Below, one piece after another: positions 1-64,000 of a stretch of DNA of 64,000 nucleotides. The DNA is from Gigantopelta aegis (lineage: Eukaryota; Mollusca; Gastropoda; Neomphalida; Peltospiridae), in NCBI RefSeq assembly GCF_016097555.1, contig NC_054702.1:112650468-112714467 (forward strand), given 5' to 3'. A model generated the notes under the pieces. The model saw only the letters and a program-made list of their open reading frames with translations. It was not told the DNA's origin and did no database searches. The first letter of the stretch is position 1, and each line of letters opens with the position of its first letter. Made by a program: the position numbers and the translations under genes.

Positions 1-1109
1 TAAATGAATTTATTTATCTTGGTGTTTTATTTTTCTATACTGGTAAATTTGCACGTGGGACACAGAAACGATTTGCAGAATAAGGAAGCAAGGCATTATA
101 TTCAATATTAAATGTATGCAAGAAAAATGTCTTCAATATCGAAACAATGCTTGCTGTTTTTGATAAATATATTAACTCTATCCTCAGTTATGGTGCTGAA
201 CTTTGGGGCTTTCACTCGATTCATGGTGTTAAAAAAGTACATATACAATTTTGTAAAAGGTGTTAGAAAAGGAACATGTAACGAATTTTCTTTTAGCAAA
301 CTAGGACGGTTTCCACTTCAAGTAACAAGAAAACTGAGAATTTTTAAATATTGGATAAAATTACGTAACACTACAAATTGTATGCTAAAGGGTATATATG
401 AAGAAATGGCACAATGTAACTATAATTAGTTAATTAACATTTGGCACGAAATGTACTCACTTGGATTAAACTATATGTATATATTTGGAATTTATCGTAT
501 GTTGACGACAGTATCTACATTATAATCAAAGAAAAGATATTAGATACTTTTAATCAATTATGTTACAGCAAAACAATGACAACGCCTAAAGGACATTTAT
601 ATCAACATTTATTAATGAATTAAGATTACAAACATATTTAAGATTGCCTATGAAAGCGCGATATATAAACGAAATATGTAAGATTAGAATCTGGCAGGTA
701 TCGAAACATCGAACGATCAGAAACAATATGTACTCTGTGTAATGCTAATGTTATAGAAGATGCAAGACAGAGTGTCCACAATACAAAGATTTGCGTTGTA
801 AATATATAAAAATGTATTATTATAAGCGGCCAAGTGTGTATCGTTTTATACAGTTATTAACCTGCGGTAACAATAAGGAATTGAATAACCTAGGAAAATA
901 TTTAGTGTAAGCGAATACAATTAGAGATCGGTTAATGCAGGATGATAGTTAATGTAATAAATGTAACTTATATCACTTTATTTGTTCATGATTATATATA
1001 AACCACACCCACCATTGTTTTGCACGTGTGTATTTTGTATAACTATGTTGTATTATTTATGCTATGAATTCAGCTGATGAGTTGTAAAACTCAAAGCAAA
1101 TAAAGAGCT
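1..1109 (+). mobile_element. LINE 3' fragment (ORF2 C-terminal part plus 3' UTR), degraded
   Basis: The sequence aligns by eye, base for base over long stretches, with the full-length LINE at about 20405-21672. It covers the region after the reverse transcriptase core, the thumb and C-terminal part, and the 3' UTR. Recognisable peptide pieces include the GRFPLQVTRKLRIFKYWIKL stretch near 305-362. Reading frames are broken by stops and indels, so this is a dead copy. The element continues out of the window on the left. Its 3' UTR ends with a small hairpin (1079-1092) followed by an AATAAA-like stretch. Confidence 0.85.
1079..1092 (+). other. LINE 3'-UTR hairpin
   Basis: The five-base-pair stem GAGTT/AACTC has a GTAA loop. 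It sits just before the 3' end of the LINE fragment, at the position occupied by a matching hairpin in the full-length copy (21634-21647). Such terminal hairpins are known in several LINE clades as reverse transcriptase recognition elements; that role is inferred here. Confidence 0.6.
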
Positions 1110-1244
1110 ACACGCCTGGTTTGACAAGACAGTATACGATACTACACACGTTGAATACCAAGTAACGATTAGGACTAGCTACATGGGGAGTTCTATTTCT
1201 CCGTATCAAGCACAAAATAACAAATCTCAATGAACATTATGTGA

Positions 1245-1440
1245 TGGCTTGCACTCATGAATTACTGTCAAAACAGTGATATTATCAGGTGTCCTGAAAA
1301 ATGAGCATATCGTACACCCTGGGGTACCCGTCAATGCTCAGCTTATAGGTGTCTAAATGATGAAAATCATGTACCAAAATGATGAAAAAGTACACACAAG
1401 GTCAAACGTAGGGCATCGTTTCAGACGTTCATTTTGTTAA
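1245..1440 (-). repeat. Interspersed repeat, family related to 62140-62320
   Basis: Read on the minus strand, this segment matches 62140-62320 on the plus strand. Shared landmarks are TTTGACCTTGTRTATACYTTTT, then GATATGCTCA, then CACCTGATATCA, then CAGTRATTCATGAGTGCA. The element class is not recognised. Confidence 0.55.
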
Positions 1441-1592
1441 TCGTTAACGAATGTCTGGGTTCAACCACTTTATTCAACAATAATACAATTTGTCAATATT
1501 TAAATTAGTGGAATACTTTATTCTCAACACAAAATATACATCCTGTTGACAAATGTACATCCGTAGTTACGATCACTATATTTCGGAGAAAG

Positions 1593-1633
1593 ACATACAC
1601 ACACAGAGAGAGAGAGACAGAGAGTAGAGAGAC
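1593..1633. repeat. GA-rich microsatellite
   Basis: Short imperfect (GA)n/(CA)n run in the putative 3' region of gene A. Confidence 0.8.
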
Positions 1634-1692
1634 CCGCTTATTTTCTCACTGTGTTTACACCACTTTATTCACTGTAGCGTTTTTCAGTGATT

Positions 1693-4600
1693 TCAGAACG
1701 TGAGATCTTTGTTTGAATATATTCTTGAGGGCGGCAGGCACATTTTCCCACAAGATCCTGCATTACAACATTTCAAATCTCCTGAGCAATCCCGATCAAA
1801 GCTGCAGGGTCGTCCACATCTTCGAAACCTTGACCTTGACCCTGACCAGGGTAGGTCGAGGTTAAACGGACAGCGTCCAGGCTTCACGACTACGCTGACG
1901 TTGGTACACTGACGTGGACAGTTACCACAACACTTCTGGCCTATACCACACTCGGCGTCCGAGGAACACCGAGCAAGACATATTCCAATTCGTCCTGGCA
2001 CTAGCTTAGGACATTTTCCAGGATGAGTCACTATGCGTTCTGTGGGGGAAAAACATCAAACGTCAACAATAAACCCAAAACATACACTTCCTCCTAGGAG
2101 GATCACCATTACTAATGAAAACATGTACTGGTAGAACTATAAACCATAGACTGATACTAACACAACACACTTACTGATACTAACATAACACACTGATACT
2201 AACACAACAAACTTACTGATACTAACACAACGCACTTACTGATACTAACACAACACACTTACTGATACTAACATAACACACTGATACTAACACAACAAAC
2301 TTACTCATACTAACATAACACACTGATACTAACAAACTTACTGATACTAACATAACACACTGATACTAATACAACACACTTATTGATACTAACACAACAC
2401 ACGTACGGATATTAACACAACAAACTTACTGATACTAACACAACACACTTACTGATACTAACATAACACACTGATACTAACACAACAAATTTACTGATAC
2501 TAACACAACACACTTACTGATACTAACACAACATACTTACTGATACTAACACAACACACTGATACAAACACAACAGACTTACTGATACTAACACAACACA
2601 CTTACTGATACTAACACAACACACTTACAGATACTAACACAACACACTTACTGATACTAACAACACACTTACTGACATTAACACAACACACTTACAGGTA
2701 CTAACACAACACACTGATACTAACAAACTAACCTACTGATACTAACATAACACACTGATACTAACACAACACACTTATTAATACTAACACAACACACGTA
2801 CGGATACTAACACAACAAACTTACTGATACTAACAACACACTTACTGATACTAACATAACACTCTGACACTAACACAACACACTTACTGATACTAACACA
2901 ACACACGTACGGATACTAACATAACACACGTACGGATACTAACACAACACACTTACTGATACTAACACAACACACGTACGGATACTAACACAACACACTT
3001 ACTGATACTAACATAACACACTGATACTAACACAACACATTTACAGATACTAACACAACACACAAATACTAACACAACACACTTACTGATACTAACACAA
3101 CACACTTACTGATACTAACACAACACACTTACTGATACTAACATAACACATTGATACTAATACAACACACTGATACTAACACAACACACTTTCTGATACT
3201 AACATAACATACTGATACTAACAAAACAAACTTACTGATACTAACACAACACACTTACTGATACTAACATAACACACTGATACTAACACAACAAACTTAC
3301 TGATACTAACATAACACACTGATATTAACAAACTTACTGATACTAACATAACACACTGATACTAACACAACACACTTATTGATACTAACACAACACACGT
3401 ACGGATACTAACACAACAAACTTACTGATACTAACACCACACACTTACTGATACTAACATAACACACTGATACTAACACAACACACTTATTGATACTAAC
3501 ACAACACACGTACGGATATTAACACAACAAACTTACTGATACTAACACAACACATTTAGTGATACTAACATAACACATTTAGTGATACTAACATAACACA
3601 CTGATACTAACACAACTCACTTACTGATACTAACACAACACACGTACGGATACTAACATAACACACGTACGGATACTAACACAACACACTTACTGATACT
3701 AACACAACACACGTACGGATACTAACATAACACACTGATACTAACACAACACATTTACAGATACTAACACAACACACAAATACTAACACAACATACTTAC
3801 TGATACTAACACAACACACTTACTGATACTAACACAACAAACTTACTGATACTAACATAACACACTGATACTAATACAACACACTGATACTAACACAACA
3901 CACTTTCTGATACTAACATAACATACTGATACTAACACAACAAACTTACTGATACTAACACAACACACTTACTGATACTAACATAACACACTGATACTAA
4001 CACAACAAACTTACTGATACTAACATAACACACTGATATTAACAAACTTACTGATATTAACATAACACACTGATACTAACACAACACACTTATTGATACT
4101 AACACAACACACGTAAGATACTAACACAACAAACTTACTGATACTAACACAACACACTCACTGATACTAACATAACACTGATACTAACACAACACACTGA
4201 TACTAACACAACACACGTACGGATATACTGATACTAACACAACACATTTAGTGATACTAACATAACACATTTAGTGATACTAACATAACACACTGATACT
4301 AACACAACTCACTTACTGATACTAACACAACACATGCACGGATACTAACTGATACTAACACAACACACTTACTGATACTAACACAACACACGTACGGATA
4401 CTAACACAACACATTTACTGATACTAACATAACACACTGATACTAACACAACAAACTTACTGATACTAACACAACACACTTACTGATACTAACACAACAT
4501 ACTTACTGATACTAACACAACACACTGATACAAACACAACAGACTTACTGATACACACACAACACACTTACTGATACTAACACAACACACTTACCGGTAC

Positions 4601-7600
4601 TAACACAACACACTTACAGATACTAACAACACACTTACTGACATTAACACAACACACTTACAGGTACTAACACAACACACTTACAGGTACTAACACAACA
4701 CACTTACTGATACTAACACAACATACTTACGGATACTAACACAACACACTGATACAAACACAACAGACTTACTGATACAAACACAACACACGTACGGATA
4801 CTAACACAACAAACTTACTGATACTAACACCACACACTTACTGATACTAACATAACACACTGATACTAACACAACACACTTATTGATACTAACACAAAAC
4901 ACGTACGGATATTAACACAACAAACTTACTGATACTAACACAACACATTTAGTGATACTAACATAACACATTTAGTGATACTAACATAACACACTGATAC
5001 TAACACAACTCACTTACTGATACTAACACAACACATGCACGGATACTAACATAACACACGTACGGATACTAACACAACACACTTACTGATACTAACACAA
5101 CACACGTACGGATACTAACACAACACATTTACTGATACTAACATAACACACTGATACTAACACAACAAACTTACTGATACTAACACAACACACTTACTGA
5201 TACTAACACAACATACTTACTGATACTAACACAACACACTGATACAAACACAACAGACTTACTGATACAAACACAACACACTTACTGATACTAACACAAC
5301 ACACTTACCGGTACTAACACAACACACTTACTGATACTAACAACACACTTACTGACATTAACACAACACACTTACAGGTACTAACACAACACACTTACAG
5401 GTACTAACACAACACACTTACTGATACTAACACAACATACTTACGGATACTAACACAACACACTGATACAAACACAACAGACTTACTGATACAAACACAA
5501 CAGACTTACTGATACTAACACAACACACTTACTGATACTAACACAACACACTTACCGGTACTAACACAACAAACTTACTGATACTAACATAACACACTGA
5601 TATTAACACAACACACTTATTGATACTAACACAACACACGTACGGATACTAACACAACACACTTACTGATACTAACATAACACACTGATACTAACACAAC
5701 ACATTTACAGATACTAACACAACACACTGATACTAACACAACACACTTACTGATACTAACACAACACACTTACTGATACTAACACAACACACTTACTGAT
5801 ACTAACATAACACACTGATACTAACACAACACACTTACTGATACTAACACAACACACGTACGGATATTAACACAACACACGTACGGATACTAACACAACT
5901 CACTTACTGATACTAACACAGTACACGTACGGATACTAACACAACACACTTACTGATACTAACATAACACACTTACTGATACTAACATAACACACTGATA
6001 CTAATACAACACACTGATACTAACACAACACACTTTCTGATACTAACATAACACACTGATACTAACACAACAAACTTACTGATACTAACACAACACACTT
6101 ACTGATACTAACATAACACACTGATACTAACACAACAAACTTACTGATACTAACACAACAAACTTACTGATAGTAACACCACACACTTACTGATACTAAC
6201 ATAACACACTGATACTAACACAACACACTTACTGATACTAACACAACACACGTACGGATACTAACACAACACACGTACGGATACTAACACAACACACTTA
6301 CTGATACTAACACAACACACGTACGGATACTAACACAACACACTTACTGATACTAACATAACACACTGATACTAACAAACTTACTGATACTAACATAACA
6401 CACTGATACTAACAAACTTACTGATACTAACATAACAAACTGATACTAACACAACACACTTATTGATACTAACACAACACGCGTACGGATACTAACGCAA
6501 CAAACTTACTTATACTAACACAACACACGTACGGATACTAACACAACAAACTTACTGATACTAACACAGCACACTGATACTAACACAACAAACTTACTGA
6601 TACTAACATAACACACTGATACTAACATAACACACTTATTGATACTAACACAAGACACGTACGGATACTAACACAAGAAACGTACTGATACTAACACAAC
6701 ACATTTACTGATGTTAACGCAACAAACTTATTGATACTAACACAACAACAAACTTACTGATACTAACACAACAAACTTACTGATGTTAACGCAACAAACT
6801 TACTGATACTAACACAACAATAAACTTACTGATACTAACACAACACACTTACTGATGTTAACGCAACACACTTACTGATACTAATACAACAACAAACTTA
6901 CTGATACTAACAAAACAAACTTACTGATACTAACACAACAGCAACTTACTGATACTAACACAACAAACTTACTGATGTTAACGGAACAAACTTACTGATA
7001 CTAACACAACAACAAACTTACTGATACTAACACAACAACAAACTTACTGATACTAACACAACACACTTACTGATGTTAACGCAACAAACTTACTGATACT
7101 AACACAACAACAAACTTACTATACTAACACAACACACTTAATGATGTTAACGCAACAAACTTACTGATACTAATACAACAACAAACTTACTGATACTAAG
7201 AAAACAAACTTACTGATGCAGGTGGGAAGGCCGGACGGACACGGCGCTCTGAAACACTGGATCGGCGTTACTTTACACACGTAGCCTTTTGGACATTTGT
7301 GTTTCTGAAAGTCCACAAACAAAATGGGTTTCTTAAAAGTCATAAAAAACCATGAAATTTAATTTATAACGTAATTGACCATCTGTTTTGTTTTGTCGTG
7401 TCTACGGAATCTAGGACTCGCTCCCATGAGACTAGTTCAAGACGAGTAATGTTTAGCTCACCGTAACATGTCAATTTATGAAAAGTACTTTAAGGTCACA
7501 ATCGAAATCGTACATGTTTCTTTAATATCATATTTTATAAACGTACCGTCAATAAAACAAATATTATCGTTTATGAACTTACCCAGCATAGATATCCTTG

Positions 7601-8628
7601 TGGGGCAAGCTTCGACTGTACGGCTGACAGTACCACTGTGCAGATAGCCTGAAACAAACAGACGGGGTGTTAAAATATTGTCTTCTTGGAGAGTTTAGGG
7701 GGGACAGAAGGGTGAAGTTGGAACAGAATACCTTATGGTCTACGAAATATAATATGGAAGTTGACTGAGACGTAACAATTAGTGTACGTTACATTATAAA
7801 CATTCAGAGGAATTAACAGCTTACAAAAGAAAGAAATAACAAAAAACCCCAACCCCTCCCCCAAACAAAACAACAACAAACCAAAAAAACCCAAAACCCC
7901 CCAAACCATAAACCCCAAACAAATAACAAACAAATAGTTGTACAAAACAAAACAGCAAACAAATATAATAGAACTGACATTTAAAGTACCCGCATTTGTA
8001 ATATATAAGACACGTGAAATCTATATTACTCAAGAAACGAAGTAATAAGAGTACATCTGGCTTCAGCGATTGTCATTGAGGCTGGTAGGTGCTGGGTTCG
8101 CATCTCGGTACCGGCTCCTATTCAGTGTGAGTTTTAAATAATCAGTAGTTAGGTATAAGACCACGGCATAACTTATCTATCACTAATCACTAACAATTAA
8201 CCATTAACCCATTTGCCCAGGACAGTATGCTTGACCCTCAATTGGATATAGACACAAAAATCAAGTTAAAAGTGTTAAGTGTCTCAAGTGCCTAGGGCAG
8301 CGTCTATGACCCCAAAGTGGCTATAAATATAGAATATCAGGTTACTAAGTTTTGATATCGTGGTTATTTGGCGAAGTGAAACGGTTTAACAGGCGAGATT
8401 CAGCGCCGGTATACATATAACATTAAGTGCCTGATTAAACAGATTTCACTAAAGCTACTGTCACCGAACAGTGCCGGTTTACACAGAAATCCATCTTACG
8501 CAGATGCAGGTTTAGACAGCGTCCACTGTATATTGACCCAGCTAAACAAATGATGATATTTTTCACAACATAGACAAGTAGAAACTTACGAGAACGACGA
8601 CGTATTTGGTGACTGAGACCCCCATCAT
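1693..8628 (-). CDS. Gene A: secreted two-WAP-domain protein (perlwapin-like)
   Basis: Four coding exons are read on the minus strand: 8590-8628, 7583-7648, 7214-7304 and 1693-2039. All introns have GT-AG ends, with phases 0, 0 and 1. The product is about 180 residues. Exons 1 and 2 encode a hydrophobic signal peptide starting at a double Met. Exon 3, with the last Cys of exon 2, gives a six-cysteine mini-domain containing CPKGYVCKVTPIQC. Exon 4 carries two four-disulfide WAP domains with eight Cys each (about residues 73-115 and 118-172), recognised from the D-x2-C-x5-CC core. WAP proteins act as secreted protease inhibitors or antimicrobials, and perlwapin in abalone nacre affects carbonate crystals; which role applies here cannot be read from sequence. 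The start was chosen by the TATA box at 8661-8667 and by agreement with genes B and C. Intron 3 (5.2 kb) is almost entirely minisatellite. A candidate AATAAA lies at 1517-1522. Confidence 0.85.
2151..7213. repeat. 5-kb minisatellite filling intron 3 of gene A
   Basis: The array is tandem units of about 23 bp (plus strand GATACTAACACAACACACTTACT) mixed with 19-bp units lacking the CTTACT part and variants with CGTACG. It runs from about 110 nt beyond the exon 4 acceptor to the exon 3 donor itself. On the transcribed strand the 23-bp unit contains ATCAGTAAGT, the same bases as the exon 3/intron 3 junction. I estimate more than 200 units. Confidence 0.95.
8055..8290 (+). mobile_element. tRNA-derived SINE (type 2), in intron 1-2 region of gene A
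   Basis: A tRNA-like head has a B-box-like GGGTTCGCATCTC near 8094, followed by GGTACCGGCTCC and the TAACAATTAACCATTAACCC body. Reverse-orientation relatives occur at 10795-11049, 26140-26338, 41085-41225 and 43700-43982. It is diverged. It lies in the intron between exons 1 and 2 of gene A. Confidence 0.65.
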
Positions 8629-8660
8629 CACAGACTGACGCAGTTCGATGTGGTGGTCAC

Positions 8661-8667
8661 ATTTATA
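8661..8667 (-). promoter_or_regulatory. TATA box of gene A
   Basis: On the minus strand the sequence reads GTCGAGTATAAATG, about 33 nt upstream of the first ATG. A GCCGGATA-type sequence lies just upstream (plus-strand form near 8670-8685: AAGCCGGATAC). It corresponds to GTCCCGGATA above the TATA boxes of genes B and C. Conservation between paralogs supports a real core promoter with a very short 5' UTR. Confidence 0.75.
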
Positions 8668-8972
8668 CTCGACCAAGCCGGATACAGAGCCTGTTGATTT
8701 GTTTTGGTCTTTGGCATATAAATCTGTTGCCACTTGTAATTAAACCCTCAGGTGAATAGGTGAAAACAAATCGTTTCCTTGTACCTGTCCAGTGATGAGA
8801 AACAACACCTTGGCAGGCAGCCCGATTCCGGATCTAAACTGAAACGTTAACACGAAAACATCATTGCATTAAACAGCTGGTTTTCATTGTTATGAATAAA
8901 TTATCTCTTGTTTTTTCATTTTTTTCATTTGAATATTTTTTATTTTCATTTTTGGTCACATTTTCACACAGT

Positions 8973-9000
8973 ATATATATATATATATATATATATATTT
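8973..9000. repeat. TA microsatellite
   Basis: A run of (TA)n with T tract, about 28 bp, at the 3' side of the LINE remnant. Confidence 0.85.
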
Positions 9001-9151
9001 TTTTATACATACATACACAGATCAAAATTAATATACTATGAAATAAGACAACAAATCTCTTGCCAACACGTCACTGAACCTCACTCAGTACTAAACACTC
9101 AAATTTTTTTTATACATAAGATACTGTCAGTGGTGGATGACCTAGAGATAT

Positions 9152-10300
9152 TTATTCAAACAACTTATGGTATACACTCCATCTTTTAATAAATTCATTA
9201 TATTTGATTTTATTGGAATACATTTTTTTTTCTAATATATAATAAGAATGTATATGAATTTTTAATATTTTAATATCTAGTGATTTCTTCAGAAAATTTG
9301 AACTATATATAAATTGCTTTGTCAAAAGAGCAATAATGTCAATTATGATATTGTTCTTTGAGTGGCCAAGAAGAAAACTGGTACGAGAGAAGATAACTAT
9401 AATGTCTGCCGATTCTTTTATCCATTGCTCGACTTGTTTAATTAAATTTTGGACGTGTACACAATCAAAAAATAAATGCGTATACGTTTCAATAGACGCA
9501 TTACAGAGGCTACAATTTGGGCTGCTTATCACTTTAATATTATAGAGAAACTTGTTTGTAGGGAGAATTCTTTGGATTATTCTATATTAGAACCATCTTA
9601 ATTTGGTATCCTTAGATATACTGAACACATTGCTGTTGATACTTTTCCACCAATTGTATTCTTGTTCAAAATTTAATTCTCTTTCCCATTTAGATATATT
9701 TTTTGGTGGAGAAAAAGACGACTTTATATAGGTGTTATATATATGTTTTGCCCCTGTTTGTTTTGTATTATGGTATTTATATACTTTGGCCAAAATAGAA
9801 AGTCAGCTGAAAGTGGTTTGGTGGATAAAAATGGCCATGTATGTAATATTGCAGCCTTTAGCCCTTCAAATGTAGTAAATGGTGGATGAAAGCCATAAAA
9901 TTCACAAAATCCATCATATTTAAATAAGTTGCCATCTGGGTCATACATATCATGTACGTTTGTTATACCTATTATATTCCAATTCTGGTAATGAACAGTT
10001 TTGTTACCAATTTTAATTAGGGAGTTGAACCACAGTGGTTCAGAACTTACATCATTTTCGTTAAGTTCCACTTTCTTTTTGAATAATGCTAGTATATTGA
10101 ATACCTGTTTCCAGAACATATTTGAAATTTGTTTCCCACACAGTTTATGGTAATCATCTCCTATATTAGTAAATAAAATATTTTTGTTTGGGAGGTAACA
10201 TCTAAGGATATGATACCATAATGAATCATGTCCATTTATTGCTCTTCTAATCCATGCTAATTTTAAGGAATTCATAAAATATTCTAAGTTTAAATTATCT
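9152..10300 (-). mobile_element. LINE ORF2 C-terminal remnant, L1/Tx1-like
   Basis: Minus-strand translation gives two collinear pieces in different frames. 9724-10300 contains the EPLWFNSLIKIGNKTVHYQNW-like region and GITNVHDMYDPDGNLFKYDG, typical of the part after the RT domain in L1/Tx1-type elements. 9152-9532 contains the C-terminal zinc-binding-like stretch CSLCNASIETYTHLFFDC. This differs from the LINE at 16486-21672, so at least two LINE lineages are present. Stops and frame breaks mark it as a pseudogene. It is 5' truncated near a poly-T run at about 10317. Confidence 0.75.
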
Positions 10301-10795
10301 CTTGTTTGTCCGGGTTTTTTTTTTTTAAATTGTGGGTGGGATTGTGGCGGGGGTAGGGGGACGGATATACATGTCATTTGTGAATTCGCACATAGCATGA
10401 ATTCCACCGTAACGATAGTTTGACACCCAAAAGCCCATGTATTTTTGTATTTGTTTAAATGTGTCATCCATGTCTCGATCGGCATGCAATTCATGATAGT
10501 CGTAATTCTGGTTCTCCGCGTTTATCTCATATTTTATATAAATATATATTAAAAAAACCCAAACACTACCACACCCCACCCATCTCACTCCATTCCTCCC
10601 CAAAAAACAAAACAAACCACACACTTTTGTTATTATTATTATTATTATTGTTGTTATTAATATTATTATTGTTGTTGTTGTTGTTGTTATTATGATATTA
10701 TTCTAAGCTCAACAAATTGAGCAAGCACCTAAATCTGGAATCCTTTTACAATTATGCTAAATCTACTTCTTTGTATATCATCTCAACTTATTTTT
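10300..10795. other. Low-complexity spacer
   Basis: Contains a T tract (10314-10326), a fragment resembling a SINE tail (GTTTGACACCCAAAAGCCCATGT, near 10420), C-rich DNA, and a TTA/TTG trinucleotide run at 10627-10690. No coding signal seen. Confidence 0.6.
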
Positions 10796-11049
10796 GTGCT
10801 TATATCCAATTAAGGTTCAAGCACGCTGTCATGAGCACACACCTCAGCTATCTGGGATGTCTGTCGAGAACAGTGTGTTAGTTGTTAATTGTTAGTGGTT
10901 AGTGAGAAAGAAGAGGGTTTAGTGGCCTTACACCTACCCATTGAGTCGTTAAAACTCGCTCTGGGTTGGAGCCGGTACCGGGCTGTGAACCCTGTACCTA
11001 CCAGCCTTATATCCGATGGCTTAATGACGACGCCACTGAGGCCGGTTTT
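10795..11049 (-). mobile_element. tRNA-derived SINE (type 2)
   Basis: On the minus strand it begins GGCCTCAGTGGCGTCG, continues with a B-box-like GGGTTCACAGCCC and GGTACCGGCTCC, and ends in the ATCCAATTAAGG-type body. The head contains A- and B-box-like sequence expected of a Pol III promoter. Confidence 0.75.
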
Positions 11050-11296
11050 GTGTTTTATTTTAATATATAGACTGTTTATAATTGGACTGACTATAATAGC
11101 ATGTTTTATTTTCATGTTAGATGTTTTTAATATGTTTTAATGTAATATTTGTATATTTTATATGTCGATTCTTTATAGTCTCTCGTAACTCCATATGGAG
11201 TGGTTCAGTGCTATTATATATATTATTGTTTTAATGATGTATGTTTTTTAAAACTGAGGTGAGACTTTAATAAACAAGTTGTTTGTCTGTCTGCTT
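11050..11296 (+). mobile_element. Short insertion resembling a 5'-truncated LINE tail
   Basis: AT-rich 247-bp segment ending GACTTTAATAAACAAGTTG followed by TTTGTCTGTCTG, which looks like a polyadenylation signal followed by a short 3' repeat. It is flanked on both sides by the same 110-bp SINE segment. Confidence 0.45.
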
Positions 11297-11406
11297 ATTG
11301 AGTCGTTAAAACTCGCTCTGGGTTGGAGCCGGTACCGGGCTGTGAACCCTGTACCTACCAGCCTTATATCCGATGGCTTAACGACGACGCCACTGAGGCC
11401 GGTTTT
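11297..11406 (-). repeat. Second copy of 110-bp SINE head segment
   Basis: It matches 10940-11049 with one difference (TAATGACG versus TAACGACG). It contains only the tRNA-like head of the type 2 SINE and stops abruptly at the 247-bp insert. Confidence 0.85.
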
Positions 11407-12985
11407 CTTTGTATAACAAATCATAGTCACTCGCCGATTTGTAGAAAATGCACGAAACAACAGCCAGCTTAACTATTTTATAGTGGAGAAAAATACATTT
11501 TTGAGGGTGACGTATAACGAGTGCAGCCAAATGCTGTGGACACTAAGAACATTAATGTTGATAGTCTATTGTAAATTATTAAATAATACATATAAAGCCC
11601 GAGATTGCAGCTTTAAGATGCAATCAGTTAAAGCGCCACCCTCAAAGTTGCATAATAACTCAGGTATTCATATTTCCTGTGACATGTAAATATTATACCT
11701 TGAATTACATGCCCCCCACTCTCCTCTACCCCCCCGCCAAAAACCCAACCCCCCCCCCCCCACAAAACCCCCCACCAAACAACAACAATAAAAATACAAA
11801 ATACAAAAACAGGATTTTATATAGTGAGTCCCCCACATTGTGGGGTGGGGGCAACTACATTGTTTATGAATCATGTTATGTGGCGACAGGGAAATATATA
11901 ACGTAGTGGAGAAAAAAAGAGGTGTCATTGGGGGTGGTGTTGGAGTAGGGGTGGGGGTGGCATTGACCCCATAGCCCACTTCTAGCACCTAATAATGATG
12001 ACTGACAGGCATAGGCGTAGGCGTATGTGTACGGGCTCCTATTTTTGTAGAGTTGGTTATGAAGGCTGATTTGTTTGCCCGAATTAAAACAAAATTGTCC
12101 GAATCTGGTTAACAACATTTATTCATATTAGCATTACTCCCAAATAGCTATATTATAATATACGGTTGCAAACGAATCACTATGAATTTTTACATAGATT
12201 ACAACTAACATTGGAGGTAGAATGATGGAAATACATGGTGAAAAGGTTTCAAACCAAGTCATGTTGCTCGAATATCTCATTCTATTTTACCCGAATTTGA
12301 CGATTTGCTTCAGCACTAAGGGTTCAGTTGCCCCCCGCCCCTACTGCCCCCTGTCTTGAACACTTATGTGACGCTACATTTTGAATTAGACAGAGAAAAT
12401 AAACCCCGAACACCCCCTCCCCCATCTGATTGTTATTTTAATGCATGAATACTTTTTATGTACTTTATATTCTTTGCATACTCAATCCTACCGTTGACAG
12501 ACAATATTTTCACTGTATGCTGACCTGGGAGGGTGCTGGGGTGTGCATTTCGACATTTTCCGTTCAGTTACGAAAATGGCCGGACACGTTGCCATAAAAA
12601 CGTCAACAGTTCATTGACGTGACGTCAACAATGCTTTGACGTATTAAAATTAATATGCTTATTGATGTCAAAGCGATACTACGTACATTATTGTAATACA
12701 TAGTACATAATACAACTCGATGACAACAGCTAACTACTGTGCTGTTCTCTTGCAATGTTTTATGCACGTTTTGAGTGGAGGTAAGTGATTGTTTGTTCGT
12801 TTGATTGTTTATTAGAAACGTTAAGTCGGCGTTGGGAGGTGCGTATGCATTGGCGTAAACGAGGGTTTTATATTGAGGGGCCATCCACATTGTTTGCATG
12901 TGTGTGTGTGGGGAGGGGAGGGGTAGGTGATTGAGGAGAGCCATCACCCCCATGGTCCACCCTGGCTACGCCAGTGCATATTAGT
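11407..12985. other. Intergenic region between gene A unit and gene B unit
   Basis: No supportable gene. It holds a C-rich tract (11709-11780), a segment shared with the upstream region of gene B (12718-12870 resembles 23969-24010 and 24495-24560), and CRE-like TGACGTCA sequences at 12605-12650. The 12040-12420 part looks like an old interspersed repeat but has no second copy in this window. Confidence 0.5.
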
Positions 12986-13650
12986 ATCTAACGGCCACTA
13001 ATGTTATGTAGTATTCTCTATATTTATATCTACATCGCGAGGTTATTGTGTGCAAGAATATATTATACCAAGTGTTGTGTTCTTGTGCAAAATAAACGAG
13101 TGCAAAAGAAGAAGAAGAAGAAGAAGAAAGTATTTAGGTCTATCACGACAGTAAAAACGTGTCAGATGTGGTTATTTTTGATGGGTGTGCTGGTTTTGTT
13201 GTCTTGAGACATTATTCATGAAATAAATACAAACCGAATATCGTGTGACCTACATCTCAACTGTTTAGTCGTGCGGGGGACGGAACGCAAGTACTGGGAC
13301 AGCGTTAAGCAAGTGGATTCCCCTAGTACAACGAAGTCCCGTTCAATATTCAGTGCTATTCCACATAATAGTCATATTCAGTACACGATGGTCGTTAGGG
13401 ATACCCCTGACTTGGTCACATCCGCCGGCGTGCTTGAACCTTCAGTGGATGTAAGCACGAGTCAACTGGTTGATTGACTGATTGGAAAGGGAATAATTAC
13501 GGAATGTGAAGGGGAATAATATTATCTAGAGCGGACAACCAGAACTGTTTGTAAAAATGAGAGTAGAACTTTCACTATTCCCCTGATTTCGGACATGACC
13601 TGTTCTACTTGTTAGTCGTCCTATTACGTTTTACGTTCTACCCCTGTGCT
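12985..13650. repeat. Segmental duplication copy 1 (downstream flank of gene B)
   Basis: It aligns with 27225-27870 (downstream flank of gene C) with moderate divergence. Both contain ATCTAACGGCCACT, CGCGAGGTTATTGTG, CAAAATAAACGAGTGCAA and a 200-bp block beginning near GGGGACGGAACGCAA. This copy has an (AAG)n run at 13109-13128 where the other has an AATAAA-rich run. Short frames are open in both copies but differ mainly by amino-acid changes, so coding is not supported. Confidence 0.8.
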
Positions 13651-13783
13651 CACACCACATAACTATAACAACAGTATCCGAAGATTAGAGATATACCTTG
13701 GATATGTACACAATATGAAAGACAAGAAAGACAAATATATTTTTGTAATAATAATTGAAATAAATAAAATTATAATAAATTGA

Positions 13784-13825
13784 TTGACACACACAGACAC
13801 ACACAGACACATATATAGACAGACA

Positions 13826-13872
<47 letters not shown>

Positions 13873-13950
13873 ACATACACACACAGACAGACACAAATAC
13901 ACACATACAGACACATATACAGACAGACACATATACAGACATACAGACAG

Positions 13951-13980
<30 letters not shown>
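13784..13980. repeat. AC-rich microsatellite
   Basis: Interrupted (CA)n/(CAGA)n stretch of about 200 bp downstream of gene B. Confidence 0.9.
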
Positions 13981-13981
<1 letters not shown>

Positions 13982-14218
13982 AGCACCATATCATACAGAT
14001 TATACGTTTCAGACAAAACAAACCAAAACAAAAAATAAAGAAAACAAAAATCCAGACTGCTGTAGGGTCGTTTTAATAGCTGTATAATATCAAATCACGG
14101 TTTCCGATATTACTTTGTTTTTCCAGATAGATATTCTGTATAGCAGATTAGTTTATATGTGTCCACTGTCTGTCCACACTGTTTCCAGTATTATATTGCT
14201 TAAATGTTTGAGTTTTCA

Positions 14219-17200
14219 TCAGTACATTCTTCTTGGCCGCACGCATATTTTGCCACACCGTCCTACTTTACAACATTTTAGATTTCGTGGACAGTCGCCA
14301 TCATAGCGGCAGGATCGTCTGCATCTTCGAGACCTTGACTTTGACCTTGACCAGGGAAGGTCCAGGTGAGACGGACAGCGCCCTGGCTTCACGACAGGTG
14401 ACACAATCGGGTGTTCTGCGAATAAGAAATAAAACAAATTGTGAAATGTGCTAGAGGACAATCGATCCTAAAACCCGTGGCACATGAGAGATCCGCTCTA
14501 CCACAGAGTTACATCCGCATCTCTTGCAGAAATGAACGCACTCATTGTTTTCAAACTTGTCGTATGGTAGTTTCGTACAGACTCGCAATATACTAGGTTT
14601 GATAAGTCGCAGAATCGATCGCCACCAGAGACCGAAGGGTTTTCCTCGCCCTAACTACTGCCCATCAAAAGATGTGGTATGTACTGTTCGGGAAAGTGCA
14701 TGTAAAATAATCCCCTGGTTCGTTTTCGGTATGAGTAGCCTATGTGTCGGCACCGGGTTTGTGCTCTCTTTCTCGACCAACTAATATAAGTGTCGAAATA
14801 TCTATACCTTTGACTTCGACTAGACATAGTTTAAAATGTACTGACGTGCCGTTAAACACACATTCCTTTCCTTTCCTATACTGATAATCAACAGTATTCT
14901 GAATAGAGAACCGACGGGCACTTATGTACTTGGATTGTTGGATCAAAAGCCCATCAGGGTTTCTACATCCCAAACAGTGTACCACCTGCTACATCAACGG
15001 TCACGGTGTGTTCTGTGCTTTATGTGAAAGTTCTCTTAATGGGAAAGTTTAACTGGTTTTCTTTGAAGCTTATGTGTCACAATTGTTGAAAGTTTGACAT
15101 CCAATAGCCGATATTCTGGATATCACCACTATTCTGATTATCACCTCTATTCTTCATATAGTAACAATTCTGGATATCACCAATATTCTGAATATCACCA
15201 ATATTCTGAATATAATCAATATTCACAATATCATCTTTATTCTTGATATCACGGCTATTCTAAATATCGTCGCTATTCTGAATATCATCGCTATTCTGAA
15301 TATAACTACTATTCTAGATAAAGCAACTATTTTAAATATCACCACTGTTTTGAATATCAGCACTATTATGCATAACGGCACTATTATGGATATCACCACT
15401 ATTCGGAATATAACTACTATTCTAAATAACAGCACTATTCTGAATATCGCCGCTATTCTAAATATCAATACTATGTTACCTTTACTTTGATTAAAATAGA
15501 GTTCGCCTCTAACATTAAATGTTTATTTTGATAAACTGCAGACTGGTCTAATAAGCTGAATAAATTAATGGCGGAATAACCTGGAATTGTACATAGACTG
15601 GTGAAATAATATGCAACTGTACTAAGACTGATGTAATAACCTGGAACTGTGCTAAGAGTGGTGTAATAACCTGGAACTGTACTAAGACAGGTGGAATAAC
15701 CTGAAATTGTACTAATACTGGTATAATAACCTATAACTGTACAAAGACTGGTGTAATAACCTGGAACTGTACTAAGACTGGTGTAATAACCTGGCACTGT
15801 ACTAAGACTGGTGTAATAACCTGGAACTGTACAAAGACTGGTGTAATAACCTGGAACTGTACTAAGACTGGTGTAATAACCTGGAACTGTACAAAGACTG
15901 GTGTAATAACCTGGAAAAGTACTAAGACTGGTGTAATAACCTGGAACTGTACTAACACTGGTGTAATAACCTGGAACTGTACTAACACTGGTGTAATAAC
16001 CTGATGCAGCAGACTGGTGCAATGCACGATGTTGAAACACACTTACTAATACAGAGCGGCACTTCGCCACGACATGGCGGCCCGACACATCGGTTCGGCA
16101 TCACTCTACACATCTGGCCTCGTGGACACTTGTGGTTCTGAAATAGCGCACAAAATGGATTGTTATATTTAAAATCTATATAAGACGCCCACAATTCAGT
16201 TTACTCAAGATTGGCAATGCGGTCGATTCATATTTATCAAGTAGCAATCGGTCGGAAGGGCAGTCGTTCAAGCGTAGCAGGTTGGTCTGTCGGTCAGTCG
16301 GCTGGTCGGTCGGTCGATCCTGGTCTGTCAGTAAGCAAGCCAGCCAACCTGCCAGCCAGTCAGTCAGTCAGTTATTTGCGAACTTTAAAAATAGTGAAAC
16401 TCGCCAGCGAACTTATCTTCGAGTAAATATATAGAAATACTCAGAAGATTTTATTTAGAGTTGTATTATGTTTTAAAATCTTACCTTTTTTGATTTAGCG
16501 CATGCGTGAACAATGGTGGACGTGTTTTTCGGAGCTCTCGAAAAAATATATATAAAACATCTGAATATGAACTGAATTCGAACTGAATGTAGTGTGAAAT
16601 GTTTGAGAAAGCAAGAAGAACGACTACATGTAAGTCAGAAACTTTTAAATGCGAAATAGAATGAAATATAACGAAATATAACGAATTGACGATAAAGGTG
16701 TAAGCACTAACCTACACGACCCATATACCTGATTTATACCCGGTTGATTTAAATGTACTATGATAATTTGTTGTAATTGTAACGATGGACTCCTAAGACA
16801 GAGTGATCTAGGTGCATTAGCCGTTTGTTAATGAGAAGTGTGTGTACCGTGCTTCGTGTATTGTGACTTAAGCTATTGACTCGCGCACTGATCAAGACAA
16901 AATGGCTACAAGTGAGAATGTATCTACAGTTTTAGGCAATACAAGGGAGGTGATGTACGGGAGTAATGATAAATCTGAAAATCTGGACTATATCACTCAG
17001 GTAATGACAAAGATGGATTCAAGACTATCACAAATAGAAATGTATGTGAGAAAAATTGAAAACGTTCAAGCGACGCTCTCTGCATTAACTATGAAAGTTA
17101 ACTCCTTGGAAGCCGACATTAAAAGTATTCAGTCGACTAACTTAAACCTGGAGTCCAGTCTGCAAGGCTTGGGTCACCTGTATGACTGTGTCAAGTATTC

Positions 17201-20200
17201 AACCGACAACAATGCAGCGGAGTTAATACAGATGAAAAGCTCAATCAAGCAAATTGACAGTAACAATGCGGCAGTTAGAAATGAGTTAGAGTTTCTCCGA
17301 AAAGAAAACGAAGAAATGAAAGGTGCGATAACAGATACGCAATGCCGCTCCATGAAGTACAACCTAATCTTTACCGGTCTCGCCGAAAACGCCAACGAGA
17401 ATCCCGAATATGTAATCAGAGATTTCTTAAACGATGAACTTGGTTTAGACTGGGATTTGCAATTTGGTAACGTCCACCGATTCGGAAGGAGACAGAGAGG
17501 GAAACCGCGACCCATTGTTGTGAAGTTCCTGTACTATAAAGAACTCCAAATTGTTAAAGAACATGCATATCAACTGAAAGGTAAGCCATATGGCATTAAC
17601 GAACAGTTTCCTGCAGTGATTGAGGAACGCCGGAGAAGGTTGTATCCCACGGCAAAGAGACTCAGACTAGGCGGCCATAAAACAAAAATGGTGAGAGATA
17701 AACTGTTTGTCGACGGAAGACCATACGACGAAACGACATTCACAGACGGCCGTTCATACAGAGACGTTGTGCAAGGCAGCACGAGTGAGCCGCGACAGAC
17801 AAATCAAAGTCGACAGATTGAACAACCACAACAAAGCAGAGTTCGCGACGACGGCAGAAGACCGACACCAAAACGACAGCGTGCTTCGTCAACACCAACC
17901 GCGGAGAATACCACCGAATCAGAACTGAGACATGACGTAAACAAGACCGACTAGTGGTGCGCGGAGGGTGACTTGTCTGTACTTTCGTGGAACGTTTGCA
18001 GATCACTGGAAGACAAATTAAAAGACTCACAGTTTTTAGAAATAATAATTAATTATGATATTATTTGTCTGTACGAATGTTGGACAGAAGCCGGTGAACT
18101 TTCCTTACCTAACTATATTACTTATGATGTACCACGAAAACAGGGAAAAGGGGGAGGGATAGTGATATTTATCAAAGAATGTTTGAAAGAATGTTGTACG
18201 TTAGTTGAGAAAGGGTGTGATAGCATTGTTGTTCTAAAAATCAAATGTAATACTAGTTGTTTTAGTAGATCAAGAGAGAAAGACGTTTATTTATTCGCTT
18301 GCTATATACCACCTGTCAACAGTACTTACTATGATCATAATGATACTGACTTATTCATAACCCTTGAAGCCCAGATAGGGATATATTCTGAGTTAGGAGA
18401 TGTTATCGTAATTGGAGACTTCAATAGCAGAACTGGCACTGATCTGGACTACATTAGCAATGATATACTACCGGATTGTTCAATTTCAATATTAGGAAAT
18501 ATATTCGAATACTTACCTGATAATAATGATATCGCAACACGCTTCAGTGAAGATAAAACTGTCAACCATTTTGGTAGAAAACTGTTATCTATTTGTAAAA
18601 ACAGCGGTTTACGGATTGTGAATGGTAGGCTTGAAGGAGATAAGAATGGTAGTATTACATTTTATAACACAAATGGCACAAGCCTCATAGATTATTTACT
18701 TGTTGGTGAATCTTTTTTCAGACACATCAAAAATTTCCAATCCGGAATATTTAATTGTTTCTCAGATCATTCTCCTGTTAGTTTTAAAATAGCTCATTTA
18801 GTTAAAAATTCGATCACCGAGATTAACAAAATTCAAACACACACCAGTATAAAATGGAATGATGAAAACAATTTTATAATCAGTGGCGAAATCGCTGAAA
18901 ACATTGATATGTTACTAAATACTTGTACTATAAATGATAAAAGACAGAAAAACGTAAATGAATGTGTAGACACATTTGTACAAAAACTTAATGAAATTTT
19001 AATTTTACCTTATTGTTCTGTAACAGAGTACAAGTCAAATTCAAAGAAAAATGCGAAAGCCATCGTTATACCCGATGACAAACCCTGGTTTAACGAGACG
19101 TGCAAGAAATGCTATCTTGATTATAAGAAGGCTATACAAACGTTTAATGCAAATAGAACTTCTATTAATCGAATTGAACTTGTTCGTGCGAAGAAACTAT
19201 ACAAGACATTGCAATATAAACTTAAACGAAAATATAAATGTCAACAAGGTAATATGCTTAATTATCTACGAAAGCATAACCCTAAAACATTCTACAAACA
19301 TTTTCAAAAACGTAAGCAAAAGGTTAAAACTGATTTAGGTAATACTGATTTTTTAACGCACTTTGGTAACCTTGCTTCGTATGAACCAACTATTAACAAT
19401 GAGGTGGATTATTTTTTATCTAATTTTGATAAAACTACCTACGACCTAAATTGCAATGTGCTGGATAGCGAAATAACAGAGAAAGAAATAACTATTGCAA
19501 TACACAAGCTGAAGAAAAATAAAGCATGCGGTTATGACAATGTTTTAAATGAATACTTTATTAATTGTATAGACGTTTTAATGCCATGCCTGCTTCTACT
19601 GTTCAATGGTATTTTTAACTCGGGTTATTTTCCCCAAAACTGGGCTGTGGGATCTATCGTTCCTGTTTTTAAGAAAGGTGATAAGAACGACCCGGACAAT
19701 TATAGAGGGATCACGTTAGTGAGCTGCTTAGGAAAATTATTTACCTCTATATTAAATGAAAGGCTCCTAAATTTTGATGAACAAAACAATGTCATTACCG
19801 ATGCTCAGTTTGGTTTCAGAAAGCAGATGTCGACCATTGACGCTATTTTTGTATTACAATCTTTAATAAACAGAACTCTAAAAAATAGGAAGTGATTATA
19901 TTGCTGTTTTGTAGACTACAAAAAGGCTTTTGATTTTGTAAACAGACAAAATTTGTGGTATAAATTAATTCAACAGGGCATAGGAGGAAAATTGTTATCT
20001 CTTATAAGATCTTTATATGATAATGTTAAGTGCTGTGTAAAATATAATGACGTAGTTTCTGATTATTTCGTATGTAGAAACGGTCTATTACAGGGAGAAG
20101 TACTATCACCAATATTATTTTCCATGTACGTTAATGATTGTGAAATGCAATTTTTATCAGACAGTTGTCCATATGTTGAAATACAAACGTTAAATATATT

Positions 20201-23200
20201 CTTAATAATGTACGCTGATGATATGGTACTTTTCTCCGAAACTCCAGGCGGATTACAATCAATGTTAAATTCACTTGCAAATTACACCCAAAAATGGGAT
20301 CTTACCATCAATACAAATAAAACAAAAATAGTTGTCTTTAGAAATGGGGGAAAAGTAAGAAAGAACGAGAAATGGTCATATAATGGCCACCAATTAGAAG
20401 TTGTAGACGAATTTAATTACCTTGGATTATTACTTCGTTTCAATGGCAAATTTAATAGTACACAAAAAAGACTTGCTGAACAAGGACTCAAAGCCCAATA
20501 TTGGATAACAAATATCTGTAGTAAGAATTTCTTTAATATTGAAACAATGTTAGCCGTGTTTGATACTTATGTCAATAGCGTTCTTAGTTACGGATCTGAA
20601 GTCTGGGGTTTTCACTCAGCTCACGATATTGAGAAAGTACATATACAATTTTGTAAAAAAGTATTGGGTGTGCATAAAAGAACATGCAATTATTTTGTTT
20701 ATAACGAATTAGGGCGATATCCTTTAGCAATTATCAGAAAACTTAGAATTTTTAAATATTGGATAAAGCTTAGTAGTACCAGTAACTGTATCTTAAAAGC
20801 TATATATGAGGAAATGTATCAGTACGGAGATACCTGGTTAACGAACATTAAACAAGAACTAGATACGCTTGGGCTAAGTTATATGTGGGACTCGACCAAT
20901 ATCAATTCTAGTTTTTATGTCATAATAAAAGAACGAGTATATGATGTTTTTAAGCAAAATGCCTATAGTACAATAAGGACATCGCCAAAGGGATTGCTAT
21001 ATCAGCACTTATTATTAAATGGATTTACTTTACAAATTTACCTTACAAAACCAATAGAATCTCGCAATTTAAGACAAATAACAAAAATGAGAATTTGTGC
21101 ACATAAATTAAATATTGAGTCTGGTAGGTATAAAAATATCGAAAGGGCACAAAGAATATGTACTTTATGTAACTGTAATGAGATTGAGGACGAATTTCAT
21201 TTTATCCTTCAATGTCCAAGATACGAAACTTTAAGAAAGAAATTCATTAAAAAATACTACTTTAAGCATCCCAGTACTTTGAAATTAATACAACTCTTAT
21301 CAACCGGAAACAATAAAGAGATAAACAACCTAGGAAAATATTTATTACAAGCAAACAGAACTAGGGATCAACTATTACTGGAAATAAACTAATATGTTCT
21401 CATTTTATCATTACCCTAGCCGCTGAGGATAACCTGTAAAATAACTTATCTTTATTCTGTTTTGTTTTTTCTATTATATATGTGTGTTTGTGTGTTTGGG
21501 TGTGTATTTGTGTCTGCGTGTGTGTGTGTGTGGGGGGGTATGTGTGTGTATATATGTATATATGTAAGTCACTCTCCACCATTGTTCCGCACTATTGTAT
21601 ATATTAATGTTTGTTCATTGTTATAATGCTGATAAGTTGAACAACTTAAAGCAATAAAAGAACTTGAACTTGAACCTGGAATTGTACATAGACTGGTGAA
21701 ATAATATGCAACTGTACTAAGACTGATGTAATAACCTGGAACTGTGCTAAGAGTGGTGTAATAACCTGGAACTGTACTAAGACAGGTGGAATAACCTGAA
21801 ATTGTACTAATACTGGTATAATAACCTATAACTGTACAAAGACTGGTGTAATAACCTGGAACTGTACTAAGACTGGTGTAATAACCTGGCACTGTACTAA
21901 GACTGGTGTAATAACCTGGAACTGTACAAAGACTGGTGTAATAACCTGGAACTGTACTAAGACTGGTGTAATAACCTGGAACTGTACAAAGACTGGTGTA
22001 ATAACCTGGAAAAGTACTAAGACTGGTGTAATAACCTGGAACTGTACTAAGACTGGTGTAATAACCTGGAACTGTACTAACACTGGTGTAATAACCTGAT
22101 GCAGCAGACTGGTGCAATGCACGATGTTGAAACACACTTACTAATACAGAGCGGCACTTCGCCACGACATGGCGGCCCGACACATCGGTTCGGCATCACT
22201 CTACACATCTGGCCTCGTGGACACTTGTGGTTCTGAAATAGCGCACAAAATGGATTGTTATATTTAAAATCTATATAAGACGCCCACAATTCAGTTTACT
22301 CAAGATTGGCAATGCGGTCGATTCATATTTATCAAGTAGCAATCGGTCGGAAGGGCAGTCGTTCAAGCGTAGCAGGTTGGTCTGTCGGTCAGTCGGCTGG
22401 TCGGTCGGTCGATCCTGGTCTGTCAGTAAGCAAGCCAGCCAACCTGCCAGCCAGTCAGTCAGTCAGTTATTTGCGAACTTTAAAAATAGTGAAACTCGCC
22501 AGCGAACTTATCTTCGAGTAAATATATAGAAATACTCAGAAGATTTTATTTAGAGTTGTATTATGTTTTAAAATCTTACCCTACACACATCTCTCCGTGG
22601 AGGGGACCGTGCCTGTATGGCTATCACTAACATCGTACAGAGTACCTGCAACAAGAAGAGTATGTCTTGAGGGGAGTAATTTAGGGTACAAAGAGGGAGG
22701 AGTTCGGTACAGAATAACCAGACTTTAAGATGATAGACGGTTAATATTTGTAATGTTTTGTTACATTCTAAGTGTGTTTGAGAAGTTATATTCATAATGG
22801 ACTTCTCGGTTAAAAGGTCCACTCACGTGACTTGCGCAGCGGGGTGGGGGTGGGGGTCGCTGAACAAGAAACAATGAAAAACGATGAACGACAAACAACA
22901 ATGAACAATACACTACATATAAACCGTACACTACAATGAAACGTACATTACAATGAACTGAACACTACCCTGCAGAAAGAAGAAGAAATAATAAATAAAA
23001 GAAAGGAAAAAAGAATGATTGCCAAAATCACTAGTTTATCATCTGCGTCCGAATTGCAAATGAGCATCGCATCATTTCTCTTTGAAAATATTTTCATTCT
23101 AGACATGAGAAAAATTGAACCCCGCATGATTCATGCAAATTCAGTAATAATAAAATGAAGCCGTTTTAACAGTAACGTCACCTTATTAAAAAAACACGAC

Positions 23201-23448
23201 CTACTGACCTTCATCCCTGTGAAGATAGTTCCGAGTTCCATATTAAAAAGAAGAAAAACAACCTACCCGAAGTACCTTTTTTCAGGAAACCAGGATGATA
23301 AACAAATGGTTTTATATGGGGTCATAAATAAGTAAGTAAGTAAGTAAGTAATAATTAAGTAAGTAGTAAGTAAATAAATAAGTAAATAAATAAATAAATG
23401 CAAACTTACGAGAATGGCCAGGTAGTTAGTTTCACAGAGCCTCATCAT
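14219..23448 (-). CDS. Gene B: secreted single-WAP-domain protein, interrupted by a LINE
   Basis: Coding exons on the minus strand are 23410-23448, 22580-22645, 22142-22232 (or its duplicate 16047-16137) and 14219-14415, with the same lengths and phases as genes A and C except the last exon. Using one exon 3, the product is about 130 residues: signal peptide, six-cysteine mini-domain (CPRGQMCRVMPNRC core), and one WAP domain (about residues 73-127, eight Cys). The first WAP domain present in A and C is missing through an in-frame loss of 46 codons relative to C. Intron 3 carries a 5.2-kb LINE and the second exon 3. Because exon 3 is 91 nt, including both copies would shift the frame. Every exon keeps consensus splice sites and no stop was seen, so the gene may still work if one exon 3 is chosen and the LINE is spliced out. 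A candidate ATTAAA lies at 14073-14078. Confidence 0.75.
14590..14790. repeat. Old SINE-like segment shared by intron 3 of genes B and C
   Basis: It shares ACTAGGTTTGATRAGTCGCA, a GATCGMYCGCCA stretch and CCATCAAAAGATGTGGTATG with 33240-33430, at the same place in the paralogous intron. It was therefore present before the B/C duplication. The GTGGTATGT part matches the body of the type 1 SINE. Confidence 0.65.
15110..15472. repeat. 18-bp minisatellite (ATTCTGAATATCACCACT type) in intron 3 of gene B
   Basis: Degenerate tandem units around TATTCTGAATATCACCAC, starting directly after a SINE-tail fragment (GACATCCAATAGCCGAT). Homologous to the longer array at 33430-34660 in gene C. Confidence 0.85.
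15580..16010. repeat. 30-bp minisatellite, left copy
   Basis: About 14 units of ACTGGTGTAATAACCTGGAA plus CTGTACTAAG. Unit length is a multiple of three, which creates long artificial frames on both phases of the minus strand. Confidence 0.9.
16047..16137 (-). CDS. Duplicate exon 3 of gene B
   Basis: Exact copy of 22142-22232 including its TTTCAG acceptor and GTAAGT donor. It lies on the far side of the LINE within the left 908-bp direct repeat. It encodes the CPRGQMC...C mini-domain. It is either an alternative exon or a bypassed duplicate. Confidence 0.8.
16902..17954 (+). CDS. LINE ORF1 protein (coiled coil + RRM-like)
   Basis: The 350-residue intact frame has a coiled-coil-rich N-terminal third (about residues 28-145; heptads around MDSRLSQIEMYVRKIENVQA). 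An RRM-like nucleic-acid-binding domain follows (about 150-245, starting at MKYNLIFTGL), then a basic CTD-like segment and a Gln/Arg-rich tail. This is the architecture of L1-type ORF1 proteins, which trimerise and bind the element RNA. The stop is TAG at 17952-17954, and the downstream ORF2 is in the same frame. Confidence 0.85.
   Translation: MATSENVSTVLGNTREVMYGSNDKSENLDYITQVMTKMDSRLSQIEMYVRKIENVQATLSALTMKVNSLEADIKSIQSTNLNLESSLQGLGHLYDCVKYSTDNNAAELIQMKSSIKQIDSNNAAVRNELEFLRKENEEMKGAITDTQCRSMKYNLIFTGLAENANENPEYVIRDFLNDELGLDWDLQFGNVHRFGRRQRGKPRPIVVKFLYYKELQIVKEHAYQLKGKPYGINEQFPAVIEERRRRLYPTAKRLRLGGHKTKMVRDKLFVDGRPYDETTFTDGRSYRDVVQGSTSEPRQTNQSRQIEQPQQSRVRDDGRRPTPKRQRASSTPTAENTTESELRHDVNKTD
17955..21392 (+). 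pseudogene. LINE ORF2: APE endonuclease + reverse transcriptase, one in-frame stop
   Basis: The frame is continuous from ORF1's TAG to the stop at 21390-21392, broken only by TGA at 19893-19895. The endonuclease domain (about the first 270 residues) shows SWNVC, CLYECW, VIGDFNSRTG and SDHSPVSF. The RT fingers precede the stop (KKNKACGYDN, GITLVSCLGKLF, FGFRKQMS). Palm motifs follow it: DYKKAFDFV, GLLQGEVLSPILF and catalytic MYADDMVLF. The C-terminus has a CTLC...EFHFILQC zinc-knuckle-like motif near 21160. The stop separates fingers from catalytic aspartates, so a product ending there would lack RT activity. No ATG lies near the start; the first in-frame Met is beyond the endonuclease. Confidence 0.88.
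21476..21565. repeat. TG/TA microsatellite in LINE 3' UTR
   Basis: Interrupted (TG)n with a short G run and TATATG units, between ORF2 and the terminal hairpin. Confidence 0.85.
21634..21647 (+). other. LINE 3'-UTR terminal hairpin
   Basis: Stem AAGTT/AACTT with loop GAAC. Relative to the copy at 1079-1092 the outer pair changed from G-C to A-T on both sides, so the stem is preserved. Confidence 0.65.
21673..22580. repeat. 908-bp direct repeat, right copy
   Basis: Partner of 15578-16485. Its left edge follows the ACTTGA-type tail of the LINE, and its right edge ends at the last base of gene B exon 2. It contains the exon 3 copy nearer to exon 2. Confidence 0.95.
23326..23400. repeat. TAAG/TAAA tetranucleotide repeat in gene B intron 1
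   Basis: Run of AAGT and AAAT units immediately 3' of the exon 1 donor. A longer homologous run is at 36425-36643 in gene C. Confidence 0.9.
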
Positions 23449-23483
23449 GACGGAAATACTCAAATAGGAAAATGGTCTTCAGT

Positions 23484-23490
23484 ATTTATA
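23484..23490 (-). promoter_or_regulatory. TATA box of gene B
   Basis: On the minus strand the sequence reads GGCGAGTATAAATACTG, about 36 nt upstream of the first ATG. GTCCCGGATA lies directly upstream, as in gene C. A further conserved block with ATCCCGGATCTGG lies near 23622-23635. Confidence 0.75.
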
Positions 23491-24045
23491 CTCGCCAGTC
23501 CCGGATAGAAAACTCATTTAGGTGTTCATGTCTCCGGGATATGTTACTGTTTTTTAATTAAATTACGTCAGATAACACGCGTCTTTGCACCTGTCTAACG
23601 ATGATGTGCAATAACTCCAATCCCGGATCTGGGTTGCAGTAGCAGAGTTGACAGTAAAAATAAATACTTATATGATGTATGTTCTCAGTGGTGTATGTTG
23701 TTAGTGCCAACGAGAACGCGTTATATTAACAATTTTCATTTGAAGTTAGGCAGTTTAACGTCGATTTCAATGGCAGATGACATATGTGTAGTGAAACCAT
23801 AGTGATATATTTTCGTAGGCAAGGATTGAGGATATTGTGCGTTTTATAGCAACATCACACATGCGGTAACAAATGTGCGAACAGAATCGCTGTTTGTCAT
23901 TTAATAATTATAATCATATTTATGTTAAATGTTGTATAAATATGTTTGCATGGGTCTAATACTACGTAATGACAACAGCTAACTCCTGTGCTGTTCTGTT
24001 GCAATATTCGCTTCACACTTTACGTGGATTTCTTACACACCCGTT

Positions 24046-24360
24046 GGTGAAAATACCATGCGTTATTTCTGGCTACACATGGTTGTTAACACATGTACGT
24101 GTGTCAACAATTTCAAGAAATACGACTGGCTGCTCCTAGGTGATGACCAGGTCACCAAAGCCAAAACTCCAATGAAAAACTAAACGATGGAAATCGATTA
24201 GACTGTGGCGTATGGTTAACCTAACATTCATGTGTCTGTGACACTTAAGTCAGCTACAAGTGCAACGGCTGTAAATAACTTGTTATCGAAAAAGATGTTA
24301 AAATTTGCTTAAAACCTGTTTTTTTAAGATATGTAAGAAATAGAATAATACATTCGTGTC
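24046..24360. repeat. Interspersed element (copy 1 of 3)
   Basis: Begins TTCTTACACACCCGTTGGTGA, contains CGACTGGCTGCTCCTAGGTGA and GTCAGCTACAAGTGCAACGG, and ends near ATACATTCGTGTCC. It matches 37865-38190 in reverse orientation and, with a nested insert, 26495-26830. Probably a non-autonomous DNA element; no coding capacity seen. Confidence 0.7.
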
Positions 24361-24361
24361 C

Positions 24362-24470
24362 GTTAGATACCATTTATCTCACAACTCGTTGCTTAAAAAA
24401 GGTATCAAACTCGCTTTCGCTTGTTAGATACATTTTAAAACAACCCGTTGTGAGATAAATGGTATCTAAC
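24362..24470. repeat. Perfect 24-bp inverted repeat (hairpin element)
   Basis: Arms 24362-24385 and 24447-24470 are exact reverse complements (GTTAGATACCATTTATCTCA...). The loop contains ACTCGCTTTCGCTTGTTAGA. Shorter relatives occur at 27199-27242 and 12991-13002. Confidence 0.85.
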
Positions 24471-24639
24471 GGCCACTCATGTATTATGCTCTATATATCA
24501 ATAGAAGTAAGTGTTTATTTGGTTATTTATCAGAACCACTGAAGTCGGAGTTGGCGTAGCGAGGGTATATATTGCTGTTCATAGCCTTAGGTGATTGCGT
24601 CTTTGGATGGAATCATATCAGCGAACCCATCCTCTGTTT

Positions 24640-24815
24640 GAGGTTTTCCCGTCCCAGTGAGTGCCCGGCGACTGAAAGGTCGCGGTATTTGCTGTTAAAA
24701 CTTAAAAGATCTCTTGCTGCGAGTTACGAGTTAACAATTATCAAATGTTTCACATCCAATAGCTGATGATTAATAAATCAATATATTCTAGTTGGTGTCG
24801 TTAAGCAAAATAAAA
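24640..24815 (+). mobile_element. Type 1 SINE, 3' part
   Basis: Recognised by CACATCCAATAGCTGATGAT, TAATAAATCAATATATTCTAG and TGGTGTCGTTAAGCAAAATAAA, the conserved tail of this SINE family. The head is missing or unrecognisable. Confidence 0.7.
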
Positions 24816-24836
24816 TATGTCCTTCAAAATTAGATG

Positions 24837-25981
24837 TGAAGAGTCCACGGGAAAAACGATCTATGTCACATGTTTGTCGAATGGACGATTATAGGCCCGT
24901 CTTGTTGATTGTTGATCAAGCTTTGTTCTGACCCAGTAGAAACAGGTTAATTCGATCATAGTCCTTAACTGTGGCTATTTGATGGTTTCATATCCTTGTA
25001 CAAAACGATCCATGTCCACGGCTGTCAGAACATGATCCAAGTCCAATAGATGATCACGTGAACCAGTCAGAAGAAAGCCAATGGCAGCCTCCATGCTACT
25101 GTAGATTACCATACTTTCTGAACGTGTTAAGGGAAATTAAACTGTTCTGCTCCTTTTTTATCAGATGAATACGAGCATCCTGTTGTAACAGATAAGCCTA
25201 AAAAATGGAAGGTAAAAGGACGTAAACGGGATTTGAAGAAACAGGAACGATTGACTAGGCATAAGACCTGCGAGGATTGTCAATGTAAACGGTTCAAGTG
25301 CTTTCAAATAATAGCAAGAGATGAACGTGATAACTTGATTTTGGAGTTCACCACAGAGTTTAGGTCAAAGAACGAACAAGATGCCAATCTTGCCTCTACG
25401 ATCAAGCCAAAATCTGTGAGCCGACATAGACCCAGAAGCGTGGTAAAAAGCCACAATCGAATCCTGGTACCTTACAGAATCTGTACAGTCACCTTATTCC
25501 TCTGAAAGCTGCCACTTTCAAAGACTTACAATCCTTCAAGAGACTCCGCAGTGAGAAGTCACAGGCATTTTATGATTCTTTGCCATATGACGGAAAGCCT
25601 AAGGATCAGTATGAGAGCTCCTCAGATTTTGACGAATAAAATGAATAAATATGTTAGATGTTGCACAATCCAACTTTAGTTCAGTTATCTGGGACTTGCA
25701 GGTCACCATTCCACTTTCAGAAAAAGATACAGTTAAATAACGTTTTATGTCCATTCGTTCACATTCGGGTAAAAATGATCCAAGTCCAGTGTATTACTTG
25801 TTGTATTTACTACATGTATATTCATTTTGTACCAATGATTGTGAAAAAGAGTTGGAGAATGTTACAAATATAGTATCCTTCACTTTCATTCTGGGTGAGA
25901 TATGACGTTTTTTATTTTTCCGCACTGTTTTCAATAAATACTAATAATGTGACATAGATCGTTTTTCTCGTGGACTCTTCA
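24837..25981. mobile_element. DNA-transposon-like element with 35-bp TIRs
   Basis: Terminal inverted repeats 24837-24871 and 25947-25981 match at 34 of 35 positions (TGAAGAGTCCACGRGAAAAA...). A motif resembling part of the TIR (GATCYAWGTC) recurs inside at 25005-25018, 25032-25045 and 25775-25788. An interior coding remnant lies at 25150-25640. No clear target-site duplication was found, and the superfamily is not recognised. Confidence 0.7.
25150..25640 (+). pseudogene. Coding remnant inside the TIR element
   Basis: A pyrimidine-rich TTTTTTATCAG acceptor-like site is followed by an open frame with PKKWKVKGRKR and the Cys cluster CEDCQCKRFKC near 25265-25300, to about 25505. A second frame at about 25480-25639 reads NLYSHLIPLKAATFKDLQSF and ends YESSSDFDE-stop. 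The lysine-rich/Cys segment and the LYxxxxPLK...DL pattern resemble pieces of proteins often associated with mollusc mobile elements. I do not recognise the family, and the frame change means it is broken or needs another splice. Confidence 0.4.
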
Positions 25982-26139
25982 TGTGTATTTATGTATAATG
26001 TATATATGTGTGGAACACGTTATGAAATTATCAGCAATCCAAATAAAAATATTCGTATTCGAAAGAAACAAGAATGATAACCATAACCCTAAATAAACCC
26101 ACGGAATGCTATAAGAGTTGTTTTTGCTTCATTTATTCA

Positions 26140-26338
26140 TTTGAACTTATGTTTGTAACTAGATCCAATTACGGTTCAAATACGCTGTCCTGGGCACACA
26201 CCACAGTTATATGCGTTGTCTATCCAGAACAATCGGTTAGTGGTTAGTAGGTTAGTAAGTGTGAGAAAGACGTCGGTGCAGTGGACGTACACATACCTGC
26301 TTTGGGTGGGAGCCGGAATCGGGATGCGAACCCAATAC
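26140..26338 (-). mobile_element. Type 2 tRNA-SINE
   Basis: Minus strand: head with GGGTTCGCATCCCGATTCCG, then the body; the TGTTCTGGATAGACAAC and ATCCAATTACGG-type parts are visible on the plus strand as TCTATCCAGAACA and AGATCCAATTACGG. Confidence 0.7.
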
Positions 26339-26485
26339 TTCGGACCCCAGTCGAGGCATGGGATTTTTTAATCCAGATACCGACTCCAAACCCCGAGTGA
26401 GTGCTCTGCAAGGCTCAATGGGTAGTTGTAAACCACTTGCACCGACCAGTGATCCATAACTGGTTCAACAAAGGTCATGGTTTGT
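26339..26485 (+). mobile_element. Type 1-body SINE fragment, head to head with the previous
   Basis: CCCAGTCGAGGCATGGGATTT through CCATAACTGGTTCAACAAAGG and GGTTTGTGCTATCC matches the reverse complement of 60080-60230. It joins the type 2 SINE at the B-box region. Confidence 0.7.
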
Positions 26486-26494
26486 GCTATCCTT

Positions 26495-26830
26495 TGTAGT
26501 TACCTTATACGTCACAGACAAGTCAGTTTCAGGTTAACTTGTATGTCACTGAGAGATCCATTTCGATAGAGGGTTTTGTTTTATTGGATGGTACTGCATT
26601 GGCGACCTCCGTTCAACGAAGCGATCTTACAGCTAACATCATCTTAATTAAACGCACTTAAGGTGATCTTAGCGCTAAGATCGCTTCGTGGAACGAGGCC
26701 GTGGGCATCACCCAGGAGCAGCCAGTCGTATGTCTTTAAATTGTTATCACGTGTATATCTTTTATTTGTATATGTAATGAATTAATGAACGATTTTCTCA
26801 CCAACCGGTGTGTAAGAAAGCGAAATATCG
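26495..26830. repeat. Interspersed element (copy 2) with nested MITE
   Basis: Same family as 24046-24360, interrupted by the short palindromic element at 26606-26698. The outer element ends TCTCACCAACCGGTGTGTAAGAA. Confidence 0.65.
26606..26698. mobile_element. Short palindromic MITE
   Basis: Inverted ends CCTCCGTTCAACGAAGCGATCT and AGATCGCTTCGTGGAACGAGG enclose a GGTGATCTTAGCGCTAAGATC core. A relative is at 36308-36412. Confidence 0.7.
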
Positions 26831-26889
26831 GCTTCAGTGGTGAGGTGGTTTAGCCATCGGTCTTAAGGCTGCTAGGGTTCGCAAAGTCA

Positions 26890-27095
26890 AAAGCTAAAGT
26901 TTGTTTTATTTAACGACGCCACTAGAGCACATTGATTTTATATCTTATCATCGGCTATTGGACGTCAAACATATGGTCATTCTGACACTGTTTTTTAGAG
27001 GAAACCTGCTGTCGCTACATAGGCTACTCTTTTACGATAGGCAGCAAGGGATCTTTTATTTGCGCTTCCCACAGGTACAAACGCTAGTGTCGTAA
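26890..27095 (-). mobile_element. Type 1 SINE, 3' part
   Basis: On the plus strand it opens AAAGTTTGTTTTATTTAACG and ACGCCACTAGAGCACATTG, the reverse of the conserved tail, and runs to GGGATCTTTTATTTGCGC. About 95% alike to 59895-60070 by eye. Confidence 0.85.
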
Positions 27096-27224
27096 ATAGG
27101 TTTTAGTTTGAAAAGGCGTTTACATTTATTTTAAAATTGTTTGGGTTTTTTAGGATAATATATATGTAAGACATAGAAAACTACATTCGTGTCCGTTAGA
27201 TACCATTTATCTTACAGTCATTGT

Positions 27225-27870
27225 AATGGTATCTAACGGCCACTCATGTAATATTCTCTATATCGCGAGGTTATTGTGCGCAATAATATATTATACCAAG
27301 TTGTGTGTTCTTGCGCAAAATAAACGAGTGCAATAAAATAAATAAGAAAGGATATCACGGCAGTAAACACGTGTCAGATGTGGTTATTTTTTTTATGGAT
27401 GTGTATGTTTTGTTGTCTTGAGACATTAGTTATGTAGTAAATACAACTAAATATCGTGTAACCTACATCTCAACTGTTTAGCCGTGCAGGGGACGGAACG
27501 CAATTGCTGGGACAGCGTTAAGCTAGTGGATTCCCCTAGTAGAACGAAGTCTCGTTCAGTATTCGGTGCTATTCCACATAATAGTCATATTCAGTACATG
27601 CTGGTCGTTAGGGATACCCCTGCCTTGGATACATCCGCCGGGAAATTCGCAGAATGTGCCGAAGACAGACGTGCTTGAACCTTCAGAGGATGTAAACACG
27701 AGTCAACTGGTTGATTGAGTGATTGGTCAGGGAATAATTACGGAATGTGAAGGGGAATATCTCGAGCTGACAACCAGAACTTTCACTATTCCCATGACTT
27801 CGGACATGACCGGTTCTACTTGTTAGCCGTCCATATTAAAACAAAACCAAAACGTTCTACCCGTGTATTG
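27225..27870. repeat. Segmental duplication copy 2 (downstream flank of gene C)
   Basis: Aligns with 12985-13650; see that entry. It lies between gene B's upstream region and the 40/45-bp array. Confidence 0.8.
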
Positions 27871-27984
27871 ACAAAGTAAAACTACGAAATACAAATGCAC
27901 ACTGATCATTGTTTTAAAGGTTTGAATATGGTAAGACGTTTCAGAGAAAGAAAGATTCTATTCGGTCTAAAGTTAAACCTTTCA

Positions 27985-30900
27985 CAGAACCTAACAGTGC
28001 TGGTAGTAATCTACAAACTGCTCACACAACCTAACAGTGCTGGTAGTAATCTACAAACTGCTCACAGAACCTAACAGTGCTGGTAGTAATCTACAAACAG
28101 AACTGCTCACACAACCTAACAGTGCTGGTAGTAATCTACAAACAGAACTGCTCAAACAAGCTAACAGTGCTGGTAGTAATCTACAAACAGAACTGCTCAC
28201 TCAACCTAACAGTGCTGGTAGTAATCTACAAACAGAACTGCTCACAGAACCTAACAGTGCTGGTAGTAATCTACAAACAGAACTGCTCACACAACCTAAC
28301 AGTGCTGGTAGTAATCTACAAACTGCTCACACAACCTAACAGTGCTGGTAGTAATCTACAAACTGCTCACAGAACCTAACAGTGTTGGCAGTAATCTACA
28401 AACTGCTCACACAACCTAACAGTGCTGGTAGTAATCTACAAACTGCTCACACAACCTAACAGTGCTGGTAGTAATCTACAAACTGCTCACACAACCTAAC
28501 AGTGCTGGTAGTAATCTACAAACTGCTCACACAACCTAACAGTGCTGGTAGTAATCTACAAACTGCTCACACAACCTAACAGTGCTGGTAGTAATCTACA
28601 AACAGAACTGCCCACACAACCTAACAGTGCTGGTAGTAATCTACAAACAGAACTGCTCAAACAAGCTAACAGTGATGGTAGTAATCTACAAACAGAACTG
28701 CTCACAGAACCTAACAGTGCTGGTAGTAATCTACAAACAGAACTGCTCACACAACCTAACAGTGCTGGTAGTAATCTACAAACAGAACTGCTCACACAAC
28801 CTAACAGTGCTGGTAGTAATCTACAAACTGCTCACACAACCTAACAGTGCTGGTAGTAATCTACAAACTGCTCACACAACCTAACAGTGCTGGTAGTAAT
28901 CTACAAACTGCTCACACAACCTAACAGTGCTGGTAGTAATCTACAAACTGCTCACACAACCTAACAGTGCTGGTAGTAATCTACAAACTGCTCAGACAAC
29001 CTAACAGTGCTGGTAGTAATCTACAAACAGAACTGCTCACACAACCTAACAGTGCTGGTAGTAATCTACAAACAGAACTGCTCAAACAAGCTAACAGTGA
29101 TGGTAGTAATCTACAAACAGAACTGCTCACAGAACCTAACAGTGCTGGTAGTAATCTACAAACAGAACTGCTCACACAACCTAACAGTGCTGGTAGTAAT
29201 CTACAAACTGCTCACACAACCTAACAGTGCTGGTAGTAATCTACAAACAGAACTGCTCACACAACCTAACAGTGCTGGTAGTAATCTACAAACAGAACTG
29301 CTCACACAACCTAACAGTGCTGGTAGTAATCAACAAACAGAACTGCTCACATAACCTAACAGTGCTGGTAGTAATCTACAAACAGAACTGCTCACACAAC
29401 CTAACAGTGCTGGTAGTAATCTACAAACAGAACTGCTCACACAACCTAACAGTGCTGGTAGTAATCTACAAACTGCTCACACAACCTAACAGTGCTGGTA
29501 GTAATCTACAAACTGCTCACAGAACCTAACAGTGTTGGCAGTAATCTACAAACTGCTCACACAACCTAACAGTGCTGGTAGTAATCTACAAACTGCTCAC
29601 ACAACCTAACAGTGCTGGTAGTAATCTACAAACTGCTCACACAACCTAACAGTGCTGGTAGTAATCTACAAACTGCTCACACAACCTAACAGTGCTGGTA
29701 GTAATCTACAAACTGCTCACACAACCTAACAGTGCTGGTAGTAATCTACAAACTGCTCACACAACCTAACAGTGCTGGTACTAATCTACAAACTGCTCAC
29801 ACAACCTAACAGTGCTGGTAGTAATCTACAAACTGCTCACACAACCTAACAGTGCTGGTAGTAATCTACAAACTGCTCACAGAACCTAACAGTGTTGGCA
29901 GTAATCTACAAACTGCTCACACAACCTAACAGTGCTGGTAGTTATCTACAAACTGCTCACACAACCTAACAGTGCTGGCAGTAATCTACAAACTGCTCAC
30001 ACAACCTAACAGTGCTGGTAGTAATCTACAAACTGCTCACACAACCTAACAGTGCTGGTACTAATCTACAAACTGCTCACACAACCTAACAGTGCTGGTA
30101 GTAATCTACAAACTGCTCACACAACCTAACAGTGCTGGTAGTAATCTACAAACTGCTCACACAACCTAACAGTGCTGGTAGTAATCTACAAACTGCTCAC
30201 ACAACCTAACAGTGCTGGTAGTAATCTACAAACAGAACTGCTCACACAACCTAACAGTGCTGGTAGTAATCTACAAACTGCTCACACAACCTAACAGTGT
30301 TGGCAGTAATCTACAAACTGCTCACACAACCTAACAGTGCTGGTAGTAATCTACAAACAGAACTGCTCACACAACCTAACAGTGCTGGTAGTAATCTACA
30401 AACTGCTCACACAACCTAACAGTGTTGGCAGTAATCTACAAACTGCTCACACAACCTAACAGTGTTGGCAGTAATCTACAAACTGCTCACACAACCTAAC
30501 AGTGCTGGTAGTAATCTACAAACTGCTCACACAACCTAACAGTGCTGGTAGTAATCTACAAACAGAACTGCTCACACAACCTAACAGTGCTGGTAGTAAT
30601 CTACAAACTGCTCACACAACCTAACAGTGTTGGCAGTAATCTACAAACTGCTCACACAACCTAACAGTGTTGGCAGTAATCTACAAACTGCTCACACAAC
30701 CTAACAGTGCTGGTAGTAATCTACAAACTGCTCACACAACCTAACAGTGCTGGTAGTAATCTACAAACTGCTCACACAACCTAACAGTGCTGGTACTAAT
30801 CTACAAACTGCTCACACAACCTAACAGTGCTGGTAGTAATCTACAAACTGCTCACACAACCTAACAGTGCTGGTAGTAATCTACAAACTGCTCACACAAC

Positions 30901-31999
30901 CTAACAGTGCTGGTAGTAATCTACAAACTGCTCACACAACCTAACAGTGCTGGTAGTAATCTACAAACAGAACTGCTCACACAACCTAACAGTGCTGGTA
31001 GTAATCTACAAACTGCTCACACAACCTAACAGTGTTGGCAGTAATCTACAAACTGCTCACACAACCTAACAGTGCTGGTAGTAATCTACAAACAGAACTG
31101 CTCACACAACCTAACAGTGCTGGTAGTAATCTACAAACTGCTCACACAACCTAACAGTGTTGGCAGTAATCTACAAACTGCTCACACAACCTAACAGTGT
31201 TGGCAGTAATCTACAAACTGCTCACACAACCTAACAGTGCTGGTAGTAATCTACAAACTGCTCACACAACCTAACAGTGCTGGTAGTAATCTACAAACAG
31301 AACTGCTCACACAACCTAACAGTGCTGGTAGTAATCTACAAACTGCTCACACAACCTAACAGTGTTGGCAGTAATCTACAAACTGCTCACACAACCTAAC
31401 AGTGTTGGCAGTAATCTACAAACTGCTCACACAACCTAACAGTGCTGGTAGTAATCTACAAACTGCTCACACAACCTAACAGTGCTGGTAGTAATCTACA
31501 AACTGCTCACACAACCTAACAGTGCTGGTAGTAATCTACAAACTGCTCACACAACCTAACAGTGCTGGTAGTAATCTACAAACTGCTCACACAACCTAAC
31601 AGTGCTGGCAGTAATCTACAAACTGCTCACACAACCTAACAGTGCTGGCAGTAATCTACAAACTGCTCACACAAACTAACAGTGCTGGCAGTAATCTACA
31701 AACTGCTCACACAACCTAACAGTGTTGGCAGTAATCTACAAACTGCTCACACAACCTAACAGTGCTGGCAGTAATCTACAAACTGCTCACACAACCTAAC
31801 AGTGCTGGCAGTAATCTACAAACTGCTCACACAACCTAACAGTGCTGGTAGTAATCTACAAACAGAACTGCTCACACAACCTAACAGTGCTGGTAGTAAT
31901 CTACAAACTGCTCACACAACCTAACAGTGCTGGTAGTAATCTACAAACTGCTCACACAACCTAACAGTGCTGGTAGTAATCTACAAACTGCTCACACAA
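27985..31999. repeat. 4-kb minisatellite of 40/45-bp units
   Basis: About 98 units of CTAACAGTGCTGGTAGTAAT + CTACAAACTGCTCACACAAC. A 45-bp variant has an extra ACAGA (AAACAGAACTGCTC). Sub-variants (GTGTTGGCAG, GTGATGGTAG, CTCAAACAAGC) recur in the same order, indicating block duplications. Runs of 45-bp units make artificial open frames of 60-115 codons that close at 40-bp units. Confidence 0.97.
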
Positions 32000-32014
32000 C
32001 ATTTTCAGCTGGTT

Positions 32015-32165
32015 TGTGGGGCGGGACGTAGACCACTTGTGAAACAGTCGGTCTAAAATCGACCTGCGTCAATGGGCCCATTTAATTCGGCTATTTCTCG
32101 TTTTCACTCCACAACTGGTGTAGCAAAGGCCGTGGTATGTACTGCCCTGTCTTTGAGATTCCCCG
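32015..32165 (+). mobile_element. Type 1 SINE head fragment
   Basis: TGTGGGGCGGGACGTAGACC, TCGGTCTAAAATCGACC, GGCTATTTCTCGTTTTCACTCC and AAAGGCCGTGGTATGTACTG follow the tRNA-headed type 1 SINE, diverged, directly after the minisatellite. Confidence 0.7.
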
Positions 32166-32705
32166 GCATTATCGTCATTATTTGTGAGGTCCTCAACCAT
32201 TTGTCTGACGTCATTTAATCGTAATTAAAATGTCTTGACTGCTGTAACCGACGTGCGAGATTTCTTGAATTATTACATGTGAAAACAACAAACAAGAGAA
32301 GATGATTTCTGTAAATTAATAAACATTATATTCTGAACACAGTAGATATCATAACAATAAAAGAATAACAACAAAGCTAACTTGATTTACCTTAAATATT
32401 TTTATTTGGGTTAAACCGAAACATACACACGGTTGTTTTGACTTCGTCGTTCTTCCTCTTAATCACAACAACATACATACATGTGTATATACATATCAAG
32501 ATGACATAAAGAGAAACGTGGACTGAATACTAGTGTAGATCGTTTGGAAAGCTGCATAATTTCTAAACTGAAACAACTCATGATTTCCGATAGTACTTTT
32601 TTCCCGATAGACTAGTTTCAAACTACAGTCTGTATAGCAGATTAGTTTCTTTCCGCTGTCTGTCTACACCGTTTACAGTATTTTATTACTTAAATGTTTG
32701 GGTTT

Positions 32706-35700
32706 TCACCAGTATATTCTACTGGGTCTTAGACATGTTTTGCCACACCGTCCTACTTTACAACATTTCAAATTCCGTGGACAGTCGCCATCATAGCTGC
32801 AGGATCGTCTGCATCTTCGAGAGCTTGACTTTGACCGTAACCAGGGAAGGTCGACGTCAAAAGGACAGCGTCCCGGCTTCACGATAACGCCGCTGACGTT
32901 CTTACACTCACGTGGACAGCCACCACAACACTTCTGTCCTATACCACATTCATCGTCAGAGAAACAGCGGACAACACATATTCCAAAAACTCCTGGCACT
33001 GGCTTAGGACATGTTCCTGAATGAGGAATTGACGGGAATTCTGTGAAAAACAAAATTAGTCTTAAGGTGCTAGATTACTTATGACCCTGATACAGATCGC
33101 ACCTCAGAGAAGCGCTCAACCCAAAGTACACCTGCCCTCTTACCTAAAGGGAGGCACTAATTGGTGTTCACGGTGATATAAGCGACCTATGATGTTTCCA
33201 ACTTTCCATACAGACTTCTCACATTCTAAAGACCATGTCGACTAGGTTTGATGAGTCGCAGGATCGACCGCCATTGGTGGACATTGGGGTTCTTCCCGCT
33301 CTACATGTGCCCATCAAAAGATGTGGTATGTACTATTCTGTCACTGTACCAGGCTAGCTCACAACACGACCCAAGTCATCAAACGTTGTGGTGTGAGCTG
33401 CGCTGTCTTTGTGAAAGTTATCTTGCTATTAATCACACTATTCTAGATATAGGAACGATTCTGAATATCACCACTATTCTAGATATCACCACTATTCTAT
33501 ATATCACCACTATTCTAGATATCACCACTATTCTAGATATAGGAACGATTCTAGATATCACTACTATTCTATATATCACCACTATTCTAGATATCACCAC
33601 TATTCTAGATATAGGAACGATTCTAGATATCACTACTATTCTATATATCACCACTATTCTATATATCACCACTATTCTATATATCACCACTATTCTAGAT
33701 ATAGGAACGATTCTGAATATCACCACTATTCTAGATATCACCACTATTCTAGATATCACCACTATTCTATATATAGGAACGATTCTAGATATCACTACTA
33801 TTCTATATATCACCACTATTCTATATATCACCACTATTTTATATATAGGAATGATTCTAGATATCACCACTATTCTATATATAGGAACGATTCTAGATAT
33901 CACCACTATTCTATATATCACCACTATTCTATATATCACCACTATTCTAGATATAGGAACGATTCTGAATATCACCACTATTCTAGATACCTCTACTATT
34001 CTATATATCACCACTATTCTAGATACCACTACTATTCTATATATCACCCCTATTCTATATATCACCACTATTCTAGATATCACTACTATTCTATATATCA
34101 CCACTATTCTATATATCACCACTATTCTAGATACCACCACTATTCTAGATACCACCACTGTTCTATATATCACCACTATTCTACTATTCTATATACCACC
34201 ACTATTCTAGATACCACCATTATTCTATATATCACCACTGTTCTATATATCACCACTATTCTACTATTCTATATATCACCACTATTCTAGATACCACCGC
34301 TGTTCTATATATCACCACTATTCTACTATTCTATATATCACCACTATTCTAGATACCACCATTATTCTATATATCACCACTGTCAATATCTTCGCTATTC
34401 TCAATATTGCCACTATTCTGAAAATATTCTAAGTATCACCACTATTCTGGATATCACCACTATTCTAGATATCACCACTATTCTAGATGTCACTGCTATT
34501 CTCAATATCTTCGCTATTCTGAATATTGCCACTATTCTGAAAATCCCCACTATTCTAAGTATCACCACTATTCTGGATATTCTGGATATCACCACTATTC
34601 TGGATAGTACCACTACTCTAAATCAATATCGCCGCTATTCTGAATATCACACTATTCCACCTTTACTTCGATGACAATACAGTTCCCTACTAATATAACA
34701 CTGCTTATTTCCATAACCTGATACACCCGGTACTGGTGTACTGCACGATGTTAAAATATACTTACTGACGCAGGTGGGCGTGTCGCCGGGACATGGCGCT
34801 TTGATACATCGAATCGGCATCACTTTACACACCTGGCCTCTGGGACATTTGTAGTTCTGAAATAGCGCACAAAATGGCTTGTTATATTCCCAAGCTATGA
34901 AAGACGCCCACAATGTAGTTTACTCAACATAGTCCACGCTGTCGGTCGTTGGGTCGGGTTGACGTATGGTCGATTTACATGTGTCAAATACCAGTCGACC
35001 CGGAAGGTGGTCAGTCCGTCGTAGGAAGTTGGTCGGTCGGTCGGTCGGCTGGTCGGTCTATCCTGGTCTGTCAGTGGGCGAGCCAGCCAGCCAGCCAGTC
35101 AGTCAGACAGTTATATTATATTGCTAACCTTTAAAAATAGTGAAACTCAACAGCCAACTTATCATCGAGTAAATATATAAAAATACTCATCAGATTTTAT
35201 TTAGAGTTGTATTGTTTTAAGATCTTACCCAGCATGCATCTCTCCGTGGAGGGGACCGTGCCTGTATGGCTAGCACTAACACCGCACAGAGTACCTGCAA
35301 CAAGAAAACTGTGTCTTGAAGGGAGTCATTTAGGGCACAAAATGGGAGGACTTTGTCGCGCCCGCAGTCACATGTATGTGTAAAATTGCACACTAAACAA
35401 TGAAGAATGATGAACCATACACAGCAATGGACTATACACAACATAAACACCGTATACTACAATGATCCCTGCACAGCAATGAGCCGTACACTACACTACA
35501 ATGAAACGTATAATACAATGAACCGTCAACGACACTACAGTGAAACGTACAATACAATGAACCGTACAATACAATGAACCGTACACGACACTGCAATGAA
35601 ACGTACAATACAGTGAACCGTACACTACAGTGAACTGAACAAAACAATGAACCGTACACTACAATGAACCCTGCACTACAATGAACCGTACGTGAATCGT

Positions 35701-36691
35701 AATGGTCCGTGGATTAAAAAACCTAATAATTATGACAGACTTATTTCAAATACAGTAGTTTACCCACCTACCTACCCTGTCCTGGACGACATATATACAT
35801 TATAGGATGGGGTGAACTATTTCATACAAGGTCCTGGAAGAGTCAAACTTACAGAAACATTTTACAAGATAGTGTTAAATGGTAGTATTCTGGAAACAAG
35901 ATACATGTAGTGTTAAATGGTACTATTCTGAAAACAAGATAGTGTTAAATGGTACTATTCTGGAAACAAGATAGTGTTAAATGATACTATTCTGGAAACA
36001 AGATAGAACAGGACTGACTTAAAACCATTAATTCTCCTATATAATTATTACATTAATATATACGTATACATATATTATTAAAGATAAATAAACCTGTGAT
36101 CAGATTTACCCAAAAATAAACGAGGAAAAAGAGAAGAAATAATTAATAAAAGAAAGTGAAAAAGGAAGACTGCAAGAAAAAAGAAGAAAACCCCCCAGGC
36201 TCCATTATAAACCCCCATTAATTTATCTTCCCCGCCTCCACCGCATCATTTAAAAAAAGAAAAGAAAGAAAACAAAAAACTCCGCCTTCCCGCATTACAT
36301 TTTTAGGTGTCCCACGAAGCGATCTCAGTGCTAAGATCACCTTAACTGCATAAGGTAATAATGCACCTACGGTGATAGTAGCGCTAAGATCATTTCATGA
36401 AACGGAACCCGGGATGATAAAGTTATTTTATTTATTTATTTGAAGAGGCCATAAATAAATAAATACATATATAAATAACTAAATAAATAAATATGTAAAT
36501 AAGTAAGTAAATAAGTAAATAAATATGTAAGTAAGTAAATAAAGTAAGTAAATAAATAAATAAATATGTGAATAAGTAAGTAAATAAGTAAATAAATATG
36601 TAAGTAAGAAAGTAAATAAAGTAAGTAAATAAATAAATAAATGCAAACTTACGAGAATGGCCAGGTAGTTGGTTTCACAGAGCCTCATCAT
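32706..36691 (-). CDS. Gene C: secreted two-WAP-domain protein (perlwapin-like)
   Basis: Exons are 36653-36691, 35229-35294, 34766-34856 and 32706-33040 (minus strand), GT-AG, phases 0, 0 and 1, giving about 176 residues. A hydrophobic signal peptide (double Met, core VLCAVLVLAIQA) is followed by a six-cysteine mini-domain (CPRGQVCKVMPIRC...C). Two WAP domains of eight Cys each lie at about 72-117 and 120-172, and the protein ends PSRIYW. It is closest to gene B in exons 1-3 and to both A and B in exon 4. Antiprotease, antimicrobial or shell-matrix roles are all known for molluscan WAP proteins; nothing here decides between them. Candidate AATAAA sites lie at 32682-32687 (very close to the stop) and 32401-32406. 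Start choice rests on TATA spacing and paralog agreement. Confidence 0.88.
33240..33430. repeat. Old SINE-like segment in intron 3 of gene C
   Basis: Paralogous to 14590-14790 in gene B. The minisatellite array begins directly at its end (TTGCTATTAATCACAC resembles the SINE's TTGCTACTAATGG). Confidence 0.65.
33430..34660. repeat. 18-bp minisatellite in intron 3 of gene C
   Basis: Units of CACTATTCTAGATATCAC and CACTATTCTATATATCAC, with an occasional AGGAACGATTCTGAATATC variant. Units of 18 bp keep frames open on both strands, producing repetitive artificial frames of more than 240 codons. Confidence 0.95.
35010..35110. repeat. GGTC/GCCA repeat pair in intron 2 of gene C
   Basis: A GGTCGGTCGGTC tract is followed by a CCAGCCAGCCAG tract, able to fold back. 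The same arrangement occurs in both copies of gene B intron 2 (16280-16370 and 22375-22465). Confidence 0.75.
35455..35700. repeat. Degenerate AATGAACCGTACACTAC tandem repeat, gene C intron 1
   Basis: Units of about 16-17 bp; a shorter related stretch is at 22870-22975 in gene B intron 1. Confidence 0.85.
35870..36008. repeat. 32-bp tandem repeat, gene C intron 1
   Basis: Four to five units of GTGTTAAATGGTACTATTCT + GGAAACAAGATA. Confidence 0.9.
36308..36412. mobile_element. Short palindromic MITE (relative of 26606-26698)
   Basis: Ends CCCACGAAGCGATCTCAGTG and, inverted, CCGTTTCATGAAATGATCTT. The core again has GCGCTAAGATC. It lies in gene C intron 1. Confidence 0.65.
36425..36643. repeat. 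TAAG/TAAA tetranucleotide repeat
   Basis: About 220 bp of AAGT/AAAT units directly 3' of the exon 1 donor of gene C, homologous to the shorter run in gene B. Confidence 0.92.
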
Positions 36692-36726
36692 GACGGAAAT
36701 ACTCAAACAGGAAAATTATCTTTTGT

Positions 36727-36733
36727 ACTTATA
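36727..36733 (-). promoter_or_regulatory. TATA box of gene C
   Basis: On the minus strand the sequence reads GGCGAGTATAAGTAC, about 36 nt before the first ATG. GTCCCGGATA lies just upstream. The sequence from TATA to ATG is nearly identical to gene B. Confidence 0.7.
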
Positions 36734-36899
36734 CTCGCCAGTCCCGGATAGAAAACTCGTTTAAGTGTTTATGTCATCGCGATACTAGGATATTATCGTT
36801 TTTAATTAAAATACGTCAAATAACGCGCGTCATTGTATCTGTCTAATTCTGATAAGCAACACCTTGAAAAATTACATCAATCCCGGATCTGGATTGCAG

Positions 36900-37812
36900 T
36901 AACAGAGTTGACAGTAACACAACATCATTACACTACTTAAATATACTAAACGTCATTGAAAACGCACCAGTCACATTTGTAGTTGTAAAAGTATTCGAGA
37001 ATAAATAATAATACATTGAACCGACTTTGTATGACTAGATGTATTCTGTCAGGTAATAACGTTTATTGTGTGGTTTATAGGAACCTCACACACATGTGAT
37101 AGCAATGACGACTGAAAACTGGCTAGTGAGTTTTTTTTAATAAGTTCAGTTGCTCTCATTGTGCTTTATAATGTGTTGTTTTTGTTGTTGTTTTTAATTT
37201 AAAATAATTATACAATAATTAAATAATAGTATTTACAAATAGCTTGATATAATTTGTGTTATTGAAATGTGATTTTGTAGAAATATAATAGGGCTCGATA
37301 TTTCAATTCTAAATGCTATTAATTTAAATACATTTTTACTACTGTTAGATAATACAGAAGGACAAACGGACGGATAGACAAACGTTTTAAAAGTTGACCG
37401 CTTTCCAGATCCAATGAAAAGAGCGATGTTGTCTGAAAACTTGCACCAAACTGACCTTTCTGAATTCACCTGACCGTCGTGCCTTCTGGTGGTAATAAAA
37501 CTATGTTGTCCTGCGACACAGCCCGGCCGCTAGCGGTAGTAAACGTCACAAGAGCTTTGTAAGTCGTAGCAGGTATCTCGTGCCAAATGTGACAACCGAA
37601 TACCATTCAAAGTACAGTATCAGTACCGCACAGAATCGGATAGCGACAAGAGTGACGATCCTAGCATGGCTGCACAAACAATGACTAGGGTGTGAACTTG
37701 GAAGGCGATATGGTTATTATATAGGCTGACTATTGTAGATGATTATAAAGATGCAAACCTAGTAAAGACAATCGCAATGTTACATTTCATTTGACTCACA
37801 TAACAGATATAC
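36900..37812. other. Upstream region of gene C
   Basis: The first part is related to the gene B upstream region (AACAGAGTTGACAGTAA). No gene, RNA or mobile element is recognised in the rest. Confidence 0.5.
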
Positions 37813-37868
37813 AGAATAACACATTCGTGTCCGTTAGATACCACTAACGGACACGAATGTGTTATTCT
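37813..37868. repeat. Perfect 25-bp palindrome with 6-nt spacer
   Basis: Arms 37813-37837 and 37844-37868 are exact reverse complements (AGAATAACACATTCGTGTCC...). They correspond to the terminal part of the element at 24046-24380 duplicated in inverse orientation. Confidence 0.9.
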
Positions 37869-38190
37869 ATTTCTTACATATCCTCCAAAACAAGGTTTTA
37901 AGCAAATTTTAACATCTTTTTCGACTAAAAGTTATTTACAGCCGTTGCACTTGTAGCTGACTTACGCGTCACAGACATTCCATGGTTGTCAGGTTAACTA
38001 TACGTCACAGTCTAATCGATTTCCATCGTGCTGTTTTTTATTGGACGTATGGCACTGGATACCTGGTCATCACCTAGGAGCAGCCAGTCGTATGTCTTGA
38101 AATTGTTAACACACGTACATGTGTTAACAAGTATATGTAATCTTAAATAACACACGGTGTTCTCACCAACGGGTGTGTAAGAAATTAAGA
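37865..38190. repeat. Interspersed element (copy 3, reverse orientation)
   Basis: Reverse complement of the 24046-24360 family, including CACCTAGGAGCAGCCAGTCG and CACCAACGGGTGTGTAAGAA. Confidence 0.75.
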
Positions 38191-39415
38191 TTATTATAGT
38201 TTATACAAATTACGATATATCTCATTACTTAAAATAAAAACGGTTTTAAATGTATTTATTCATACAGTAACTTGGTAGCTATGCAGAGATACCCTGTAGC
38301 GCTGAATCAGATATGTACATGTTTACGGAAAACATAAAAAGGGAGCGGGAAAATCTCACTAACCTGGGTTTTTTATTTTCTTTCTGATGCAATCCAGTAA
38401 CACCGACGAAGTTATTACACTAAAATAGCTACTTGTCAGACCTTTTTAATAAATATCAATGTTGACCTTTGCTCTTTGATATATTTCATCTGCCTATGTA
38501 ATTATGACAGTCATAATACAATATAAAAACTATAACAAAGTCCTAATCAAAATTCTTCACGACAGTTTTATTATTTGTTTGTTTTTGTTGGTTTTTATTC
38601 CATTTCATTCCAATTCGTTTTATTTCAATTTTATTCAGTTTTATTTAATGTTTGTTTTTGTTGGTGGGTTTTATTTTATGTTTTCGTATAGTCTGATTGA
38701 AATTTCAAATATTTTTGTGTTTTAATGTTTTAGTTTTTTTTACAAATGATTTTTTTTTATCCATAAAAAGGCAACATTTTAACATTTTTATGCCTGTTAT
38801 TTGTATAATATATTATTCTTACAGTATTTCATTCTAGGGAGTTGTATGAATAATATAAAATAGGTAAATACGCGGTTAAGAATATTTATATTAGGATATT
38901 ACTACAGGGTATTTTAAAACATCTTGCTACAATAGTCTTCTTAACCTGTCGAATTATTATGGAATAGTTGCACGTCTTACAAATAGTTTACGGTAATAAG
39001 TAGTATTTCAAGTCATTGCTCATAAGTTTATCAGTTAATTACACATATGCCTCACATTATCGCTTAATTACAAATACACCCCACCTTTTGCTTAATGAGA
39101 AATACACGTCATTAAATTTTTGATTTATTATAATTACATATTATCTTTTCGAATCGTAATACCAGACTGTCATGACATTTGATTAAGTCACATAGAACTT
39201 TATCACAGCTTTATTCGTCCATGAATATAATATAATTATCTAAAATATCATATACAACTCGTAATGAATTGTCGACACTGACGTGTAATGGCTGCCTCGG
39301 GCTATCACCTCGACTGTGGTGGCCAGCTTGTCAGCTGTGTTTTATTTCCTCCGACTTCTGACTCGATACTGGTGCACTGAGACCAACGTCAAAATCAAAA
39401 TCACACACAGACCCG
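38190..39415. other. AT-rich intergenic DNA
   Basis: Nothing recognisable: T-rich tracts and no convincing frame. Confidence 0.5.
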
Positions 39416-39418
39416 TAG

Positions 39419-39443
39419 GACCCCCCCCCCCCCCCCCCCCCCC
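39419..39443. repeat. Poly-C run
   Basis: About 24 consecutive C followed by a short CA run. Run length is likely to be assembly-sensitive. Confidence 0.9.
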
Positions 39444-39601
39444 ATACACACACACATTATAGTATGTGCCCCCATGCATCGTTCCTTCGGGCCTGCCGCA
39501 CAATGTTTTTGCTTATGCCTGAGACTGTGCAATTTACTGTTTGCAATTTGGAGAGGGCGTCATAAGTTAAATAACTTCTGCCCAATCCTTTTGTATATAT
39601 A

Positions 39602-40813
39602 CGAGGGGTGTCCCAAAAGTTTGCAGCCTGACTATGAAACGCAGCTCGCACCAAATCTTTTATTCTATCATTTTTCTACATAGTCTCCCTTGAATACATT
39701 TTGTCCAGCGTTTCTCCGGCATTGTTAACCCTAAAAACCAGGCTTTGTCTTGCAGCCCTAAAAATTCCTCTACAGCACCTATCCGTCTCAAATGTTATCC
39801 CCTGGGGTAAGATTTGAACCTAGGAAACAAGTAAAAGTCTGAGGGGGCGAGATCTGGAGAATAAGCAGGGTGGGGAAGAATTCGGAAGCTACAGTCACTG
39901 ACAGCGCCAACCGCAACTTGCGAAGAATGAGCCAGAACATTGTCCTAAAGCAGCCACACACCTCTTCGCAGTTTTCCGTGACGTTTTTTAAAAATTCTTT
40001 TCGTTAGCGATTGTGGAACCTTTCTGTAGGTAATCAATCATGATAACACCGCCGCTATCCCAACTGCTACTGGAAGCGATTGTCTTGAACTTCGTGGGAA
40101 CGGTTGATTCAGGATGTTTCCATTTCATGCTTTAACGTTTTGTTTCGGGGTCAAAATGATGAACCCAAGTTTTATCCTGAGTCACAGTATGCGCAAGAAA
40201 TGCTTCTGGGTCAGTCGGTATGCCTCTAGAAATTGACGAGATGTGTGCATCCTGGCCCGCTTCTGGTCTGCTTTTAACAGTTTTGGCACCCACCATGCAG
40301 ACACTTTATTCATATATAGATGCTCATGCAGAATTCGTTCCACCGATATTTTACTAATGTTATGGATACAGGCTAAATGTCTGATGGTGATACGGCTGTC
40401 CTTCATGACAGCATTAACGTTTTCGTCAGTGGACACTTCACATGGACGACCAGAGCGTGGATCATCTTCAGTACCTTTTCTACCCCGTTTGAAATCAGCA
40501 CACCACTGCTTTATGGTACTGTACGAAGGAGCATCATCCCCTAATGTTTCGGACACATCCTCGTGAATTTGCTTTGGCGTCAGTTTCTTTAAATGCAAAT
40601 ACTTAATTACTGCACAACAGTCAGTTTTATCTATTTTCTGTGAATTCAGAGGGGTACGTGAAAACAAAGTATTGCTCTGATAGGTTGTACACAATGGAAT
40701 CATCTAATACTGACCATTCATCACTTTAGATGTGACTCTACTTCACTGAAAATGTTGGAATCATTGTGACCCCTCTTTCATAGTCAGGCCGGAAACATTT
40801 GGGAAACCCCTCG
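39602..40813 (-). mobile_element. mariner-type DNA transposon
   Basis: Terminal inverted repeats 39602-39639 and 40776-40813 match at 34 of 38 positions (CGAGGGGTGTCCC...). TA flanks both ends (39600-39601 and 40814-40815), the Tc1/mariner target duplication. At 1212 bp it is slightly short of a typical 1.3-kb mariner. The transposase lies on the minus strand and is broken. Confidence 0.92.
39700..40703 (-). pseudogene. mariner transposase, inactivated
   Basis: The N-terminal DNA-binding part is open over 40182-40703, with helix-turn-helix-like TPKQIHEDVSETLG, STIKQWCADFKRGR and DDPRSGRP motifs. A one-base loss near 40200-40215 shifts the frame before the catalytic domain, where VHHFDPETK can be read in the new frame at about 40150. 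An in-frame stop follows that motif, and the rest is further degraded. The element could be mobilised only in trans. Confidence 0.85.
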
Positions 40814-41084
40814 TACATTGCATGCAATAAAATATGTTTTCAATCAACTGGTTTGGTGAAAATCCCTCGAAGTAAAATCTGTATAGTGTTATGATGACAT
40901 GATAGTTAATATATACAAACAATATAGATAATAAACATAATGTTGTGAGTTTAAACATGCAAAAGCTGTAACATTTAATTATATCTCTCCTGACCTTTCA
41001 ACATATCATGTACATGCAGTAGAGATAGTATTAATATGATATAGCTGTAGTTTACACACATACCTGTGGCGATTAGTCTGTATT

Positions 41085-41225
41085 GATAGAGGGGCCTGTG
41101 TAATGAGGTTACACTTCCGCACTGAACATTTAAAACTGGATTTTGGTTGGAGCCGGTACCGAGATAAGAACCCAGTATCTACCAGCTATAAGCCTTAGCC
41201 ACAACGCCATCGAATTCGGTTATTT
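41085..41225 (-). mobile_element. Type 2 tRNA-SINE, diverged
   Basis: The plus strand shows GGTTGGAGCCGGTACCGAGA, GAACCCAGTATCTACCAGC and ACAACGCCATCGAATTCGG, the reverse of the tRNA-like head. Confidence 0.7.
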
Positions 41226-41910
41226 AGAACACAAAGTATAGTGTTAAACAAGTGTTCATTTTGTACAGGCGTCTCGAATTGCTACAGACACACGGACGAG
41301 TACTCAACACGGCAACTGTCAAATAGACAAACTTTACAAGTAAGAAATGTAACTTTTAGCAAAACGTAAATGTTACAGGTAACAAACTCAGAAACTACAG
41401 AAACAAATTTAACAAACAATTTTATTAATACAAACTTATCACCTGACTAATGTAATATAAACATTAGGTAATGAACAGATATTTCTGGTAGAAGCTAAAT
41501 ATTACAGATAACAAAAGGTGTTATAGGTAACAATAAAATGTTACTACAGTAACGGGTATACTACAAGCAATAACCAAGGAGTATAGGTTACCCAAGCAAC
41601 AAAGTTTAATAAAATAACATAAAGGTAATGAAAAATACTAAAGGTAACATATATATGGCATTCACCAAAAACGTATTATTGATGACGTGTAGTAAATATG
41701 TATTACAAATACTAAATACAGTTACTAAATATACAAATAATTAATAATGTAACAAACTTTACAAGCGATGAATCAATCAGAAATTTTAACATTGTGTGAA
41801 AGATATTTGACAAAGTAAATATGCATATAACTGAATGAGTTTATAACGACCAACTTATATATTTGATTAATTACTGAAAATGTTATGCTTTCCATTACAC
41901 TATTAGGTGT
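41226..41910. other. AT-rich region with degenerate TTACAGGTAACA motifs
   Basis: Loosely repeated TTACAGGTAACAA-like words between 41340 and 41600; no gene seen. Confidence 0.4.
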
Positions 41911-42760
41911 CAATTCAATTCTTTACTTAACTTTGAGCTGTTACAGCTCATCAGTAACTGTTACACAAGTAAAATGCAACATATATGTACATATCAAGTG
42001 GAAGGTGTAACAACATTATTCCAACAGCGGAGAATGTAACAAATACAAAAATATATTCACAAAATACATTAAAGGACTCGCCCCTATGTGCCATTTATAA
42101 TGGTATCACGTTTTAAAAAAATACTTTACATAAATATTTCCCCAAATTACATAATTCTTTAGTATTATTGCTGTTTAGCAGCTATAGTAATTTTACCATA
42201 TTTGGGTGAACACTATAATATTTTTTTATATACAAAGCTCTTAAATCAAATTTTTATATAAAACTGGGAATGGTTTCATCAGATATTTCTGTAAATATAT
42301 CTCTTCTACTAGGTATTTATAGAGATATGAACATTTAGTAGATGTCTGTAGTATACCTGCAAGATCTTGTTCACCTTGATAAAAAATTCTCTGCCTTATC
42401 ATCGATAAATAAATATCCATATTTGTTATTGAATCCTGGTATAACCATACCTCATACAACCCTAAAGAAGATAACAATTGTTTAATATTAGTTGCCCAGT
42501 TATTTTGTTTTCCACATATGGACCTAAGTTCATTGTAAGCATTATACAATATACAATTTGTTTCTATTGAATAATTTAAACCAGTATTTTACCATACGGA
42601 ATTTACATACCAACGAAAGTGGGTGTCTTCCTAGTTCAAAATATATCATATTAGTTGTTGATATTTTAACTTTTAAAATATCCTTGCAATACTCCATAAG
42701 TAACTTTTCTACAGAGTCCTCTTTATATAAAAAAAACAACATATTTCACAACAATTACTC
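41911..42760 (-). mobile_element. LINE 3' fragment, same family as 16486-21672
   Basis: Minus-strand frames at 42542-42742 (ELGRHPLSLVCKFRMVKYWF) and 42241-42549 (NWATNIKQLLSSLGLYEVW) align with the LINE C-terminal region. The 3' end has a hairpin (GAGCTG...CAGCTC at 41935-41949) followed by AAAGAATTGAATTGA, matching the AAAGAACTTGAACTTGA tail of the full copy. Broken and 5' truncated. Confidence 0.85.
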
Positions 42761-42799
42761 CTGACTGCTCCGTTTAAGCCTTCAGAGTGGCACGGGACG

Positions 42800-43271
42800 T
42801 CGGGTGGACATTGGTGACGAATACCATTATATTTTCGTCTGTAAATATTTTCATGATTCCAGGGTCCACTTTCTACATCCATTTTATTATACACGACCAA
42901 ATACTTTCAAATTCAAACAACTCATGAACAGTAAACGAATCAGTGTATTAAAGAATTTATCAAAATTAATAAATGTTATTACTAATATCTTTAAACGCTC
43001 AAAATGCACCCAAACTAACAGTATTTAAGGATTGTACTGTTTATACTGGAAAATAACTTATTTACTGCATATATTGTCAACCACCATCTTGTCATGTGTA
43101 TATTGTGAAGTGAATGTGTGTACATATATACATTTATATTGTAAATCCCAAATTCTTCATGTATGTATATATATATATATATATATGTTCCTTTATATTA
43201 TGTAGCCCTCCTATGCCGTTGCTGAACGGCCAGAGTGTAAATAAATTCTGTTCTGTTCTGTTCTGTTCTGT
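42800..43271 (+). mobile_element. LINE 3' end with hairpin and (TTCTG)n tail, second family
   Basis: DIGDEYHYIFVCKYFHDSR and FKQLMNSKRISVLKNLSKLI, ending at 43025, are typical of LINE ORF2 C-termini. The 3' UTR ends with hairpin GCCGTT-GCTG-AACGGC (43215-43230), AATAAA and five TTCTG units (43246-43270). It is oriented head to head with the minus-strand fragment at 41911-42760. Confidence 0.8.
43160..43186. repeat. TA microsatellite
   Basis: (TA)n within the LINE 3' UTR. Confidence 0.85.
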
Positions 43272-43699
43272 CATAATAAACGAAATGATGAATGTTCAAC
43301 ACAAAATAGGTGAAACGTAATTTGAATATTTTATTTTTATCATATTTGTAATTACTACATGAATCCTCAACAGCCGAGCCCAGTCGAGACACCCACGCTT
43401 TGCTTGGTTGACCATTCTGTTTTAAAATACTAGCGGCAACGATAGCTTGACCACTCCATACACGTCGAGTTTTGGAAGCGCAATATCTATTAAGTCTTTA
43501 TGGTAGGACCCAAAACATTGTTTGAGATATCGAGGTTTCGAGATTCGAGTCTTCGAAGTCTGTTATTACTCATTTTATAACAATTCGACCCGGACCGTCC
43601 ATCAGTTTGAGTTATGAAAGTTTTTAAGAAATCTAAGTTATGATAAACTGCACTACACAGTTGTTTCTTTTTAATTCCAATCTGTTTGTTTGTTTGTAC

Positions 43700-43982
43700 T
43701 TATTTTCGTTCTTATTTCCAATTGAGGTCCAAACACGCACAGTACTGGGCACACACATCAGCTGTCTGGGCACACACATCAGCTGTCTGGGCTGTTTGAC
43801 CAGGACAGAGGGTTAATGGTTAGTGGCTAGTGTTTAGTGAGAGAGGAATTGTTGTAGTGGTCATACACCTACCCACTAAGTCGTTAAACTCGCTCTGGGT
43901 GGGAGCCGGTATCGGGAAGCGAACTCAGTACCTACCAGCCTTTAGTCCGATGACTTAACCACTACTCCACCGAGGCTGGCTC
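43700..43982 (-). mobile_element. Type 2 tRNA-SINE
   Basis: Full-length-looking copy in reverse: TTCCAATTGAGGTCC body to GCCGGTATCGGGAAGCGAAC and CCACCGAGGCTGGC head. It contains a local 22-bp tandem duplication (GGGCACACACATCAGCTGTCT) near 43747-43790. Confidence 0.8.
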
Positions 43983-43989
43983 CAATCTG

Positions 43990-46790
43990 TAATACTCTTT
44001 TGTTATAAATGTGGAATGATTCAGTTTTGAACCTCAATTTTGCACTACTTTCGACAATTCTTAAAAAAATTAAGTAGATCGTGTTAACTAGCTTTCTTTT
44101 AATTGTTAATAAAAACAAAACATGCAGAAATATTTTTAAAAGTTGTTTGTCGTAAAAATGTGAGAATTTTCTCAGTCGGCTTCTGGCGGGAAAAAAATCC
44201 GAAACGTAGAATACGGATTCCCCTTGTGCCATGTATTAATTTTTAAATAAAGAGTTCGATTGTTATTTTTTATTATTATTGATGTAATAGTTAACACTTT
44301 GAATTATTAAAATTGAACGTGATTGTTTTTTTTTACATTAATGTAATTATAATAATACTATAAACCACAGAAACACTTTACACACTAACGCGCTGCGCTT
44401 TTCATACAGTGTGTAAAGCGATTCTGTGCTTCATACTTCTTTTACGAACGTTAACAACCCCCATTAGATTCAGTTCTTAAGTGAAGGTGCATTTGTGTCA
44501 ATAGCTGGGTGTAAATTGAGTAAATCACTGCCAATATCATGAAATATCGACTGGTTTCATTGATACGAAGCCAGGATCGTTTTCTCATTAAAACAGGATC
44601 ATCGGTACGTTCGATACGTAACGGTCTGCTCATAGAATACTCTGTCAATGGCCTCTAATGAAAGGCGCAATAAACCGATAAACAGAAAACATGCATGGCA
44701 AATAATTTAGATGCTTAATCTTTTTTTTTTGTGTTGGTTTAGGTTTAAGCTTAATTGTATTTCTGATATTGTGCTAAAACAACATACATTTTTCGACATT
44801 ATTTCTTTACAAGTATGTAAAGTAAATCAATAAAATCAAGGTTATAACTTAAGTCGTGTTTAGCTCCTTTTGTGTGTGGTGAATAAAAACTAAATAAAAA
44901 TATTTTTACGAATATATTGTGGTATTAACACAACGATAATAAAGAAATAACTCATATACTGACACTGTAGGAGAGATGATCTGTCACCAGATTCTACAAA
45001 TGTCTTGTTTTTCACTACTCAGCCGTACTAAACTTACTGGCAGCATAATATCTAGATAGTACATTATTCTAAAATATATCCACCGTTGCCAATGGCGATA
45101 GTGCTTGCATATTATATTAAACACGTGATGTATCTCGGATATTAAATACAGTACACGCGTATTTTACATTACGTTAATGGTCTTTGTAAAATAACTGATA
45201 TTTGATATTCAATGTAGCTTTTAAATGGCAAAATTTAATATTGAGGTTTATATTATAGCTTGTACCAGTCACCATTTTAATTCCAGCTTTGACTGTTTTG
45301 GAGATAAAATAAATTCTACTTTCATATACAAATATAAATAAAACAAATGTCGTCTGCTTATGGAGTATGAACTTACATTTTCTCGAGTTTTGCATACAAA
45401 GAAAACGGTCCTCTAACTAGTAGAGACATATTAACAGAAGAATAATGTATAGAGTTTAGTAGGATAAACTAATCAAGAAAATATTATGTCAAACTGATCT
45501 GACGACATTCTTCACTATGGGCAAGTGTTGCTGTTTTATTTATGTCTTGAATATGTTTTGTTTTACAAATTGCACAAAAGGTACACGTAGGACATTAGTT
45601 ACTGACAAAAGAGTTTTCCTTAATCAAAATAGTTTATAGGTATACCTATCTACTTTACAGTTTACCTGTTTGATGTTAGATCTCAATGACAACAGCAAGC
45701 AATTACTGACACATCCTATCTTATGTCGGGAATTTGGTGCTCTAATAGGGGACCCCCCCCCCCCCCCCACACACACACAAAATACCCCCACAATAACATA
45801 CTTTAACTATATGACTTTGAATTGTTCTGGATATTGATTTAAGCAATATATAATTAATAAAATACCATAAGAGAGGTAAGAATTAACGTTTTCTCTATAT
45901 TAATTAGCTAAAGTAAAGGTATTTTTGAGAATCAAGTTCTTTTATGTTTTGGTTCCAAAGAAAGAATCAACAAAACATTTTCTAAATATAGTTTGAAATC
46001 TTAGTAATATATAATGGAGTGTAAGAAAATAGACATTATAAAGGTGAACTGCACACTGGTTTGGAAGATGAGTATCATATTCGTCATTTATGATATAATT
46101 ATTAAATTTTAAGGCTTAAACTAGTGTTTTTAGTGCAGCAAATTATATAACGTTTAAACATCATTGAATATCAATAGGACATTTTTTAATATATTTATAG
46201 CCATTTTAATAATTTTATAACTAATCATAAACTCCGATGTTTCGAAATAAGTCATTGATACTTGAAGAAGACCACTATAAAAACGACCTACAAAATACAC
46301 GTTGGTCATTTTTCATAATCGCAAAATACAATTTAACATAACTTCTTACATGTATGGAAGGACGTCTATAAAATAGCTCGAATGCATTTGAACGTATTAT
46401 ATCTAAAAGGTGTTTTTCATGACAGTAGTTGCTGTTGCCGTGTAGATACAACCGTCTGCTAGGCTCACAATAGACATAAACAGAAAAAAGTCTATAAAGG
46501 CATACCTGTTAAATAAACCCATGCAAAAGTGCTCAGTGTGTGACAGACAATTAAAAAAATAAGTCTGTTTTGTTCATGTTTGGTTAACCCTGCGTGTGCT
46601 GTAACCTCACCGTGGTGCAGGGGTGTAACATTCTCTTTGAGAATGGCCAATACAGCACAAAATTGAAGTTTTGAGTAAAATTCAGTATCCGTAAAATTCT
46701 GTGATATTTGTGTTTTTGCACAGTTCTTTACACTGTTTTTGTTTAAGTCTTGAATTTTTATATTGATGTTGATCATCACTTTATTTATTT
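43990..46790. other. Intergenic DNA, no gene recognised
   Basis: AT-rich. It includes a short inverted repeat (CACTTTACACAC ... GTGTGTAAAG, 44374-44420), a poly-C/CA run (45752-45780), and a fragment TGGTGCAGGGGTGTAACATTC (46613-46634) of unknown kind. No convincing frame. Confidence 0.45.
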
Positions 46791-46797
46791 GCATTAC

Positions 46798-46882
46798 CAT
46801 AGTTTGACACCCAATAGCCGATGTATTTTTCGTGCTGGGGTGTCGTTAAACATTCATTCATTCATTCATTCATTCATTCATG
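46798..46882 (+). mobile_element. SINE tail with (CATT)n end
   Basis: GTTTGACACCCAATAGCCGA then GGTGTCGTTAAACATTCATT, followed by repeated CATT units: the type 1 tail with a short simple-repeat end. Confidence 0.65.
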
Positions 46883-47078
46883 TTTGGTTAAATGAAAACC
46901 ACAGTACAAATTTTGATAGTAATATAAAAACACCTATTCAAACTATTGTCAGTTACATTTTAATAGCCAAATGAGATATTTTTGTCACGCATTAAACACC
47001 TTCGTAATAATTAAGATCATACCACGTGTTCTCATTACCACAGTTCCCCACTACCAGTCTGTATGGTAACTGTCACCA

Positions 47079-50000
47079 CTATCTCCGACGAGATTTCACC
47101 ACTCTAATGTCGGTATTGTTTGACGAGTTATCATCATCACTGTCGTCCTTAGACCCGTCAGAATCATCATCGTCATCCTCACCACTACTCTCATTAACAA
47201 CAGAATCATCACTCTCCTCATCAGCATCATCATCATCAACATCAGAATCATCGTCCACAGCGTCACATTCGTCTTTGCCCTCTTTATTAACATTGTCGTC
47301 GGTGTCATTGTCCTCAGTATCAGAGTGTTCGTCCTCTTTATTTGCATTGTCCTCAGCGTCAGAATCACCGTTTTCTGATTTATTGACATGTTCCTCGGTA
47401 TAAGAATCACATTCGTCCTCTTTGCTAACAGTGTCCTCAGTATCGGGAACGTCTTTGTCCTCAGTATTAACATTGTCCTCAGTATTAACACTGTCCTCAG
47501 AATCAGAACCATCTTTATTAACATTGTCGTCAGTATCAGAATTTTTGTTATCTTCATTGCTAACATCGTCCTCTGTGTTAGAATCACGATCCTCGTCCAC
47601 ATCACCATCACTATCAGAATCACCGTTCTCATTTTGATTGTCTTCAGTATCAAAATCTTCGTTGTTATTGTAGTCCGTCTCAGAGCCGTTTTTGTCCACT
47701 TCACTAACATTATCAGCAGTATCAGAATCAACGCTTTCCTCTTTACTACATTCAGCGTCAGAATCGTCAGTATGCTCTTTATTGCATTCAGTATCAGAAT
47801 CATCATTGTTGCCTTCACTAACGTTATCAGCAGTATCAGAATCACCGCTTTCCTCTTTACTGCATTCAACATCAGAACTACCACTGTCCTCCTTATTGCA
47901 TTCAGTATCAGAATCGTCATCAGCCTCTTTATTGCATTCAGTATCAGAATCATCATTGTTACCTTCACTAGCATTTCCAGCGGTATGAGAATCACCACTA
48001 TCTTCCTCGCTACTGTTTACATTAACATCAACATCACTGTCATCTTCATTTGTATCACCTTTGTCGCCAGTCGTCTTGGCTTTCTTAGAAACTTTCCTTT
48101 TGCCTTCATCATCTTTATCTTTGTCATACATCTTCTTATTTCTTTGTTTTCTCTTTTTCTTAGTCACTTTCATTTTGTACATTTGACGCTTGACACCGTC
48201 GTTTTTGCTCACAAGATCAGTAGGTTCATTATCACCACCGATCTCGCTGTCGCCAGTTTCGTTGATGATATCATTTCTTCTGTCACCATCCGCTTCTTCT
48301 TTTACACAAGTGCTATTGTATCGATCATCATCAACATCATTGTCGAAATCATCACTGTAGTCTGCTACAGTTTTATTATCGCGACTTGCCTTATTATGTC
48401 TGTCAAAACTACGTCTGTGTTTTACACCATCATCATCACTACCATCGACGTCATCGTTTCCTACTAATTGACTGTCTTTAGGGTCTACTGTATTGGTATC
48501 ATTATTAGTTTTGTTATTATGTTTACTTCGAGCATTTGTAGAAATACGGCGACTAGTTATTCCTTTGCCATTATTTCGTTCCTGATTGTGCTGTTTATTT
48601 AAACCACACAGAGAACATTCGGACGGTGTTTCTGTAGACTCAAGCGATATACTTGTTTCTCTATTAGAATCAGAGGTTTTGTCCGTCCCTGTGCTACTAG
48701 AGTCTTCTTGTGTCTCTGCATCATCGTCTGATGGCATACCTAACGATATTGTGGACTCGTCCGTCAAGGAGTCATCAAGGAGCTCGTTGCCTTCACTATA
48801 CACTTCTGATTTCACACTGATTCTACTGAAGGCTTCAGATTTCTTACTGCACGATTCAGATTTCTCACTGCACTCACTTCTGGCTACCTCTGGCGAAGTT
48901 CTACTTTCTGTTTCATACAGTGTCCTTGTTGCCTTTTTCACTGGTGATACACTGTATGATGTTGATGGATCTGACTGGCTATCCATATGTTCTGTTGCAA
49001 GAGGACCGATTACAGTTGGCAAGGTGTTGTCAAAACTACAGTGTTTGTGAGATCCTCTTGATAACTTCCTGTTGGTGCGTTCTGTGGCAATATGACCAGT
49101 ATCACCATTATCTGAAGAAACATTCTTATTATACTCGTCTTTTGTAGATGTGGTGTTACATTCAATCAGTTGGATTTGTGCTGAATGTTTCATATTTTCC
49201 ACATTCACGTGGACGTGTCTGTGGGTTAATGAGTTACTACGGTTCACACACAGCTTGTCACTTATTACCTCCCTTTCCTCCGACGTCATTTCCTTTTCGA
49301 TCGCATCTTGGATGTTGTATTCCCCTAATTGCATTATTCTGTCCTGTAATGGCACACTATTGGTTAAATGTTCTCCAGTATTGAAACTTCCTGTTTCACT
49401 TGTTGTGCTATCTTTCGAAGGTTCCTCTGCCCAGGCTTCTGTTCGTGAACACTCATCTCCATGCACAATTTTATAGATCGGCTGATTTCTAGCTAAAGCC
49501 ATGTGCATCACAAAACGAGCGTCTTTCTTGACCATTGGTCGCTGTTTTATACTCTTCCTGGGAGGAGCGTCCTTCTTCCTCTTCATTTTCTCCAGGTAGT
49601 CTTTCGACACGAGACACGCTCTGAAGCAACCTTTGCACTTGTACGGGCATCCTGCGCTGTGTTTCAGCTCGCCGTCTTCACAGTACATCAGAGGACGCAG
49701 CAATGACCCCTTGTAACTCTGAGAAGAGCCGTCTGTGGCGTCCCAATCCATGTCAGCACTGGTGACCAGCATCTTCCTGTGATATGCTGATTTTGCCCTC
49801 CAGTACAAAGCAGGTCCTCGTTTTGACAATGCAGGTTTAGTGGTATCACTTCGCACATTGGGGGGAGCTGACTTAGCTCGCTGTGCGAACATATGACTAC
49901 CATATATATTCTTTGAAACGAGAGCAGAATGCAACCGATTAGCCGACACAAATTCACGTCTGTCAGTGATGCTAGCTGTTTCAGAAGCGTTTAGTTTGAT

Positions 50001-50492
50001 TGTCTTTCTTAACTCAAGCGACTGTATAGTTAATTCTAAATTTGGATGTTCGTAGTTTTCAGATTTACGTTGTAGAGGTTGTCGTTTGAGAACTCGATCA
50101 CCAACAGCCGTGTGTGGTCGGCCGGCAGACGTCAGTCTCATTCCACCACGCTGAGTGTTGCTACTGCAGCTCGGTCTGGCCAGTTCACTACATGGGCGTG
50201 GCCGCTCTTCTGGTTTCTCCTCTCCAACTCGTCTATCTATTCGAACACCGTGTATCATTTCGTCTCTGTTTAACCCTTTAGGGGACGGGTGGTGTCGTAT
50301 GATCATAATGCTTCCCGAGCTCTTCGGTCTTTGAGGAAGTTTAATCTGCTCTTTGTCCTCCTGGTTCAGTTTGATTCCCACCGGACTGAGCCACGAGTTG
50401 GCGCTGACGCCGTTAAATATGACGAACGGCTTTCCGTCAGTGCCCGTCACTCGAAACTTATACAACGCCTCGCTCTTTTCAGGGTTCATCAT
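47079..50492 (-). CDS. Large single-exon ORF with acidic Ser/Asp repeat tail, function unknown
   Basis: The uninterrupted frame is 1137 codons, starting ATGATG at 50492 and ending TAG at 47079. I do not recognise the family. The N-terminal 60 residues are ordered-looking (ALYKFRVTGTDGKPFVIFNG). About 60-270 is basic and Ser/Pro-rich with SAGRPHT and RAKSAPP motifs. A cysteine cluster CPYKCKGCFRAC sits near 282-293. A Ser/Thr-rich disordered middle follows, then a Lys-rich NLS-like patch (about 770-800, KKKRKQRNKK). About 320 residues dominated by D, E, S, N, T with recurring DSDTECNKE and DSDTADNVSE units come before a short basic end. The tail resembles phosphorylatable acidic proteins of mineral matrices or nuclear acidic proteins; composition alone cannot choose. 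Upstream exons are possible, though no acceptor is obvious. Confidence 0.75.
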   Translation of the reverse strand: MMNPEKSEALYKFRVTGTDGKPFVIFNGVSANSWLSPVGIKLNQEDKEQIKLPQRPKSSGSIMIIRHHPSPKGLNRDEMIHGVRIDRRVGEEKPEERPRPCSELARPSCSSNTQRGGMRLTSAGRPHTAVGDRVLKRQPLQRKSENYEHPNLELTIQSLELRKTIKLNASETASITDRREFVSANRLHSALVSKNIYGSHMFAQRAKSAPPNVRSDTTKPALSKRGPALYWRAKSAYHRKMLVTSADMDWDATDGSSQSYKGSLLRPLMYCEDGELKHSAGCPYKCKGCFRACLVSKDYLEKMKRKKDAPPRKSIKQRPMVKKDARFVMHMALARNQPIYKIVHGDECSRTEAWAEEPSKDSTTSETGSFNTGEHLTNSVPLQDRIMQLGEYNIQDAIEKEMTSEEREVISDKLCVNRSNSLTHRHVHVNVENMKHSAQIQLIECNTTSTKDEYNKNVSSDNGDTGHIATERTNRKLSRGSHKHCSFDNTLPTVIGPLATEHMDSQSDPSTSYSVSPVKKATRTLYETESRTSPEVARSECSEKSESCSKKSEAFSRISVKSEVYSEGNELLDDSLTDESTISLGMPSDDDAETQEDSSSTGTDKTSDSNRETSISLESTETPSECSLCGLNKQHNQERNNGKGITSRRISTNARSKHNNKTNNDTNTVDPKDSQLVGNDDVDGSDDDGVKHRRSFDRHNKASRDNKTVADYSDDFDNDVDDDRYNSTCVKEEADGDRRNDIINETGDSEIGGDNEPTDLVSKNDGVKRQMYKMKVTKKKRKQRNKKMYDKDKDDEGKRKVSKKAKTTGDKGDTNEDDSDVDVNVNSSEEDSGDSHTAGNASEGNNDDSDTECNKEADDDSDTECNKEDSGSSDVECSKEESGDSDTADNVSEGNNDDSDTECNKEHTDDSDAECSKEESVDSDTADNVSEVDKNGSETDYNNNEDFDTEDNQNENGDSDSDGDVDEDRDSNTEDDVSNEDNKNSDTDDNVNKDGSDSEDSVNTEDNVNTEDKDVPDTEDTVSKEDECDSYTEEHVNKSENGDSDAEDNANKEDEHSDTEDNDTDDNVNKEGKDECDAVDDDSDVDDDDADEESDDSVVNESSGEDDDDDSDGSKDDSDDDNSSNNTDIRVVKSRRR

Positions 50493-50881
50493 TGTGTGTT
50501 TGTTGACTTCTCAGAATATCATCGTGACTTGAGTACCATCCACACTAATATCGATTACAATGTATAAACATTTTGTGAACAAAGAATGTGAATAAACACT
50601 ACTCCATGGTATTATTTTTGGTAGAACCTCCAGTCCATATCTCCATACTCAAATGTTTATGAATTTTAACACCCTGCATGTTGTTGGTTTTCTGTGACTA
50701 ATGAATACTTTGCTTATTAGCCAGTTCGATCCGGTAGGCGCTCCCCAATATCACCTAGAGCAATCCGACCATTTGGGCTTGAGCTCCTGTGTTTGTGCCT
50801 AACTTGTGTGTATCAGATGAGAATAAACAACCATCAATGAAGCCGTTACTACCGGTTTTTGACATTCTCTTCATGCGTGAT

Positions 50882-51316
50882 TTAATTATTCGAGTTGGCG
50901 CGCAAAAAACACAATACGTCTGGTCGGTCGTTTGTGATGGCTAATCGATCGGTGGTAGCTGATGGCGATTTAATGACTTTGGTCTCGAGTAACTGCTGAA
51001 TACTGGAACCAGACTCCATTTGTAACAAAAACTCAAACCAGTTTTTAGACCGAGATTTAGTTATTTTTGGTTTGTTTCCCGAACGTTTTACATAATAAGC
51101 ATTAACGTAGTAAAGTAATAATGTTAAAAATATTGTCATAACTGACGAAATATTTTCAAAAATATATAACCAAATAATAGGAGATAATTCTGTATTGAGC
51201 CGTACGCGTTTTACAGCTTGGTGTGTGAACAGATTGAAGGCCGGGAGGACAGACAGACAGAGTATGCAAGAGTATAGAGTACATTGTATTTCCTCAGCTA
51301 TTTGAAAGCGTGGCAT
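50882..51316 (-). CDS. Small putative membrane protein, unrecognised
   Basis: The 144-codon frame starts ATGCCACGC. Two hydrophobic stretches, about residues 12-30 (TLYSCILCLSVLPAFNLF) and 47-70 (IIWLYIFENISSVMTIFLTL), are followed by a basic segment (KRSGNKPKITKSRSK) and a polar C-terminus. This could be a two-span membrane protein. A short out-of-frame ATG lies 5 nt upstream. It is on the same strand as the large acidic-tail ORF, 390 nt upstream of it. No homolog recognised; it could also be an exon of a longer gene or chance. Confidence 0.45.
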   Translation of the reverse strand: MPRFQIAEEIQCTLYSCILCLSVLPAFNLFTHQAVKRVRLNTELSPIIWLYIFENISSVMTIFLTLLLYYVNAYYVKRSGNKPKITKSRSKNWFEFLLQMESGSSIQQLLETKVIKSPSATTDRLAITNDRPDVLCFLRANSNN

Positions 51317-51354
51317 TCCATTGTATTGTATATGACGTTATAATATGACAAAAT

Positions 51355-51480
51355 CATCACATTATTAGTCCCCTACCAGTCCAACCGAAGGGGACTATAG
51401 GTTTCGTTTCCGTCCTTCTGTCTCACTGTCTTTCTGCCCCATCTATAGTTTTCTGGACTTTTGTTGGCAATGTCTTAAAC
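51355..51480. repeat. Short repeat element with TAGTCCCC/GGGGACTA inverted ends
   Basis: TTAGTCCCCTACCAGTCC and AACCGAAGGGGACTATAGG form a small hairpin followed by CGTCC/TCTGTC-rich DNA. Known to me as a widespread mollusc repeat type, but there is no second copy in this window. Confidence 0.4.
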
Positions 51481-51639
51481 ATTTGTTTTCAGGACTGTTT
51501 TTGTTTTGTTTAGCAATACTCTCAGAATGTTTGTTATGACATGCTCATATGGTTGGAATTTTGATCGGGGGGATGACTCATAAATCTAAAGAATGATATA
51601 AATGTTTTGTTTTGTTTGTATTATGTATTAATGAATGAA

Positions 51640-51658
51640 TGAATGAATGAATGAATAC
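51640..51658. repeat. AATG microsatellite
   Basis: About five AATG units. Confidence 0.8.
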
Positions 51659-52019
51659 ATTAGATTTGGACCGGAGACGTTGTCATATGCATTCTTATAG
51701 GGTTTTTTTTTATTACAAAACTTTGGTGGAAAAGAGAGCCGAAGTCTGTCTCCGCAGCTCTACCCTCACACCTCACCCCAACTCGACGTCCCTGGATGAA
51801 ATGAATCACATGTAAACAAACATTGCCAGGTGCGAAGTGTTTAATCACAGGAAATCAATAAGTACGGCGTCATAAAAGAATACCGCAGTCAGTTTATAAA
51901 TCACTACGTTTTAATTATTGTATTTTTTAATTTTTATTTCTCTCTTTGTTTCATTTCTTCTTGCTGGTAGTTCATATTTTTCACATAATATATTATATAT
52001 TTATCCTTTAAAACCTGGA

Positions 52020-52240
52020 TGTTTTCATGTGGGTTTGAGTTATAATAACCCAATGAAGTGTTTTTATAGGTATGAGTTATAACAACGCAATTAAGTTTTG
52101 TATTTGTATATGTGATTATAACAGTGACGTGAAGTGATGTATGTGAGGGTGTAAGTTATAACTGTGAAGTGGTGTATTTGAGGGTGTAAGTTATAACAAC
52201 GGACTCAAGTTTTGTATTTGTACAGTATATGTGAATTAGT
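52020..52240. repeat. Degenerate tandem repeat
   Basis: Imperfect repeats built on GTGTAAGTTATAAC and AAGTTTTGTATTTGTA, about 45-70 bp apart. Confidence 0.6.
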
Positions 52241-52615
52241 ATCGCAATCATGTTGTATAATTTTGAGTATCATTAGATTGTAAAGGGAAAGAACTCAGTA
52301 TGTCTTACTGATCACCAAAACTAACAACTTATCTTCTCTCTTCACACTCAGCCATGTAGACAGACAGACAAACAAATAATTTATTCATAAATAGGTGTCA
52401 TTCATTTAGAATGACTATCCTGAGTTTGTAGCCATTACAATAGCCAAATTAATACAGCTGGCTAATAAAACCCATAAACCTTTTGAAATATAACGCCTTG
52501 TGTTAGGGATTACTGTATACAGTTACTGTAGCTACTGCAAACACTGGGATGATCAAATATACATTGAACATACCTATTCTAATCAAGATGGTGTGTGTAC
52601 ATGTATATTGTAATT

Positions 52616-52888
52616 TTAACAATTAAAATAAGTTATATTCACCGAAAACATAGCTACGAACTCAGGATAGTCCATATAATAACATTTGTTGTTTGCTGTA
52701 AAGCATGTTGAAGTTTGGCTCAACGTTATATATATCAACGTTAAATACACGCATCTCTGTATTAATCTAGTGGTGTTGTTAAGCACCATGGGCTGATACT
52801 TATAAACAATAATAACTCGACTGGTTAGCTGTCCTGTCGTGAATTTTATTAAAATGACGAGAACGCATGGAAAGACCAAAATAAGATA
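52616..52888 (-). other. Possible signal-peptide exon (weak)
   Basis: A minus-strand frame begins MRYLILVFPCVLVILIKFTT then GQ, which looks like a signal peptide. It continues about 70 residues to a possible donor (TTTTCG|GTGAAT near 52637). There is no supporting paralog or motif; AT-rich context makes chance likely. Confidence 0.15.
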
Positions 52889-53221
52889 CCGCATCAATCA
52901 TAGAAGTCAGTAATGTATCATATCTTGAAATGTCCTCTTGAAATGTCCTCTAAATGTCTAAATTTAAAAAGATATGAAAGCTTTGATGAGTCCTTGGATG
53001 TTTTAAACCTTGTAAAATAACTCCCATGTCAAAATGGTATGTCTTTTTGAAACAACATTAAAAAATCCCAGTGATCTAGAGTATCTCAGAATTTATGACA
53101 GGTAGACGTTAAAACCTAGGGCTGAGGGTATACAGATCCAGGATTTAAGCTGAACACCAAAACATATTAACATTTTGATGAATTTGATCAGAACAGTAAA
53201 GTATTAAAACCATTAAAATAA

Positions 53222-53530
53222 AAAGTATCTTTTAGTTAACGACACCACTAGAGTACATTTATTTATTAATCACCAGCTATTAGATGCCAAACATTTAATA
53301 ATCGTGACATATAGTCTTAGAGAGGAAACCCGCTATATTTTTTCCATTAGCAGCAAGTTATATTTTGTATGCATCATCCCACAGACAGGATAGCACATAC
53401 CACGGCTTTTTTTTATAGCAGTCGTGGTGCACTGGCTGAAACGAGAAATAGCCCAATGGGCCCACCGACGGAGATCGATCCTAGACCAACCGCGCATCAA
53501 GCGAGCGCTTTACCCATCAAACCATTAATG
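53222..53530 (-). mobile_element. Type 1 tRNA-SINE, near full length
   Basis: Plus strand: TTAACGACACCACTAGAGTAC tail, AGAGAGGAAACCCGCTATAT, CCCACAGACAGGATAGCACA, AGTCGTGGTGCACTGGCTGA, then the tRNA-like head GGAGATCGATCCTAGACC and GCGAGCGCTTTACCCATCA. Confidence 0.9.
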
Positions 53531-53727
53531 CTGTGTAAAGCATTGTAGTTATTTGATTTTTGGCGGTTTAATAATGAAATATATTCGCCAGATTCAACTA
53601 TTGCTGGCACCTTACTCAGATCTACTCTTATAACAGTATCAATCATTTAACACATTTAAAATATCTATTACTCGGGAATTTTAAAACGCCCTTGATATAT
53701 GTAATCATCTAGTGTTTTTGTTTGTGG

Positions 53728-54030
53728 GGCGTCATGTAGCCCAGTAGCAAAGTGCCTGCCTGATGCGCCGTCGGTCTGGGATCGATCCCTGTCGGTGAGC
53801 AAGTGGGCTATGTCTCGTTCCTGCCAGTGCACGGTATATCAAAGGCCGTGGCGTGTGCTATCGTGTCTTTGGGATGGTGCTTATAAAGGTTCCCTTGCTA
53901 CTAATGGAAAACTGAAGCGGGTTTCCTTTCTACGACTACACGTCAAAATTACCAAATGCGTGACGTTCAATAACCGATAATTAATAAATCAGTATGCTCT
54001 AGTGGTGTCGTTAAACAAAACAAAATTTAA
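53728..54030 (+). mobile_element. Type 1 tRNA-SINE, full length
   Basis: The head GTAGCCCAGTAGCAAAGTGC (A-box region) with GGTCTGGGATCGATCCCTG (B-box region) leads through the AAAGGCCGTGGCGTGTGCTA body to the GCTCTAGTGGTGTCGTTAAA tail. Confidence 0.9.
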
Positions 54031-55340
54031 CTTCTTTTTTTCCCTTCGTTTTTGTTAATATCCAAAGAGAACAGGCATTAATATCGCAGTATATGTGAAA
54101 TTGTTATGGCTTCTTTTACTACACTCACTGATAATTACCTTGGATATGAAAGCTTTTTAACTGGCGAGCGGTACACTGAACATACAAACCTCGCACATTG
54201 GATGAAAACATTATTCCTAGCCAACGTAAACGGGATTTGCATGTCAGATCCGCTGCCTAGTGCGGAAAAAGCATCAATATAAACCTAGCTGTGACGGCTT
54301 CCTCTTCCAAATTTAAGTTAGCTATTTGGAGAATTCGTTCATAATTTGTTCTTATGGCAAATGCCGTGGGTTTAGTTTCAGGGCTTCTCGCCTCTTAATG
54401 GGAGCGTTGAAAACAAATTAAGGAGTTCTGTCAGTCAGGCATTCTAAGAAAGCTGTTATATCGGCAGAAGACGTTTAATAAACTCTGAGCGTTGGGAACG
54501 CCACTTCCAGCACCGTTTGTCGCCAACAGCTCGAAAATAGGTTTATGATGGTAACGGGTATTCTTGTCTGGAGCTCGTGCATTAATAGTAGTTTTGTGAA
54601 AAAAATAAAGCACGTTGTCGTAATTATTTGTCTCGAGTGAAGATGTATACGACACTAAACGAGATGTATACCTCTTTCGAAAATGTTTATTTTCATCTTT
54701 TGAAATTATGGCAAAACTTGTCGACATGCAATTTTTTCCAGCGAAGACTACAAATCACATTTCGAATTACATCGTGCTGTAGTTTATGATGGTGGAGACG
54801 TTGTTATTGCCTCTTTCTAAACGTTGCAGTTGGCGGCGAGGAAAGACAGGCGCTTGTGATGCTCAAGAAAATGAAATTAAAACAAGTAAATGATTATTAA
54901 GATGGTTGCATATTGTTGTTCACTAAGTAGCGTATATTGGGTAGTAATTTAAAGAAGCGCGCACCCGCCATATTGGCTACGTGTTGTTGCTATTTCACAG
55001 GAAGCTCACTAAAACTCGAATATTTTCATCGCTTCTTACCATACACGTCATCATGTGACTTCACTATTTCTTTCACTGCAGGTACATGATAAGTACATGT
55101 ATGTCCAAAAGCCACTGCAAAACCACATGTAAAACGAATGAGACTCAAAATAACACAACTAGCTATTTTAATTTACGTTGTTGTTCCTTTTTATTGACTC
55201 TAGTTTAAAAAGGGCTACTTTATTTGACTTAAATTTTGCACGAAACATACTTGGTCTTAGGTATATGAAACTGTGGTGTTTAAAAAAGGAGCTTAATTAC
55301 ACCTTTAAATATAACGTTTCTTAGGATTAGGATTTTTTTC
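54031..55340. other. Intergenic DNA, no gene recognised
   Basis: One 98-codon minus-strand frame (54431-54727) lacks motifs or hydrophobic segments. Nothing else seen. Confidence 0.4.
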
Positions 55341-55363
55341 GTAATAACGGACTTTTTGAATAT

Positions 55364-55407
55364 ACAATGTATGTATGTATGTATGTATTTATGTGTACAT
55401 GCATACA

Positions 55408-55443
<36 letters not shown>

Positions 55444-55460
55444 TATATAATATATATGTG
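55364..55460. repeat. TGTA/CATA/TA microsatellite
   Basis: TATG units, then ATAC units, then (TA)n; self-complementary halves. Confidence 0.9.
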
Positions 55461-55724
55461 TATATATTTTTTAAAAGTTTCTTGGGCATTATATGTAAAT
55501 TTGGTTACTCTGGCCACCCACCCTCACCCCCATACACACAAGTGGTCTGCGGGACGGGACTCGGAAGGGGAAAATTAAGCCAATATAAAACCAAATCTTT
55601 GGCCCATGGCGAAACAAAATCATTCTGACCCACCCCCCTTCCTATAAAATTGGTGTCCTGCACGATGAGGTCAACAATGTACTCAGCTGACCGTTTTTAA
55701 GCACATTGGCTTCTTCTTGTAGAG

Positions 55725-55915
55725 GGGAAAGATGTAGCCCAGTGGTAAAGCGCTCGCCCGATGTGCGGTCGGTCTAACATCGATCCCCGTCGGTGGGCTA
55801 TTTCTCGTTCCAGCCAATGCACCTCGACTGGTATGTCAAATGCCTTGGTATGGGCTATCCTGTCTGCGGGATGGTGCATATAAAGGATCCCTTGTTACTA
55901 ATACAAAAGAAACTT
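55725..55915 (+). mobile_element. Type 1 tRNA-SINE, 3' truncated
   Basis: Head ATGTAGCCCAGTGGTAAAGC, CATCGATCCCCGTCGGTGGG and TATCCTGTCTGCGGGATGGT; it ends after CCCTTGTTACTAATA joined to AAACTTTAAAC. Confidence 0.85.
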
Positions 55916-58810
55916 TAAACGAACGTTCTTGCTGTTAGTTTATTTCGCTTGGATTCCTTGTTTGTTTCAGTATTTTGGGATTTAGATAAATATTATTAAA
56001 ACTAACTATTATCTCAGATTAATTTGAATACTTTGTTTTGATGCAATAGACATATTTACATATACATACCCTTCTTCTGCCTGCTGAATAATTTACTCAT
56101 ACCTGTAATGTATATTCCTGGCTGACATCTGACAATTATTTAGTCATTTTCTTTTTTCAATTCATTGATCGTCTTTGTTTCCATCATGCTTTGTTTTAAA
56201 CACTCGGGGTTTTTTCAAGTTTGTTTGCGTCCGCGCGTTCATTCCATAGCTATCGTGTATATTTATTTGTGTGTTTTTGCTTTCATCGCTAACTGCCATG
56301 TTTCGTTCTTATTTCAGTTTTTGTTTTCGTTCTAATGTTGTTGTCTATCATTCACAGATCTTTCCTATTGCTGCTTAAATGTGCACGGGTGTTGCCTTCG
56401 AAGGATATACAAAGGTTTGATAGAATCTTTAACGCCGCATTTCCGTTACCTTTTATCTGATGGTTTGGTTGATGGCCAATAAAACAGTGGAATTGCCTTC
56501 CTGCCGCGCCGTGATGAATGGGGATGTTTGTATATTGGCAATGACACACGCGTTACGGCTTGACTCGCTGATGAATTCATCCCACACGCGCGTCACTCAC
56601 ACGCGCTGGCCAGGCCCCCGCCTGAACCCCACTCACAAATTATGTTTTCAACCCCTCCACGCACTTTTGTTAAACTGTGTTTTCGTGCATTGAAATATTC
56701 CTAATGACATTTAGTATCCATACTTTCAGCTTGACGTTCGTATCTCCTCAAGTTAATCAGTGACAAAAAGTCTGCTACTGCTTCTTCTGAGATAACACTT
56801 TCTCAGACCACGTTTCTTCACAATTACGACAAAAATACAAATCATTAATGTTAGGATGAGTGGACAAAATCTCAAATTCTTCGGACATTCTTGTACTTAT
56901 ACCGGAGAGTTGACAATCTGCGAAAATACTTATGTAAATAACTGTCGAGGTATTACATCAGTGAATGTTTTAGCAAAAATATATTCGATTATTTTAAAGC
57001 AATAGAGTTTGAATCAAAGTTAGCACTGAGGAAAAGTTGGTTTTGGCCGAAAATTCATACTGTGTGAATAATTTCTTTTTACATGTTATTTGACTTGCCA
57101 TACACAACTGCTCTTAAATATGGTGATATATCTAGACAATCTTAACTTAGATTTTAATAGTAATTTATTTTTATATTAAAAATAGCATGTGCCAATATTG
57201 GGTTATTGTCTTTAATTTCCATTAACATTGTTAATTTTTCATTTTTCTTTATTGTCATTTTGACATATTTATAAGGTGCTAAGTTATATTTTAGACACAT
57301 TTGTAGTTTTATGCAAAGTTTTTACCAAAGACATAATTAAAATTGTTGTCACTATTGTAGCTTCTGTTCTTATTAATACATGACAATAAGCTTGTTAAAC
57401 ATGTCTTTAGGACTCCAGATCAAAACTTAATAATAATCTCATGAAGTGCATTTTAATTTTATACTAGATTTAGAACTAATTTTTCCAAATGTTATTATCT
57501 GCCTTGGGGTAAGTTGATAATGTCTATTGTTAAAGCTGTATTACCCAATGTTATTAGCTAAACAATATCCTGAATTACAGATTGTAGCAATACATTCAAT
57601 ATACATATTGTATTCACCTTGATTAGAAAATAATGCAGTAAAATAGATGTTCGAGTAATTATGTCATTTAAAAAACTGGGTTTGTTTTAGTACTGAATCG
57701 AAAATAAATATATAAAAGCTGGTTGATAATTCCAGATATCACAAATATTCAAAACTTCCAACTACAGTAGGCTATAAATAAAATATAGTCTGGAATATTG
57801 GTTTTGATGGTTCATTATAAAAATCAGCATGGCCGATGGATTTGAAATTCCCACACCTGGTGACTTGAAGACACCCACATCCAGCATACAGGATTTCTCC
57901 CCACACTGATGTTCAGAACAAGTTATTACTTCATACAGGTACAGTCATGTTGATTTTTCTTTCTTCGGACACTGTATTTTTGTAATAGTGATATGTCTTT
58001 GATGTGCCTATTAAGGTCTTCATAATCTAGGGTAAGTCAAGTACATGTGTTTCAATTAAATTATTTAAAAGAGTTGAGGTACTCTGAATATCCATATTGT
58101 CTCTACATACATAGCTGAGCACACACACCCAAATGACAGTAAATATATTCAGGAATATTATTTTAAAACTTTTTTCTTTAATATGAGATATTGCATTTGT
58201 ACAAAACTGTATACAATATATATGCCTTATGAGGTGTACATTATATTAGGTTGCACTGTAGAAACAACGGCTTCAGTGGAGTTGTCAGTTTATGTCAGAA
58301 TACACCAGATCCTGGTTGTCATAAAAACACATAGTTGGACACTTTTTTTTTAAAGTATGTTATCAGTATAGATAATACTAAACCAAATAACTTCCGGCTG
58401 GGTTTTAAGTTCGAGGTGCACCGAACTTTTGATAGAGAAGTTAACACAACAAGTCCTGTGATTGGCAATAAATGTGAGTGTTATGATTATAAAAGAAATT
58501 AGTTTCATCTGGGTAAAAAATGTATGCAATTTTATTTCATCTAGTACCACTGTGTCATGTAGTCTTGTACTTGAAACGTATGGGGTACCTGTAAAAAAAA
58601 ATACTTAACTTTTGTGTGGAACTAGGGTAATTATAGACGCTACCCGTTATCTCTGAAATGAGCAGCATAACCCCCATTTTTCTTACTCACTTTAAGGGTA
58701 AGGGGTGGTAGTATTTATATCCGTGGTGGTTATGTCGATTGATACGCTGTAAGTAGGAGTTTTAGCCACATGTGTTACTATTGTCGTCTATGGGATTTGA
58801 TTTGGTAGTA
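55916..58810. other. AT-rich intergenic DNA
   Basis: No mobile element or RNA recognised. A short start-like frame is at 57840-57911 (see findings). Confidence 0.4.
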
Positions 58811-58814
58811 TACA

Positions 58815-59340
58815 CCCTATACAGGACTTATGGTGCTAAATGTTTGCTGGACAACCTTTGTCTTTCGGAGGTCTGGCGGAATCAAGATCATGTTTTGCCT
58901 GCGTTTATGCTCTCATAGTATATTATCCGAAATTAGTAGATATATACCTTATATTCAGAAATTATGTAAAAATTCTGTAATATGCATGTTACACAAAATG
59001 AATATCACTTCCTTTTAGTATGCCCAGTATATAGAGATTTACGACAAATAGAATTTACAAAATATGCCAAATATCGACAAGTTTTATATTTATCTTGTGG
59101 TAACTCTAAAGTTGTATTGAATTTAACCAGATTTGTACATTCTGCAATGCAGGAAAGCCAATCACTGCTGTTCTTTACGATTGTATTCACGTATGTGTTT
59201 CCTTCAGTCAACTTACTTTGTCACTGTGTATAACCTGTATCTTTTATTGTATTTTTGTATTGCTATAAGTGCAGTTCAATACTTTATGCAGTCAGTGTTC
59301 TTCTTAGTATACCGGATACTCGCGCAATTTAAACACTTAT
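58815..59340 (+). mobile_element. LINE 3' remnant
   Basis: Fragments read LLDNLCLSEVWRNQ (about 58838-58880) and NEYHFLLVCPVYRDLRQIEF (about 58995-59055), collinear with the EFHFILQCPRY C-terminal motif of LINE ORF2. Stops are frequent; this is an old copy. Confidence 0.7.
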
Positions 59341-59889
59341 TTTAATTCTTATTTTCTTTGAATATATTCCCAAGGTTTTGCGTCATTCTTCACAATTAAA
59401 TCAGCTAAAACATAACTTGAAGCCACTGCGAACTATTTGGTAGGCCTACACTGGCATCAGGAAATCATTACACACTGAAGTGTGATTAAGCAAACTTTCT
59501 GCAGACAAAAATCATAAAGCTTTGTGAAGAACTATGTTCTATATAACGAAATGAACAGTTACAAATTGTTTAACTGCACCACAAAAAAGGAGAAAGATTT
59601 GGTTACATAATCAAAACAATCAAATGTATGCGTTAATACGACTAAAAAACTAATCATATTATTATGCAACAATTTATTTTGAAAACAATATTAAATCTAC
59701 AAGACAGAAATTGTGATAAATATCTTTCTTTTTTCAAAATATTTATAAAATCAAATATAAAGTTACTCTTCTTGCGGGAATAGAAGACAAACTCTATTAT
59801 TATATACATATATACACAGATGTGGACTTGCCCAAACCTATCATGTCAGAAAACTGTATTTTATAACGAAAGCAAGGAACAAAAGAAAA

Positions 59890-60290
59890 GTAAAGTAAAG
59901 TTTGTTTTATTTAACGACGCCGCTAGAGCACATTGATTTTTTATCTTATCATCGGCTATTGGACGTCAAACATATGGTCATTCTGACACTGTTTTTAGAG
60001 GAAACCCGCTGTCGCCACATAGGCTACTCTTTTTACGACATGCAGCAAGGGATCTTTTATTTGCGCTTCCCACAGGCAGGATAGCACAAACCATGGCCTT
60101 TGTTGAACCAGTTATGGATCACTGGTCGGTGCAAGTGGTTTACACCTACCCATTGAGCCTTGCGGAGCACTCACTCAGGGTTTGGAGTCGGTATCTCGAT
60201 TAAAAATCCCATGCCTCGACTGGGATCCGAACCCAGTACCTACCAGCCTGTAGACCGATGGCCTGCCACGACGCCACCGAGGCCGGTTTG
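59890..60290 (-). mobile_element. Full-length tRNA-SINE (type 2-like head, type 1-like tail)
   Basis: On the minus strand it starts ACCGGCCTCGGTGGCGTCGT, has a B-box-like GGGTTCGGATCCC, then CCATAACTGGTTCAACAAAG, and ends TCTAGCGGCGTCGTTAAATA with an AAACTTTACTTTACTTT tail. This is the most complete SINE in the window. Confidence 0.92.
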
Positions 60291-60343
60291 GAACAAAAGA
60301 GGAATACTCTGTAATTCAATGGATTTTCACTGTTTGCTATTAT

Positions 60344-60344
<1 letters not shown>

Positions 60345-60440
<96 letters not shown>
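60345..60440. repeat. CT microsatellite
   Basis: About 48 uninterrupted CT units. Confidence 0.98.
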
Positions 60441-60442
<2 letters not shown>

Positions 60443-61245
60443 GGAATAGCGAGCCCACCATCAGTAGTACACAGTGGAGACTTCTGTCAGCGACGTGAAC
60501 GTCGTCACTAATGTGAGAACAGTCCCGAGGACCGCACTGCGAGTTGTCAACATCACCGACACATCCGTCTGTGAGTATTGTTCGCGCGCGCTCACAGCCC
60601 GCTGATCGTCTGCTCATTACAGCACGTGCGTCTGTTCGTCTGTCGATAGCCCGATCGTGTTGACCCGCCGTAAAGACGTCGTTGCCGATGTGTTGAAACA
60701 CACGCCATCACACACGCCGCCGGCGTCGACGGATTTTTGTCATGTCCTTAGTTCAACCGCCTCGTTTACCCCGATCATTATCAGACGTCTTGTAACAGCG
60801 AGACATGCTTAACAACTATAATACAAGAAAATGACAACTATTCCTCTCAACGTGTATCAGATTTGTTTCTCTTAGCTAGCTCGGCGGTCTTTCTGTATCT
60901 CTTTTACAACATGTGAGACTCCTATTATCCTACAAGTCTATTATTTTAACTGCAGAAATAAAAATATATATTGTTGTTATAATTTTTTCCTCTTTCTTTT
61001 TTAGTCAATTGTATCATTAATTTAATTTTTAATTTTCATTTAGGTTCATTCGTCTTTGTTTGATATGTCCGTTCAGTTCCTACTAAATAACGAGTCGTAT
61101 GGTTATAAATTTAAATAAATATATTATTATTTTGTTGACAGACTTGTGAACTCCTCGTCTTTGTTGTTTGTTACAGTAATTCCATAACGCATCAATACAT
61201 TACAGGACTGGGTGTTTTCTTTTTGTTTGTTTGTTTGGGCTTTTT
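60441..61245. other. Intergenic DNA, GC-rich at left
   Basis: 60450-60760 is unusually GC- and CpG-rich for this window (CGCGCGCGCT, CGCCGCCGGCGTCG). No frame or motif was recognised. It could be a promoter or first exon; unproven. Confidence 0.35.
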
Positions 61246-61247
61246 TT

Positions 61248-61835
61248 CAATCTAATTAGCTCCACTATTGCATGTGGATCTAACACCAGCCAGTTGGAGC
61301 TCATATCCACCAATCAAAACCTTACTTGCAGAATCCTGCCAGTGATTTAAAACTAACAACACTGCGTAGTCCCCAATGTCCAGGTAACATTTCGTCTGTA
61401 AATAATAATTTAAATATTGACCAATCACGCTTCGCCTTTTATAACGTTATTTGGGAGCGTACAAATTCTAAAAATATCGGGCGAGTCTATTTTAGTGGCC
61501 GCAGTACAGCGAACCATACCAATACGTACGGGGTGGGTTATCAGTCTTCAATTTTACATTAAAAATTATTTATTTATTTATAAAAAAAACCCTAACTAAA
61601 TCAGTCTTCAGTTTTACATTACAAATTATTTATTTTATAAAATAAAACATGTTTTAAGGCATTCGTAATTCACACGAAACATGTCGTATACCCTCAGGAT
61701 AATTCGGAATGTTTTCAAATTATTTTTAAATCACTGGCAGGATTCTGCAAGTAAGGTTTTGATTGGTGGACATGAGCTCCAACTGGCTGGTGTTAGATCC
61801 ACATGTAATAGTGGAGCTAATTTTAATTAGATTGG
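61248..61835. mobile_element. Fold-back element with about 105-bp inverted ends
   Basis: Left arm 61248-61353 and right arm 61725-61835 are near-perfect reverse complements (TCCACTATTRCATGTGGATC; CCAGCCAGTTGGAGCTCAT; CAGAATCCTGCCAGTGATTT). The centre has a local duplication of ATCAGTCTTCARTTTTACAT (61541 and 61600). No coding capacity. Confidence 0.85.
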
Positions 61836-61959
61836 GCTTTTTTTGTGTGTATTTTTTGGACAGTTAGTTTGTGGTGTTTGTTTTTGCTTGTTTGTTTGCT
61901 TTATTTTGTAATATTCCTTCTGCTCCAACTTTTGGGGTGTATATTTCGCAACTTCTGAG

Positions 61960-62110
61960 ATGCTCACATCATATGCCGATTTTAAAGACCGACATATCGG
62001 CCTGATAATGACGTTATTTGATCAGGGTCATAGCATCCAAAGACTCATGAAAGCCTTTAGAACTATTATGGTAGACACTCGGAGGCCATTTCACTATATG
62101 ACGCATCACT
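61960..62110 (+). other. Possible transposase HTH remnant (weak)
   Basis: An open stretch reads FKDRHIGLIMTLFDQGHSIQ then RLMKAF, helix-turn-helix-like. There is no partner motif, and a stop lies at about 62108. Confidence 0.2.
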
Positions 62111-62139
62111 GACTAAAATGATTTCTGATGCAATACCCT

Positions 62140-62320
62140 ATTTTGACCTTGTATATACCTTTTCATCTTGAAAATCGTGTACATTTCAGCTATGGATTTG
62201 ATGGTTGTAGGGTGTGTTCATGACGGGTGCCAACAGTGAGGCGGGATATGCTCAACTTTCGCGACCACCTGATATCATCAATGTTTTACAGTGATTCATG
62301 AGTGCATGCCATTACAGTTG
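62140..62320 (+). repeat. Interspersed repeat, relative of 1245-1440
   Basis: See 1245-1440; opposite orientation, clearly diverged. Confidence 0.55.
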
Positions 62321-63014
62321 TATATATTCCATTGTCCTGTGCAAGTTGGGGTTTTTTAAAGCTAGTATTTGGGAGTGGCAGTCCTCCTACAGGCGGTGCA
62401 GGAGGTATGGAAATCTTGTTACGTATCTCCTAGGGGAGTGGTGGCCCTCATATGGACAAGCACCTGAGAGTGAATCATGGAAGCAATCACGACTAATTTT
62501 GCCTAACGTTCTTTCGACTCTGTCATGTGCAGATGCACGATTTTGATATCGGAATACGGTTTTGTTGTTCAAATTTTAACAAAGCTTTTGTCCACACCAC
62601 ATTTAACTTCACTTTAATAGGTATTTACTAAATGTAACTATTTTATCTCATCTGATAGTCTGGTATGGCTAACATTGACAATATGCTGAAGGGAGGTTGT
62701 TCGACAGTCCCTAAGAAGAGGCAAATAAATGTCTACACCATCATTAATTATCATGCAGCAATCACTCTTTAAGCAGTAAGTAGCACTGAACTGATCAAGT
62801 TATTTCTGCAAATGTCTTCGGATACTGGTCCCCGATACACCGCCCTGTGCTCTCCTATTACTGCTAGCACTGTAAAGCTTTAAATGCTGTTTCGAATGCC
62901 ACCCATGCAATAGTTTCCTCCATGTCCCTCTCAATAGTGGCAGGGAAGAAATTAGCATTCATATTGTTATATCAAAAGGTCATATTGTTTGTACTCTCTT
63001 TGCTGACCCTTTTC

Positions 63015-63262
63015 GACAAATCGGCTATTTCTCGTTATAGCCATTGTACCACGACAGGTATATCAAAGGCTGTGATATGTGCTATCCTGTCTGTGGGATG
63101 GTGCATATAACAGATCCCTTGCTACTAATGGAAGAATGTAGCGGGTTACCTCTCTAAGACTATATGTCAAAATTATCAAATATTTCACATCTAATAGCCA
63201 ATGATTAATAAATCAATATGTTCTAGTGGAGTCGTTAAACAAAACAAACTTTAACAAACTTT
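63015..63262 (+). mobile_element. Type 1 SINE, head missing
   Basis: GGCTATTTCTCGTTATAGCC through CTGTGGGATGGTGCATATAA to GTTCTAGTGGAGTCGTTAAA and an AAACAAACTTTAAC tail. Confidence 0.88.
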
Positions 63263-63648
63263 CACTCTTCCAGACGAGTTTGTCACTCGGACGGTTCACC
63301 TTGGATAAAAAAACAAATTAGTTGCAGCTGGAAAATTAGCCAACTTTAAATGTATTACCATTATTCATGCAAATGAATTAGCCAATATATAGTTGAGCTA
63401 TGTCTATATCAAGGTACGTAAAGCTTCTGTTCTAATTATAAACAACAGTGCGATCAAATCAGAATCGTAAGTATTGTGGATATTAATTATAAGCCTATCA
63501 TTTTCTCGGGATCAACACTTCTTCCGAGACGGTAATTGATAATTTTCGGTTCAGTTCATCAGCAGATATACAACATCTGATAATCAACTACTTCCGTTTC
63601 ATTCCGAAAGATACGATTAAGATCGTGGCTGATAGTAAAAATTACTTT

Positions 63649-63770
63649 AATGATGAATGCATGGTCTAGTGATCCAAGACACTACCTCCTAGCTCGCTAG
63701 CTAGAATGTAATGATGAATGCATGGTCTAGTGATCCAAGACACTACCTCCTAGCTCGCTAGCTAGAATGT
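63649..63770. repeat. Exact 61-bp tandem duplication
   Basis: Two identical 61-bp units beginning AATGATGAATGCATGGTCTA and ending CTAGCTAGAATGT. Confidence 0.95.
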
Positions 63771-63850
63771 AAGGATGCATTGGTGCATCACAACAAGTAA
63801 ACACCATGGTTCAAATCCCACCGAGTACATGTAGTGGTTACAATTGATAT
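63649..63850 (+). mobile_element. tRNA-derived SINE head (third type)
   Basis: GCATGGTCTAGTGATCCAAG resembles an A box and ATGGTTCAAATCCCACCGAG (about 63807) contains a good B box. The 61-bp duplication doubles the A-box part. Not an intact tRNA gene: no acceptor stem seen. Confidence 0.55.
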
Positions 63851-64000
63851 TGTATTCACTAACATAAATTCATTTCTGATTTGATCCAGCCATCTGGTAC
63901 ATATCAGTCCACTATAAGACTTGACAGGTTGGAACTATCGGCCCTGGTCGAGCAGATTCATTGCGAATCGATATGTCGGTTTTTTATATCTACTATTATA

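Follow-up and report, generated by a model that had tools for sequence, protein, structure and literature searches.

How a LINE comes to lie exactly between two copies of one 908-bp segment is the question raised by a 64,000-nucleotide stretch of the genome of the gastropod Gigantopelta aegis (the window, below). The two copies could be a very long target-site duplication (TSD) made by the insertion itself, they could stem from a separate event before or after it, they could belong to the element, or they could be an error of assembly. The features from which the argument starts are these:

15578..16485, + strand: left copy of the 908-bp segment, read here as a TSD; its junction with the left flank is native (15443-15538 and 15983-16485 are adjacent in a paralogue)
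15575..16003, + strand: minisatellite of 14.3 units of 30 bp that starts the duplicated segment; copied at 21673-22098, missing from the paralogue
16486..21672, + strand: LINE of 5,187 bp, apparently full length, its 5' end taken from this one copy
16902..17954, + strand: LINE ORF1 from the ATG at 16902, 350 aa with a long coiled coil, stop codon TAG at 17952-17954
17955..21392, + strand: LINE ORF2, APE-type endonuclease and reverse transcriptase (RT), in the frame of ORF1, with one in-frame stop at 19893-19895
21627..21653, + strand: LINE 3' hairpin with upper and lower stem, common to a related LINE 3' end near 1073-1097
21660..21672, + strand: (GAACTT)n tail of the LINE, adjoining the right repeat copy
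21673..22580, + strand: right copy of the 908-bp segment; its junction with the right flank is native (22091-22704 aligns across the right repeat edge)

A LINE between two near-identical segments

The two segments, 15578-16485 and 21673-22580, are identical at 907 of 908 bases, the sole mismatch being 15956 C against 22051 G. Both lie in direct orientation with their inner edges meeting the LINE ends, and the bases just outside the repeat differ at each side, allowing zero extension, so that its coordinates are exact. The gap between them (16486-21672, 5,187 bp) is occupied by the LINE, whose tail abuts the right copy. The preliminary description of this locus had claimed both the near-identity and the exact fit of the LINE into the gap, and both held. 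We give the length of the duplication as 905-908 bp, because the AAC with which the repeat opens can equally be read as a continuation of the (GAACTT)n tail, whose sequence is GAACTTGAACTTG.

No other pair of at least 150 bp at 99% identity was found in the 64-kb window by self-megablast, of which 14 of 243 rows were kept after removal of mirror rows, of those within three satellite blocks and of those shorter than 60 bp. A seed-and-extend scan, run independently over distances of up to 9 kb with tandem arrays masked and matches of low complexity removed, gave the 908-bp pair a score of 904 and the next pair 106. Chance origin of the pair is excluded.

Divergence between the copies is 0.11%, a single difference (Poisson 95% interval 0.003-0.61%), and the 482 bp of repeat beyond the minisatellite show none. 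The one mismatch falls inside the minisatellite, where the unit in the left copy equals the neighbouring unit, so it may be a product of array conversion rather than of point mutation. A recent date had been read from the near-zero divergence; so small a difference does make the event look recent, provided that the copies have not been kept alike by conversion.

The LINE is of the APE type, its ORF2 matching PF03372 (E 2.3e-9), PF14529 (E 5.3e-8) and RVT_1 (E 3.9e-23). Among known structures in the PDB, the first piece of ORF2 matches human L1 ORF2p and the second both L1 ORF2p and R2. Searches for related LINEs with this second piece gave one pattern match in viral contigs and nine in prokaryote genome contigs, none of them confirmed. 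ORF1 had no Pfam match above a curated cut-off among the 25 listed of 26 matches, and its predicted model is a long coiled coil that is poor beyond the coiled coil (mean pLDDT 56.6). ORF1 and ORF2 are parted by the single TAG at 17952-17954 and no ATG precedes the endonuclease domain in ORF2, so that readthrough or another restart would be needed.

The position of the 3' end of the LINE is supported by an older, related LINE end in the window, whose match to the 5,187-bp element stops at 1109. The hairpins of the two are predicted to fold alike (z-scores -3.1 and -4.6) and differ in one base pair, of which both bases are changed. Like stringent L2/CR1-type LINEs, the element ends in a two-part stem (upper and lower) followed by short tail repeats and lacks poly(A), and a 3' hairpin plus a short tail repeat is described for ZfL2-1 and ZfL2-2 in PMC4176376. 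We accordingly call the element L2-like, a label that describes its 3' hairpin and tail repeats rather than a position in an RT phylogeny. Its 5' end is known from this single copy, by which it is apparently full length.

The target and its LINE-free paralogue

The insertion lies in a gene with a WAP domain, at a minisatellite in an intron. It may be a perlwapin-like mollusc gene. The parts that bear on the duplication, and the diverged copy that serves as reference for the ancestral order, are:

14219..14415, - strand: downstream exon with WAP domain, stop codon included (PF00095, E 2.1e-9 for 14222-14404)
16047..16137, - strand: 91-bp exon, left copy, with acceptor and donor sites
22142..22232, - strand: 91-bp exon of the same gene, right copy
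22580..22645, - strand: upstream exon of 66 bp, into which the duplication reaches by one base
34625..35353, + strand: diverged LINE-free paralogue of the target, about 77% identity

The paralogue, which has neither the LINE nor the 30-bp minisatellite, is separated from the right copy by 12.6 kb and from the left copy by 18.7 kb. The right copy continues into its flank as in the paralogue: 22091-22704 aligns to 34713-35353 at 77.6%, passing the repeat's right edge. For the left copy the alignment covers 15996-16485 only and ends exactly at the LINE, and the left flank (15443-15538) aligns to 34625-34720, with a 25-base overlap with the start of the 908-bp counterpart at 34696. Judged by these alignments, the ancestral order is left flank, 908-bp segment, right flank; the target was thus in single copy as far as a 77% paralogue that lacks the minisatellite part can tell. 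The left repeat edge borders this minisatellite and so cannot be read to the base from the paralogue.

The same comparison bears on the idea that the 908 bp are the element's own. Penelope and TART are elements with terminal direct repeats, the layout here resembles long terminal direct repeats of that kind, and the repeat starts with a minisatellite. Against this, the paralogue carries the unique part of the segment once, in native order and without a LINE, and this part holds a host exon with its splice sites. The repeat is thus host DNA and not part of the LINE, and we leave next to no probability to terminal repeats owned by the element, which the paralogue already contradicts.

The complete 91-bp exon lies inside the duplication; it has a conserved counterpart at 34766-34856 and also matches 7200-7319. 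Spliced models of the gene stay open with either copy of the exon and lose the frame early with both or with neither, and the corresponding exons of the paralogue can likewise be spliced into an open frame, whether the acceptor at 33040 or that at 33016 is used. Two further WAP exons lie at 1717-2019 and 32712-33017. There are three related WAP-domain gene units in the window, all on the minus strand (1717-7319, 14219-22645 and 32712-35294), and the large minisatellites between their exons differ, with units of 23 bp, of 18 and 30 bp, and of 18 bp respectively. The right edge of the duplication falls one base inside the 3' end of the upstream exon (22580-22645), so the left copy has a splice donor without its exon; that the edge lies at an exon end is probably coincidence. 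A template switch onto the local pre-mRNA is ruled out as a source of the repeat, the gene being on the minus strand and the repeat in plus orientation.

An ordinary insertion with a short TSD might instead have been followed by a local duplication, or by capture of neighbouring DNA during repair. Capture of nearby DNA at repaired breaks is documented in PMC2671141, where proximal copies reach 619 bp at most, against 908 bp here, and where copies less than 50 bp from their template were left out. The 908-bp copies have their flanks in native order and both their inner edges at the LINE ends, for which a later duplication or capture would need two exact coincidences, and we find this sequence of events hardly credible.

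A second insertion with the same layout

A smaller arrangement of the same kind lies 4.2 kb away:

10940..11049, + strand: left copy of a 110-bp duplication, within an older SINE-like repeat
11050..11296, + strand: 247-bp retroposon-like insert with an AATAAA...GTTTGTCTGTCTG tail
11297..11406, + strand: right copy of the 110-bp duplication, the pair found by self-comparison

The 110-bp copies differ at one base. The insert ends in ...AATAAACAAGTTGTTTGTCTGTCTGCTT, a (GTCT)n-type tail unlike that of the LINE, and the tail motif recurs at 52361-52385 on the minus strand. Homology to a SINE-like copy at 43840-44010 passes the left edge for the left 110-bp copy only, so that this copy is native and the right one the duplicate; at the right edge of the repeat the SINE-like homology stops. 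Judged at the left edge, then, the arrangement is that of the 908-bp case. The pair is unlikely to stem from two independent SINE insertions, given that identity is 99.1% within the pair and 82-83% to that other copy in the window with which the match is longest. In the seed-and-extend scan no non-tandem direct repeat scored higher than the 908-bp and 110-bp pairs.

We also looked at the flanks of six hand-picked retroposon tails (three of the ten listed candidates plus three others). Two of the six have long flank repeats, a proportion that is no rate, one has a 10-mer, and three, one of these at the window edge, have no exact flank match of at least 10 bp; TSDs of 3-5 bp could not be scored in this test. 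A 31-bp repeat (24349-24379 and 27182-27212) was dropped as a candidate TSD, being part of a fold-back-like element that is present twice (24329-24496 and 27162-27263, with 31 bp identical). Elsewhere in the window are a partial mariner-type transposase (40185-40703, Mos1-like helix-turn-helix, PF17906) and, on the minus strand, a 1,143-codon open frame (47082-50510) with no Pfam match up to E 0.1.

The second case weighs on two further explanations of the first. Near-identical duplications are a usual sign of false duplication in an assembly, which here would mean that two haplotypes or reads had been joined wrongly. An erroneous junction of this kind would have had to change over precisely where the LINE ends, with no overlap of sequence. 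The paralogue shows the right outer edge to be native and the left flank to stand in its original order, and the layout expected of target-primed insertion occurs twice in the window; we give an artefact very little credence. The segment could also have been duplicated in tandem first, with the LINE later hitting the junction exactly. Unrelated short tandem duplications do occur in the window (a 61-bp unit at 63648-63777), and the ACC common to both ends of the duplication is a possible junction microhomology, which on this view would pass for a 3-bp TSD of the LINE. The LINE, however, would have had to hit a single point among 1,816 bp to within some 3 bp (about 0.4%), and the second case would need equal luck within 220 bp (about 3% by our own arithmetic), which leaves a tandem duplication as the first step improbable.

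Probably one insertion with two distant joins

We consider it very probable that the locus arose by one target-primed insertion of the LINE with a TSD of 905-908 bp, the two joins being made 908 bp apart. Near-identical direct repeats adjoin both ends of the LINE, its 3' end abuts the right copy in the orientation that target-primed insertion requires, with 3 nt common to tail and target, and the arrangement recurs in the window, with 110 bp, around an insert whose tail is different. Counted against this reading are the nature of the empty reference, which is a 77% paralogue without the minisatellite, the 5' end of the LINE, which is seen in one copy, and the four other retroposon tails tested in the window, which have no long exact flank duplication. 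The preliminary description had favoured a very long TSD or a duplication coupled to insertion, and the order in the LINE-free paralogue, together with the orientation of the LINE tail at the repeat, bears it out.

In a target-primed insertion the 3' end of the element marks the first nick, which would here be in the bottom strand at the left edge of the 908-bp segment. The LINE endonuclease would have nicked between 15577 and 15578, at the edge of the minisatellite, and base pairing of the freed 3' end (...GTT) with the terminal AAC of the (GAACTT)n tail of the RNA would have allowed it to prime reverse transcription. Once complete, the cDNA would have been connected to a 3' end of the top strand lying 908 bp further downstream (after 16485), where 3-5 bp is typical of L2/CR1-type LINEs, and fill-in of both 3' overhangs would have given the two copies. 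The distant end may have been an unrelated nick in the same molecule, reached by strand displacement; alternatively, the cDNA may have bridged to a broken end on the sister chromatid or the homologue. The sequence does not decide among a distant nick, a sister chromatid and another repair route, and we slightly prefer the nick in the same molecule. How the second cut at the end of LINE insertion is chosen is described as poorly understood (PMC6895275).

The usual TSD of L2 elements is 3-5 bp, and CR1 is called very similar (PMC4245944). A close parallel is zebrafish ZfL2-2 in chicken DT40 cells (PMC2666801), likewise L2-type, where one of 25 inserts acquired a duplication in the 1-kb range (1,228 bp) in wild-type cells with no repair deficiency; it differs in being a marked element in cultured cells, whereas ours is a natural chromosomal insertion with an exon in the duplication. 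Engineered human L1 in cells deficient in nucleotide excision repair (NER) gave TSDs above 100 bp in 22 of 28 XPD-deficient, 21 of 23 XPC-deficient and 4 of 7 XPA-deficient inserts (PMC5223499). Complemented cells did so in 3 of 9, including 1,520 and 1,612 bp, and in HeLa such events never exceeded 10% (PMC5223499). The size range and layout are those of our case, and the authors foresaw duplication of exons and discuss an unrelated nick reached by strand displacement; theirs is human L1 in repair-deficient culture. A point against our reading is that in HeLa data quoted in PMC2912911 extremely long duplications accompany 5'-truncated L1s, whereas the LINE described here looks full length. 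A 22.6-Mb tandem duplication bridged by L1 in a tumour, for which bridging of sister chromatids was proposed (PMC7058536), likewise has a retroelement between two direct copies of host DNA, at a far larger size and in somatic cells. R9 of bdelloid rotifers has a naturally long LINE TSD of 126 bp (cited in PMC6895275). By the title of its paper R9 is specific to rDNA; in place of a fixed rDNA site and a fixed TSD we find varying lengths (908 and 110 bp) and targets, the 908-bp case lying in a WAP gene at an intron minisatellite.

The near-identical 908-bp repeat is confirmed, but the word "extreme" that had been attached to it should be toned down, duplications from 0.1 to several kb being documented for L1 and L2 LINEs in culture. 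The 908-bp case is a natural example of a known phenomenon, LINE insertion with a long TSD (L-TSD, above 20 bp), and not a new mechanism. The long duplications that we found described are from cultured cells or tumours, save the 126 bp of R9, and by titles and abstract openings we recognised no natural LINE duplication near 900 bp among the matches listed from the open-licence literature. What the locus adds is a whole 91-bp exon of a WAP gene within the duplication and a second case 4.2 kb away. Natural duplications of this length are easily missed, because at least one genome survey (PMC2912911) counted only TSDs of 5-30 bp.

Our results suggest that events with long TSDs reach animal chromosomes and can duplicate exons. 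The second, 110-bp case is a reason to look genome-wide, and measuring the length of the flank repeat of every young retroposon without an upper limit would provide the test. Two unrelated retroposons with long duplications (908 and 110 bp) in 64 kb raise the thought that long TSDs are common in this animal through its host machinery and not through the element, which we regard as unlikely. If it were true, the lineage would be a natural counterpart of the NER-deficient human cells, and LINE insertion would be a regular source of exon duplications and small segmental duplications.
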